Made by a program: the position numbers and the translations under genes. A stretch of DNA of 42,203 nt from a virus: IMG/VR virus record IMGVR_UViG_3300021511_000016, positions 1-42,203 of that record, one strand, 5' to 3'. Below, in pieces: positions 1 through 42,203 of the stretch (its first letter is position 1; every line of letters starts with the position of its first letter). The notes beneath the pieces were generated by a model that had not been told where the DNA came from, searched no databases, and saw nothing but the letters and a program-made list of their open reading frames with translations.

Positions 1-28
1 CTTTCTTGTTCAGGTCTCTTTTCTTCAT
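1..28 (-). CDS. Partial copy of the methyltransferase N-terminus (cut by window edge)
   Basis: This is the duplicated first nine codons (MKKRDLNKK) of the SAM methyltransferase whose complete copy is at 41478-42104. It exists here only because the window ends overlap, and it is not a separate gene. Confidence 0.85.
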
Positions 29-34
29 ATATCT

Positions 35-64
35 ACTATAACAACAAATGAGCTTTCGAGTCAA
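35..64 (-). promoter_or_regulatory. Sigma70-like promoter in the terminal repeat
   Basis: On the minus strand a -35 TTGACT (59-64) is followed after 18 bp by a -10 TATAGT (35-40). The expected start of transcription falls on or next to the A of the methyltransferase ATG (26-28), so the transcript would be leaderless or almost so. The -35 lies inside the interleaved inverted repeats at 44-104. The same promoter is present in the right copy at 42111-42140. Confidence 0.6.
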
Positions 65-104
65 CGTCGCCGTAAATACTCAAAAGCTCGTTTGTGGCGA
101 CGTT
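44..104. repeat. Two interleaved inverted repeats (pseudoknot-like or alternative hairpins)
   Basis: Arm A (44-56) is complementary to A' (83-95) over 13 positions, the single exception being a T/G wobble when read as plus-strand RNA. Arm B (63-71) is perfectly complementary to B' (96-104) over 9 bp. The order A-B-A'-B' is interleaved, so the two stems either form a pseudoknot or exclude each other. On the plus strand B' is followed by seven T, giving a terminator-like end. On the minus strand the element lies between the stop of the 112-609 gene and the methyltransferase start, and it contains the -35 box. A role as a switchable terminator, protein-binding site or packaging/end-processing site is inference. 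Confidence 0.6.
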
Positions 105-111
105 AGTTTTT

Positions 112-609
112 TTAAGCAGTTGCAAACCGCAACTGATATGTCACATTTACTGACTGATTTGTTTGAAGCTGGCTTGTAGCGTATGTGTTTCCACACATTA
201 TGCTTCCCGCTTGTGTCGTTGAAACTGCAAAAACTCCCACATTTTGAATAGTTCTATTCGCAGTAATAATGTTGGAATTTAGAGTTCCTACCATCTGCAA
301 AGTCTTCGAAGACACTACAGAAGGGGTCATTGTGAACCTGCAACCAGCCGCATCATCCAACTCACCTGGAAGTGAAGTTGCCGCCGCACCTGGGGCTGTT
401 CCTGTACCAAGAGCAAAGTAAGATGCCTGACTGGAACCAGCAATAGCACCAGCAGATTCAACAATATAATGTTGAAAACCGAGGTTTGTTACAAGGTTCT
501 TAACCCAACCAGAATCACCCACTACTTTGGTTTTACCATCTTCACCATGTTCTTTAACTTTAAGACGATAAAATCCTGCTACATTTACAGCTTCTGTTGC
601 TTTACTCAT
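112..609 (-). CDS. Virion-associated protein, function unknown
   Basis: A protein of 165 aa, probably a small beta-rich virion component. The N-terminus has a pattern (DSGWVKNLVTNLGF, about residues 32-45) followed by a run of LGTGTAPG type that is seen in many phage structural proteins of unknown role; this is recognition by eye. The start at 607-609 is backed by a strong purine-rich ribosome site (AGGGGGTGATAGGAT) just upstream. It is the last gene before the terminal repeat and is preceded by its own promoter and a leader hairpin. Small tail-tip or fibre accessory protein is the best guess. Confidence 0.6.
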   Translation of the reverse strand: MSKATEAVNVAGFYRLKVKEHGEDGKTKVVGDSGWVKNLVTNLGFQHYIVESAGAIAGSSQASYFALGTGTAPGAAATSLPGELDDAAGCRFTMTPSVVSSKTLQMVGTLNSNIITANRTIQNVGVFAVSTTQAGSIMCGNTYATSQLQTNQSVNVTYQLRFATA

Positions 610-633
610 ATCCTATCACCCCCTCTCATGCAA

Positions 634-661
634 ATAAAAAAGGACGCTAATTAAAGCGCCC
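634..661 (-). terminator. Leader hairpin with U-tract upstream of the 112-609 gene
   Basis: On the minus strand a 7-bp GC-rich stem (655-661 with 642-648, loop TTAATT) is followed by six T. In form it is an intrinsic terminator, but it lies downstream of a possible promoter (679-707) and 25 bp upstream of the next ribosome site. It can therefore end transcripts of the upstream gene or act as an attenuator/5' hairpin for the next. Confidence 0.7.
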
Positions 662-678
662 CACAAGTGAGATAACTA

Positions 679-707
679 AGGTTATCAATAAATGCCTCTC
701 CTGTCAA
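679..707 (-). promoter_or_regulatory. Possible promoter upstream of a leader hairpin
   Basis: A perfect -35 TTGACA (702-707) is followed 17 bp later by a poor -10, TAACCT (679-684). An inverted repeat GATAAC-CTTA-GTTATC spans the -10 region. The placement (promoter, then hairpin, then gene) matches four better examples in this genome, which is the main reason to list it. Confidence 0.35.
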
Positions 708-708
708 A

Positions 709-1260
709 TTACTTTAGTCCTAGCCATTTGACAAAGGTGAGGAGCTTTAAGCCCACCTTTTCACCAAATGTTCCTGCTGTTGTGTGAGCTGAGGTCGCTT
801 CGTCCCAGACTGCACCAGCTATGTTGTCAAGATCTCCTTGACCTATGCTGGAAGCAGCATTGAATATCAAACCAGCGGAGTTCTGTGGAATTATCTGAGT
901 TGTCGTATTAGCCAAAATAGCGTTCTCAAGATCAAAGATATTATTATTAGAACCGGCAAGTCTTACTGAATATTGGGTATCAGGGTCAAAAAAAACCTCA
1001 TAAACATCAATATTGCTGGAATTAGTGCCATTTAATATTTCCACCTTTGGAGCATAAGTAACTCCAGCAACCGTATATTCAGCATTGTGGCTCTGCATAT
1101 CCTGAAAAACTATTCCGGTTTCTGCTGCTTCTAGTGCCTTTACGTCGTCCCAGAAAGCATCAGTATCTAGTTCATAGAGGGAGCCGCTGATTAAAGTCAA
1201 ATCAGCTTGCGGTATTTTTATTCTAAATGGTGAACTACTGTAATCAACTGTTATTGCCAT
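709..1260 (-). CDS. Virion protein of a common phage family, function unknown
   Basis: The protein has 183 aa. The N-terminal pattern IKIPQADLTLISGSLYELDT (about 14-33), then DAFWDDVKALEAAETGI and VAGVTYAPKVEILNG, is typical of a phage structural family found in many environmental phages, known only as a hypothetical protein. The C-terminal end (about 145-183) has GQGDLDNIAGAVWDEATSAHTT, a pattern often seen at the end of such proteins, and a hydrophobic tail. Its start overlaps the end of the 1244-1663 gene, which suggests coupled translation; no clear Shine-Dalgarno is visible. Confidence 0.65.
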   Translation of the reverse strand: MAITVDYSSSPFRIKIPQADLTLISGSLYELDTDAFWDDVKALEAAETGIVFQDMQSHNAEYTVAGVTYAPKVEILNGTNSSNIDVYEVFFDPDTQYSVRLAGSNNNIFDLENAILANTTTQIIPQNSAGLIFNAASSIGQGDLDNIAGAVWDEATSAHTTAGTFGEKVGLKLLTFVKWLGLK

Positions 1261-1663
1261 GTTTCTTTAAATATGCTCTAATCGCATCTCCTTTAAGACT
1301 CTGGCCATTAGCATTAGCCTTTTGTCGTTCTTTGTTTACTTTATTTAACTCTATCTGAACCATCTCATTATTCTCGTCCATAGCCTTCTTTGCCCTCTCT
1401 ACCATATCTTCTTTCTTGTCTATTAACTTGAGAAGTCCATTTCGTTCCTCTTGAATCAAATAAGCTGCGTGATTCATAGTAGAGGCCAGTTTCTCAAGAT
1501 ATTCAATTTTCTCTTTGTCGTTAAAACCTCCATATAATTTCCCCCACTTAATTTTAGGTGGCTTTTGAGAAATCAAATTACTATCAAGTTTCTTAAAGCC
1601 TTTTGCTATTAAGTCTTTTTGAAAATTGTCGTGTTTAACTTTAAGTTTTGCTTTACTATTCAT
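1244..1663 (-). CDS. Coiled-coil hypothetical protein
   Basis: This 139-aa lysine-rich protein has a long charged helix between about residues 50 and 120, with heptad-like spacing compatible with a coiled coil. No enzyme motif is visible. It overlaps both neighbours (8 bp with the adhesin gene upstream and 17 bp with the virion gene downstream), so it belongs to the late virion operon. A chaperone or assembly factor for the large adhesins is possible but unproven. Confidence 0.6.
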   Translation of the reverse strand: MNSKAKLKVKHDNFQKDLIAKGFKKLDSNLISQKPPKIKWGKLYGGFNDKEKIEYLEKLASTMNHAAYLIQEERNGLLKLIDKKEDMVERAKKAMDENNEMVQIELNKVNKERQKANANGQSLKGDAIRAYLKKHGNNS

Positions 1664-3536
1664 CTATAATTAACTGTACACTAACTTCCCTTCCATTGGC
1701 ACTATCAACCGTTATATCTAAAGGAAATGTCTTATATCTGGGAGAAGACGAGGACTTTCTTACATAACCAACAAGATTCTGGTCTGAACCGTAGGTTCTT
1801 GAGGTAGTAATATCTCCCCCAGAATCGGTTAATCCGTATATGGTGGCTCCTGTTACCTTAATTGTTCCTGTATAACTTGTAGAGCCAGAATCAGTAGTTG
1901 TGTAGCTATACTTGTTATCTGGGTCTACTCCATCTAAGGTTATCTGATGCGCCCCCCAATTATCCTCAACTTTATCAGTAATACCTTGTATATTTATATA
2001 TTCATTGTCTTTTAATCCATGTCCTGTGTGAGACACTGTAGCTGTTGTTCCTGACCTGGTAATAGAAGTAACCGTTTCTTCAAAAGGCAAATCTCCTGTA
2101 GCATCTTTGGCTTCCAAAAACACTCTGGCATTTTCAAGGTCATCTCCATTGTGGTCGTTTACATGAACTAGGGTTGCTACGGGATCTATAGACAAAGTAA
2201 CTGTTATTCCTGCTGCATCATCTACGCTGAAATTGCTTGTTGTAGCTGCTGCACCATCTACCGTACAATTTTCCAAAGACAGAGTAAGAGAGCCGCTTGT
2301 AGCTAAAAATCTAACTGTGGAATCATTTGCGTCATCTGTACTCCCAAACCCTGAGAAAGCTACGTTTCTCAGTGTCAAGCTGGAAGTAACACTGGTACCA
2401 AAATCTATGGCGTGGTGAGAGTTTGAACCCATCGAAAAAGTCGTACCATCAAGGTAAGTGTCTGTGTAAGCAGCATCTACATAAGCTGCACCAGTATCAG
2501 CGGCCACAGCTGACTCCAAAAAGTTAGACCCCTGCATATCACCCGTTGTAGTTACCTGTCCACAATTAAGAAAGGTACAAGTATCAATTGTTGCATTGGA
2601 ATCGAAAGAAAATGTACCCATATCAACAAACTGGCAAGTTGTCCAGGTCATTGTTGGATTATCGTTTGTAACCCACCTACCCTTACTTGTTGTTCCAAGA
2701 GCTTTTACAACTAAATTAGTAAAAGTAATTACCGAAGAAGCGTGATTACACTCCCAAGTGTGAAAATTAGAGGTAACGTGGTCATGGTCACGAAGGAAGA
2801 TAACCTTACTCTCATCATTAAATTCTACAGCGTTCGTAGAAGTGCCAAACTGTATAAGTCCAGAGTTTTCAAAAGCTCCTCCTGGCTCTTTTTGAACCAT
2901 TAATCCCCACCTGTTCGTAGCAGTTTCCAGATTGGTCATAATTCCATCAAATGTAGCTTCTGGGTCAGCACCAGTTCCGTATTCAATTACAATATCGTGT
3001 CTACCTTCACGAACTGTATCCAAAGAAATCGTTTCACCTTTACTTGGAGAACCCGCTGCTGTAGCGTCTGCCATTACACCAAAGGTTCGTTCTACCCCTG
3101 CTGTTGGGGAACCTGTAGTATTGTCCCCAGCAGTATCCTCATTTACACAAGCAAACAACCACCCTCCGAAAGGCACAGTGTCCGAACCGAAAACCTCATA
3201 ATGTTCATAAGCATTTGTAGCAGAACCAATAAGAACCTCTAACCCTTGTCCTGCTTTGGTATCTAGTGAAGGAATTGAGGTAAATGTTATCCAAAAAGAA
3301 TAAGCACCATCTGTTCCTGAACCACCTTGATCTGAACCGGTATCATAAATCATACCCTTCTGGTCTTGTCCGAAAGCGTCTTTAGTCATACTTTGAGTAT
3401 CTTCTATAAAAAGCTCGGTAGAACCAGGATTTAAAGCTGCGCCACCACCACCCAAAGCTGACCAATTGCTTGATGAAGCTGTCTGCGTATCATCTACTAT
3501 ATCTACTAAATTTGTTGTATACGTTGCTGTTGCCAT
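1656..3536 (-). CDS. Large virion adhesin with beta-helix-like middle
   Basis: A protein of 626 aa. Residues 1-250 look like a beta-sandwich (long threonine/serine-rich strands, with FWITFTSIPSLDT and GWLFACVNEDT). Residues about 260-430 carry repeated short strands of the type LTLRNVAFSGFG and SLTLSLENCTVDG, the pattern of a right-handed parallel beta-helix. The end (about 450-626) resembles a carboxypeptidase-regulatory-like or Ig-like fold, found at tips of virion proteins. A ribosome site AGAAGGA stands 5 nt before the start. A host-surface-binding fibre or spike is the likely role. Confidence 0.6.
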   Translation of the reverse strand: MATATYTTNLVDIVDDTQTASSSNWSALGGGGAALNPGSTELFIEDTQSMTKDAFGQDQKGMIYDTGSDQGGSGTDGAYSFWITFTSIPSLDTKAGQGLEVLIGSATNAYEHYEVFGSDTVPFGGWLFACVNEDTAGDNTTGSPTAGVERTFGVMADATAAGSPSKGETISLDTVREGRHDIVIEYGTGADPEATFDGIMTNLETATNRWGLMVQKEPGGAFENSGLIQFGTSTNAVEFNDESKVIFLRDHDHVTSNFHTWECNHASSVITFTNLVVKALGTTSKGRWVTNDNPTMTWTTCQFVDMGTFSFDSNATIDTCTFLNCGQVTTTGDMQGSNFLESAVAADTGAAYVDAAYTDTYLDGTTFSMGSNSHHAIDFGTSVTSSLTLRNVAFSGFGSTDDANDSTVRFLATSGSLTLSLENCTVDGAAATTSNFSVDDAAGITVTLSIDPVATLVHVNDHNGDDLENARVFLEAKDATGDLPFEETVTSITRSGTTATVSHTGHGLKDNEYINIQGITDKVEDNWGAHQITLDGVDPDNKYSYTTTDSGSTSYTGTIKVTGATIYGLTDSGGDITTSRTYGSDQNLVGYVRKSSSSPRYKTFPLDITVDSANGREVSVQLIIDE

Positions 3537-3537
3537 A

Positions 3538-3717
3538 TTATCCTTCTGGAATTGCGTCTATTTCTTCTTGTGTCAAATCTTCATATTCTCCTTCTGGTCC
3601 TTCTTCTGTTAATTTAGTTTTGTGACATGGACATATAACTATCTGTGGTACCACGTCTTGATCACGAAACCACATAATATTTTCACACTCTGAACACTTT
3701 GTATATGCCCTTGCCAT
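3538..3717 (-). CDS. Small zinc-ribbon-like protein
   Basis: This 59-aa protein, too short for many gene finders, starts MARAYTKCSEC and has a CxxC pair (C8, C11) and a second cluster CPCH (C29, C31, H32), enough to bind one zinc ion. The C-terminus is strongly acidic (about 37-59). It is squeezed between two large virion genes and its stop overlaps the ribosome-site region of the 1656-3536 gene, whose SD lies in its last codons. A small virion-assembly or regulatory factor is a guess. Confidence 0.6.
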   Translation of the reverse strand: MARAYTKCSECENIMWFRDQDVVPQIVICPCHKTKLTEEGPEGEYEDLTQEEIDAIPEG

Positions 3718-3759
3718 ATTGTTATTTTATCAAGCCGCTACTGAAGGCGCTATGAAGCT

Positions 3760-6288
3760 CTAGTAATCGTCAGTGCGCACAGCGGCTACAGTTTGAGCTG
3801 TTGATTTGAATTGTGCCGAATCCGACTCAAATGTTTTAATTGGTGTGCCTCCACCATCTCTTACTCGTACAAATAAATCTCTATCCGTTGTATCATGGAC
3901 ACCAGTGAAGGTTTCACTTCCTGCATCTGCCAACACATCAATAAATGCCATAAAAGCATTATTATCTACTGAAGCGTTATCCGAAGAAAAGCTCCAAGGA
4001 GCGCCAGCAGTATCAAATGTAAAGGTGTTTGTACCATTATGTGATTCGTAATCTACCCTTCTGTAAATACCAGAGTCTAGTTGTATTCTCAAAGACGAAT
4101 TTTCTGCCGCCAAACCAGAATCGGGCCAATTAATCTCTGTTGCTACAAAAGGAACTGTGTCTGTTCCTGTCTTAACAACAAGTACCGTTTCTGTTCCACC
4201 AGTAAGAGCTGTAGCAACTAACCACTGTCCTCTATCTAGCGATGTTCCATTTCGTGGACCAACTAGCACCCTGTCCTGTCCACTTATTAAACCTGAAACT
4301 GTGAACAATACGTTGTTAGGTGGTGTTCTGTCTGTATTTGAAAGGTCAAAGAACTTATCGTTTTCACCGACATCATCTTTATCAAAACCAATACCATAAG
4401 TTCCTATGATGTTTGAACCCGTAGATGTTCCAATAAACTCAGGATTAAGAGTTCGTGTAGTAATTGTGGAAGCGGCAGTAACATAGTCTGTTAAAGCATC
4501 AGTTCCCAACCCCGCTGTAGATCTAACCTCATTATTATCAACTGGATTTACACCTGAAATAACTTGGATATAAAGCTCTCCAGTTCCTGTATTATCATCT
4601 ATGGCAAGAGCATATCCGGAACCACCTGAATACTCCTCATCAGCTACAACTGTAATATTTGCATCAGCACCTGAAGTAACACCATAAATATCGTCTGTTG
4701 AAGCGATAACTGCTGCTGAAGGATTTTCCAGTGCAACAATCATGTCTGTTCCGTCATCAAAGAGAACTTGCCCTCCCGACTTTGGACTTGAGGTTGTTCC
4801 ATCAGCGTATATTGCAACATATTCACCTTCTCTGAAAGAGCCAGTTAGTCCGTTGTAAGTTATCCTTGTTCCCCAGATAAGAAGTTCGTCATTAGTTGCT
4901 TCTGTTTCAACTACTCCTGTTCCTGCTTCTGCATCATAAGCTACCTCTACATTAATGCCCTGGAAAACCTCTCCTGGTACACCGTGAATAACTGGAGATG
5001 ATTTGATTTCATGTCCAAAGTCTATTGTGCTAGAGCCTGTCCAAGAGGCGCCTGAAGAAGTTGCACCATCTTGACCTGAATCTTGGCTTGAACCATATTC
5101 AACCTCAAGATAGTTGGTTGCAGAACCGTCATCGTGTCTTAGTGCAATAAAGTATTGAGTAGAAGCGGTGAGTCTTAGCCCGTCAATTTGGTCTGCACCA
5201 GTAGCAGGATTGAATCTGTTGAATCTAAAGATAGTTTCCTCATAAGAGCTTGTAAAAGCTGATACAATAACATCTTCACTTCTAGCTAATACTGCACCAG
5301 TTGGAGCATCAGGGTTTCCTGTATCAGAAGCGTACAACTCTGCGTACACTGATCCTGTTAGTCCGGTTGTATCCTCTGCACCAATCTTGATTTGCCATCT
5401 TGATTCAGTTAGTAATTCAAGAGTTGCGTTGGAAGTAAACTGCATAGCAACACCATCGTTGGTTCCATTGTCTAATGTCTGATCTGAACCTGTTGGTGTT
5501 CCAGAAGTAATATAAGTTTGATGTGATCTTTGAGTAATCCACTTGGCTCTCTCGTAGACATCATTAACCTCAAGTGCTGCTTTGGTCCATTGTGAATAGT
5601 ATTCATTGACTCCTGCACCAGTACCATTTCCGTCAATATCAATTTGCTGGTATCCTTCTGTGTTAGTAATAGTTGTGTAACCTTCAAGAGTGCTATCTGT
5701 TTTCTCGTTGAATATATCAGCACCATTTGAAATAGCTGCAACGGAGTTTCCAGTTCCAAGAGTAACAGGGAATCTTCTGTATTGATCTCCAAGCTCTCTT
5801 GCCAATACAGTAATTCTTTGACCATCAATATCTGCTCCACCCTCCCTAGATTTAACAAGATGTCGTGAGAACACAAGTGAAGGTGAGGCTTCTGCATTAA
5901 TTCCAGTTCCCCAGAAAGCAGGTAAAACCTTACCACCCTGAAGGATCATGTACTCAGTTCCTGATTCAACTGGCCCTATGACTGCCAAGCCTGAATAGAT
6001 ATCATCTCCACCATTTTGAGTGACTGAACCATCATAAAGGTGGGTTGCGAAGGTGTCGTCAATATTAAATGGAGAATTGAGGGTAACTATCTGGTCCGTA
6101 GAACGATCAAATGGGGTTTCCACAGTAATGTCCAAGAGGTCATCACCAGCTGCTTGATCATCGTCCTGTTTATCCATCAACCATTGAATAAACTCCAAGA
6201 CAGTGTGTCTATTGGTTTCTTTCGCACCTTCCCAGCGGATATCTCCTGCTGCGTTGATTGATATGTCTGCGTCTGCTATTGCTGCCAT
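3760..6288 (-). CDS. Large virion structural protein, function unknown
   Basis: This 842-aa protein is rich in T, S, G and D with no transmembrane segment or signal peptide, as expected for a beta-structured virion protein. The N-terminal section (1-260) has a distinct pattern, DIRWEGAKETNRHTVLEFIQWLMDK style, found in large structural proteins of environmental podoviruses. The middle (about 265-440) resembles a jelly-roll module (WQIKIGAEDTTG, LTASTQYFIALRHDDGS). The C-terminal third is again strand-rich. It may be a tail spike or capsid-attached fibre. There is no clear Shine-Dalgarno at the start. Confidence 0.6.
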   Translation of the reverse strand: MAAIADADISINAAGDIRWEGAKETNRHTVLEFIQWLMDKQDDDQAAGDDLLDITVETPFDRSTDQIVTLNSPFNIDDTFATHLYDGSVTQNGGDDIYSGLAVIGPVESGTEYMILQGGKVLPAFWGTGINAEASPSLVFSRHLVKSREGGADIDGQRITVLARELGDQYRRFPVTLGTGNSVAAISNGADIFNEKTDSTLEGYTTITNTEGYQQIDIDGNGTGAGVNEYYSQWTKAALEVNDVYERAKWITQRSHQTYITSGTPTGSDQTLDNGTNDGVAMQFTSNATLELLTESRWQIKIGAEDTTGLTGSVYAELYASDTGNPDAPTGAVLARSEDVIVSAFTSSYEETIFRFNRFNPATGADQIDGLRLTASTQYFIALRHDDGSATNYLEVEYGSSQDSGQDGATSSGASWTGSSTIDFGHEIKSSPVIHGVPGEVFQGINVEVAYDAEAGTGVVETEATNDELLIWGTRITYNGLTGSFREGEYVAIYADGTTSSPKSGGQVLFDDGTDMIVALENPSAAVIASTDDIYGVTSGADANITVVADEEYSGGSGYALAIDDNTGTGELYIQVISGVNPVDNNEVRSTAGLGTDALTDYVTAASTITTRTLNPEFIGTSTGSNIIGTYGIGFDKDDVGENDKFFDLSNTDRTPPNNVLFTVSGLISGQDRVLVGPRNGTSLDRGQWLVATALTGGTETVLVVKTGTDTVPFVATEINWPDSGLAAENSSLRIQLDSGIYRRVDYESHNGTNTFTFDTAGAPWSFSSDNASVDNNAFMAFIDVLADAGSETFTGVHDTTDRDLFVRVRDGGGTPIKTFESDSAQFKSTAQTVAAVRTDDY

Positions 6289-6291
6289 GTT

Positions 6292-6477
6292 TTATGCGTA
6301 ATTAGCTTTTACTTTCTTTTCTTTTTTGTCTTGTTGAAATACTAAGGTCACTTTACCAGCTTTGGATTTTTTGAATCTTCCCCAATTAGTATAAATGGCC
6401 TTATCCTTACTTTTATACTGTTTAGTCAGTTCAACTTTCAGTACTTTCTGTTTTGCTTTTGATTTCTTCTTTGCCAT
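6292..6477 (-). CDS. Small lysine-rich protein
   Basis: The protein is 61 aa long and starts MAKKKSKAKQ (an upstream in-frame extension is rejected because it runs through the preceding gene). Almost one third of residues are lysine, with few acidic residues. It could bind DNA or an acidic partner such as the neighbouring acidic virion proteins. Its start lies just past the stop of the 6479-6874 gene. No known family is recognised. Confidence 0.55.
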   Translation of the reverse strand: MAKKKSKAKQKVLKVELTKQYKSKDKAIYTNWGRFKKSKAGKVTLVFQQDKKEKKVKANYA

Positions 6478-6478
6478 T

Positions 6479-6874
6479 TTAAAATGCGTCGTTGTAATCG
6501 CCGTAAGTAAGTCCTGCTCTATTCGTCCAAGCGTCTGAGTAACTTGTAACTGCACCGTTATTCGCTACAGTTGCGTGTTGTACTGTAAGATCAGAGCTTT
6601 CGTCTACCTCTTGAACGTACCAAGCACCTGACATTGATTCCTTACCTACATATGTTAAAGTTGCTGATGCTTCTTCTAAATCGTTAGTTGAAAAACCGGC
6701 TGCTGCCTCAGATGTAACTAACTCTCCATCTGCGTTTACTTTTAGTCTCACCTTTTGAGTGCCGTTTGAGTCCCACCCATAGAGTAGAACTCGCTTTGTA
6801 GGAGGAGCCGAACTATCTTCGTGTTCCTCTTTCGCAACCTCCGGAAAATACTTTATTGTTTTATTTGTTGCCAT
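6479..6874 (-). CDS. Virion-associated protein of a common phage family
   Basis: A protein of 131 aa. The pattern RVLLYGWDSNGTQKVRLKVN (about 28-47), then DLEEASATLTYVGKE and SGAWYVQEVDESS, is a family often seen in environmental phage structural operons, of unknown exact role. The true start is the ATG at 6872-6874; the longer reading frame runs into the U-tract of the leader hairpin. Eight T directly precede the ATG, and the only SD-like bases (AAAGGG) are inside the hairpin. Confidence 0.65.
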   Translation of the reverse strand: MATNKTIKYFPEVAKEEHEDSSAPPTKRVLLYGWDSNGTQKVRLKVNADGELVTSEAAAGFSTNDLEEASATLTYVGKESMSGAWYVQEVDESSDLTVQHATVANNGAVTSYSDAWTNRAGLTYGDYNDAF

Positions 6875-6898
6875 AAAAAAAAGCAACCCTTTGGTTGC
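6875..6898 (-). terminator. Leader hairpin with U-tract abutting a start codon
   Basis: On the minus strand a 6-bp stem (6893-6898 with 6883-6888) and eight T (6875-6882) run straight into the ATG at 6872-6874. Placed downstream of the promoter at 6923-6951, it forms most of the leader of the next gene. Confidence 0.75.
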
Positions 6899-6919
6899 CC
6901 CCCATGTGAGTAACTGTAT

Positions 6920-7099
6920 TTAAGCATACTTTGTTTTATTTTTCAAGTCAAGTATGATTTTTTCAATCGCTTTGTCCACTTTTTGAGATGTTTTGCTCCT
7001 TTTTGACACACCCATGTAGGATTTGAGTAATTTTTTAAACGTCTTTGGTTTGATTTCAACAAACACGTCCTCGTCGTTGTAAATTATTGCTATTCTCAT
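6920..7099 (-). CDS. Small basic protein, function unknown
   Basis: This 59-aa protein starts MRIAIIYNDEDVFVEI and continues as a lysine-rich helix (about 18-57). Its ATG overlaps the stop of the upstream gene in the form ATGA (7096-7099), which points to coupled translation and supports it as a real gene despite its size. The end of the gene contains the late promoter for the next unit. No family is recognised. Confidence 0.6.
   Translation of the reverse strand: MRIAIIYNDEDVFVEIKPKTFKKLLKSYMGVSKRSKTSQKVDKAIEKIILDLKNKTKYA
6923..6951 (-). promoter_or_regulatory. Late promoter (TTGACT-17-TATGCT)
   Basis: The -35 TTGACT (6946-6951) and -10 TATGCT (6923-6928) are separated by 17 bp, overlapping the end of the 6920-7099 gene. 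A start near 6916 gives a leader of about 42 nt that contains the hairpin at 6883-6898. The bases after the -10 include TTACTCAC, shared with the region downstream of the capsid gene. Confidence 0.5.
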
Positions 7100-7473
7100 T
7101 GTTCCATAGCTCTTGCTTTTGCTTCTAATATCTCAGCTTGGCTTCTAATTTTCACATATCTATACATGTTATCTATATCAGAGTCTCCAATATTGGGAAA
7201 GCCAAGTCTGTACTTTATATTTTTCAAAACATTAACAACTTGCAACTCGTCTCCACCCCCTGTTTGTCCTGCCGCCCAATTATAAATAGTGGACAACTTC
7301 TCCCGCAATTCGGAATTTATCTTAACTGGAGGTACTTTAAAAAATGCTGACATCAAATCTAATCCTAATTCCGATTCGTCTGGTTTTTCAGCAGATTTAG
7401 GAATCTCAGGATTTGGATCGTGCTTTACTCTTACTTTTATTCCCGCTCCTTTTAGCGGAGATGATTTGTCCAT
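7096..7473 (-). CDS. Hypothetical protein
   Basis: The protein has 125 aa from the ATG at 7471-7473 (MDKSSPLKGAGIKVRV); a longer reading from a GTG at 7495-7497 is possible. It overlaps the end of the glycosyltransferase gene by 68 bp in another frame. It has an N-terminal basic stretch, a proline-rich linker (about 20-40) and a helical second half ending ILEAKARAMEQ. It is not recognised. It follows the decoration cassette and precedes virion genes, so it could belong to either. Confidence 0.55.
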   Translation of the reverse strand: MDKSSPLKGAGIKVRVKHDPNPEIPKSAEKPDESELGLDLMSAFFKVPPVKINSELREKLSTIYNWAAGQTGGGDELQVVNVLKNIKYRLGFPNIGDSDIDNMYRYVKIRSQAEILEAKARAMEQ

Positions 7474-8551
7474 AAGCCTTAGTCCACAGTTTAGCACACT
7501 TTTCAGCGTCTCGATTAGTTTTTACCCACTTTAGAGCTGCTTTTCCTACATTTTTTCGAACCTGTGGCTTTGTTAGAAGCGTTTTAAGGGCCTTATAAAA
7601 TTGTTTTGGTGTATTATATGCCAAAGCTGTCACTCCCGGATTGATTTCTTCTTTGTATGGCGTAATATTGCTAACAACCGATGGAATTTCCAGAGCCGCC
7701 ATCTCATACCATTTAATTGCCGACTTGTAATAATTAAAAGGCAAATCTGCTAATGGAATAATTGCAGCATCTAATCTAAATGTTGCCATGCGGTATGGGT
7801 GCGCTTCAAATGGTACCCAACCAAACGCCTCTACCAAATGCTTGTTGTCATCATCTATTAGACCCGGAAAGTGAACACCAATGAAATACATCTTAAATTT
7901 AAACTCTCTTAGCAACTGATTTAATGGTTCCTTGATAGTATATAAATCCTCATAATGTGAAGACCCCCCAGCCCATCCAACCCTCAACTGCTTGTTCGGC
8001 TTTAAAGGTAAAACCTTCCAATTTTCAAAGTTTATACAATTTGGCAAAATAGTTACATTTCTATTATATTGCAAAGCATATTCTGCCAATTTTGGCGTTG
8101 TCACCGTAACCAGATCAACAGCATTGAGTCCTTTTAAATGATGTTCCATCCTTTTTCTATTCTCCTCTCTGTCCCAGCCCAACTTCCCATCTTTCCAAAG
8201 CCACTCTTTAGCATTTTTATCATAAAATTCCTCAACACCATATTCCCTATAATGAGCTGAATATGGAGAAATTATTTCAACATTGTCATCTATGTCCATT
8301 ACAATCTTTGCTGTTAGATTCTCAAGTCCTGGTATTTTAAGGATTTGAGCCAAGCCATCCTCCGCACCAGGCCGCATAAGAATAATATCAGACATAACAA
8401 AGGCTCTTACAACATCTTCCATTACATCCTCGTTCTTATCTATGATATGGACATCGTGTTTTGTGTACTTTTTAATCAGACTAAGTGGCTGTCTGACTCG
8501 ATACCAGCCACATCCACCCATATCTACCGGCAAGCTTAAAACTTTAATCAT
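7406..8551 (-). CDS. GT-B fold glycosyltransferase (GT4-like)
   Basis: This 381-aa protein is predicted to transfer a sugar from a nucleotide-sugar donor. The N-terminal half has the Rossmann start MIKVLSLPVDMGGCGWYRVRQP and an acceptor-side fold with MDIDDNVEII. The second half has LRVGWAGGSSHYEDL (about 189-203) and the donor-site-like stretch SAIKWYEMAALEIPSVVSN (about 297-315) with the conserved acidic residue in KWYE, followed by the usual C-terminal helix cap. The length is normal for the family. It starts in an ATGA overlap with the sulfotransferase gene. The acceptor is unknown, and a virion protein or host glycan is inferred from position in the late operon. Confidence 0.8.
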   Translation of the reverse strand: MIKVLSLPVDMGGCGWYRVRQPLSLIKKYTKHDVHIIDKNEDVMEDVVRAFVMSDIILMRPGAEDGLAQILKIPGLENLTAKIVMDIDDNVEIISPYSAHYREYGVEEFYDKNAKEWLWKDGKLGWDREENRKRMEHHLKGLNAVDLVTVTTPKLAEYALQYNRNVTILPNCINFENWKVLPLKPNKQLRVGWAGGSSHYEDLYTIKEPLNQLLREFKFKMYFIGVHFPGLIDDDNKHLVEAFGWVPFEAHPYRMATFRLDAAIIPLADLPFNYYKSAIKWYEMAALEIPSVVSNITPYKEEINPGVTALAYNTPKQFYKALKTLLTKPQVRKNVGKAALKWVKTNRDAEKCAKLWTKAYGQIISAKRSGNKSKSKARSKS

Positions 8552-9048
8552 TTTACAAAATCCTTTATTAATTTAATTAATCTCTTATTATAAGTATCAT
8601 ATATTTTACCACTCCTGTCAGAAGTAAAATTATCCCGCCTTTTCAAGCTTTCAATAACCCTATCTCTTTTTCTAAATATACAAACCAAATAAACATCATC
8701 TTCCATCAAGTCCAACCAACCCTTTCCTGTAATACAATTCCTAGGATCTTTAAATCCCCACATCTTAGATTTGTACTTATCAACCAAATACTTCATCTGC
8801 GGTTTCTCCTCTTTCATAATCTTATTTACAACTTTAGCCGGAGGAGGCTCTGTCCAAGTCCCCTTGCCCTTACTGATAATAAAAGAGTTCATTACTTGAA
8901 AATCTCTTGTTTCAAATGTTGGTTTATCATCAGCTACAATCTTTATTCCAATAGCTTTAAGGGCTTTAGAAAGCATAGAGGTTCCAGACTGGTGCATGCC
9001 AGCTACAAAATATGTCTTTGGTGATTTATCCCTGATTCGGATTGTCAT
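8548..9048 (-). CDS. Sulfotransferase-like P-loop protein
   Basis: A protein of 166 aa. The phosphosulfate-binding loop is seen as AGMHQSGTSMLSKAL (about 16-30), the form found in the bacterial sulfotransferase family rather than in Walker A kinases, and WGFKDPRN (about 97-104) matches the second conserved element (KDPR). It is shorter than most sulfotransferases (about 250-300 aa), so substrate binding may be reduced or the enzyme may be a minimal type. It overlaps the SDR gene by 23 bp and the GT gene by ATGA, so the three are translated together. Sulfation of the same glycan is the natural reading but unproven. Confidence 0.7.
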   Translation of the reverse strand: MTIRIRDKSPKTYFVAGMHQSGTSMLSKALKAIGIKIVADDKPTFETRDFQVMNSFIISKGKGTWTEPPPAKVVNKIMKEEKPQMKYLVDKYKSKMWGFKDPRNCITGKGWLDLMEDDVYLVCIFRKRDRVIESLKRRDNFTSDRSGKIYDTYNKRLIKLIKDFVK

Positions 9049-9754
9049 ATTGTTTTTTTATCCAATAATATGAACCTGTCGGTAAAGTTCCATTAAACAT
9101 AAAACCAACAATTTGAGCAACATTTTCCGGGGAAAGTCTTGTAGCCACATCTTCTTGCGGAAAAAGTGCATGCCGGTACTGTGTATCAACCCTTGAAGGA
9201 CAAACAGAATATGCTTTTACCTCAGGTCTTTCCTCTGCTATTGCTTGGGTAAGTGTTATAACTCCTACCTTTGATATTGTATAGGCAGACCAGTCCTTAT
9301 AACTATCAAGAGTTGGCCTGGAACTCATATTTACCATTACTCCACCATCGTTCATAAACTCGGAAGCCTCTTTAGTAAGAAGAAACATTGAATCAAGATT
9401 GTAACCCATTACTTCTTTCCACCTTGCAAGAGTGGTATTTCTTATACTTTTCTTTTCATACATCCCGACATTATTAAAAACATAGTCTGCGGACTTTATT
9501 TCTCTCCAAACACCTCTAACACCATTTGGAGTAGTCAGGTCAGCTTTAATAACTCTATGCGGTAATTCTGCGGAAATCCTACCTGTAACTATTGTTTCTG
9601 CTCCCAACTCTTTGCACATATCAGCAACTGCAAGTCCAATACCTTTTGTACCACCAGCCACAAACAACCTTTTGTCTTTCATATCTGGTAGCCATTGATG
9701 CTCAACACCAATTTCCGGCTGACAAAATACTTTTTCCCGTTCAAAATAGCTCAT
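9026..9754 (-). CDS. Short-chain dehydrogenase/reductase (SDR)
   Basis: This 242-aa protein is a classical SDR. It has the dinucleotide motif VAGGTKGIG (about 32-40), NNVG (94-97, in place of NNAG), a catalytic serine in NMSSRP (about 144-145), and YTISK (158-162) with catalytic Tyr and Lys. The length is typical. The substrate cannot be told from sequence. Next to a TagD-like cytidylyltransferase and a LicD/fukutin-like transferase, reduction of a sugar phosphate to an alditol phosphate is attractive, as in CDP-ribitol synthesis, but this is inference. A residue-25 methionine is an alternative start. Confidence 0.8.
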   Translation of the reverse strand: MSYFEREKVFCQPEIGVEHQWLPDMKDKRLFVAGGTKGIGLAVADMCKELGAETIVTGRISAELPHRVIKADLTTPNGVRGVWREIKSADYVFNNVGMYEKKSIRNTTLARWKEVMGYNLDSMFLLTKEASEFMNDGGVMVNMSSRPTLDSYKDWSAYTISKVGVITLTQAIAEERPEVKAYSVCPSRVDTQYRHALFPQEDVATRLSPENVAQIVGFMFNGTLPTGSYYWIKKQYDNPNQG

Positions 9755-9778
9755 ATAATATAATCTTTTAAGTAAGCT

Positions 9779-10204
9779 TCAAAGGTCACCATTTTCTATT
9801 CCTTTTTTAATTGAACTTGTTGATATTCCTTCTGTGTAGGGAACATAGACAAGTTCTATTCCTAAGTATTCCAGATCCTCTGGTGTCATTTCCATCTGCT
9901 TGTAATAATCCTTTTTAACCCAATCAGTACCGACAACCAATATGCAGGGAGCCAATTTTTGCATTTGCTTCCTAAAACCGTATCTAGTATTCTTTAGCAC
10001 TTGAACGACATAAGTGCTAGATTCTAGTATCTTTTTTCTGTGTTTGTAAGGAAATGCTGGTTTCTTTTTATATTCAGTTACAAATTCATCTGTATTTAAA
10101 AGGACTGTAACGCCCTTTCCATCAGATATGGCATTACATCTTTCCAATAACTTTACATGACCATAGTGAAATAAATCAAACACTCCTGCTGTTACAACTC
10201 TCAT
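9779..10204 (-). CDS. TagD-like nucleotidyl (cytidylyl) transferase
   Basis: A 141-aa protein that should join CTP with a small phosphate ester (glycerol-3-phosphate, phosphocholine or similar) to give a CDP-activated compound. The family signature HxGH is HYGH (13-16) after VTAGVFDLF, GTDW lies at about 92-95, and the C-terminal motif is TEGISTSSIK (124-133). The usual Arg just before this last motif is Tyr here, a small departure. The length is that of TagD. The start is chosen at 10202-10204, overlapping the LicD stop as ATGA, with a good ribosome site (GGGAGG) before it. Pairing with LicD argues for a CDP-dependent transfer. Confidence 0.82.
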   Translation of the reverse strand: MRVVTAGVFDLFHYGHVKLLERCNAISDGKGVTVLLNTDEFVTEYKKKPAFPYKHRKKILESSTYVVQVLKNTRYGFRKQMQKLAPCILVVGTDWVKKDYYKQMEMTPEDLEYLGIELVYVPYTEGISTSSIKKGIENGDL

Positions 10205-10827
10205 AAGTCCTCCCAAAGCGTCAAATGATTCGCATCCTTTACCCAATCATCTTTTTTCTTCTTAGGTGTTTTCCAATCCTTTCCAAATCTCCACTCCAAG
10301 AACTTTTCAAGCGGCTTAGGTGTCGGATAAGTAACTCCTTTAAATTTTATCTTTCCCAACTTCTTTATGAATTTCAATGGTTTTTTTATTATTCCTTCAG
10401 CACTCCAATTAATACCAAAATCATACCCAGGATATTCATGATAAAAATAAATATCAAACAAGACCTCATGGTTATTCTGATCCATAAAAACCATCTGCAT
10501 CGGTCTGTTTTTTACAACCGTTGTATAAACACAAGGCATTGATACTCTAGCCATTTTTCTTGTAAGCTTCTTTACCTGTTTATAAACATCCCAATATATA
10601 TCAACCAGTACGCAAATATCTATATCAGTATCATGATCTATTAACTTCTTGTCCCTATAAATTCCCAACAAGTTTCCGGAAGTGATCCAATAATGATATC
10701 CCAACTCCTCCAATATTTTACAACCCCGCTCCATAGTCTTTTCAGCATTTTTCCCTTTAATATCTGTAACTTTAAAAGAGAAATGTTTTCTTGTAACTAT
10801 ATCGCTTTTTTTAATATCCGGTATCAT
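10201..10827 (-). CDS. LicD/fukutin-family phosphotransferase
   Basis: The protein has 208 aa. The diagnostic core ITSGNLLGIYRDKKLIDHDT (about 48-67) running into DIDICV gives the SGxLLGxxR and DxDxD elements of the LicD family, a nucleotidyltransferase-like fold that moves phosphocholine or alditol phosphate from a CDP carrier to a glycan. Known members include LicD (phosphocholine) and human FKRP/fukutin (ribitol phosphate). The start at 10825-10827 makes an ATGA overlap with the upstream gene. The CDP donor is probably made by the adjacent cytidylyltransferase. The acceptor is not known. Confidence 0.8.
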   Translation of the reverse strand: MIPDIKKSDIVTRKHFSFKVTDIKGKNAEKTMERGCKILEELGYHYWITSGNLLGIYRDKKLIDHDTDIDICVLVDIYWDVYKQVKKLTRKMARVSMPCVYTTVVKNRPMQMVFMDQNNHEVLFDIYFYHEYPGYDFGINWSAEGIIKKPLKFIKKLGKIKFKGVTYPTPKPLEKFLEWRFGKDWKTPKKKKDDWVKDANHLTLWEDL

Positions 10828-11189
10828 ATTTTTTTCACCACCCACCAGGGTTTTACCAATTCATGCTGTGCGGCTTTTTTAAAAATCTTCTTGTCTGTTA
10901 GCCAATCTGGACCATACAGTGTCGTCAAAACAGTATTAACAAAATCATAGACATGTGCATTTGGAAATTCCAATATTTTCTTACGAACATTACCTTTACT
11001 TCCTTTTTCAAACTCTCCTGATTTTCTCCAGCCACGGTAGATAGAAGCTATTTCCGGGTCGTTATAAACACGATAAATTTGTTCTCTTATCTTCTTGTTG
11101 TATTTATCTGCTAAGGCATTGAGCGACATCCTTAATCTAAGATCTGGAGTTACTTCGGAGTATCCATCAGTTTTACTCTTACTTGACAT
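10824..11189 (-). CDS. Hypothetical protein heading the decoration cassette
   Basis: This 121-aa basic protein is not recognised. It has a helical N-terminal half (LRLRMSLNALADKYNKKIRE) and a compact C-terminal part with several aromatic residues (YGPDWLTDKK, PWWVVKKI). It is the first gene after the capsid gene and its terminator-like hairpin, and is coupled to the LicD gene by ATGA. It may act with the cassette, but nothing in the sequence proves it. Confidence 0.55.
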   Translation of the reverse strand: MSSKSKTDGYSEVTPDLRLRMSLNALADKYNKKIREQIYRVYNDPEIASIYRGWRKSGEFEKGSKGNVRKKILEFPNAHVYDFVNTVLTTLYGPDWLTDKKIFKKAAQHELVKPWWVVKKI

Positions 11190-11221
11190 ATATTCATAGT
11201 ATCATAAAGAAACATAAAATG

Positions 11222-11247
11222 AAAAGAGGCGCAGATGATAGCGCCCC
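11222..11247 (-). terminator. Hairpin with U-tract downstream of the major capsid gene
   Basis: A 7-bp GC-rich stem (11241-11247 with 11226-11232, one G-T pair) is followed on the minus strand by TTTTCATTTT. It probably lowers or ends read-through from the highly expressed capsid gene into the decoration cassette. A weak extended -10 (TGG-TATAGC) lies upstream near 11270. The rest of 11190-11284 holds nothing else that I can see. Confidence 0.7.
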
Positions 11248-11284
11248 TTAGTATAGTGAGTAATAAAGCTATACCAGACTTCTT

Positions 11285-12178
11285 TTAGCTTGATGCAAGT
11301 GTAGTAATCTGACCACTTGCGGCTTCGTTTCTCGATTGCAAGGTAAGCTCGCCGACTAACGCTCCACGCCTAGAGTCTGAGACATTTGCAACATCTTCAA
11401 CTTTAATACCTCGGAGCATAGCCACGTTCCACATGTCCCTTTGCAGAACTGCAACAACAGTTGCGGTCATGAAAGGATCAAGCTCTATTCGCTGCACACC
11501 GAAATCTGAGTAGTAAACAGAGACATAATTTCTAAGTTCACCATCAGCTTTCATTTCTACGTACCTGGTATTCTCAGATGAGAAAGCAGATATTTGCCTC
11601 TTTTGGTAACCATTTACATAAGTGTAATCCGGTCTTCCACCAGCTGTCCAAATTGTTTGCAAAAGATCATTGTACATATCTTCTGTCAAAGCGTCTGCCG
11701 AACCAGTACCAGTCTCTACGTTTGTAGTCATGTAAGCAAGAATACCTTTAAGTTCTCTTGCTGTACCTGAAGCACCCGAATTACCAGTTCCAGTAATAAG
11801 TGCTGCTTCTACGTCGGTTGCAATTTCTTTCATCCTTTTCTCCAATTGATATTGGAACTCGTCTTCAAGACCTGCAACTGAGACTGCCCTTTGAGTTTCA
11901 GAAACCTCAATGGTTTTGCTGAAAATCTGGGTATAGTTACCGTCTCGTGTTCTAACGGCCGGAAGTGCAAATGCGAAATCTTGACCCTCTTTTTGGGCGT
12001 TTGCACTACCTGTATCGAGTGTGTCAATTTGCCACTCATGATAAGTAGCTCTTGCTTGTGCTTTTCCGAAACCAGAGAACAAAGGAGTTTCATGGCGTGT
12101 AATTGTAGAAATTAAGTCAGTTAAATCCTCCCTATCACCAACGGCTAAATAGGTTCCTAGTGCTGTAGCTGTAGCCAT
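11285..12178 (-). CDS. Major capsid protein, SU10 type
   Basis: A 297-aa protein forming the head shell. The N-terminal pattern DLTDLISTITRHETPLFSGF (about 17-36) followed by HEWQIDTL and SKTIEVSETQRAVS is the hallmark of the SU10-like HK97-fold capsid family of short-tailed phages. The C-terminal part has DMWNVAMLRGIKVEDVA and LQSRNEAASGQIT, also typical. It has the strongest ribosome site of the region (GGGAGGTGA, 8 nt from ATG), as expected for an abundant protein. It lies just downstream of the scaffold gene in the usual portal-scaffold-capsid order. Confidence 0.9.
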   Translation of the reverse strand: MATATALGTYLAVGDREDLTDLISTITRHETPLFSGFGKAQARATYHEWQIDTLDTGSANAQKEGQDFAFALPAVRTRDGNYTQIFSKTIEVSETQRAVSVAGLEDEFQYQLEKRMKEIATDVEAALITGTGNSGASGTARELKGILAYMTTNVETGTGSADALTEDMYNDLLQTIWTAGGRPDYTYVNGYQKRQISAFSSENTRYVEMKADGELRNYVSVYYSDFGVQRIELDPFMTATVVAVLQRDMWNVAMLRGIKVEDVANVSDSRRGALVGELTLQSRNEAASGQITTLASS

Positions 12179-12197
12179 ATATTATTCACCTCCCTTC

Positions 12198-12953
12198 TTA
12201 GCTGGTCTTGAGGGCTTTTTTAGTAATACGCTTTAACAATGTGTTCTTTGCAGCGGTGTCACCTTCTAAAACTGCCTTTTTAAGGTCTGCATCACTAACA
12301 CCAGCCTCCGCCCCTGTACCTGTGGAAGCTTCTGTCTGAATACCTTCTGATTTGTTCAGGGCTTGCTTGATTTGCCAGTCCGTCAACGCTTTTTCGTTCA
12401 GTATCTTGTATGCGGCTTCAGGATCACCTATTTGTCTATCAAGAGCAAATTTTACAACCTTATTCTTATCAAACTTAGGTCTTCCGTCCTCTCCGTCGTA
12501 TACGTTCTCTAACCGAGATAGTTCCTGTTTTAGAGCGTCATCATCATCTTTCTGACGCAGCATTTCCTGAACTTCCTCTCTTGGTACAAATCCCATTTCC
12601 TCGATGGTCTTTTTGATCTGTTCTTTTTGAGCTAATCCTGGCGCACCAGAAGTTTGCTCTTGAGAAGTAGATCTACCTTCAAGTTCTTGGACTTTTGCTT
12701 CCAATTCAGCTACTTTCTTGCGCTCTGCATCTCTTTGTTGTCTGAACTTACTCAGACGAATAGAATAATTCTCAGGCGCACCACTATCCACTTCGGTATC
12801 AGCAGCGCTTGCCGACTCCTCTGCTTCAGTAGCCGTTTCTTTCCCGCCTGACGATTCAGCGACAGGGGTATCGGTTTCCCCCGTGGTTGGTGTAGGAGCA
12901 GAATCGCCACCTTCACCGACCCTTACGTCTTCGCCCTGTGATTCATCTTTCAT
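12198..12953 (-). CDS. Scaffold protein
   Basis: This 251-aa, highly acidic N-terminal protein (residues 1-60, with many E, S, T and D) has a central coiled coil (about 65-95 and 110-150) and a basic C-terminal end (KNTLLKRITKKALKTS). This charge layout and the position directly between portal and major capsid genes are those of phage scaffolding proteins, which guide shell assembly and leave. The ribosome site AAAGGGGGTGA before the start is strong. Confidence 0.8.
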   Translation of the reverse strand: MKDESQGEDVRVGEGGDSAPTPTTGETDTPVAESSGGKETATEAEESASAADTEVDSGAPENYSIRLSKFRQQRDAERKKVAELEAKVQELEGRSTSQEQTSGAPGLAQKEQIKKTIEEMGFVPREEVQEMLRQKDDDDALKQELSRLENVYDGEDGRPKFDKNKVVKFALDRQIGDPEAAYKILNEKALTDWQIKQALNKSEGIQTEASTGTGAEAGVSDADLKKAVLEGDTAAKNTLLKRITKKALKTS

Positions 12954-13033
12954 GTAATCACCCCCTTTCTATTGTTCTACAATTTTTACGTTGATTGGCA
13001 ACGGCTAAACTATAGATAAGCCTTGGGCGGCGC

Positions 13034-13078
13034 TTCCCAAGCGGAAACCATCAAGTCTTTGATGACTTTCGCTTGGAA
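13034..13078 (-). other. Long hairpin between portal and scaffold genes
   Basis: Right after the portal stop codon the two arms (13061-13078 and 13034-13052) pair over roughly 16 bp with two single-base bulges and a small internal loop. No T-tract follows, so it is not an intrinsic terminator. A site for RNase III-like processing or for mRNA stabilisation between portal (low copy) and scaffold/capsid (high copy) is a reasonable guess. The remaining bases 12954-13033 hold only the scaffold ribosome site. Confidence 0.55.
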
Positions 13079-14992
13079 TTAACCTCCAGGATTTGTTTGT
13101 TGAGCTACTGTTGCTCTAAAAACTTGTATTGCTCTAAGTGTTGCAGAGTCTAAGCTTTGTGCTTCCTCTGACTCAAGATACTCATCAATGTAAGCTATAA
13201 AATCAGCTCCAACAGCTTGTGGAGGTTGCGGCTCCGCGCCATTAACTATTGCTTTGAGTGCTGCTATTGCCTCTAACCTTCCACTTGGCACTGGGCCTGC
13301 CGGTTGAGGATTTGATTGATTTGCTACTTCTATTTGAGTTGCAGCATTTTCGAGCTTCTCTTTTCTGGTCTTTTGAATAACCTGTGAAACCGAACCAATA
13401 TTATACCCTTCCAATAAAGTTTCTTGGTCAATTGCTTGTAACTGGTATAGCTCTTTTAAGACTTCACGCTTTGCCTCATTAGTCTGAGCAAGCCAGGAAG
13501 TAATCTTAACATCTACAATATTGTTTGGTTTAATGACAAGCGCACCTTCTGGCTTATTGCTGGCACTTGAACCGATCACCTTTGTAAATTCCCTTTGCCC
13601 GCCGGTTGTAACAGTAATAACATTTCTGGCAAACTGGTATTTCTTTGATGCTAAGTAAAGAACATATTCATATACTTCCTCCAAAAACTCCTCCACGTTC
13701 TCAACTACTTCTGAGAGGTTATTCATGTCTCCTATTTGAAGCGCTTCCACACCTCTACCTGACTTAACGCCGGTCGGAACCCTGCCAAGCATCGCATCAT
13801 GGCTTCCACCAATATCCTCAATGTATCTATTAACGTTCTCAATCTGTTTAAAGATAACAGCAGACAGTGGCCGGATATCTGCCTGGTTCACATCAAAACC
13901 CCGCTTTTTCTCAATTATTTGTCCGTGTGCATTATTAATAATCCTAACTCCTGCATTTTTATCAGCCACCCACTTACCCTTATTCATAATATCGTTCCAC
14001 TCGGCAATCGAAGATTCCAACCTATCCAAAAGCTTATTGGGAGAAATAAGGTTCTTAACCCAGCCTTGCCCATACATTGAAAGAGGTTCAATATCTGAAC
14101 TGAGTCTGAAGAAAGGTATTCTATCAACCTTGGCATCTTCGGGTTGTCTGATTATTCTATTCCCGGCAACAGCGGCAATCATTATCTTGGGAACTTTCCT
14201 GGTCTTTTTAACTTTCTTTTTACCAACCTTTTCCTCGTATTCCTCGTCTTCATAAGATCTATACCAGTGTTCTCTGACAATTACTGTTTCACCCTCTTTG
14301 TCCTCATTGAAATCTGACATCCCTTTCTCTGATTGAAGAAATCTTGCTTTTAATGACGAAGCAGACAAAAGATCATCCGTCTTCATATCATCAGGAATAT
14401 CATACTTTGGATCCCTTCTTAGGTCTTCCACATTTCTTCTAACTGCCAAAATTGCATATCTTGCCTCTGAAGGGTCTCTTGCTACCGGATCCCAATATAG
14501 ATCATATGGGTCTACTTCATTTACAACAATTTCTTTTTTTACATTATCAAAAAGTACCTGCCAATAACCCACTGAATATTTCAGCGCATGCCAAAGGGTT
14601 CCTTTAAGTTTCCTTCTAAGGCGCTGTTTATCATGAAAAAAGTCCAGGAACCTGTTTAGCTTATTTGTTTCTTCAACATTTTCTTCTGTCAGGTCATCTG
14701 GGGTTGCTTCTGCACGGGGTCTGCTTCTTAGTACAAAGTTCCTAACTGAACGAAGCGTGGAAAATACTTTGTTAATTACTATCTTTACTTGCCCTTTTTC
14801 TTTAACAGAGGAAACTATTTGCTGGGTATCATTGTCCCACCTGGCATAATGATTACCAGATACAAACAGATCATAAGTAAACCACTTCCAGTCAAACTCA
14901 TTACGATTATTCTGCGCAGATTGCCACTCCCTGTCCAAGCGAGCCTTTAATGCGCTGTCTTGTTTAATTTCCTTCTCCTTCTTTTTCGCCAT
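13079..14992 (-). CDS. Portal protein, P22-like
   Basis: A 637-aa portal, the dodecameric ring at the head vertex through which DNA is packed and ejected. The N-terminal half has WKWFTYDLFVSGNHYARWDN and VINKVFSTLRSVRNFVLRSR, and then VNEVDPYDLYWDPVARDPSEA (about 155-175), a pattern typical of P22-like portals. The crown/helical part includes GSHDAMLGRVPTGVKSGRGVE. The last third is helical and Q/A-rich. The length is normal. The gene starts inside the end of the preceding small membrane-protein gene. Confidence 0.88.
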   Translation of the reverse strand: MAKKKEKEIKQDSALKARLDREWQSAQNNRNEFDWKWFTYDLFVSGNHYARWDNDTQQIVSSVKEKGQVKIVINKVFSTLRSVRNFVLRSRPRAEATPDDLTEENVEETNKLNRFLDFFHDKQRLRRKLKGTLWHALKYSVGYWQVLFDNVKKEIVVNEVDPYDLYWDPVARDPSEARYAILAVRRNVEDLRRDPKYDIPDDMKTDDLLSASSLKARFLQSEKGMSDFNEDKEGETVIVREHWYRSYEDEEYEEKVGKKKVKKTRKVPKIMIAAVAGNRIIRQPEDAKVDRIPFFRLSSDIEPLSMYGQGWVKNLISPNKLLDRLESSIAEWNDIMNKGKWVADKNAGVRIINNAHGQIIEKKRGFDVNQADIRPLSAVIFKQIENVNRYIEDIGGSHDAMLGRVPTGVKSGRGVEALQIGDMNNLSEVVENVEEFLEEVYEYVLYLASKKYQFARNVITVTTGGQREFTKVIGSSASNKPEGALVIKPNNIVDVKITSWLAQTNEAKREVLKELYQLQAIDQETLLEGYNIGSVSQVIQKTRKEKLENAATQIEVANQSNPQPAGPVPSGRLEAIAALKAIVNGAEPQPPQAVGADFIAYIDEYLESEEAQSLDSATLRAIQVFRATVAQQTNPGG

Positions 14993-15194
14993 ATAATTTA
15001 TCCTTTACTTCTTCCAAAGGGACGAGACTTTCCTCATCTTCACCATAATCGTTTTCTTCTGGAGTTTCCACGTCTTTAAAATCCGAATAATCCCTAGACA
15101 TAATCCGGTCAAGTAGTTTTTGCCTTTCTTTATATGTCGCATACTCTCTTATTAATAGTAGCGACGTTAGTATTGAAATTATTAAGATTTCCAT
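14964..15194 (-). CDS. Small membrane protein between terminase and portal
   Basis: A protein of 76 aa. The N-terminus (MEILIISILTSLLLIREY) is one membrane segment, followed by a basic helix and an acidic tail (residues 40-76). It overlaps the portal gene by 29 bp. It is the first gene after a promoter-plus-hairpin leader. It could anchor portal or procapsid to the membrane or be an unrelated small late protein. No family is recognised. Confidence 0.6.
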   Translation of the reverse strand: MEILIISILTSLLLIREYATYKERQKLLDRIMSRDYSDFKDVETPEENDYGEDEESLVPLEEVKDKLYGEKEGEGN

Positions 15195-15202
15195 AAATCA
15201 AA

Positions 15203-15230
15203 TAGGGACCCTTCCTCCCAAGAGTCCCTA
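15203..15230 (-). terminator. Leader hairpin before the 14964-15194 gene
   Basis: A perfect 7-bp stem (15224-15230 with 15203-15209) with a 14-nt loop is followed by a T-rich stretch (TATTTGATTT) that reaches the ATG at 15192-15194. No Shine-Dalgarno is present between hairpin and start. It lies downstream of the promoter at 15245-15273. Confidence 0.65.
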
Positions 15231-15244
15231 ATATGAACTTATTT

Positions 15245-15273
15245 ATCTTATCCTGATTTTATATCTGTGTCAA
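15245..15273 (-). promoter_or_regulatory. Late promoter (TTGACA-17-TAAGAT)
   Basis: The -35 TTGACA (15268-15273) and -10 TAAGAT (15245-15250) are separated by 17 bp, beginning one base after the stop codon of the 15274-15549 gene. Transcription would start near 15238 and give a leader of about 44 nt made mainly of the hairpin. Confidence 0.6.
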
Positions 15274-15549
15274 TTATTTCACTTTTTTTGATTCAGTCTT
15301 GTTTTCAACTTTTATTGCGAACCCGTCTTTATGTACTTCACGACTCGTCATTTGCTGAGTATAGTATACATGATTAATCTTTCCTCTTTGGTAAGTGATC
15401 TTTATTTCTCCAAAGGCTGATTTATCTGCCATATCCAGCATTTTATATATAGTTTCCCAAAGAAATTTGTCCCATTTACCCAATTGATGCAATTTATAGA
15501 TCTTAGGGAAATACACCTCCAAATCTTTTTCGAATTTAGTTTTTTCCAT
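15274..15549 (-). CDS. Hypothetical protein after the large terminase
   Basis: A 91-aa protein starting MEKTKFEKDLEVYFPKIYKL (the longer reading overlaps terminase in another frame and is rejected). It has an N-terminal helical region and a C-terminal part of short strands (GEIKITYQRGKINHVYYTQQ). It overlaps the end of the terminase gene by 14 bp. The function is unknown. Confidence 0.6.
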   Translation of the reverse strand: MEKTKFEKDLEVYFPKIYKLHQLGKWDKFLWETIYKMLDMADKSAFGEIKITYQRGKINHVYYTQQMTSREVHKDGFAIKVENKTESKKVK

Positions 15550-16924
15550 ATATAGGATCATCCCAGAAATCGTCCGAGTCATCTTCAAAAAAGTCCTCGC
15601 GTATATTCTTGTTTGTCCAATCGGATTTTGAAGGCTTAATGTAAGTGCCGGGAATTTTCCCCTCAAGGGGATCTGTTATCCTTGGTTTGTATTCGTGCAT
15701 ATACATGGCATTAAGATCAGCCAAAGCATCCATCATATGATCATCTTTTTTAACAGGCATCTCGTCATCCCTTCTATCTTCTTTTTTTTCAGGATACATA
15801 TAATGTTCAAATTCAAATACAGTAAATTTACACTTCGGATCCACATAAAATCCTGTTTTTCCACGCTTATCTACTTTAAGCCTATCAGCAAATTTCTCTA
15901 TTTTCCACCTAACATAGTTTTTATTTATCTCCCCCGATTCCTTTTTAACAGGAATAAAGTCTACCCCCAAATCTGCCAAGTCCTTAATATCACTGGTATT
16001 GGCAGAATCAGCTGTTGCATACTCAACATTTATACCGTTTCGGGTCTGTTTGACCATTTCTGCCAATTCAGGATTGGTTAGACCCGCCTGATAGATCTCT
16101 CCATACTGGTACCATACATCATCCTTATTCACAGCGATGAGTGGTACAGCAGAAGGATTCCTGAATCCTCTATCCAAACCTTGAAGGTAATAAATGGGGT
16201 CGAATTTCTTCAAATCAAATTTCTTGACATGAAATTCTCTGCTAAATTCTTTATAAACAGCACCAACAAATGTCTCAAACTCCGCAAGGTATTCTTGTCT
16301 CCAATATCCTTCTACGACCTCCTCACGCTTTTTTTCCAAATAATCAACCGGTAAATGAGGATTATCATAGCTTGTAAACTTCCATGACACATAATCCTTG
16401 TCTTTTTTGTCTTGTCCTTTCATATACATATCAAAGAAGTGGTTGTACCCAAAAGGCGTGGAAATAAAAAGAGCCTTACCCCGCCTGAATATCAGGGTGG
16501 GTCCCAAAATAGCTTCCCAAGCATACTGAAAATTCCTCATCTGGGAAACTTCATCCAATACAAGAAAATCAAATTGTTGTCCACGAGCAGTTTCTACGTT
16601 CTCCCACCCTCTTAAAGTTATTCTGGAGCTTCCCCCCTCTTTATTTTTTATTAACAATTCCAAACGAGACTCATTAGGTTGCTTAACCCATGCCGCTTTA
16701 GAATAAGTTTTCAACATCTCCCAAGCAATATTCCTGGCTTGGTCAAAGGTTGTAGCAAAATAAGCAATCTCAGCATTGTTTTTAGCATAAGCATAAGCAA
16801 CCATCTCTAAAACAGCGAGAGTAGTCTTTCCCCACTGCCTTCCACAATTAACAACCCTGTATGGAGCATCACTAACAGCAACCTTTTTTTGTGTTGTATG
16901 TAATTCAAAGGATTTAGCAGCCAT
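15536..16924 (-). CDS. Terminase large subunit
   Basis: The 462-aa DNA-packaging motor. The ATPase part has Walker A GRQWGKTT (28-35), Walker B LVLDE (121-125) and the coupling motif ISTP (154-157). The nuclease part has GLDRG (249-253), ATADSANTSDIKDL, and the last acidic cluster KDDHMMDALADL near residue 405. All key residues are present and the length is normal. The start at 16922-16924 lies 11 bp after a TATAAT box with no matching -35. It is separated from TerS by a 278-bp non-coding gap rich in inverted repeats. Confidence 0.92.
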   Translation of the reverse strand: MAAKSFELHTTQKKVAVSDAPYRVVNCGRQWGKTTLAVLEMVAYAYAKNNAEIAYFATTFDQARNIAWEMLKTYSKAAWVKQPNESRLELLIKNKEGGSSRITLRGWENVETARGQQFDFLVLDEVSQMRNFQYAWEAILGPTLIFRRGKALFISTPFGYNHFFDMYMKGQDKKDKDYVSWKFTSYDNPHLPVDYLEKKREEVVEGYWRQEYLAEFETFVGAVYKEFSREFHVKKFDLKKFDPIYYLQGLDRGFRNPSAVPLIAVNKDDVWYQYGEIYQAGLTNPELAEMVKQTRNGINVEYATADSANTSDIKDLADLGVDFIPVKKESGEINKNYVRWKIEKFADRLKVDKRGKTGFYVDPKCKFTVFEFEHYMYPEKKEDRRDDEMPVKKDDHMMDALADLNAMYMHEYKPRITDPLEGKIPGTYIKPSKSDWTNKNIREDFFEDDSDDFWDDPIYGKN

Positions 16925-17202
16925 TAAATTATTATAACAATAATTCTAACTAAAAAGGAAATAATAACCGTACTTTTACCGCAACTATTGACTTATACCC
17001 TATAAAGTATGTTACCCTAGTGCCATCTGTGCTAACCCACCTTAAATATTATCGTAAACGATAACGGGTCCCTCTTAAAGTAATTTTGTAACATCCATAA
17101 ATGGTTTAACTGACAGAGAAGTACCAATGGATGTTATTTTCACTTGACGAGGAGGTAAGGAAATCACAAAGTAATTCATTGTTATGTTATAGGGTTAATG
17201 AG
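16925..17202. other. Non-coding gap between TerS and TerL with inverted repeats
   Basis: No credible gene lies here. It holds a perfect 7-bp palindromic hairpin with a 2-nt loop (17049-17064) and a larger one, whose 10-bp outer arms (17089-17098 and 17127-17136) and inner TGGT/ACCA arms (17102-17105, 17123-17126) enclose a 17-nt loop. A TATAAT box lies about 10 bp before the TerL start. Given the terminase neighbours, a packaging recognition site (pac or cos) is plausible. A regulatory or origin role is equally possible. Confidence 0.45.
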
Positions 17203-17685
17203 TTATGAAGCATTGATATCATCATCATTGACTATAGGAGCACTATCTACAGTTATGTTATGCTTAGTCAGTAATTCACTAGGAATAACAAGCACCTTTG
17301 AATCCTTTACACTAATGCCTTGTTGTCCTTTGTTACTAAACTCTGGCGATTTACGCTCCAGATACCATTTAGCAGTGTTAATGTCTTTATCTTTCGTTAA
17401 ACTGTGCTTAACCACGCTTGAAGCCTGTATAGTTCCGTACTCTTTAGCACTATCAATTCGTTCTTTAAATAATGGGTCATCTTTCAACCATTGATAAAAA
17501 AACGGTGATGATATTTTGGCGTATTTAAGGGCTGTTTCATTACTTACACCTAGTTTTAAAATGCTTACTAGTTTTCTAGCAGTATACTCCGTTCTTTTAG
17601 TATGTCTGCCTATACCTTTAGGGTTGGGTTTAGTCAATAATTTGCGTGTTTTTTTAATTTTCTTTGAAGTAGTCTTTTTTGACAT
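17203..17685 (-). CDS. Terminase small subunit
   Basis: This 160-aa protein recognises phage DNA and presents it to TerL. After a basic tail (1-30), residues about 38-75 make a helix-turn-helix-like unit (LGVSNETALKYAKISSPFFY then QWLKDDPLF) of the TerS type. AKWYLERKSPEFSNKGQ (about 104-120) is the usual end of the DNA-binding/oligomerisation part. Its position just upstream of TerL fits. There is no visible ribosome site. A terminator hairpin stands 25 bp before the start. Confidence 0.8.
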   Translation of the reverse strand: MSKKTTSKKIKKTRKLLTKPNPKGIGRHTKRTEYTARKLVSILKLGVSNETALKYAKISSPFFYQWLKDDPLFKERIDSAKEYGTIQASSVVKHSLTKDKDINTAKWYLERKSPEFSNKGQQGISVKDSKVLVIPSELLTKHNITVDSAPIVNDDDINAS

Positions 17686-17710
17686 TAATTAATAATACCA
17701 CATAACCAAT

Positions 17711-17750
17711 AAAAAACCCCCATTGCCTAGTATTGCAAGATCAACGGAGG
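17711..17750 (-). terminator. Intrinsic terminator upstream of TerS
   Basis: Arms 17742-17750 and 17717-17725 pair over 9 bp (with G-T pairs), with a 16-nt loop, followed on the minus strand by six T. It follows the stop of the 17759-18178 gene and separates the small early-type genes from the terminase unit. Confidence 0.7.
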
Positions 17751-17758
17751 CTTGTTGT

Positions 17759-18178
17759 TTAATTAATACGATAGATGAAATAGTCACCTACATCATACTC
17801 ATTGCCATCATAAAAGCTTATGAAATGTCCCCTCCCATCTGCTAATATTGCATCATCTACAAAGCCGTCTTTATCTTTAATCATGGCAAGTATTGCTTCA
17901 TTGCCACTTTCGCACTTTTCTTGTATAGCTTTTAGTACTTCTTCTGTTACTCCCTCCGGCATATAACTAGCTAAAAACCAAGTATTGAAAGCCCAAGCGG
18001 TATCTAATATGTATTCTTTCGCTTTTTCGTCTGCCTCTTTATCGGTCAATACAAGATAGTCCCTTGAACCATATTCGAAGAGTGAATTATCATAACATGA
18101 TACGCTGATATCAGTGGTTTTGGGATAAACTTTTTCTTGTATGTTTAAGTAATTGATTAAGGCTCTTTTTTTATTCAT
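17759..18178 (-). CDS. Conserved phage hypothetical protein
   Basis: A protein of 139 aa from the ATG at 18176-18178, preceded by an excellent ribosome site (GGAGGTGGGAATA). The pattern SRDYLVLTDKEADEKAKEYI (about 38-57) followed by AWAFNTWFLASYMP is seen in small proteins of many unrelated phages, of unknown function. The end DGRGHFISFYDGNEYDVGDY is conserved in the same family. It is probably an early or middle accessory protein. This is recognition by eye only. Confidence 0.7.
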   Translation of the reverse strand: MNKKRALINYLNIQEKVYPKTTDISVSCYDNSLFEYGSRDYLVLTDKEADEKAKEYILDTAWAFNTWFLASYMPEGVTEEVLKAIQEKCESGNEAILAMIKDKDGFVDDAILADGRGHFISFYDGNEYDVGDYFIYRIN

Positions 18179-18374
18179 TATTCCCACCTCCTCTCAATCC
18201 ATATTCAACTAATAGATTGTTGTGGTCAACTTGCATCTGTAAATATACTTTACTAGGCGAACAACTCCCAACAATATACCAATGATCATCTTTGGAATTG
18301 TATTGTTTGATCTCATATACTTTGATACCGGAAGCAGTTCTATAACTTGTTACTTTTTGTGTCCCGTGTTTCAT
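18171..18374 (-). CDS. Small hypothetical protein
   Basis: A 67-aa single small domain with alternating strands (VTSYRTASGIKVYEIKQYNS, HWYIVGSC) and one helix. It is the first gene after the promoter at 18400-18428, with a leader of about 20 nt, and its last codons carry the ribosome site of the next gene. The function is unknown. Confidence 0.6.
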   Translation of the reverse strand: MKHGTQKVTSYRTASGIKVYEIKQYNSKDDHWYIVGSCSPSKVYLQMQVDHNNLLVEYGLRGGGNNE

Positions 18375-18378
18375 ATAT

Positions 18379-18398
18379 AGTTTATATCCTTATAAACA
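18379..18398 (-). promoter_or_regulatory. Operator-like inverted repeat at the transcription start
   Basis: The half-sites at 18379-18385 and 18392-18398 (TGTTTAT and ATAAACT on the minus strand, one mismatch) are 6 bp apart and cover the expected start of transcription. The same half-sites recur in the control region at 23076-23093. A 12-bp core (18385-18396) is repeated directly at 18441-18452 on the other side of the promoter. Confidence 0.5.
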
Positions 18399-18399
18399 T

Positions 18400-18428
18400 A
18401 ATATATATATAAAACAATACACTGTCAA
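18400..18428 (-). promoter_or_regulatory. Promoter (TTGACA-17-TATATT)
   Basis: A consensus -35 (18423-18428) and near-consensus -10 (18400-18405) are separated by 17 bp. It drives the 18171-18374 and 17759-18178 genes leftward to the terminator at 17711-17750. It is flanked by two copies of a 12-bp repeat, one inside the operator-like element. The rest of 18375-18487 shows nothing more. Confidence 0.75.
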
Positions 18429-18487
18429 GTATCAATTTTCTATCCTTATAAATTAGTAATTGAAGCGTTTACGAAGTTATGTTAATG

Positions 18488-18676
18488 TTAGTTGTGGTTT
18501 GGATGCCATTGACATTTTGGACAATAAGTTACAGTCAAACAAGGAACCCCGGCATAATAGTTACCGGTAGTTTGAAGTTTTGAGTTACAGTTAGGGCAAT
18601 AAGTTAATCTACCGTTAGTCATCGTCTCGGTTATGTTGTTTGCAAGTACCTTGTTAAGATCGTTTGTTTTTTTCAT
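18488..18676 (-). CDS. Small zinc-ribbon protein
   Basis: The protein has 62 aa. Two pairs CPNCNSKL (about 27-34) and CPKCQW (about 52-57), separated by about 25 residues, form a classic four-cysteine zinc ribbon. The start overlaps the upstream stop as ATGA. Such proteins often bind DNA, RNA or host RNA polymerase. The exact role is unknown. Confidence 0.7.
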   Translation of the reverse strand: MKKTNDLNKVLANNITETMTNGRLTYCPNCNSKLQTTGNYYAGVPCLTVTYCPKCQWHPNHN

Positions 18677-18837
18677 ACCCTTATCGGCTTAACCTTATCT
18701 AAATATCTTACTATCTTTTCCAATAATTCTAATCCCCTTTCGTCTTTATGATAATCCCGGAGCCTTACCCGAAGTCTACCTATTGTGAAATCCACTGCCT
18801 CTCTTTTTTCTTTTGAAGTAAGTGTTTTATTTACCAT
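18673..18837 (-). CDS. Small helical protein, possibly from a leaderless mRNA
   Basis: A 54-aa protein starting MVNKTLTSKEKREAVD (an ATG three codons earlier, at 18844-18846, is part of the -10 box). It is highly charged and mainly helical. The perfect promoter at 18844-18872 would start transcription within two bases of this ATG. It is coupled to the zinc-ribbon gene by ATGA. The family is unknown. Confidence 0.65.
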   Translation of the reverse strand: MVNKTLTSKEKREAVDFTIGRLRVRLRDYHKDERGLELLEKIVRYLDKVKPIRV

Positions 18838-18843
18838 TGATAA

Positions 18844-18872
18844 CATTATAAAGGTTGTTTATAACCTTGTCA
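18844..18872 (-). promoter_or_regulatory. Consensus sigma70 promoter (TTGACA-17-TATAAT)
   Basis: Both hexamers are perfect (18867-18872 and 18844-18849) with ideal spacing. The spacer carries an inverted repeat AAGGTT-ATAAAC-AACCTT, a likely repressor site, and contains the ATAAAC half-site met at other early promoters. The predicted start is one base before the ATG of the 18673-18837 gene. Confidence 0.85.
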
Positions 18873-18881
18873 AGTGCTAAT

Positions 18882-18947
18882 TTATGGGCCTTTGCTACAA
18901 GCTCCACCCAAAAGCAATATGATAATAATTATTAAGACAATACTCAT
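18882..18947 (-). CDS. Tiny membrane or lipoprotein-like peptide
   Basis: A peptide of 21 aa: MSIVLIIIIILLLGGACSKG plus P. The start overlaps the stop of the nuclease-like gene as ATGA, so translation is coupled. It is a hydrophobic segment followed by GGAC, close to a lipobox (the -3 position is G, not the usual L), then four more residues. It could be a membrane peptide or an extremely small lipoprotein. It could also be fortuitous, and the ATGA overlap is the main support. Confidence 0.4.
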   Translation of the reverse strand: MSIVLIIIIILLLGGACSKGP

Positions 18948-19501
18948 ATCCTAAATATATAATCCCTTAATGGTGTTATATTACGCGGAGTTATGGCTCG
19001 ATTATCATAGATTAATTTAACTTCCGTTGATTTTTTTAAAAAGTCATCAACACTTATAACTCCGAATATTCTTGCTGTATCGGGTATGTCCCAATCTTTG
19101 CCGGAAACAAGAACAAACAATAAATGAGTTAATAACTTAAACTTTGGGTTATCAATTTGTTTCTGAAATACCAAGAACTGATGATTATAGAAATACTTTG
19201 GATCATATTGCCCGAAATGAGTCTTGACATCAATAACATCCTCGTCGTAAATTAAATCAGCATAATCTCCTTGTCCGTATTCTTTCCTGTCTTTTCTCAA
19301 CCCCTCAAATGGCACCTGCCACAAGGTTAAAAGTGATTCAACTGCTTGATGCCCCATAGATCCGGTGAAATCTCCTCTGCTTTGCTTTACTGCTGGCCTT
19401 GATTTGGCTCCAATATTTGCTTCAAAGAATTGTTGATCATCCCATGCTTTATTAATCATCTCATCCGTTACGTCAACTTTAACAACATCATCAGCTTTCA
19501 T
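18944..19501 (-). CDS. PD-(D/E)XK-like nuclease, probable
   Basis: A protein of 185 aa. The stretch GSMGHQAVESLLTLW (about 48-62) offers the first-helix Glu, and QGDYADLIYDEDVIDVKTHF (about 77-96) gives D, then a hydrophobic strand ending D-V-K, the core of the PD-(D/E)XK fold (here DVK in place of ExK). The C-terminal part has further strands. It is likely a restriction-like or replication/repair nuclease of the phage. It lies among small early genes. The cleavage substrate is unknown. Confidence 0.6.
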   Translation of the reverse strand: MKADDVVKVDVTDEMINKAWDDQQFFEANIGAKSRPAVKQSRGDFTGSMGHQAVESLLTLWQVPFEGLRKDRKEYGQGDYADLIYDEDVIDVKTHFGQYDPKYFYNHQFLVFQKQIDNPKFKLLTHLLFVLVSGKDWDIPDTARIFGVISVDDFLKKSTEVKLIYDNRAITPRNITPLRDYIFRI

Positions 19502-19510
19502 TTTCTATAA

Positions 19511-19633
19511 TTATGATTTACCTTGCCACTCATCTAAACTCATTGTAATTTCGCTTTTGTTGCGTTCCCTTCTTTCTACCCACAAAAATAACTTATCAAA
19601 TAACCAAAACATAAACTGGTGGAATTTATTCAT
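19511..19633 (-). CDS. Small amphipathic protein
   Basis: A 40-aa protein. Its N-terminal part is rich in large hydrophobic residues (FHQFMFWLFDKLFLWVERRE, about 4-23) and may lie on the membrane; the rest is polar. It is coupled by ATGA to the gene before it. It is real by overlap but of unknown role. Confidence 0.45.
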   Translation of the reverse strand: MNKFHQFMFWLFDKLFLWVERRERNKSEITMSLDEWQGKS

Positions 19634-19776
19634 ATCTTCTTTATTGTTTTAATTATCCGGATTAAATTATCGTTGCTTCCGTCATAACAATTTGGAATTA
19701 TTCCCTTCCTCAACTCCTCTATTATCTCTTTCTTTGTATCAGCGATTATCAAGTCCACCAGCTCCTTGTCGGACAT
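19630..19776 (-). CDS. Small helical protein
   Basis: A 48-aa protein (MSDKELVDLIIADTKKEIIE and so on) that is nearly all helix. It has a good ribosome site (GGAG, 5 nt from ATG) lying inside the end of the upstream gene, and its stop overlaps the next start as ATGA. No family is recognised. Confidence 0.55.
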   Translation of the reverse strand: MSDKELVDLIIADTKKEIIEELRKGIIPNCYDGSNDNLIRIIKTIKKI

Positions 19777-19955
19777 AGTTCTCCAATTAATATATCTTTC
19801 TCAATTCCTTCCTCGTATTTATCTTCCAAGAATCTCACTATATCTTTCTTTTGTCTTGCTAGTTTCTTATAAATGTAATCAACTTGCGATGAAGAAAAAG
19901 GCATTTCTAATTCGTTTAATTCCTTTTCTATCTGTGCTTTTGTTAGTTTAGTCAT
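19749..19955 (-). CDS. Small hypothetical protein
   Basis: A 68-aa protein starting MTKLTKAQIEKELNELEMPF, with three predicted helices and lysine- and glutamate-rich. It overlaps both neighbours (8 bp upstream, 28 bp downstream). The pattern of a short helix-turn-helix-like start (AQIEKELNELEMPFSSSQVD) might suggest DNA binding, but the evidence is thin. Confidence 0.55.
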   Translation of the reverse strand: MTKLTKAQIEKELNELEMPFSSSQVDYIYKKLARQKKDIVRFLEDKYEEGIEKDILIGELCPTRSWWT

Positions 19956-20124
19956 ATAAATCATGATGCCTGAGTGTTAAGTCATAATCTCCTAAATACC
20001 AACTCCAAGATGTAGTCCAACCTTTATTTTCAGATGTAGACCAAGACCATTTATCTTTTTCTGCCGATACTAAAAACAAAATGAATAGTATTGTTAGCAG
20101 TATTATTATTAGTTTATTTACCAT
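19948..20124 (-). CDS. Small exported or membrane-anchored protein
   Basis: A protein of 58 aa. The N-terminal segment MVNKLIIILLTILFILFLVS is a signal peptide or anchor; the remainder (AEKDKWSWSTSENKGWTTSW) is polar and very tryptophan-rich. Placed outside the membrane, it could change the cell surface after infection, for example in superinfection exclusion; that is inference. It overlaps the genes on both sides. Confidence 0.55.
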   Translation of the reverse strand: MVNKLIIILLTILFILFLVSAEKDKWSWSTSENKGWTTSWSWYLGDYDLTLRHHDLYD

Positions 20125-20263
20125 ATCTTTTCATTTGTTTCTCTATTGTCTTAAAACCTATCTCAGTACTCCGAATACGCATAAGTCCTGTTTTGAAATT
20201 AACTCCTATTACATATTCTTTACCATTAATCTTTACTGTTGTTACTCTCCAATTCTTCTTCAT
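20114..20263 (-). CDS. Small basic protein
   Basis: A protein of 49 aa, made of short strands and a C-terminal helix (MKKNWRVTTVKINGKEYVIG). It is basic overall and may bind nucleic acid. The start is an ATGA overlap with the gene upstream and the stop overlaps the next start. The family is unknown. Confidence 0.55.
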   Translation of the reverse strand: MKKNWRVTTVKINGKEYVIGVNFKTGLMRIRSTEIGFKTIEKQMKRYGK

Positions 20264-20514
20264 ATCCCCATATTCTTCTTAAAGTCTTTGATACATTGGC
20301 TTTTACCGTAAAATGCTCCTAAGTCAAAGGCTTTTTCGTCTTTGTATTTTTCCCACTCACCACTCTCCATTTGTTCTACTAGGTCATTTACATTTGCCTC
20401 TGGTATCGCTTCGGTTATTAGTTGCATTATTTTGTCTCTTAAATGATTAGGGTTGCTAAACACCCTACCATCAATAATATGTTCTGTTATTATCTTTTCT
20501 ATTTTATTTCTCAT
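20260..20514 (-). CDS. Hypothetical protein
   Basis: An 84-aa, mainly helical and acidic protein, with no recognised motif. It is coupled by ATGA on both sides. A short region GEWEKYKDEKAFDLGAFYGK (about 53-72) is the most distinctive part. Confidence 0.55.
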   Translation of the reverse strand: MRNKIEKIITEHIIDGRVFSNPNHLRDKIMQLITEAIPEANVNDLVEQMESGEWEKYKDEKAFDLGAFYGKSQCIKDFKKNMGI

Positions 20515-20720
20515 TTAACTGCTCTTACAAATGTCTTTTTTCCTATCTTTACGTTTAAATAACTATCATCTGTTAGTAAGTGTATTTTTGCTTTTGGATC
20601 TTTTATTGTGTAAGTGCCTTCTTTTCTTTGTATCATTTTTTCTGGACATTTCGCCTCTATTGCCCCTCCGGTATCAAATACATATAAATAATGATTATCC
20701 TTACTTTTGTACAGTCTCAT
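20511..20720 (-). CDS. Hypothetical beta-rich protein
   Basis: A 69-aa small all-beta protein by pattern (HYLYVFDTGGAIEAKCP, TYTIKDPKAKIHLL, YLNVKIGKKTFVRA). It starts inside the end of the preceding gene and ends in an ATGA overlap. The function is unknown. Confidence 0.55.
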   Translation of the reverse strand: MRLYKSKDNHYLYVFDTGGAIEAKCPEKMIQRKEGTYTIKDPKAKIHLLTDDSYLNVKIGKKTFVRAVK

Positions 20721-21024
20721 TTAAATACTCAATTTTAGGATCAAATGTCATACCTTTTGTGTATCTCCACAGCTCTTTACTATTCCCTTCTGGTAGCCAA
20801 AAATCTATTATCTTAGGTCTTAGCAAGTGGTAATCTCCGGACTTACCCTTTACTGCTATCCACCTAATAGGATCTCCAGTTCTGACTGCCACCAAATCAA
20901 ACAACCCAAAATAGTCAACCTGATAAGTCTTCGGAACACGTCTCGGTTTTATTTTCCAATCAACCATCCAGCCTTGGTCTTCTAGTGTTTTTTGCGTTTT
21001 CTTTTCGTATTTTGAACGTGCCAT
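20701..21024 (-). CDS. PD-(D/E)XK-like protein with altered active site
   Basis: A protein of 107 aa. YEKKTQKTLEDQGW (about 6-19) is the first helix with Glu, YFGLFDLVAV (about 38-47) gives the key Asp, and WIAVKGKSG (about 55-63) is the strand that normally reads (E/Q)xK in Hjc/VRR-type nucleases. Here A-V-K replaces it, so the acidic or Gln metal ligand is missing. It is either an inactive DNA-binding relative or a variant family. The start overlaps the upstream stop by one base pair step (TAATG). Confidence 0.6.
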   Translation of the reverse strand: MARSKYEKKTQKTLEDQGWMVDWKIKPRRVPKTYQVDYFGLFDLVAVRTGDPIRWIAVKGKSGDYHLLRPKIIDFWLPEGNSKELWRYTKGMTFDPKIEYLNETVQK

Positions 21025-21263
21025 TAATTCATTGTCCTTTCCCTGAAATATTTATTCAATATTTCCCGGACTTCTTTCACGACCTGATCTTCCTTCCACT
21101 CTATAAAATTTTTAACTCTTACTTCCATACCTTTAAATTTAGCGTCAATATAAGCCTCGTTGATTTGCCTGGACTGTATCCTCATCAACCTTTTGTCTAA
21201 AGAGGCCTCTAACTCGACTACACCGAGCCAGGTGCGTATTTTGTTACGTATTCTATCTACCAT
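21024..21263 (-). CDS. Helical hypothetical protein
   Basis: A 79-aa basic, fully helical protein with heptad-like spacing in LEASLDKRLMRIQSRQINEA (about 18-37) and the last third. A short coiled-coil protein in the early operon. It starts inside the end of the MerR-like gene with an AGGAG immediately before. Confidence 0.5.
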   Translation of the reverse strand: MVDRIRNKIRTWLGVVELEASLDKRLMRIQSRQINEAYIDAKFKGMEVRVKNFIEWKEDQVVKEVREILNKYFRERTMN

Positions 21264-21477
21264 TTCTCCTTCTTAAAATACTAGCAATCTTTTTAATCTC
21301 TTTTCCGGTATATAACCTCCACTTATGCTCAAACCCTGCAATGGTACGTCTTGGAGATGGTATAATACCCATCCTCTCGTATTTAATTATCGTCGGGTAA
21401 GAGCATGGCAACCCTAACTCTTTCAGATATAGTTGCAAATCTCTTTTAAGATAGAGTTTGTTTCTATCAATTTTCAT
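21253..21477 (-). CDS. MerR/excisionase-like winged-helix regulator
   Basis: A 74-aa protein from MKIDRNKLYLKRD. The segment LGLPCSYPTIIKYERMGIIP (about 21-40) is the helix-turn-helix and wing of MerR/Xis-type proteins (the Y-x-R-x-G-x-I element is clear), followed by a basic patch and KEIKKIASILRRRN. It lacks the long dimer helix of full MerR proteins, as is usual for phage versions. It is the best candidate in this genome to bind the repeated TGTTTAT operator, but that link is inference. Confidence 0.65.
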   Translation of the reverse strand: MKIDRNKLYLKRDLQLYLKELGLPCSYPTIIKYERMGIIPSPRRTIAGFEHKWRLYTGKEIKKIASILRRRNGR

Positions 21478-21478
21478 A

Positions 21479-21991
21479 TTACTTTGTTGCAAAAGGATCA
21501 TCTCCATCAAACAATGCTTCTAAATTGATGACGGTTTCTTCCCATTTCTCTTTAATCTCTTTCGGTAAGATCTTGGGTGGTGAAGGAATAACCTCATACT
21601 CTGTACCCAATCCTTCGCCGCTTCTAACAACTGATATATCATAATTAATAGGACTTCCCCACTCTTTCTCTTTTGCCAATGCCCTAAGAGTTCTTTGAAT
21701 ACCCTTTTGAGTAATCTCTAAAATCTGAACACTTTTTGATTTGTAATTCCAAACAGGCATTGCCCAAAAATGTTTGCCACCTTCAGGATCTTGCAAATCA
21801 TCAACCGGAATTTTCTCGGTCATGCGGAATCTGAGCGGTTTTTTACTACCGTCTTTTTCCTCCTGCCAAAATTCCCATCCGAGAATTGGTGAAGCAAGAA
21901 CCCTGAATTTGTTTTCTCCAATTTCAAACTTCATATATCCACCTTCACCTGCCGGAACTTCATATTCATCTGGTAAAAATACATCTTCCAT
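21479..21991 (-). CDS. Phage single-stranded DNA-binding protein
   Basis: A protein of 170 aa. The start at 21989-21991 has a good ribosome site (AGGTGAT). The pattern VWNYKSKSVQILEITQKGIQ (about 81-100), then WGSPINYDISVVRSGEGLGT and EYEVIPSP, together with an acidic phenylalanine-containing tail (LFDGDDPFATK), is characteristic of a phage ssDNA-binding family with an OB fold. The acidic tail is used to meet partner replication proteins. It is the only clear DNA-replication protein in the window. Confidence 0.75.
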   Translation of the reverse strand: MEDVFLPDEYEVPAGEGGYMKFEIGENKFRVLASPILGWEFWQEEKDGSKKPLRFRMTEKIPVDDLQDPEGGKHFWAMPVWNYKSKSVQILEITQKGIQRTLRALAKEKEWGSPINYDISVVRSGEGLGTEYEVIPSPPKILPKEIKEKWEETVINLEALFDGDDPFATK

Positions 21992-22000
21992 GTTTATCAC

Positions 22001-22219
22001 CTACTTTCTTTTGCCATAAAATCTTTGTGTATAGCTCACTAGACCTCTTAATATTTGGTAAACTTTATTCTTTGGAATCTCGATCATGTACATAGGTATT
22101 GTGTTGTCTTCTTTTTTACCGGTAAGTGTTAAAAGAATAGCTCCCGTCTCAGCTACATAGTCCATCGAGACAAATTTAGTAGTTTTAAATCTTATTAATT
22201 CTTGTGTTTCAGTTTTCAT
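22001..22219 (-). CDS. Small hypothetical protein
   Basis: A 72-aa protein starting MKTETQELIRF in an ATGA overlap with the zinc-ribbon gene. Several strands (SMDYVAETGAILLTLTGKK, IPMYMIEIP) and one helix suggest a small RNA/DNA-binding-like beta domain. The family is unknown. Confidence 0.55.
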   Translation of the reverse strand: MKTETQELIRFKTTKFVSMDYVAETGAILLTLTGKKEDNTIPMYMIEIPKNKVYQILRGLVSYTQRFYGKRK

Positions 22220-22314
22220 ACACAATAAACACAAAGTCCATCCTCATCGCCCAACACTCGCTCTCCACACTTAGTACAACGCGCCGTAAATTTTTCTTTT
22301 TTCGGAACATCCAT
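22216..22314 (-). CDS. Zinc-ribbon microprotein
   Basis: A 32-aa protein starting MDVPKKEKFTARC. Two pairs, CTKC and CVYC, make a four-cysteine zinc-binding fold in about 20 residues. The start at 22312-22314 is chosen because AGGAG lies 8 nt upstream. A longer form from the ATG at 22399-22401 (61 aa) is possible, since the promoter at 22411-22439 would begin transcription almost at that codon. It is coupled to the next gene by ATGA. Confidence 0.6.
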   Translation of the reverse strand: MDVPKKEKFTARCTKCGERVLGDEDGLCVYCV

Positions 22315-22410
22315 TACATCTTCTCCTGCATAAAATCTTTTGTAAAATCTTTTAAATATTGGTGAAAACGTTTTTATTATGGAGTTGTTATCTTTATACA
22401 TGTTGATATT

Positions 22411-22439
22411 AGTATAAAGAAGTATAAACGGTTTGTCAA
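22411..22439 (-). promoter_or_regulatory. Early promoter (TTGACA-17-TATACT)
   Basis: The -35 (22434-22439) is perfect and the -10 TATACT (22411-22416) nearly so, with 17 bp spacing. The spacer and -10 hold a direct repeat of TTTATACT. The start of transcription is about 3 nt before an ATG (22399-22401). The -35 overlaps the stop codon of the 22436-22603 gene. It should drive the long string of early genes to the left. Confidence 0.8.
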
Positions 22440-22603
22440 CTATTAAATATTTCCCGAGCTACAGCAACAATATCTTCAGACTCCCCCCTAATCCTTTCCA
22501 TGGGGTGGTAGTATTTCTGCGCTTTAAAATACTTTTCCAAATCCGCCGAAATTTTCAGCTTGTTGCCGGATTTAAATACTTTTTTTACTTCTTCTTTTGT
22601 CAT
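22436..22603 (-). CDS. Small hypothetical protein
   Basis: A 55-aa protein (MTKEEVKKVFKSGNKLKISA and so on) with a helical start, a turn, then two helices, and a balanced charge. It overlaps the preceding gene by 32 bp in another frame. No family is recognised. It lies directly downstream of the structured leader region, and is likely among the first proteins made. Confidence 0.5.
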   Translation of the reverse strand: MTKEEVKKVFKSGNKLKISADLEKYFKAQKYYHPMERIRGESEDIVAVAREIFNS

Positions 22604-22685
22604 CTAAATAAAGCCAGGTTTCTTTCAAAGCAAACCTTTTCTTGATCCTTTTAACTGCTCTCTTAACTCTCTTACTATATTTCAT
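22572..22685 (-). CDS. Highly basic microprotein after the structured leader
   Basis: A 37-aa protein: MKYSKRVKRAVKRIKKRFAL in the first twenty residues, then ETWLYLDDKRRSKKSI. Almost half the residues are Lys or Arg. An excellent ribosome site AAAAGGAGTGA stands 8 nt before the ATG. An RNA- or DNA-binding peptide, comparable in character to arginine-rich antiterminators such as lambda N, is attractive because it sits just behind a structured RNA and genome-wide terminator hairpins, but this is inference. Confidence 0.55.
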   Translation of the reverse strand: MKYSKRVKRAVKRIKKRFALKETWLYLDDKRRSKKSI

Positions 22686-22689
22686 ATTG

Positions 22690-23009
22690 TAGTCACTCCT
22701 TTTGACTATGCGGAATATAATCGTACATTTTTTCTTATAAGGTAATAGTCCCCCAATATATATGGAATATATAAAATCTATTCTTTTAAGGCGGTTTGAA
22801 TCGTTGCAGTCATTGGCTCAGGTTCGGCTTTACCCTCGTGCAACCTTGTCCTTAGTTTACGGGACTTTCACCCATACTTTCCGATACGGTTATGCTTTCG
22901 CAATCATCTGAGAAAACCCCTAATCTATTGATCCAATAGTTAGGCTCTACAACCTTTAAAAGAACTTATGTCTTAAAACAACTTATCGTTAGGTTTGTTG
23001 TTTTCAGAC
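22690..23009 (-). ncRNA. Structured non-coding RNA or 5' leader (about 320 nt)
   Basis: On the minus strand this gene-free stretch has several strong helices. There is a 13-position stem with one G-A mismatch (22997-23009 with 22970-22982), an 11-bp stem with one bulge (22934-22944 with 22919-22930), a small hairpin capped by GAAA (about 22892-22902), and a 6-bp pair GTTGCA/TGCAAC (22839-22844 with 22803-22808). A 6-bp pair GACTAT/ATAGTC (22745-22750 with 22704-22709) encloses the last 35 bases before the ribosome site. The elements AACCTGAGCCAA and GCATAGTC recall the Q and S parts of group I intron cores, but a complete core could not be built by eye. A riboswitch-like or ribozyme-like leader is possible. 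Confidence 0.4.
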
Positions 23010-23012
23010 CAT

Positions 23013-23038
23013 AAAAAAACCGCCCAAAAACTGGCGGT
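23013..23038 (-). terminator. Intrinsic terminator in front of the structured RNA
   Basis: On the minus strand ACCGCC and GGCGGT (23033-23038 with 23019-23024) pair around an 8-nt loop and run into seven T. A transcript from the promoter at 23095-23123 would meet it after about 50 nt, so it acts as an attenuator between that promoter and the structured RNA. Confidence 0.8.
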
Positions 23039-23039
23039 C

Positions 23040-23070
23040 TTGACATTTGTTTGCTAAGTTGTGGTAAAAT
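23040..23070 (+). promoter_or_regulatory. Plus-strand promoter (TTGACA-19-TGG-TAAAAT)
   Basis: A perfect -35 (23040-23045) is separated by 19 bp from TAAAAT (23065-23070), preceded by TGG (extended -10). The long spacer is compensated by the extended -10. This is the only good rightward promoter in the genome. It starts within the operator at 23076-23093 and faces the leftward promoter. It would make a short RNA ending at 23135 or 23198. Confidence 0.6.
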
Positions 23071-23075
23071 TAAAT

Positions 23076-23093
23076 TGTTTATATCCATAAACA
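23076..23093. promoter_or_regulatory. Operator: perfect inverted repeat shared by two promoters
   Basis: TGTTTAT and ATAAACA are separated by 4 bp. Both predicted transcription starts (about 23077 rightward and 23088 leftward) lie inside it, so one bound protein could block both. The half-site recurs at 18379-18398 and in the spacer at 18844-18872. Confidence 0.6.
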
Positions 23094-23094
23094 C

Positions 23095-23123
23095 ACAATA
23101 CAAAAAGGGGATTTGCTTGTCAA
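23095..23123 (-). promoter_or_regulatory. Leftward promoter (TTGACA-17-TATTGT)
   Basis: A perfect -35 (23118-23123) and -10 TATTGT (23095-23100) with 17-bp spacing. The -35 lies within the loop and stem of the bidirectional terminator hairpin at 23102-23135. It would transcribe into the attenuator at 23013-23038, then the structured RNA and the 22572-22685 gene. Confidence 0.6.
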
Positions 23124-23135
23124 GTCCCTTTTTTT
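23102..23135. terminator. Bidirectional terminator
   Basis: Stem with one bulged G (23102-23115 with 23121-23133, loop CTTGT), seven T on the right and five A/T pairs on the left. It works in both directions, ending the plus-strand small RNA and minus-strand read-through from the metallophosphoesterase unit. It overlaps the leftward promoter. Confidence 0.75.
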
Positions 23136-23154
23136 ATGTAATCATGATTATACG

Positions 23155-23198
23155 CACTTTGGCTGGATGGGGTGACTCGTCCAGCGAGAGTGTTTTTT
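23155..23198 (+). terminator. Strong plus-strand terminator
   Basis: Arms 23155-23167 and 23180-23192 pair over 12 bp with a single mismatch and one G-T pair, followed by six T (23193-23198). A fallback stop for rightward transcription. A 21-codon plus-strand reading frame (23144-23209) covers the same bases but has no ribosome site and is not called a gene. The bases 23199-23227 show nothing further. Confidence 0.75.
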
Positions 23199-23227
23199 AT
23201 TATGCGTAGACATCTAAAAATTCAGGA

Positions 23228-24205
23228 TTAGACATGTTTAACAGCCTCCTCTATAGTCCAATAAACTTCTAAATGTTTTTCACCAGGATGAAGTACAAGT
23301 CCAAACGCCCCAATTTGTTCTGGGTCTTTCCTACCCCATCCAAACTTTCTACTATAACGGTCTGTTTCCTTATAAGTACCTAGTGCTATGCAGTCAACCG
23401 GGTGTTCATCTCCTCCATAGTCTTTAACTAATTTTCTTAGATGTCCTTTCTCGTGCATATGAGCGGTTAAAGATACGTCAGTTCCCCTGGCGTTCATCTC
23501 TTGTCTAATACCAGCATGACTTGAGTGAAACCAACTATATCCTTTGTGTCTGTGGCTGCCTGCGATTTTGTATGGCACCCTGTCTGCACCATTATCTAGC
23601 GTGACTGTTAAATAAGATAAGCCTTCCAAATAGTGTGCGTTATATTGTTGTCGGAATTTATGATAAAGAGTATGTGCCCCGCTTTTATCCTTGCTCCACA
23701 TATCATGATCCCCTCCCCAACCAGCTATTAAATGGTCATCTTCTGCCAGAGTAGAAAGTGCTGACTCCATCATCAATACTTGTTCATCACCACTAAATAT
23801 TTGTTCTCCTACTTCGGGCATAAAAAAGAAACTGTCGGTCAAATCGCCTACTGTTATCGCATAGCCGTTGTATTTTTTAAGCATTTCTACATCGTGTCCG
23901 AAAGCGTCATAGTCAACCTCAACTCCGCCTGAGTGTACATCGCCTATCAAACCAACCAAAATTGGTCTGGCAGTTTCAATAACGGTTTCAACACTTTCGG
24001 GAATACCCAACAATTCTTGTCTGTCTTCTTGTTGCCGTCGTGCCACATTTATCCACTCTTGAAAACTTCTTGGTGCGGGGTCTTGTCCTCTGGAGATTAC
24101 TCTTGAAGAATCTTGAAGGTCTTGTGCTAAAAGTTTACGTTTAATATCATGTGCCGAAACTGGTGTTCCGTTAGGTAATATAAGACCGATTTTATCTCTT
24201 TCCAT
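23228..24205 (-). CDS. Calcineurin-like metallophosphoesterase
   Basis: A protein of 325 aa. The metal-binding blocks are in order: GDVH (88-91), GDLTD (120-124), GGDHD (164-168, in place of GNHD), AGSHRHKG (about 217-224) and AHMHEKGH (about 249-256). The N-terminal 75 residues are a separate helical region. The start at 24203-24205 is set by GGAGG 5 nt upstream. Phages carry such enzymes as DNA nucleases/phosphatases; the substrate here is unknown. It ends the lysis-side transcript just before the control region. Confidence 0.82.
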   Translation of the reverse strand: MERDKIGLILPNGTPVSAHDIKRKLLAQDLQDSSRVISRGQDPAPRSFQEWINVARRQQEDRQELLGIPESVETVIETARPILVGLIGDVHSGGVEVDYDAFGHDVEMLKKYNGYAITVGDLTDSFFFMPEVGEQIFSGDEQVLMMESALSTLAEDDHLIAGWGGDHDMWSKDKSGAHTLYHKFRQQYNAHYLEGLSYLTVTLDNGADRVPYKIAGSHRHKGYSWFHSSHAGIRQEMNARGTDVSLTAHMHEKGHLRKLVKDYGGDEHPVDCIALGTYKETDRYSRKFGWGRKDPEQIGAFGLVLHPGEKHLEVYWTIEEAVKHV

Positions 24206-24362
24206 CCTTTCCTCCACTAGGTTGTCTATTTTTGTCTTTTATTGGTCTTATTGGTTTTGTGGGTGTTGGGGATTTGGGTTTTTCGGGCTTAAAAAGGGGC
24301 ATATCGAAGCTTACTTGATACTCTAACTCATCTAAGTCTGTCCATCTTCCTCGTTCACACAT
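24192..24362 (-). CDS. Small proline/lysine-rich protein
   Basis: A 56-aa protein from the ATG at 24360-24362 (MCERGRWTDLDELEYQVSFD). The C-terminal half is a run of KPEKPKSPTPTKPIRPIKDK type, likely unstructured and basic. An earlier GTG start (24414-24416) would add 18 residues. It overlaps the phosphoesterase start, whose ribosome site lies in its last codons. Unrecognised. Confidence 0.5.
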   Translation of the reverse strand: MCERGRWTDLDELEYQVSFDMPLFKPEKPKSPTPTKPIRPIKDKNRQPSGGKDGKR

Positions 24363-24518
24363 AATATACTTTCTAAGTAATCTCTGCGCTCTATATGAAA
24401 ATCCCTTAAGGGGCACCCTCTTAATGTATCTACTAATTGTTTACTTATTTTCAAATCTAGCTCTAACTCTACACGTAGAATTTCAACTATATCTTTTTTC
24501 CCCCAAACGTTCTTTCAT
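24332..24518 (-). pseudogene. Small gene with a one-base frameshift in a G5A6 run
   Basis: An ATG (24516-24518) overlapping the holin stop as ATGA opens MKERLGEKR and stops after 11 codons. Removing one base from the G5A6 run (24494-24504) joins it to a 54-codon frame reading DIVEILRVELELDLKISKQL and ending QT at 24332, for a product of about 62 aa. This is either a sequencing or natural indel, or slippage/programmed +1 shifting at the homopolymer. The joined protein is acidic and helical, without known family. Confidence 0.5.
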
Positions 24519-24724
24519 CGATTAACAAATTTTCTAAGGGCGTCTGTAGCGGTATTAACTACCCAAAGCCCGATAACTAGATAAGGCCCCTGAATCCACT
24601 CAGGAAGCGCTTTGGTGATATCTGCTAGTAAAACCAAAAGTGCGGGTGCCAAAAAGATAAGTGCGTTCTTGGCTACCTTTTTTGCCCTCTCCTTATCAAA
24701 TGTAAACCTTTTTGCTTTTGCCAT
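24515..24724 (-). CDS. Holin
   Basis: A protein of 69 aa. It has a basic N-terminus (MAKAKRFTFDKERAKKVAKN), membrane segment 1 (ALIFLAPALLVLLADI, about 21-36), a short loop (TKALPEWIQGP), membrane segment 2 (YLVIGLWVVNTATDAL, about 48-63) and a basic tail. The size, topology and position directly after the endolysin gene are those of a class II-like holin that forms the membrane lesion at lysis. Confidence 0.78.
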   Translation of the reverse strand: MAKAKRFTFDKERAKKVAKNALIFLAPALLVLLADITKALPEWIQGPYLVIGLWVVNTATDALRKFVNR

Positions 24725-24726
24725 AC

Positions 24727-25554
24727 TTACTCACCACCTTTCTTGAATAAGCTAAAAAATCTTCTCCACCAACTATAACCATATAAGTTATTATTATTTT
24801 GATGTTGTTCTAGTTCTTTAGTAAGTGCATCAACTTGTCTTTGTAATACTTCCACCTGGGCTTTTGATTCCAAGCTTTCTTTATTCGCCTCAAGGAATTT
24901 ATTTCTTTCTTGATTAAGTGCCTCCTCTGTTTCTGCAAGTCTGTTTCTAAGTTTCTGGTTGCCCTCGGTAAGCGCACTAACGTCCGTTCCCAAGCTTTCA
25001 ACATTGTCAGCAAGGCTCTTAACTCTCTCATTTAGGTTTTGTATGTCCTCATCATATCGTTTTGCCTTTTCCCAATATGCTCTAAATTCTCCTTCATTGT
25101 TTAGATCTAATCCTGCTTCTTGTAAAAGCGTTTTAAAATATTCTGGTGTATCCATAGGTTTTTGTAAGGGTGTTAGCCACCCTAATACTGCGTTATAAGT
25201 ATGCCCCTGAACGTGGCACAAACTTCCTGTCGGGTAATTCTGGTCGAAGCTTTTAAACCTCGTCATAGTACCCTCGATAAATACTGAAACATGCCCAAAT
25301 CTTCCAAGCCCTGTCCCGAAGATTACGATATCACCCTTTTCAGGGATGCCCGTAGGCGTGTTTTCAATCCTTTTAAAGTATTCTGGCAAATAAGTGTCCC
25401 AAATATCTTTCGCCCCAACCACAGGCGGGCTTTGAGGGTACCCCAAAACCTCTTTAACGTATTGTCTATATAAGTCCACACATTGGTTGCCGAAAGAACC
25501 ATCGTAATCTATTCCCTTTCCGTCGTATTTGTCTATAAACTCATCAAGGGTCAT
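24727..25554 (-). CDS. CHAP-domain endolysin with coiled coil
   Basis: A 275-aa protein from MTLDEFIDKYDGKG (25552-25554). The CHAP amidase/peptidase domain (about 5-145) shows the catalytic Cys in GNQCVDLYRQYV (C25) and the His in GRFGHVSVF (H88), with EKGDIVIFG between. A long coiled coil follows (about 165-260), then an aromatic, basic tail (YSWWRRFFSLFKKGGE) that could touch the membrane. It has no signal peptide, so it needs the holin. It cuts peptidoglycan at lysis. Confidence 0.85.
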   Translation of the reverse strand: MTLDEFIDKYDGKGIDYDGSFGNQCVDLYRQYVKEVLGYPQSPPVVGAKDIWDTYLPEYFKRIENTPTGIPEKGDIVIFGTGLGRFGHVSVFIEGTMTRFKSFDQNYPTGSLCHVQGHTYNAVLGWLTPLQKPMDTPEYFKTLLQEAGLDLNNEGEFRAYWEKAKRYDEDIQNLNERVKSLADNVESLGTDVSALTEGNQKLRNRLAETEEALNQERNKFLEANKESLESKAQVEVLQRQVDALTKELEQHQNNNNLYGYSWWRRFFSLFKKGGE

Positions 25555-25555
25555 A

Positions 25556-25768
25556 TTACTTGTTGAATTGGCTAAATATCCAATTAATAGCCGCTCCAAC
25601 TATAACCATTATTATAGTGAATTGTCCAACAATGCGATTTCTCCAACTAGTATTTTCATCTACACAGGCCCTAATGTCTTTTATATCACGTTTAATCTCA
25701 AGTCTTAAATTTTCGATTGCTTCATGTATGTCTTTGTTTGTTACGTAGTGATTATTCGCCATACTCAT
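25556..25768 (-). CDS. XhlA-like small membrane protein
   Basis: A 70-aa protein. A polar coiled-coil start (IHEAIENLRLEIKRDIKDIR, about 14-33) is followed by one C-terminal membrane segment (IVGQFTIIMVIVGAAINWIF), the layout of XhlA/hemolysin-type lysis accessory proteins. It lies before the endolysin and overlaps the gene upstream by 17 bp. It probably helps the holin or anchors the endolysin. Two starts are possible (MSMANN or MANN). Confidence 0.7.
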   Translation of the reverse strand: MSMANNHYVTNKDIHEAIENLRLEIKRDIKDIRACVDENTSWRNRIVGQFTIIMVIVGAAINWIFSQFNK

Positions 25769-27179
25769 TTAAATACCTTTCCATTGCCTCCCTTTGGCTT
25801 AGATAGCCGGGAATTATTGCTTGTCTCAGATCGGGAAGTCTTAACCCTTCCACAGCAGGGATTCTTGCTTTGGTTACTTTTGACAAAACTTGTGGCGATT
25901 CGAGGATTTTAGTTGGAATAGAAGATATTAAATACATGAACGTACCAAGTGAGCTTCCTGACAAGGTCTTTTTCTGTCCGAATTTTAACAAGTTAAAGAT
26001 AGTTAAAGCAGCAGCTTCATCTTCAAGTAATTTAGCAAATTCATCATTACCCTCAGCAAGCCACTTACGACTTGCCAAAAGCACTTTTCTACTAACTGCA
26101 ACTGAGGCAGGATTTTCTTCAATGGCTTTTGTAAAGTCTTTCATTTTTAAAACCTTATTTAGATTCTTTCTCATTTGATAAACGCCCTCCTCACTCATTT
26201 CTTTACCATATTTTTCGATGAACAACTCTTTTACCTCATTTAACTTTTCAGCATATTGTGGTTGAAGACCCTCTTGTGCTTCTACTATCAAATCATCTAC
26301 TTCGTCTACAAAAATTCTGGCATTAATTTTCCTGTTACCTAACATTTTTGGTATTTTTTCTTCGGCTGGTTTTACTATATTCTTTATAAGCCGGTCTGCC
26401 ATTTCCTTTCTGTTTCCTGGCTTTATTATTTTATTTTTTAACCACCCAACCAGCTTGTTTGCGTGGTGACTTTGCCAATCCCCAGTAAGACGAACTTCCT
26501 CTGGGGGTTGTCGAAGTGTCATTTGAGAAGCCTTTTTATTAATCCACCTCTCTGCACCACTCCAAATTTGACCCGCCTTGCTTGCAAATGATTTGAGCAA
26601 TTCTGATCCAGATTGAAATGCTGCTCCAGCTGCGGCACCAGTAAGAGCTTCCTTACCAGTTTCTTCAAGTCTTTCTCCAACTGTTAAATCTTCTGGAGAT
26701 GTTGCTCCACGAATAGCGCCAACCTTGGCACCGTGAAGCCCCATTTGTCCAATTCTTGCCAACTTACTTGTTTGTGATAATTTACCAATAGGGAGTGCAT
26801 AAGATCCCAATTCTCCAGCAGCGCCAACGCCACTTGGATCCAAGTCTACGAGGGGAAGCCCTTTTCCACTTGTGTCTGGATCGAAAGCAACTGGTCCAAG
26901 TGGTCCTAATAAACTAAGGAGGGCTTCTCCAATAGCTCTTTTTTGCCCACCTTCTTTAATCTCTTGTTGTTCCTTTCCCCACCAATCCTTTGTTCTACCC
27001 AAAAACAAGTCTCCGAGAGTAGCACCGAGCCCTTTTGATTCGCTTGATTGAGATTCTACAGATGGGCCTTTTTTGGCATAATAACTTCTAACAACTTGCT
27101 TTAATTGTTCATCAGTTAAGTCGGGATTCTTTTTAAGAGCTGCCTTCATTATTGCTCTGTAGTCTTGTAAGCTTGGCAT
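25752..27179 (-). CDS. Probable internal (ejection) virion protein
   Basis: A protein of 475 aa. The N-terminus (LKKNPDLTDEQLKQVVRSYY, about 15-34) is a short motif found at the start of many phage internal proteins. The middle (about 125-205) is Gly/Ala-rich with possible membrane-active helices, and the C-terminal half is helical. No catalytic motif is seen. It is the last of a set of four helical proteins in the place where podoviruses encode proteins ejected with the DNA. The start has no strong ribosome site. Confidence 0.6.
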   Translation of the reverse strand: MPSLQDYRAIMKAALKKNPDLTDEQLKQVVRSYYAKKGPSVESQSSESKGLGATLGDLFLGRTKDWWGKEQQEIKEGGQKRAIGEALLSLLGPLGPVAFDPDTSGKGLPLVDLDPSGVGAAGELGSYALPIGKLSQTSKLARIGQMGLHGAKVGAIRGATSPEDLTVGERLEETGKEALTGAAAGAAFQSGSELLKSFASKAGQIWSGAERWINKKASQMTLRQPPEEVRLTGDWQSHHANKLVGWLKNKIIKPGNRKEMADRLIKNIVKPAEEKIPKMLGNRKINARIFVDEVDDLIVEAQEGLQPQYAEKLNEVKELFIEKYGKEMSEEGVYQMRKNLNKVLKMKDFTKAIEENPASVAVSRKVLLASRKWLAEGNDEFAKLLEDEAAALTIFNLLKFGQKKTLSGSSLGTFMYLISSIPTKILESPQVLSKVTKARIPAVEGLRLPDLRQAIIPGYLSQREAMERYLNEYGE

Positions 27180-27180
27180 A

Positions 27181-28200
27181 TTATCTTAATCCTTTCAAAG
27201 CTTCATCAAGTACACTATCATCTATTTCACTAAAGCTCTCGGTTTCAACACTGGCCCCTGTTGTTTCAAGATAGTCTTGAGCATCAACTTTGTAACCAGC
27301 AGTATCTATAATGGCCTGTGCTTTTCGTTTTGCCCAGCCTTTTAAAGCAACTATTTTTCCTTTTATATCTTCATCCGTATCGTTCCAATCTATCATCATA
27401 TCTTTTAACCATCTTTCTTCCTCTTTGGTTACTGCTGCACCTGAGATATAGTTTCTTATTGCTGTATTAACTTCATTTACTGCAGTTTTGTAAGTTTGTA
27501 TTTCCTTTGAACCAGGCGCACCAAACATCTTTTTTATACCACTTCCGATATAATCAGCGATTCCTGAGTATCCTTCTCTCCACAATCTTTCAACTTCATT
27601 TATTCCAGACCAAACTCCTCTGGACAATTCCATATCTGTTTTTGATGAACCGGTAAATTCTAGGTTTCCAAAATTTTGCGTAAGTCCCTGATATGAACCA
27701 TCTTCTCCCCATTGGATTTCATATCCACTTTTTCCAGCTTCAAGATCATATTGCAATTTTTCTTCATTTGTTATCTTGTCATCATCCAACATTTTTTGTA
27801 TTTGAAGTTGTTTTAATTGCTTGTCCAATTCCCATTGCTCCATCGCCCTTTTTTCTCCAGAAAGTCGTCGGCTGTAGTCCTCCATCATGGATAATGTTTC
27901 CAAAACATCTCCCTCTGCACTTTCTTGACCAGCCCTGGCTCTTTCTATATCGCTTTCAAGACCCTGCCTTCCCGCCACCAAATTAAACCAAGCAGCTAGT
28001 GATTTTGTAGGATCATAACCTTTTGGCCTGTTTCCCATATCCCCTTGAGGACCAAATATTTGTTGAGAAGCCGTACTTCCCCGATACTGATCATATTGAT
28101 TTAATCTATCAGTCAAAGTTGTAGCTGTTTTACCATATCCGGCACTTCTTTCCTGAGCTTTTTTCTTTTGTTCTTCTAATTGTGTTAAATAATCTGTCAT
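27181..28200 (-). CDS. Probable internal (ejection) virion protein
   Basis: A 339-aa protein from the ATG at 28198-28200, with a good ribosome site (GGGGGGTGGTGA). It is charged and helical throughout, with Q/K-rich coiled regions (LEEQKKKAQERSAGY, about 8-22; MEQWELDKQLKQLQIQKMLD) and no membrane segment. It has no enzyme motif. The place between virion lysozyme and the other ejection protein supports a role in DNA delivery. Confidence 0.6.
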   Translation of the reverse strand: MTDYLTQLEEQKKKAQERSAGYGKTATTLTDRLNQYDQYRGSTASQQIFGPQGDMGNRPKGYDPTKSLAAWFNLVAGRQGLESDIERARAGQESAEGDVLETLSMMEDYSRRLSGEKRAMEQWELDKQLKQLQIQKMLDDDKITNEEKLQYDLEAGKSGYEIQWGEDGSYQGLTQNFGNLEFTGSSKTDMELSRGVWSGINEVERLWREGYSGIADYIGSGIKKMFGAPGSKEIQTYKTAVNEVNTAIRNYISGAAVTKEEERWLKDMMIDWNDTDEDIKGKIVALKGWAKRKAQAIIDTAGYKVDAQDYLETTGASVETESFSEIDDSVLDEALKGLR

Positions 28201-28213
28201 ACTCACCACCCCC

Positions 28214-28756
28214 CTATTTTAATGGTTTAGTCCCTGGAAGCCCTAGCTTTCGTGCTACAGTCCAAGGATTCCACCCTTGTGATTTCCATAATTGTGCTGC
28301 ATATCTTACATTGTAATCTGGATCGAGTAATTGTTCAGGAGTTCCTCTGTCAGGAAATCCTCTTATTTGGAAAAGCCCGTAACTTGGAATTAATTTGCCT
28401 CTTATTGGATAGTTGTCTCCTATTGCTCCTGGTCTTCCACCAGACTCTCCCATCATTACCCGATAAGCGTTATTCCACTCCTCTTTTGGAAAATATTTCT
28501 GTATAAGTGCATAAGCGTCTGTATTTGTTACATTAAGTGGCAATATATTTGGTGTTTGTTGAGCTGCAGCCCCGGTTTGTTGAGAAATAACGGGTTGTTG
28601 TGACTGTTGTGCTGCTGCCAGTTTCTGCCTTTTTTTATCAGCAGCATATTTAATCATAGGTAACATATCCTCAAGAAAATCAAACCTTTTAGTGGTTTGC
28701 TGTTGTGGTATAAAAGCATCTTTCAACACCTTGTCTACTGATTCGTAATTTATCAT
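28214..28756 (-). CDS. Virion-associated lytic transglycosylase (SLT-like)
   Basis: A protein of 180 aa. The N-terminal 75 residues are a Q/A-rich linker. The catalytic domain carries MMGESGGRPGA (about 101-111, catalytic Glu104), then SYGLFQIR (about 125-132) and YNVRYAAQLWKSQGWNPWT, the classic order of soluble lytic transglycosylase motifs. It should open a small hole in peptidoglycan during DNA entry. It is coupled by ATGA to the gene before it, and lies among ejection proteins. Confidence 0.8.
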   Translation of the reverse strand: MINYESVDKVLKDAFIPQQQTTKRFDFLEDMLPMIKYAADKKRQKLAAAQQSQQPVISQQTGAAAQQTPNILPLNVTNTDAYALIQKYFPKEEWNNAYRVMMGESGGRPGAIGDNYPIRGKLIPSYGLFQIRGFPDRGTPEQLLDPDYNVRYAAQLWKSQGWNPWTVARKLGLPGTKPLK

Positions 28757-29562
28757 GCCATATATTTAGCCATACTAGTAAGCCAATCCTTTCTTTCTTT
28801 GCTTATTTGATCTGCCTCTAATAACTTTCTTTCCCTTTGTCTTTCTGCACTTTCCATACCATAATCATAAGCGTATTGACCTCCTTGTGCAGCCCTTCTT
28901 GCTGCTGTTGTAAGATCAGCAAGCCTATCTCCTGATGTTTTTAGTATATTTTCTCTACCTCTACCAAAAAATCTGTTAAGAGCATCATACCTTTGTGCAA
29001 TATTACTTTCTAATCTTCCCACAAACTTACTTGCAAGACCCGGAGTTCCTTCTCTTGTTCCGGCAAGAATACCTCTTTGATTTAAATTTGCTCCTTGTTG
29101 TTCTCTTTCAATTTCAGCACTTAAATCAAGCTTTTGTTTTTCAACTCTTTCGTCTTGATCTAATCTGGCAAGAGCAATATCTCTGTCTCTTTCCGTTCTG
29201 TAAGTACCTGTTTTATAATCATAAGCAATTGTTCCGATTTGGGATTCGAGCTCATTAGCTACAGATTTAATAAACTGCGCTCTCTGCTGATCATCGTTAC
29301 CAAGTGCTATTTTGTATTGGTTTTCTAACCACTTAGCTGCAAAATCGTAATCCTCATTGGCAAAATCTTTTAAATCTTGAACATACTTATCAATTTCTGG
29401 GGCGAATTTATTATAATAGTCGCTAAATATATTATCTCCACCACCACCGCCTCCAGTCCACTTGCCAGCTCCACCAGTTGCTGCGAAATCCGCATCTGCT
29501 TCGGCATCGCCCCAACCGGCGTACCCTCCATATCCTTGATCTATTAAACTTTGTGCGCTCAT
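28753..29562 (-). CDS. Probable internal (ejection) virion protein
   Basis: A protein of 269 aa. The glycine-rich start (GYGGYAGWGDAEADADF, about 10-26, then a run of glycines) is followed by long charged helices (RDIALARLDQDERVEKQKLD and similar) with coiled-coil character. It has no enzyme motif. It is coupled to the virion lysozyme gene by overlap. By position and composition it is a DNA-ejection or internal core protein. Confidence 0.6.
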   Translation of the reverse strand: MSAQSLIDQGYGGYAGWGDAEADADFAATGGAGKWTGGGGGGDNIFSDYYNKFAPEIDKYVQDLKDFANEDYDFAAKWLENQYKIALGNDDQQRAQFIKSVANELESQIGTIAYDYKTGTYRTERDRDIALARLDQDERVEKQKLDLSAEIEREQQGANLNQRGILAGTREGTPGLASKFVGRLESNIAQRYDALNRFFGRGRENILKTSGDRLADLTTAARRAAQGGQYAYDYGMESAERQRERKLLEADQISKERKDWLTSMAKYMA

Positions 29563-29563
29563 A

Positions 29564-30724
29564 TTATATAAAATTTCCTAAAAAACCAGCATTGGTTTCA
29601 GTTAAAGATGAATCTTGAACATCTGTAAAAGTTGGTGTTGTAGTTCCGGTAACTATTCCAGAGTGATGAACCGCGATTCTTCCAACAGCACCGGCTCCAC
29701 CAGTTTTTCCACCCCCACCACCAGAACTACTTGACGCAGATATTTTATTACTTCCCAATGTTGCCGTTGCACAAGCAAGCAAAAAACTCCCACCTGCACC
29801 ACCACCACCACCACCTGCAAGATCAACAGCCGCAGCACCATTTGTTCCATTAAGTATAATTGCACCACTTGATGAAACAAAACTATTTGCAAATATTACT
29901 ACAATTCCTGCACCATCTCCTCCTGCACCAGAAGCGGAACCCTGTGAGCTTCCACCACCTCCAGATCCACCCAGAACCATATCAGTTAAATCAGCACTAC
30001 CTTCAGCATTACCTCCAGCACCAGGTTGTTGTGGAACACCATCAGAAGTACCGGGTTGTCCAGCAGTTCCAGCAGTAGCATGACCACCCCCCCCACCTCC
30101 ACCACCATATCTTGCCGAACCAAAAACATCGTCACCACCACCACCACCATTTCCATTAGCAATGTAGTTGTGAGTATCCCTATCACCAGCAGTTCCCTCT
30201 CCTTGATGACCCATTGCACCATCAGTCGAATTGCTCGTACCCCCTCTAAATCCTGCCGAATTACCATTTATTGTTCCTGTAACAGTTACTAACTCTTTAG
30301 CAGCAAATGGTAATATTCCATAACCATTTCCGTTCCAATCTGGTATATCCCATGTTCCACTCTGAACAATTACGTTACGATACTGTGGAACAACTATTAC
30401 TTGTGCCTGGGAAGCTCCAGAATCTGTATAAGTGTATTGTTTGCTTTCCTGCAAAGTAACAGTATTGGTGCCACCTCCAGAAACTACCCTGTTTATTTCC
30501 CATTGTCCAACGCCAGAACCCCTACTTTGATGGATTAAAACAATATCATTATTTGAAAGCACAGTTGAAGCTAAACTTAGAGAGCTATTTCCACTACTTC
30601 CACTACAAGAAGATAGAGTTAAAGTAGGAATTGTTGCAGAAGAATAATCACCATCTGACCCATTTCCAAATGGTTGACCAGACAGCACTCTTGAAATTTT
30701 TTGCCATGAATTTAGATTCGCCAT
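29564..30724 (-). CDS. Glycine-rich fibre protein (polyglycine II-like)
   Basis: A protein of 386 aa. The N-terminal beta domain (about 1-160) contains IVLIHQSRGSGVGQWEINRV and QVIVVPQYRNV. It is followed by long glycine-rich tracts (about 190-350, with runs of G such as YGGGGGGGGHA and GGSGGGGSS) that fit bundles of polyglycine II helices, as in T4-type Gp38 adhesins and some phage fibres. A receptor-binding role is likely. There is no clear ribosome site. Confidence 0.6.
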   Translation of the reverse strand: MANLNSWQKISRVLSGQPFGNGSDGDYSSATIPTLTLSSCSGSSGNSSLSLASTVLSNNDIVLIHQSRGSGVGQWEINRVVSGGGTNTVTLQESKQYTYTDSGASQAQVIVVPQYRNVIVQSGTWDIPDWNGNGYGILPFAAKELVTVTGTINGNSAGFRGGTSNSTDGAMGHQGEGTAGDRDTHNYIANGNGGGGGDDVFGSARYGGGGGGGGHATAGTAGQPGTSDGVPQQPGAGGNAEGSADLTDMVLGGSGGGGSSQGSASGAGGDGAGIVVIFANSFVSSSGAIILNGTNGAAAVDLAGGGGGGAGGSFLLACATATLGSNKISASSSSGGGGGKTGGAGAVGRIAVHHSGIVTGTTTPTFTDVQDSSLTETNAGFLGNFI

Positions 30725-30736
30725 AATTCATATTTT

Positions 30737-31300
30737 TTATACATTTTGTCCAATAATGTAACCATCATAAGCACCACTAGCAGTACACAGGAATCCAAAT
30801 GAATCTGCTTTACTTGCTGTAGTAGTCAATGTAGGCTCTGTACCTCCAGCCCACTTAATTCCAGACCACCAATTCAGGGTTGTTCCACGGTTTCCAGATG
30901 AATCCTGAAGGAGTCTGACTATAAAGACCTGACCAACTGAAGCATTTGAAACACTTAAAGTAACAGAGGAGCTTGTTAATTCATACAGATGAACATTTGC
31001 TTCATTGAGATCAAAAGTTTCACTACTTCCACTTCCGTTGTCTTCAAGAGTAGGCTTTGTTGCTTTATTAAAAACAACTCTTGTATTAAATGTTTTAACA
31101 CCACTTACACTCTGGTCGGAACTGAGATTCATGGCAGTCCCGCTTATTTTAGAAGTAGAAATGGCTGCTGAAGATTTGATATTGCTATTATCAAGATTTC
31201 CGTTTACTTCATTATAAACATTATCAAAATTTCCGTTTAAATCTGTGTAATTGACGTTTTCTTCGTCAACCCATGTTTTCGTTTTAGATATTACTCCCAT
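30737..31300 (-). CDS. Tail fibre-like virion protein
   Basis: A protein of 187 aa. The N-terminus (TWVDEENVNYTDLNGNFDNV, about 9-28) is a pattern common at the start of phage fibre or tail proteins. A repeat-like strand region follows (DLNEANVHLYELTSSSVTLS), and the end GAYDGYIIGQNV closes a beta sandwich. It is the first gene after a promoter and leader hairpin at 31309-31386. No ribosome site is visible between hairpin and ATG. Confidence 0.6.
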   Translation of the reverse strand: MGVISKTKTWVDEENVNYTDLNGNFDNVYNEVNGNLDNSNIKSSAAISTSKISGTAMNLSSDQSVSGVKTFNTRVVFNKATKPTLEDNGSGSSETFDLNEANVHLYELTSSSVTLSVSNASVGQVFIVRLLQDSSGNRGTTLNWWSGIKWAGGTEPTLTTTASKADSFGFLCTASGAYDGYIIGQNV

Positions 31301-31308
31301 AATTCAAC

Positions 31309-31337
31309 AAAAAATGGGTCCCCTTATAGGCACCCAT
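31309..31337 (-). terminator. Leader hairpin with U-tract before the 30737-31300 gene
   Basis: A 6-bp stem (31332-31337 with 31314-31319), extendable by an inner CC/GG pair, is followed by six T. The start codon is 9 bp further on. It lies after the promoter at 31358-31386. Upstream of the stem is AGAAAGCTCA, which recurs before the hairpin at 33638. Confidence 0.7.
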
Positions 31338-31357
31338 CTATGAGCTTTCTACTCTCA

Positions 31358-31386
31358 AGAATATCAGTAGTTGATAGTATTGTCAA
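31358..31386 (-). promoter_or_regulatory. Late promoter (TTGACA-17-TATTCT)
   Basis: A perfect -35 (31381-31386), 17-bp spacer, -10 TATTCT (31358-31363), placed just after the stop of the tail nozzle gene. A start near 31351 gives a 50-nt leader with the hairpin at 31314-31337. Confidence 0.65.
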
Positions 31387-31388
31387 TT

Positions 31389-32954
31389 TCATCTTATATA
31401 TTTATATTTAAAGTGAGAAACATAACTATTTACCGTTGGCTGTTCACTAGCAGTATTATGCCTTATGGAGTGAACCACTTCTTTTCCCCATGCCCTACCT
31501 CCACCAGATGTGTAATAAAACTTCTTTTCGCCACTTGAAGCGCCAGATAAAATAGCTGTTGTTCCTGTTGGACCAAGTTCAAAAGTTCCAGTTGGCCCTA
31601 AAGTTCCACCGGTAACAGCCAAATTTAAGTCTCCAAGATCTGAAAAATCTAAATTATCTATAGAAGCATACATACCGACATTGCCAATACTGCCTTCTCC
31701 TGTCAGATAACCAAATCTATATCTTTTATAAGCACTTGAGATTTTATAATCATCTCTTTTACTATCCCACCTTGCATCTACAGCAGTTCCATCATCATCT
31801 TCTCCATCTACAAGGTAAATATTTTCATTAGTAGAATCCGCCAGATAAAGATCAATTTGTGACGCTGATGTTGGATAAGCAGCGGCAAAATCAGGATTCC
31901 AACCTGTATAAGTTGTCCAAGCTTCCTCGCCAGTTCTTTTACTAGCAATAATGTCATAAACTAGCACTAAGTCATTATAAGTGCTAGAACCTGTTGGTAC
32001 TGCAAAGAAAACTTTATCGTTATATGTCCAGGCAAGAGCTTTATCAAGATTAGACCGATTGATTGTTTCAACTGTTTCTTGTATCTTTGTAGAAATAATA
32101 TCCCTTCTGAAAGTGTCGAAATCTGTTTGGTACAGTCTTCTTATCTGAGCTTCATCATCTATGAACCAAACCTCGTTTCCTACACGGGTTGCTCCTTTTG
32201 GGGAAAGCATGCCGACTGATTCGTCAATATTTTCAATTTTGGAGTTTGTGGAGGTAATTCTCCAGTCGGCATCTCCCCAGCCCGTTAAATACATTATTGA
32301 TCTTTCTTTAAAGATAGCAAGAGCATCACCCCAATCTACTAAACTGATAATTCTTCCACCACCAGGAGAGGGAATAAAATCATAAGTAGTATCCCAAGTA
32401 TCAGGATCTCCCATTGCAGACCAATAAAGCCTGTCTGTATATGTTGTTCCACCCAACAAAACATTGTTGGCAGTAAACATATGATTCTTATGCCACAAAA
32501 GACAGTTCCCGTGAGGAATAGATGATCCCAAATCAGTAAGGCAAGAGTTTAAGGTTGTACTTCCTCTGTTCCAATAATGAATTTGGTTACTTTCATTACA
32601 CATGTAAACTCTGTCATTTACCGGAACATTAGCAAAAGCAAAGTCTTTCTCGGCATAAAACCCACTATCTAGCGCACTCCAAGAAGTGGTTCCTGTTTTA
32701 TAATAGAGAGTATCATCTGATATGGTCAGAAGGTCTTTGCCTCCAGCGGCTCTTAAATATGGATGAAGTCCATAAATTATATCCCCGGAGAAATTGCCGG
32801 CATCAGTTAAACCATCACGCCTTACTAATTGTCCTTTGTGTGTAATATCCCAATTACGGAGAAGTGACGCCTCATAATCTTCAATTTTTGTTTCATGGTC
32901 TGTATCGTTTAATCCTCCGCTGTAATCGAGATACTCTTTTGTTTTTACTTTCAT
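31389..32954 (-). CDS. Tail nozzle / stabilisation protein (P22 gp10-like)
   Basis: A 521-aa beta-propeller-like protein of short tails. LYWSAMGDPDTWDTTYDFIP (about 175-194) is a hallmark of this family, with ISLVDWGDALAIFKERSIMY and VGMLSPKGATRVGNEVWFID as further typical parts. The N-terminus LDYSGGLNDTDHETKIEDYE (about 9-28) is also conserved. It forms the hexameric nozzle under the portal and adaptor. The gene lies next to the adaptor gene, as in related phages. Confidence 0.75.
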   Translation of the reverse strand: MKVKTKEYLDYSGGLNDTDHETKIEDYEASLLRNWDITHKGQLVRRDGLTDAGNFSGDIIYGLHPYLRAAGGKDLLTISDDTLYYKTGTTSWSALDSGFYAEKDFAFANVPVNDRVYMCNESNQIHYWNRGSTTLNSCLTDLGSSIPHGNCLLWHKNHMFTANNVLLGGTTYTDRLYWSAMGDPDTWDTTYDFIPSPGGGRIISLVDWGDALAIFKERSIMYLTGWGDADWRITSTNSKIENIDESVGMLSPKGATRVGNEVWFIDDEAQIRRLYQTDFDTFRRDIISTKIQETVETINRSNLDKALAWTYNDKVFFAVPTGSSTYNDLVLVYDIIASKRTGEEAWTTYTGWNPDFAAAYPTSASQIDLYLADSTNENIYLVDGEDDDGTAVDARWDSKRDDYKISSAYKRYRFGYLTGEGSIGNVGMYASIDNLDFSDLGDLNLAVTGGTLGPTGTFELGPTGTTAILSGASSGEKKFYYTSGGGRAWGKEVVHSIRHNTASEQPTVNSYVSHFKYKYIR

Positions 32955-32956
32955 TT

Positions 32957-33628
32957 TTAACCATTGTACATATCTGTATTTTCGACAATTGTCACACCCT
33001 TGGGCTCGTCAATTTGTTGCTGTGAAAAACTTTGGGTCATACGCCTTATTCTTTCATCAAAACGGATCCTAAGCCTTTCTGCTGCAACATGATCATCGTC
33101 TTGATCAAGATAATTAGCATAAGCTCCATATTTTATATGATGATGATACTTAACAGGAAAGGCTGGTTCATCATCATCTTCGAAAAGTTCTGTTGGAGTA
33201 TAAACATACCAAATCTTTAGTCCATCAGCAGTAGTTGTACTTGGAATCGGCATTAAGCCAATGTTGTCCCCGATAAGATAATAATATGGTTGTGCAATAC
33301 TAAATCCTTGGCTTGAAGAAGTGTCAGAGTGAATAGAAATACCATGAATATCTGCATTTTGCATTGGCTTTGGTCTTTTCCATACTCCATCATAAAGAGC
33401 ATTTACTAAAAGTATCTTGTCCCAATCATCGGGAAGATCGTATTCTTGTTGATTCTCTATAATTGCTGTTGTTGAAGATTTGGTAAAATATTCAGGACGT
33501 ACTTCCGTGATTTCGTCTATCATATACATATAAGCGTCATTAATCCAGGTTGCAAGCCCCGCATCACCAACTTCTACGCCGGGTCCTATCATATTCTTTA
33601 AGTCTGATATTAATTGTCCTCTTGTCAT
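32957..33628 (-). CDS. Head-tail adaptor protein
   Basis: A 223-aa protein from the ATG at 33626-33628 (MTRGQLISDLKNMIGPGVEV); a longer frame from a TTG would run through the leader hairpin. The start pattern followed by ATWINDAYMYMIDEITEV and, near the end, FPVKYHHHIKYGAYANYLDQ is common to podovirus adaptor or head-completion proteins that join portal and tail nozzle. It is helical at both ends with a beta part between. It has no ribosome site next to the ATG (TTTTTTATT precedes it). Confidence 0.72.
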   Translation of the reverse strand: MTRGQLISDLKNMIGPGVEVGDAGLATWINDAYMYMIDEITEVRPEYFTKSSTTAIIENQQEYDLPDDWDKILLVNALYDGVWKRPKPMQNADIHGISIHSDTSSSQGFSIAQPYYYLIGDNIGLMPIPSTTTADGLKIWYVYTPTELFEDDDEPAFPVKYHHHIKYGAYANYLDQDDDHVAAERLRIRFDERIRRMTQSFSQQQIDEPKGVTIVENTDMYNG

Positions 33629-33631
33629 AAT

Positions 33632-33658
33632 AAAAAAGGGCTGGCTTACCGCCAACCC
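33632..33658 (-). terminator. Leader hairpin with U-tract before the adaptor gene
   Basis: An 8-bp stem (33651-33658 with 33638-33645, one G-T pair), a 5-nt loop and six T (33632-33637), then ATT and the ATG. It is downstream of the promoter at 33680-33708. Confidence 0.75.
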
Positions 33659-33679
33659 ATCAATTGAGCTTTCTGTCTA

Positions 33680-33708
33680 AGATTACCAATTAAACTGAGT
33701 TCTGTCAA
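33680..33708 (-). promoter_or_regulatory. Late promoter (TTGACA-17-TAATCT)
   Basis: The -35 TTGACA (33703-33708) includes the TGA stop codon of the 33705-37004 gene. The -10 is TAATCT (33680-33685), with spacing 17. The predicted leader is about 45 nt, with AGAAAGCTCA and the hairpin, just as at 31309-31386. Confidence 0.6.
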
Positions 33709-36700
33709 TTCCATATCGTCATTGCCTCTGATGTATCTGTCCAAGTGGTACTAGCATCACTAGTATCTGTCCAGGCAAACTTTTCTTCTGTTGGAGTATA
33801 CCAACCCCGGAGTGTAATTGCTGATATAGACTCCGAAACTGAAATATTGTCTGATTTCCCCAATTCATAGTAATCCTTTGTAGCATTAACTTGTTCTGAT
33901 ATTTCTACATCATCACCTGTATTTATATCGTATTCTGTTTCCCCATAAGTAATGTGCATTGAAATTGAATCAGAAACTTCGATATCACTACCCGTGCTGG
34001 CTTCTTGGAGAGGTTGTTTTATTGTAATATTTTCCGAAACAGCAATATTATCTGATTCATCTATTTCTCCGAAGGGTAAGTCTTCAGTTGTACTTTCACT
34101 TACCTCAACCTCGTCATATATTGGATTAATTTCATCTGAAGCTTCAATATTGTCATATACATCTATAATTCTATCACCACCAGAATCTAGCTGAAGATTT
34201 TCAGATACCTCAACATCATCACTGACATTAATGTTAAAATTTGATAAAGTTACACTTGAACCAATCCAGACAGGAGAACTAATAAGAGAACCATCTTGAG
34301 TTCCAACTTCATCATGTGCAATAATCCCTGAAGATTCATCTAGTTTCCAATGACCAACTAAACCGGTACTTGGCGGACTTCCACTATAAACATCACTTGC
34401 TTCAGAACTACTCAACTCTCTGTTCCAAATTCTTACATCACGAATTGCTCCCAAAAACCAATTAGGATCTGATTCATCTTCATTGTGACCAAACCTAAGA
34501 TTTGCTGAGGTATTTTCTGGATACATCCCAATTGGGGTATCAGGAACACTCTCATATCCAGAACCCCCATCAATGATATTAATTTCACTGACTGAACCAC
34601 CTGATAATACAACTGTTGCCCTAGCCCTATCATCTGGGGAACCTCCATAAAAGTTTATTCTTGGTGTATCTGTATAGCCAGTTCCAGCTTCATCAATTGT
34701 TACATCAGTTACAACTCCATCTGTTAATACTGCTGTTGCCGTTGCTTTTGTTCCTTCTGTTTGGTAATTCCAATCAGCCTTGTGTACTCCATTTTTATAA
34801 ATATTGGACTGGTATATTGTCATTGTTCCAACAATATGTATCCACTCTCCGGGATCAAATGATTCCTGAACATAACAGCTTTCTCCATATCCACCTTCAG
34901 CATTTAAGACATATACTGAAATCCTATATGGATATGGTCCAGCTTGATTGGTCACGCGGAACTGCCACTCCTCTGTGTTAGGACTACCAGTTTGAGACTT
35001 TCCTATAAAATTTACATATTGATCGGTACCGCTTGTATCTGGGAAGTTAATTACATCTGGCCTCATCCAAAAGGAAACAGACAACTCTCCTGTTGTTGGA
35101 ATACTGTAATCATCATTGTCGGTAATTTCTACATAATCATCAATACCGTCAAACCAAAGTGCTTTATTGTCTTCTTCGGCCACCTCAACGCCGTCACTCA
35201 AATCTATGTTTAAATTTCCACCCTCTTTTTGAACAGTTGCTTCCTCACTTACTTCGATATCGTCGCTCACACTTATCTCAAGATGATCTAGTTGAACATT
35301 TGAAACAACACTATCAACCTCGACATCGCCTGAAACATTTACAAAAAATACATCATCAAAAGAGGAGGCGCTTACAGATTCGGATACTTCTACGTCATCT
35401 GATACACTTACAATTAATTGTGAAATAAATAAGTCTATATTTTCAGATACCTCTACATCATCTGAGGTGTTTATCGTTTGTAATGAAGTTGACAAATCTA
35501 AATTTTCGGATACTTCGATATCGTCGCCAACATTTATCCCAAGAAAACCCTTACTCTCCAAACCTCCTGGGCCAATTCCCCAAGATGGAGTACCATAAAG
35601 AGTCAAATCATCTCCATCTGAGGCATCATTATCCAGAGTTGTTCCTTGATGTTCAGAAAAGTTTAAATTTATAATTAATCCCGTTTCACTATCAGGATCA
35701 AGAATATAGTTTTTATTATTGTCTATTTGAGTTTGGGACCTTGCTATATTCCACACACGAATATAACCACCAATAGCCCCTTTCCAGTTAGGATTAGATC
35801 CAGGTGAATCAAAGGCTATATTAAAATCAAGACCGTTGCTGCTGTTTTGGGTACTTGCACCTGTATTTTGTAATGTGTAAGAAGCCTCAGTTCCATTTTT
35901 ATAAATACGGGTCTTGTTATCAGAAGTGCTAAATGTTTGAGCAACATGCACCCAAGTTCCTGTATCAAATACTGCAGTTGAAGTGTACCCATCAGCACTC
36001 TGAGAATCAAATGCCGTATAAAAATTTGCAGCTGTAGAGGGAGACCCACTATCAGTTTTTAGTTCTGAAAAGTATCCTGGTACCTCATCTCCAATATCCA
36101 TTGCTGTTTGATAGGCAACTCCATCTGAAGCTTGATAAAACCAACCTTCCATTGTGTAATTAGTAAGACCGTCTAAACTAGTAAAATTTGGCAGAATACC
36201 ATATTGAGTGCTACCATCAAACTCAACAGCATTACCTCCAGGTTGAACATTTTCTGATACATCTACATCATCATCAACATTTATTTCATAAAAATCATCT
36301 TGTGCATTGCTGGTAATATCTTCAGAGACATCAATATCATCACCAACATTTACCTCCAAATTAGAAACACCAGCAGGTTCAAAAGAAGCAATAACCATCC
36401 TCCACCTTCCACCATAAGCATGCGCATATCCATGAGTAACAGAAGTAGAATCGCTGTGCGGTCCTGAAGTAGCACCTGCACCTGTTCTATAAGTTTCGGG
36501 TTCTTCTTCCCACCTAAGAGTACCATCTTCATCTTCTGACGTAATATTAGGCTCTGAAGCCATAGCATCAACCACCCAACATTGATCAGCAACTGTTGTA
36601 ACAGAAGCTTCAGAGTCGTCACTCGATCCATTAGCAGAATTGTAGGCATCTGGCTGTCCACTTTGAGCAACACCAGTAAGTGTGATACAACCTATTGATA

Positions 36701-37004
36701 CATTTGCACAGGAACCTGTAGTTTCAACCTCAACAGTAGCACCTGAGGTTGTATTGGGATCTACTATATACCACAACTCAGCACGCTCTGATGTTCCAGA
36801 GCCAGTATCTTCTGAATCTATTTTGGTACAGGATTCACTATCGTAGGTAACTGCCACAACCGGCCTATTAGCATCATTGGAATCGTGAATTGCTATACCA
36901 ATAATGGCTATACGGTTTGAACCGCTAGCTGTATGGGTGATGGAGAATTTATCTCCTGACGTTGCTCCACTCCCATCTGATACTGCATCAAATGCTATTG
37001 CCAT
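33705..37004 (-). CDS. Giant LamG adhesin with acidic repeats
   Basis: A protein of 1099 aa. The N-terminal beta domain (1-215) is followed by two short repeats, a first LamG/concanavalin-like domain (about 255-475, AVEFDGSTQYGILPNFTSLD, then YTMEGWFYQ), a block of six repeats (about 490-625), a second LamG domain (about 635-935, ALWFDGIDDYVEITDNDDYS) with an inserted pair of GTGYTDTPRI-type units, and a final block of about seven repeats. The repeat is close to INVSDDVEVSENLDL and occurs roughly fifteen times. It has no signal peptide, so it is a virion protein. Sugar binding via LamG and calcium binding by the acidic repeats are inference. Confidence 0.65.
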   Translation of the reverse strand: MAIAFDAVSDGSGATSGDKFSITHTASGSNRIAIIGIAIHDSNDANRPVVAVTYDSESCTKIDSEDTGSGTSERAELWYIVDPNTTSGATVEVETTGSCANVSIGCITLTGVAQSGQPDAYNSANGSSDDSEASVTTVADQCWVVDAMASEPNITSEDEDGTLRWEEEPETYRTGAGATSGPHSDSTSVTHGYAHAYGGRWRMVIASFEPAGVSNLEVNVGDDIDVSEDITSNAQDDFYEINVDDDVDVSENVQPGGNAVEFDGSTQYGILPNFTSLDGLTNYTMEGWFYQASDGVAYQTAMDIGDEVPGYFSELKTDSGSPSTAANFYTAFDSQSADGYTSTAVFDTGTWVHVAQTFSTSDNKTRIYKNGTEASYTLQNTGASTQNSSNGLDFNIAFDSPGSNPNWKGAIGGYIRVWNIARSQTQIDNNKNYILDPDSETGLIINLNFSEHQGTTLDNDASDGDDLTLYGTPSWGIGPGGLESKGFLGINVGDDIEVSENLDLSTSLQTINTSDDVEVSENIDLFISQLIVSVSDDVEVSESVSASSFDDVFFVNVSGDVEVDSVVSNVQLDHLEISVSDDIEVSEEATVQKEGGNLNIDLSDGVEVAEEDNKALWFDGIDDYVEITDNDDYSIPTTGELSVSFWMRPDVINFPDTSGTDQYVNFIGKSQTGSPNTEEWQFRVTNQAGPYPYRISVYVLNAEGGYGESCYVQESFDPGEWIHIVGTMTIYQSNIYKNGVHKADWNYQTEGTKATATAVLTDGVVTDVTIDEAGTGYTDTPRINFYGGSPDDRARATVVLSGGSVSEINIIDGGSGYESVPDTPIGMYPENTSANLRFGHNEDESDPNWFLGAIRDVRIWNRELSSSEASDVYSGSPPSTGLVGHWKLDESSGIIAHDEVGTQDGSLISSPVWIGSSVTLSNFNINVSDDVEVSENLQLDSGGDRIIDVYDNIEASDEINPIYDEVEVSESTTEDLPFGEIDESDNIAVSENITIKQPLQEASTGSDIEVSDSISMHITYGETEYDINTGDDVEISEQVNATKDYYELGKSDNISVSESISAITLRGWYTPTEEKFAWTDTSDASTTWTDTSEAMTIWN

Positions 37005-39823
37005 TATCCAACTATTACAACTCCTTTCGATGATATATCTATTTCTAGTGTTGGTCCGCTTTCTGGGTATGCTGTTTCTACTGTTATATTTTCTGAAATT
37101 CCAATATTCTCAACCAATGCTCCAGAAGTATAGATCTCAAATTTCATTTCTAAACTCCCACTATCGGAAACAGTCCAAACCCCATTGGTATTCACTACCG
37201 CTACGCCACCTGAATATACATCCTGATTCTGCCAAACAAGATCCCTATAATCATCTGTATAAGTGTTGGTAGAAGTATTCCAAGGAGCTAAATAAAAACA
37301 ATACTGGCTGCTGGGCGTAACCTGCAAGGGTGTTGGAAGATTATATTTTGTAAGGGCATCAACTCCAATATCTCCATTTTCAATTGTCCAAGAATATAAC
37401 TCACTACCAGGATTATGATCTGGAATTGAATCGCCGTCCGCTGAGTCTATATAAACTTTTATACCATAAGTGCCAACGGAAGTTAGTTGAAAAGATATAG
37501 CAGTAAGATTTTCTCCATCTGTTTGAAAACCTTGCCCTCGATATCGAACACTACTCCATTGACCAAATCCAGCACTAGTATTTCCAAGATCCTGTTGCTG
37601 ATCAAGAATATCACCGCTACCAATCACCAAATAGTCGGGAGGATTAACAGTAAGAGAATCTTCTACTGTAAGAGTATCACTAACATTTACAAGACGCGTG
37701 TTTGAAAGGCTGGTAGCAACAGTAACGCTTTCAGATACTTGCACATTATCAAACCACAGTGGAGGCGAAAAATAGGTAGAAAGAACTTCACCTGAATAAA
37801 GAGGTTTATAATCATATCCTGAGCCAGAATCTGCGTCGTACATTATTTCCTCAAGTCCACCCGTCGCTCTCCAATAATTGAATCCAACTAAAATTTCATC
37901 GTCTGCAAGCCTGGCATATGCGTCGTACATTGATTGTAGATAAACAACGTGTTCCGACTCAGTTCTTATGGGAGTAGACCTTGTATCATCAAGAGACCAA
38001 TAATCACCCCACTCTTGCACAAAGACAGGAATTTGGCTGTGTTTGTGATAGATCTTCCTAATATCAATCTCCATAGCTTCTGGAGTAGCATTAGTCTTAA
38101 ATTGCTCATGACCACAATATTCTAAATTTCCAGAATTGCCAGATAAAACCCTAACTGTTCCATCAGCTACAGTTGAAGTCAAATGAAAGTGATATGTTTG
38201 GTCTGTAATAGGATTGTCCCAATAGAGTCTAAATCTATTCCAGTCATTGTCTACAAGTGAACCGTTCCCCACAGTAACTTGGTAATTGTTGGTTTTACTC
38301 AAAAAGTCAGTATGGTCTGGTAACTGAACAGGATTGTTGTACTGATCATGAATAGTCATTGTCCAATCTCCAGTTCCCTTATCTACAATGTAAATATCAA
38401 TATCCATATTTAAAGCTATCTTTTCAGGTATGAAGGAACACCTGTCTGTAGAAGACTCACTTATACTTGTAGGAACGGAGTATGTATCAGTTCCACCTAC
38501 GTTCACTTGCCTAGCAGCATCGCCGCTGGAGAATCTTTCATTTAACCCCAAACTGGCCCCGTAATGGTCTACTGTTATTACATTTGGAACAGAAAACATT
38601 TCACCACTACGACCACCTTGGACAACACCTGTGTAATTTTGTGCAACAAGTCCTGTATAGCAAACCAAATCGTTATTAGCACAAACCCACTCAAGACAGT
38701 GTGCAAGCTCTATCCAAAAAGAATTGTATATTCCTTGTTCATCTAATGCTTGATGTGCATCTGCTTCAGGATATGGAGCTAAAATATCTCCGTCTGCAAA
38801 CAAACTAATATTGTCTTCTATCCAATCACAGGCTCTGGCAATCCAAGTATCGGTATCTTTAATTGGGGTAATAACCATATCATCAAACTTTCCACTTGAT
38901 GTTTCTCCAGAGAATCCACAGAAACCGGAACTATAAGTAGAATCGGTAACAGAAATATTCCAAGTACCAGGCTCTGAATCCCCAACGGCCCAAGCTTTAC
39001 CACGAATTGTTGTTCCTTGAGCATCTAATTTCAGATAGTACCAATCATTTTCAGACCATGTAAAACCCACTTCTGCAAGGGTTTCAAGACCGGGTCTTTC
39101 CAGCCTCAGTAAATTAGTATCTCTCATCTGAAGTCCATAGCCAGGATAATTTGAATCAGTGGAACCTCTTACAATAATTTGTTGATGTCCTATCTTTTGA
39201 ACTTTAGCCGTCATCGTGACATCATTTAATGGACATGGTCTATCATCTCTATACTCAGGAAAATCTTGAACAAACAAACAAACATTTCTCCACCCATCAG
39301 GAGAAGGACCATTTAAGGTGCCGCCACTAATTGACCAATTTCCGACAGAATCATAATTTGAAAGAGTGTCACTTCCAAACCGATCAGTTATATCTTCAGC
39401 TTTATATGTATATCTATTGCCGTTTCTTTTGCTTGGAGAATAAGTCATATTGTAAAGCCCGCCGGCTTCAAAGGTGCAGTCTGTCCCTCTCCACAAAACC
39501 CCTAACCCTTCAGAGTGGATCTTGTCATTAAATTGTGCAGCATAAGTAGCAGGCTCACTATCAAACTCATAACCCCTATCTGCCAACGCCTCGGCATTAG
39601 TATTCATTGGAATAGAAACACCGATATGAGTAAGATTGAAGTAGCTCGCAAGAGATTCAATTAAATCATCTGATTGAGTTGAAGAAACATTATTATCGAG
39701 AGTGTCTTTTGTCCAACCCATGATATCAATGCCCCGATATGGCATTGTTCCCATACCTCCACCACCAACGACTCTTGCGCTGACCCAATCTGATGTTCCT
39801 ATGCTGTTATATACACCTGGCAT
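37004..39823 (-). CDS. Virion glycosidase-like adhesin (clan GH-A TIM barrel with insertions)
   Basis: A protein of 939 aa. A TIM barrel seems to be split by two beta-sandwich domains. Barrel pieces: LTHIGVSIPMNT (about 64-75), GLGVLWRGTD (106-115), GDILAPYPEAD (345-355), ITVDHYGASLG (416-426), IPVFVQEWGDYWS (598-610) and LVGFNYWRATGG (645-656). Glu353 and Glu604 are in the right places for acid/base and nucleophile of GH5-like enzymes. Inserts lie at about 150-320 (LamG-like) and 435-580 (CBM-like). The end carries two acidic repeats as in the neighbour gene. It may degrade host surface polysaccharide. Confidence 0.6.
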   Translation of the reverse strand: MPGVYNSIGTSDWVSARVVGGGGMGTMPYRGIDIMGWTKDTLDNNVSSTQSDDLIESLASYFNLTHIGVSIPMNTNAEALADRGYEFDSEPATYAAQFNDKIHSEGLGVLWRGTDCTFEAGGLYNMTYSPSKRNGNRYTYKAEDITDRFGSDTLSNYDSVGNWSISGGTLNGPSPDGWRNVCLFVQDFPEYRDDRPCPLNDVTMTAKVQKIGHQQIIVRGSTDSNYPGYGLQMRDTNLLRLERPGLETLAEVGFTWSENDWYYLKLDAQGTTIRGKAWAVGDSEPGTWNISVTDSTYSSGFCGFSGETSSGKFDDMVITPIKDTDTWIARACDWIEDNISLFADGDILAPYPEADAHQALDEQGIYNSFWIELAHCLEWVCANNDLVCYTGLVAQNYTGVVQGGRSGEMFSVPNVITVDHYGASLGLNERFSSGDAARQVNVGGTDTYSVPTSISESSTDRCSFIPEKIALNMDIDIYIVDKGTGDWTMTIHDQYNNPVQLPDHTDFLSKTNNYQVTVGNGSLVDNDWNRFRLYWDNPITDQTYHFHLTSTVADGTVRVLSGNSGNLEYCGHEQFKTNATPEAMEIDIRKIYHKHSQIPVFVQEWGDYWSLDDTRSTPIRTESEHVVYLQSMYDAYARLADDEILVGFNYWRATGGLEEIMYDADSGSGYDYKPLYSGEVLSTYFSPPLWFDNVQVSESVTVATSLSNTRLVNVSDTLTVEDSLTVNPPDYLVIGSGDILDQQQDLGNTSAGFGQWSSVRYRGQGFQTDGENLTAISFQLTSVGTYGIKVYIDSADGDSIPDHNPGSELYSWTIENGDIGVDALTKYNLPTPLQVTPSSQYCFYLAPWNTSTNTYTDDYRDLVWQNQDVYSGGVAVVNTNGVWTVSDSGSLEMKFEIYTSGALVENIGISENITVETAYPESGPTLEIDISSKGVVIVG

Positions 39824-39826
39824 AAT

Positions 39827-39858
39827 AAAAAGAAGCGGCCTTTATACCAGGCCACTTC
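39827..39858 (-). terminator. Hairpin with U-tract before the glycosidase-like gene
   Basis: A 9-bp stem (39850-39858 with 39832-39840, one G-T pair), a 9-nt loop and five T, then ATT and the ATG at 39821-39823. The upstream arm lies in the last codons and stop of the 39842-40057 gene. No TTGACA promoter was found in front of it, unlike at the other leader hairpins. Confidence 0.7.
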
Positions 39859-40057
39859 TTGTACCTACCCCATCACTTACACTTATTTTCAAAGGAGGTG
39901 CTCTACCATCTTTCCTTTTTATAGAAAGACTGAAGGGCTTATCATTATCTTCTTGTATCCATTTCTCAATTCGCCTAACAATAAATTGAATAGCATCTAA
40001 AAGAACATCAAAGGTTCTTATTTCATCGTTTACGTTTATTTCTAGTACGTTTTTCAT
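39842..40057 (-). CDS. Small hypothetical protein
   Basis: A 71-aa protein from MKNVLEINVNDEIRTFDVLL (40055-40057). A long amphipathic helix (about 16-32, LLDAIQFIVRRIEKWIQ) is followed by a basic part and ISVSDGVGTRSGLV, which resembles the acidic repeats of the neighbouring adhesins. It overlaps the GT-A gene by 35 bp. The stop overlaps the terminator stem. Unknown role. Confidence 0.5.
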   Translation of the reverse strand: MKNVLEINVNDEIRTFDVLLDAIQFIVRRIEKWIQEDNDKPFSLSIKRKDGRAPPLKISVSDGVGTRSGLV

Positions 40058-40871
40058 CTTTTTGAAATTGTTTTGGGACTTCCAAAGGATATTGGACCCC
40101 TTCATTATCTATATGCTTTGTAAATAGGTTTGTGTCAACCAAAAAAGGATACCTTTTCTTGGCGATTTTATGCCACCCCGCCTTATTGAGGTATCCTTCC
40201 TTTCTTACTCGGTCACACCAAGCAAGATCACTTGTTCCAGTTGAAGTATACATCACTCCCAGCTTTGGGTCAAAATATACCTTAGAAGGCTCCTGAAAGA
40301 CTCTGCGGGTAGTTTCTGAGCCAACCTTATACTCAGGACTATCGTTCCACATTTCTCTCAAAATACTCATATGAACAAGCAAACAACCAGTAGGAACACC
40401 ATCTACCCAAACCCTATCTCCCATCTTCCAATTTGTGTAATAAGAATTTCCAATACCGCGATAAAGTAAGGGTTCGGGCGGATTAGACTTGGTAAAGTAG
40501 AGGCCAGATACAACAGGAATCTTTTCATCTCTCATGTAGTTATTTAATCTCCAAAATGCGTTTTGAGGAAGCAAATTGTCTTGTTCCACAAGAAATAACC
40601 ACTCTATATCTTTCTCAACAGCTGATTTGACTATCAAATTCTGTGCATCAGAAACGATATAACGTAAAGGAGCAATTGTAGGAATCCATTGCATAAGATC
40701 TACCATTGACCAATTAGTAGGTATAAGCTGTCCATACCTAGCCAGTACCCACTCAATTCTTACAAGTCCGGTAACTGGAGTCCCTACCGCAAGTTTATGT
40801 TTCCATTTGCCTGTATTCTCAAGCAGCTTAGGACTAAAATCAAAATACTTTTCTTCGTCTTTCTTTTTCAT
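40023..40871 (-). CDS. GT-A fold glycosyltransferase (GT2-like)
   Basis: A protein of 282 aa. The N-terminal nucleotide-binding part runs to WLFLVEQDNLLPQNAFWRLN (about 91-110), where EQD takes the place of the DxD metal site. VPVVSGLYF-like IPVVSGLYFTKSNPPEPLLY and VDGVPTGCLLVHMSILREMW are typical of the acceptor side, and TSDLAWCDRVRKEGY carries the likely catalytic Asp. The length fits. It is coupled to the methyltransferase gene by ATGA. With the two methyltransferases it probably builds and caps a short glycan. Confidence 0.75.
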   Translation of the reverse strand: MKKKDEEKYFDFSPKLLENTGKWKHKLAVGTPVTGLVRIEWVLARYGQLIPTNWSMVDLMQWIPTIAPLRYIVSDAQNLIVKSAVEKDIEWLFLVEQDNLLPQNAFWRLNNYMRDEKIPVVSGLYFTKSNPPEPLLYRGIGNSYYTNWKMGDRVWVDGVPTGCLLVHMSILREMWNDSPEYKVGSETTRRVFQEPSKVYFDPKLGVMYTSTGTSDLAWCDRVRKEGYLNKAGWHKIAKKRYPFLVDTNLFTKHIDNEGVQYPLEVPKQFQKDEKRTRNKRKR

Positions 40872-41488
40872 TTTATTACTTCTGCTATTAACAAACTATT
40901 TCTAGTAATTGCATTTTTCTTAATTGGCTTAACTGTACCTATTGTGGGAACCTTTGCCCCTTTTGGTAGAATAAATAGATTTCCTTTGGAAAATCCGGCT
41001 TGTGTAAGAACATGATTCATGAAATCTTTAGTAAATGGACATTTATGATATTCCGCAACATCTGAATCTCCATACTGGTTCCCATAAATAACCTCAGCTA
41101 TATCGTAATACTGTTTCACATCAAATACTCCGTTTGCGACCATATCCAACCACTCTATGGCTTGTCCGGTAAAGTTATTAGTAAGGATTACAAGCTCTCC
41201 CCCAGGTTTCATAACTCTGTGGATCTCTTTTAAGTAATCAACTATTTGATACATAGGAAAATGCTCAATAGTATTCATTAACTCTACATAATCAGCATAA
41301 TTATTAGGGAACGGCATTTCCTTAATATCTGCCTTGACAGTCTTGGGATTTTTGCCCTCAATTAGCGCATGCTTGTAAATACCCTTTTTTTCATGCACCT
41401 TCTCAAAGTCGATGTACTTATCCACATTGATAAAACCCCTACGGAGCCAAATTCCACACCCCAAATTTAATCTGATTTTACTTGCCAC
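40868..41488 (-). CDS. Class I SAM-dependent methyltransferase
   Basis: A protein of 206 aa. Motif I is INLGCG-like (IRLNLGCGIWLRRGFINVDK, about 5-24), the acidic residue after strand 2 is D23, then VKADIKEMPFPNNYADYVEL (about 51-70) and VMKPGGELVILTNN give the rest of the fold. It starts with GTG (41486-41488), with AAAGGA upstream. The substrate could be a sugar, as this class often accompanies phage glycosyltransferases. Confidence 0.78.
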   Translation of the reverse strand: MASKIRLNLGCGIWLRRGFINVDKYIDFEKVHEKKGIYKHALIEGKNPKTVKADIKEMPFPNNYADYVELMNTIEHFPMYQIVDYLKEIHRVMKPGGELVILTNNFTGQAIEWLDMVANGVFDVKQYYDIAEVIYGNQYGDSDVAEYHKCPFTKDFMNHVLTQAGFSKGNLFILPKGAKVPTIGTVKPIKKNAITRNSLLIAEVIK

Positions 41489-42104
41489 GCTCGTTCCTTT
41501 CTCTGCTACTTAACAAGACCTGTCTTTTATGATGATCAGTAATATCCTTATCTTTTATCTCCACAGACTCAGGCGGGTGATAACTTTTATCATCTGGTCT
41601 CTTTTCTAAAAGAACTTCCAGGTTCCCGTTCTGATACCAAGAGTTTTCCACTATCTTCCAAGGTTTGGGTCGATAATTCAAATAAAGCGCTCCCTTAGTC
41701 ATTGGACTAATTGGATCAAAATACTCCCAAGTATATTCATTACAAGGATTACAATGGGTAGGGTCTTGAAAATAACCCATTGACCCCGCATAAGGAGTTG
41801 CCAGCATAAATTGTCCATGAACTTTCAGAACTCTCCAAGCCTCGTCCATAAATTTAATAAAGTTTCCTTTATGAGGATTTACGTGTTCTACCAACTGAGA
41901 AGCAACAATTAGATCAATACTATTTTCAGGAAAAGGCCAGGGATATTCTTCTAAATCCCATACAACATCAACGCCGGGAAGATTTAGCATATCTACATTT
42001 ATAAAGCCTCTTTGAGGTTCTTCTCCGCAGCCCAGATTTAGGTTGATATGAGACCTTTCTTTTAAAAGCATTTTAACTTTCTTGTTCAGGTCTCTTTTCT
42101 TCAT
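41478..42104 (-). CDS. Class I SAM-dependent methyltransferase
   Basis: A 208-aa protein from the ATG at 42102-42104 (MKKRDLNKKVKMLLKERSHI). Motif I is NLNLGCGEEPQRGFINVDM, followed by WDLEEYPWPFPENSIDLIVA and VLKVHGQFMLATPYAG. A loop with HCNPCNEYTWEYFD may bind metal or substrate. Similar in plan to its neighbour, so the pair may have arisen by duplication or act on successive steps. A promoter 7 bp upstream would give a leaderless transcript. Confidence 0.78.
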   Translation of the reverse strand: MKKRDLNKKVKMLLKERSHINLNLGCGEEPQRGFINVDMLNLPGVDVVWDLEEYPWPFPENSIDLIVASQLVEHVNPHKGNFIKFMDEAWRVLKVHGQFMLATPYAGSMGYFQDPTHCNPCNEYTWEYFDPISPMTKGALYLNYRPKPWKIVENSWYQNGNLEVLLEKRPDDKSYHPPESVEIKDKDITDHHKRQVLLSSRERNERGK

Positions 42105-42202
42105 ATATCTACTATAACAACAAATGAGCTTTCGAGTCAACGTCGCCGTAAATACTCAAAAGCTCGTTTGTGGCGACGTTAGTTTTTTTAAGCAGTTGCA
42201 AA
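42077..42202. repeat. Terminal direct repeat, right copy
   Basis: Identical to 1-126. It joins the start of the methyltransferase gene to the end of the 112-609 gene when the genome is circularised. The final base (42203) breaks the match. Confidence 0.9.
42111..42140 (-). promoter_or_regulatory. Promoter of the methyltransferase-glycosyltransferase unit
   Basis: TTGACT (42135-42140), 18 bp, TATAGT (42111-42116). The predicted start coincides with the ATG at 42102-42104. It is the same sequence as 35-64. Confidence 0.6.
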
Positions 42203-42203
42203 A
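42188..42203 (-). CDS. Partial copy of the end of the 112-609 gene
   Basis: The last codons and stop of the virion protein encoded at 112-609 reappear here because of the terminal overlap. It is not a separate gene. Confidence 0.8.

Follow-up and report, generated by a model that had tools for sequence, protein, structure and literature searches.

Genome and operon organization

The viral record IMGVR_UViG_3300021511_000016 (IMG/VR, metagenome) is 42,203 nt long, and its whole length is the window analyzed here. It carries a direct terminal repeat of 126/127 nt, which suggests that this phage genome of 42 kb is probably complete. Five enzyme genes, all on the minus strand, form an operon at 7406-10827, downstream of the capsid gene. 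In the sense of transcription they encode a LicD/FKRP-type protein, a TagD-like protein, a short-chain dehydrogenase/reductase (SDR), a sulfotransferase and a GT-B glycosyltransferase. The junctions are overlaps of 4-23 nt plus a single gap of 24 nt: licD and the tagD-like gene share an ATGA (4-nt overlap; stop 10203-10201, start 10204-10202), 24 nt separate the latter from the SDR gene, which overlaps the sulfotransferase gene by 23 nt, and that gene overlaps the GT-B gene by 4 nt. An earlier, sequence-only reading had proposed five coupled genes here; all five ORFs lie where it placed them, on the minus strand and coupled, and every motif that it quoted was located (GNLLGIYR...DTDID, HYGH...TEGISTSS, GGTKGIG...YTISK and GMHQSGTSM...KDPR). 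None of the five proteins contains a hydrophobic membrane stretch, and the reaction is therefore probably cytosolic, in the same compartment as the virion proteins.

The SU10-type major capsid protein (MCP) is encoded on the minus strand at 11285..12178 (PF17236, 4e-84). Its best matches, at about 36%, are to phages of several hosts; the portal protein had no match among phage records. The operon had been described as lying right behind the capsid gene, but two features intervene between MCP and LicD. One is a small conserved gene, o121 (121 aa; 10824..11189, minus strand), which overlaps licD by 4 nt and has homologues in the same place in contigs L024 (38%) and L027 (40%). The other is a terminator-like hairpin at 11224..11249 (minus strand; 9-pair stem, 6 G-C pairs, T-rich tail), for which the evidence is weak because 2 such hairpins were found in the region, versus 3.2 expected in shuffles. 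The label "late-expressed" given to the operon derives from gene order only.

A second possible decoration cluster was seen at 40023..42140 on the minus strand. It comprises two SAM methyltransferases (41478-42140 and 40868-41488, minus strand; Pfam Methyltransf_11, 7e-7 and 1e-10) and a GT-A-like protein (40023-40871, minus strand) that aligns with capsid-adjacent GT-A-like proteins of L141, L184 and L188. If the map is circular, this cluster comes after the end of the tail region.

The operon proteins

The first gene (10201..10827, minus strand) encodes a LicD/FKRP-type nucleotidyltransferase-fold phosphotransferase of 208 aa, with a metal Asp triad, D66/D68/D70, and D125. Its score against PF04991 was 20.2 bits by hmmscan (cut-off 22.6) and 24.5 bits in a six-frame genome search, and its sequence matched FKRP with an E value of 1e-4. 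FKRP was also the best solved match to its AF2 model (pLDDT 94.8; Foldseek 2e-8; VIA Z 15.2 over 168 residues), and the Asp residues of the two proteins match. The protein thus has the nucleotidyltransferase fold, Gx(3)G..R, DxDxD and fourth Asp of FKRP-like enzymes; residues G51, G55, R58, D66, D68, D70 and D125 are invariant across its six closest relatives. Transfer of an alcohol phosphate from a CDP donor would be the activity expected of a LicD/FKRP family member. Among 50,697 phage records, it matches only four S-CAM7 records, and two other viral LicD proteins had no match to phage records by tblastn. As a single query it found no relatives in the viral scan; an alignment-based viral scan did find them. 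A LicD profile from six sequences identified 19 loci in bacterial genomes, few of them close.

The TagD-like cytidylyltransferase (141 aa; 9779..10204, minus strand; an ATG start inside a longer TTG ORF) bears HYGH and TEGISTSS signatures, which align with those of the glycerol-3-P cytidylyltransferase 1coz (4e-20), and it matches PF01467 (CTP_transf_like) strongly (5e-17, 62.9 bits; cut-off 21). A further match (1e-14) is to 5x3d, an entry titled PEP phosphomutase, of which the matched part is presumably the Fom1 cytidylyltransferase domain. Against the NCBIfam equivalog TIGR01518 the protein scored 79.9 bits, below the cut-off of 165; by sequence it is a relative of TagD, not classed as TagD itself.

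The third gene (9026..9754, minus strand) encodes a classical SDR of 242 aa, with GGTKGIG and catalytic S145/Y158/K162. The match to PF00106 (adh_short) is strong (1e-26, 94.1 bits; cut-off 26.6), the defining features of classical SDRs are present, and PDB SDRs match at 4e-16. As a scan query it returned only the SDR of L027, which is 40% identical and retains the Ser, Tyr and Lys.

At 8548..9048 (minus strand) lies a short PAPS-type sulfotransferase of 166 aa, recognized by GMHQSGTS, E46, KDPR and R126/S134. It has no matches in Pfam, PHROG or NCBIfam and is 26-29% identical to bacterial sulfotransferases and relatives. The single sequence found no relatives in the viral scan; an alignment-based scan found 70, the best at 42%. 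Residues H19, S24, E46, K100, P102, R103, R126 and S134 are invariant in 38 sequences, and the protein possesses the 5'-phosphosulfate loop and 3'-phosphate R/S residues common to sulfotransferases. For its model (pLDDT 93.9), VIA leaves tyrosylprotein sulfotransferases (TPST; Z 9.7) and adenylate kinases (9.0) tied, and by Foldseek alone the adenylate kinases come out ahead of sulfotransferases. An adenylate-kinase reading of 8548-9048 was rejected, the sequence profile (TPST, 5e-7) deciding for sulfotransferase; on sequence, the family assignment is established via relatives.

The last gene (7406..8551, minus strand) encodes a soluble GT-B glycosyltransferase of 381 aa that matches phrog_7162 (5e-36) and the profiles of PglA (1e-10) and TarM (5e-5), with Pfam GT matches below cut-offs. 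Full-length relatives are present in L027 (52%) and Arthrobacter phage Mimi (27%). The protein lacks the GT4-type EX7E motif: E283 is invariant, the residue eight positions earlier in the window protein is Y275, and the motif reads FNxxKS(x5)E. The enzyme classes that had been named for the operon are supported, as are the catalytic residues.

Conservation and linkage in other viruses

The same slot in L027, an IMG/VR contig from a distant relative, reads MCP, o121, LicD, SDR, TagD, GT-B, o133. Identity to the window is 37-52% for the four enzymes and 40-57% for the head genes; such similar divergence suggests that the four-enzyme module has probably been kept by selection since the common ancestor with L027. 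The cluster is not due to chance. The predicted co-occurrence in other phages was thus found, and the four enzymes recur, but the five-gene order does not, since SDR and TagD are swapped and the sulfotransferase is absent. Nor were LicD or TagD genes found, by the same profiles, near any of the 70 viral sulfotransferase loci. A single fixed pathway of five genes is therefore not upheld: the sulfotransferase is an add-on to a core of LicD, TagD, SDR and GT. L024, with an MCP that is 66% identical, carries a different set behind MCP-o121: a GT-B, a methyltransferase and a GT-A.

Linkage of LicD and TagD is widespread in environmental viral contigs. A TagD-like gene is present in the fetched flanks of 48 of 77 viral LicD loci, at a density of 3.83 per 10 kb within 500 nt of LicD versus 0-0.03 beyond 3 kb, and at 29 loci the two genes are at most 100 nt apart, often overlapping. 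Neighbors of these pairs include NeuB and PEP mutase.

Capsid-adjacent cassettes were also seen in unrelated phages: MCP-GT-GT-TagD-connector in L006, L007, L009 and L010, MCP-GT-LicD in L030, MCP-GT/LicD fusion-TagD-connector in L086, and MCP-GT-A-ST in L184 and L141. Enrichment of LicD near MCP had been expected beforehand, but the test did not show it (7 observed versus 5.9 expected among the 13 records in which both were found; P=0.34), and several phages carry LicD far from MCP; we dropped it as evidence. The argument that placement favors a virion target may draw on these examples of capsid-adjacent GT, LicD, TagD and ST genes, but not on LicD enrichment.

Proposed pathway and its target

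From the gene content, motifs, LicD fold, sulfotransferase family and conservation of the four-enzyme core, we infer the substrates, step order, timing and acceptor of the following pathway. The TagD-like enzyme would convert CTP and a small alcohol-phosphate (glycerol-P, ribitol-P, phosphocholine or similar) to a CDP-linked donor. The SDR probably serves to make or trim either this small molecule (e.g. keto-sugar phosphate to alditol phosphate) or the sugar. GT-B would place a sugar on the acceptor, and LicD would link the alditol- or amino-alcohol-phosphate of the CDP donor to that sugar through a phosphodiester; the sulfotransferase of this phage may add sulfate from host PAPS. The chemistry suggested earlier, a CDP-activated alcohol phosphate with a sugar and perhaps sulfate, is plausible. 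The score of the TagD-like protein below the glycerol-3-P cytidylyltransferase cut-off and the viral sulfotransferase loci that lack LicD and TagD count against this pathway.

Our best guess is virion decoration. That the operon is a cytosolic decoration pathway, with a virion protein of the same late gene block as its most likely acceptor, as in the glycosylated mycobacteriophage capsids, has in our estimate slightly less than an even chance. The catalytic residues and folds, the L027 module, the LicD-TagD linkage, the predicted cytosolic reaction, the variable slot in L024, the capsid-adjacent cassettes and the glycosylated mycobacteriophages all favor it. Against it stand the position of LicD relative to MCP across phages (no enrichment, and distant in several) and a published guess that phage LicD acts on the host wall (PMC8008677); the slot may also simply tolerate insertions.

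The same enzymes could instead modify, in the cytosol, a glycan or glycolipid precursor of the host surface (teichoic-acid-like or LPS), so that superinfection is blocked or the dying cell masked. Envelope polymers are the targets of the characterised bacterial LicD/LicC and TagD pathways. This precedent (for LicC, PMC6697681) and the proposal by the authors of the sole phage licD report found (PMC8008677) agree with a host target, as do the choline-kinase-like kinase adjoining bacterial relatives of the pair (L119, L120; by eye) and the NeuB and PEP mutase near viral LicD-TagD pairs, which are typical of surface glycans. We nevertheless find a host target doubtful: the position in the structural block points to expression late in infection, when remodelling the host would bring little, cassettes swap at the capsid-adjacent slot, and the five genes come without an accompanying flippase, polymerase or membrane protein. 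It is improbable that the operon is a passenger that does nothing for the phage and was picked up at a site permissive for insertions. In favor of this reading, slot content varies (L024 versus L027) and LicD shows no enrichment near MCP; against it, four genes remain intact and, despite deep divergence, are about as conserved as the head genes.

After FKRP and LnuA, the next fold family to match is MenT1 (VIA Z 11.6), and LicD might be a MenT/AbiEii-like nucleotidyltransferase that modifies RNA, as a toxin or counter-defence, beside unrelated neighbors. This is very improbable: FKRP is the clearly better match (Z 15.2; Foldseek 2e-8 versus 2e-4), genes of the LicD family go together with a cytidylyltransferase whose product would be the donor, and there was no PADLOC hit. 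It is scarcely likely at all that the genes serve to hypermodify DNA bases with a sugar or phosphodiester. DNA is often the target of phage glycosyltransferases (PMC12619734), but the other window proteins scanned include no pyrimidine hydroxymethylase, base kinase or other hypermodification enzyme, and the cassette sits with virion genes, not replication genes.

Few phages are known to have glycosylated virions and, as far as we found, with sugars only. Decoration of the virion by a LicD/TagD module would extend this to head groups in phosphodiester linkage, here possibly with sulfate, affecting particle charge, adsorption and recognition. More tentatively, tailed phages may build a CDP-dependent, teichoic-acid- or dystroglycan-like phosphodiester glycan (here sulfated) onto the capsid, and the surface chemistry of the virion would vary through cassettes exchanged at the capsid-adjacent slot. 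Should the host envelope prove to be the target instead, such a viral CDP-alcohol phosphotransfer module is still widespread and has been under-described.

Comparison with known systems

In the bacterial lic operon and the human ISPD-FKTN-FKRP pathway, as in the pathway proposed here, a cytidylyltransferase makes a CDP-linked small alcohol and a LicD/FKRP-fold enzyme moves the phosphate ester to a glycan; FKRP and the window LicD share fold and Asp residues. The window differs in using a TagD-type (HxGH) rather than a LicC/ISPD-type cytidylyltransferase, and in placing the genes in a phage operon with an SDR, a sulfotransferase and a GT-B.

For the sequence-only reading, no such combination was known as a described phage system. 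That needs some qualification: giant viruses have proteins annotated as LicD, and LicD-cytidylyltransferase pairs have one published precedent in phages; we found no further one. In gut phages of the Flandersviridae, licD lies beside an ispD-family cytidylyltransferase gene, with host teichoic acid as the proposed target (Benler et al. 2021, PMC8008677). As in the window, the two genes are adjacent in a tailed phage; in contrast, the cytidylyltransferase is IspD-type, the pair sits in the replication module and occurs in some members of that single family, and no SDR, GT or sulfotransferase is mentioned (PMC8008677).

Phosphonate tailoring, in which PntC works with LicD-like transferases (PMC6697681), likewise combines a CMP-activated head group with a LicD-like transferase, and PEP mutases occur among some viral LicD neighbors. 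No PEP mutase turned up in the window proteins that were scanned, which makes a phosphonate of its own unlikely for the window.

Mycobacteriophage capsids and tail tubes carry glycans (Freeman et al. 2023, as cited in PMC12619734 and PMC11256854). These phages, too, encode glycosyltransferases, and the glycans are on capsid and tail proteins; the passages citing that work (PMC12619734, PMC11256854) describe sugars only, with no CDP-alcohol phosphotransfer or sulfation. Cyanophage S-CAM7 (KU686213) has a LicD-family gene beside glycosyltransferases and an APS kinase (sulfate-activating), just upstream of the tail fibre gene; its cluster resembles the window in this gene content, but has nucleotide-sugar enzymes instead of TagD and SDR and lies near the tail fibre, not the capsid.

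Genome organization

The window is a virus record of IMG/VR. Its ends (1-127 and 42077-42203) form a direct terminal repeat identical at 126 of 127 bases, which suggests that the genome is probably complete, at about 42.08 kb. The map would then probably be circular or terminally redundant, with the genes at 39842-42140 coming after those at 112-3536. The minus strand carries nearly all genes. The structural block includes TerL (15536-16924), the portal (13079-14992), for which no match was found among 50,697 phage records, a scaffold-like gene assigned by position (12198-12953) and an SU10-type major capsid protein (MCP; 11285-12178). The MCP gene is followed by a gene for 121 amino acids, o121 (10824-11189), by five enzyme genes, and then by more virion genes.

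Two other regions were noted. A second possible decoration cluster (40023-42140) contains two methyltransferases and a GT-A-like protein, which has EQD at the DxD position and is kin to GT-A-like proteins that other phages encode next to the capsid gene. In a tail-region protein of 1099 amino acids (33705-37004), Laminin_G_3 (lectin-like) stretches occur three times and repeats of the SDDVEVSE type recur.

Predicted enzymes

LicD (10201-10827, minus strand) is weakly recognized by Pfam alone, but its fold is clear. An AlphaFold2 model built from 32 viral sequences had a mean pLDDT of 94.8. Its best matches among solved structures are without exception entries of FKRP, which transfers ribitol-5-phosphate in humans; complexes with CMP and with CDP-ribitol are among them (Foldseek 2e-8; VIA Z 15.2, with an rmsd of 3.2 for 168 residues). 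All six of the closest sequences share D66, D68, D70 and D125. The TagD-like protein (9779-10204) aligns with B. subtilis glycerol-3-phosphate cytidylyltransferase at HYGH and TEGISTSS (4e-20) and is also close to 5x3d (1e-14), which we take to be the Fom1 cytidylyltransferase domain; because it scores below the equivalog cut-off, glycerol-3-phosphate is only a candidate substrate. The SDR (9026-9754) is of the classical type and retains its catalytic residues. A full-length relative of the GT-B (7406-8551) is a glycosyltransferase of Arthrobacter phage Mimi, near which a TagD-like enzyme is also encoded. None of the five enzymes has a membrane stretch.

The sulfotransferase (8548-9048), which the sequence-only reading had joined to the same pathway, was recognized only via relatives. 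PAPS residues are common to 38 viral sequences, whose profile matches tyrosylprotein sulfotransferases (5e-7); the model agrees with a sulfotransferase fold without deciding the family. The LicD and TagD profiles that were applied to the viral LicD loci found neither gene at any of 70 viral sulfotransferase loci, and by this distribution the gene is part of another association, GT-A plus sulfotransferase, also found behind the MCP in contigs L184, L186, L188 and L141. A few LicD records do include a Sulfotransfer_3 gene.

Conservation of the module and its site

A distant relative, L027, has the order TerL, portal, scaffold, MCP, o121, LicD, SDR, TagD, GT-B, o133, o135. Its four enzymes are 45.5, 40.1, 37.0 and 51.9% identical to those of the window, comparable with the 40-57% of TerL, portal, scaffold, MCP and o121; the module thus probably dates back to a common ancestor and has been kept intact since, SDR and TagD having probably swapped places and the sulfotransferase been gained or lost. 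The MCP of L024 is closer to that of the window (66%); GT-B, methyltransferase and GT-A genes lie behind o121 in this contig, so by gene content this slot is a cassette site. In the more distant L026 (MCP about 43%), LicD-TagD is upstream of the head genes, and the genes behind the MCP encode a methyltransferase, a GT-B relative (37%) and an epimerase-like protein. In L017, a glycosyltransferase, LicD, an epimerase-type SDR and TagD lie in a row.

Other observations concern these and similar regions. In L027, the virion-region protein at 10503-11822, encoded three genes after the glycosyltransferase, carries a long Ser-Pro repeat (SPSxSPS) and is a possible glycan acceptor; its window relative is without this stretch. 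Five contigs (L006, L007, L009, L010, L012) have MCP, GT-B, GT-A, TagD-like enzyme and connector in order, and no LicD; the glycosyltransferase frames of L012 are interrupted. An SU10_MCP match in record G048 (L063, 6064-7704), whose joined frame holds 6 TGA, 3 TAG and 18 TAA, may reflect an insertion or a capsid gene that is interrupted.

LicD-TagD linkage

An IMG/VR profile scan for LicD gave 107 relatives, of which 80 were kept. A TagD-like ORF was present in the fetched flank of 48 of the 77 loci with a recognized LicD ORF. The pair lies within 100 nt at 29 loci (L026 included), and LicD precedes TagD in 23 of these. Some loci are near-duplicates; when distinct LicD genes are counted, 23 of 69 have the pair within 100 nt. 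Close to LicD (within 500 nt), TagD-like ORFs reach 3.83 per 10 kb, versus 0-0.03 beyond 3 kb. GT2, methyltransferases, PEP mutase, NeuB and SDR recur among 100 neighbors of the viral pairs, by family the company of surface-glycan genes. Four PEP mutases and three thiamine-pyrophosphate enzymes among the neighbors suggest that certain phages may synthesize phosphonates and attach them. Two bacterial contigs (L119 and L120, from Verrucomicrobiaceae and Proteobacteria MAGs) have LicD, TagD and a choline-kinase-like kinase in a row.

Target of the modification

Known bacterial lic/TagD chemistry acts on envelope polymers, and LicD-MCP proximity was not above chance in 13 records, the contigs being fragments. 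These points count against the virion. We consider the host envelope the less probable acceptor of the two, and a rather unlikely one. The virion is a tentative but quite plausible one: the enzymes are predicted to be cytosolic, their genes lie inside the structural block in a swappable slot beside the capsid gene, and capsid-adjacent cassettes are repeated in unrelated phages. Mycobacteriophage capsid glycosylation is a demonstrated precedent (PMC12619734, PMC11256854). A cytidylyltransferase of cyanophage S-SZBM1, detected in its particle proteome (PMC9146016), is suggestive at most of a virion target.

Comparison with known systems

In the literature searched, with most subscription papers outside its reach, we found no description of a capsid-linked LicD, TagD, SDR and glycosyltransferase operon (with or without sulfotransferase) and its recurrence, nor of a general LicD-TagD linkage in viral contigs. 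LicD proteins also occur in giant viruses. Among the papers found, one describes LicD beside a cytidylyltransferase in phage, the IspD-LicD pair of Flandersviridae (PMC8008677); both systems combine LicD with a cytidylyltransferase, which is IspD there and TagD-like here. In cyanophage S-CAM7, LicD is found with APS kinase and glycosyltransferases adjoining a tail fiber gene, whereas the window genes are capsid-linked.
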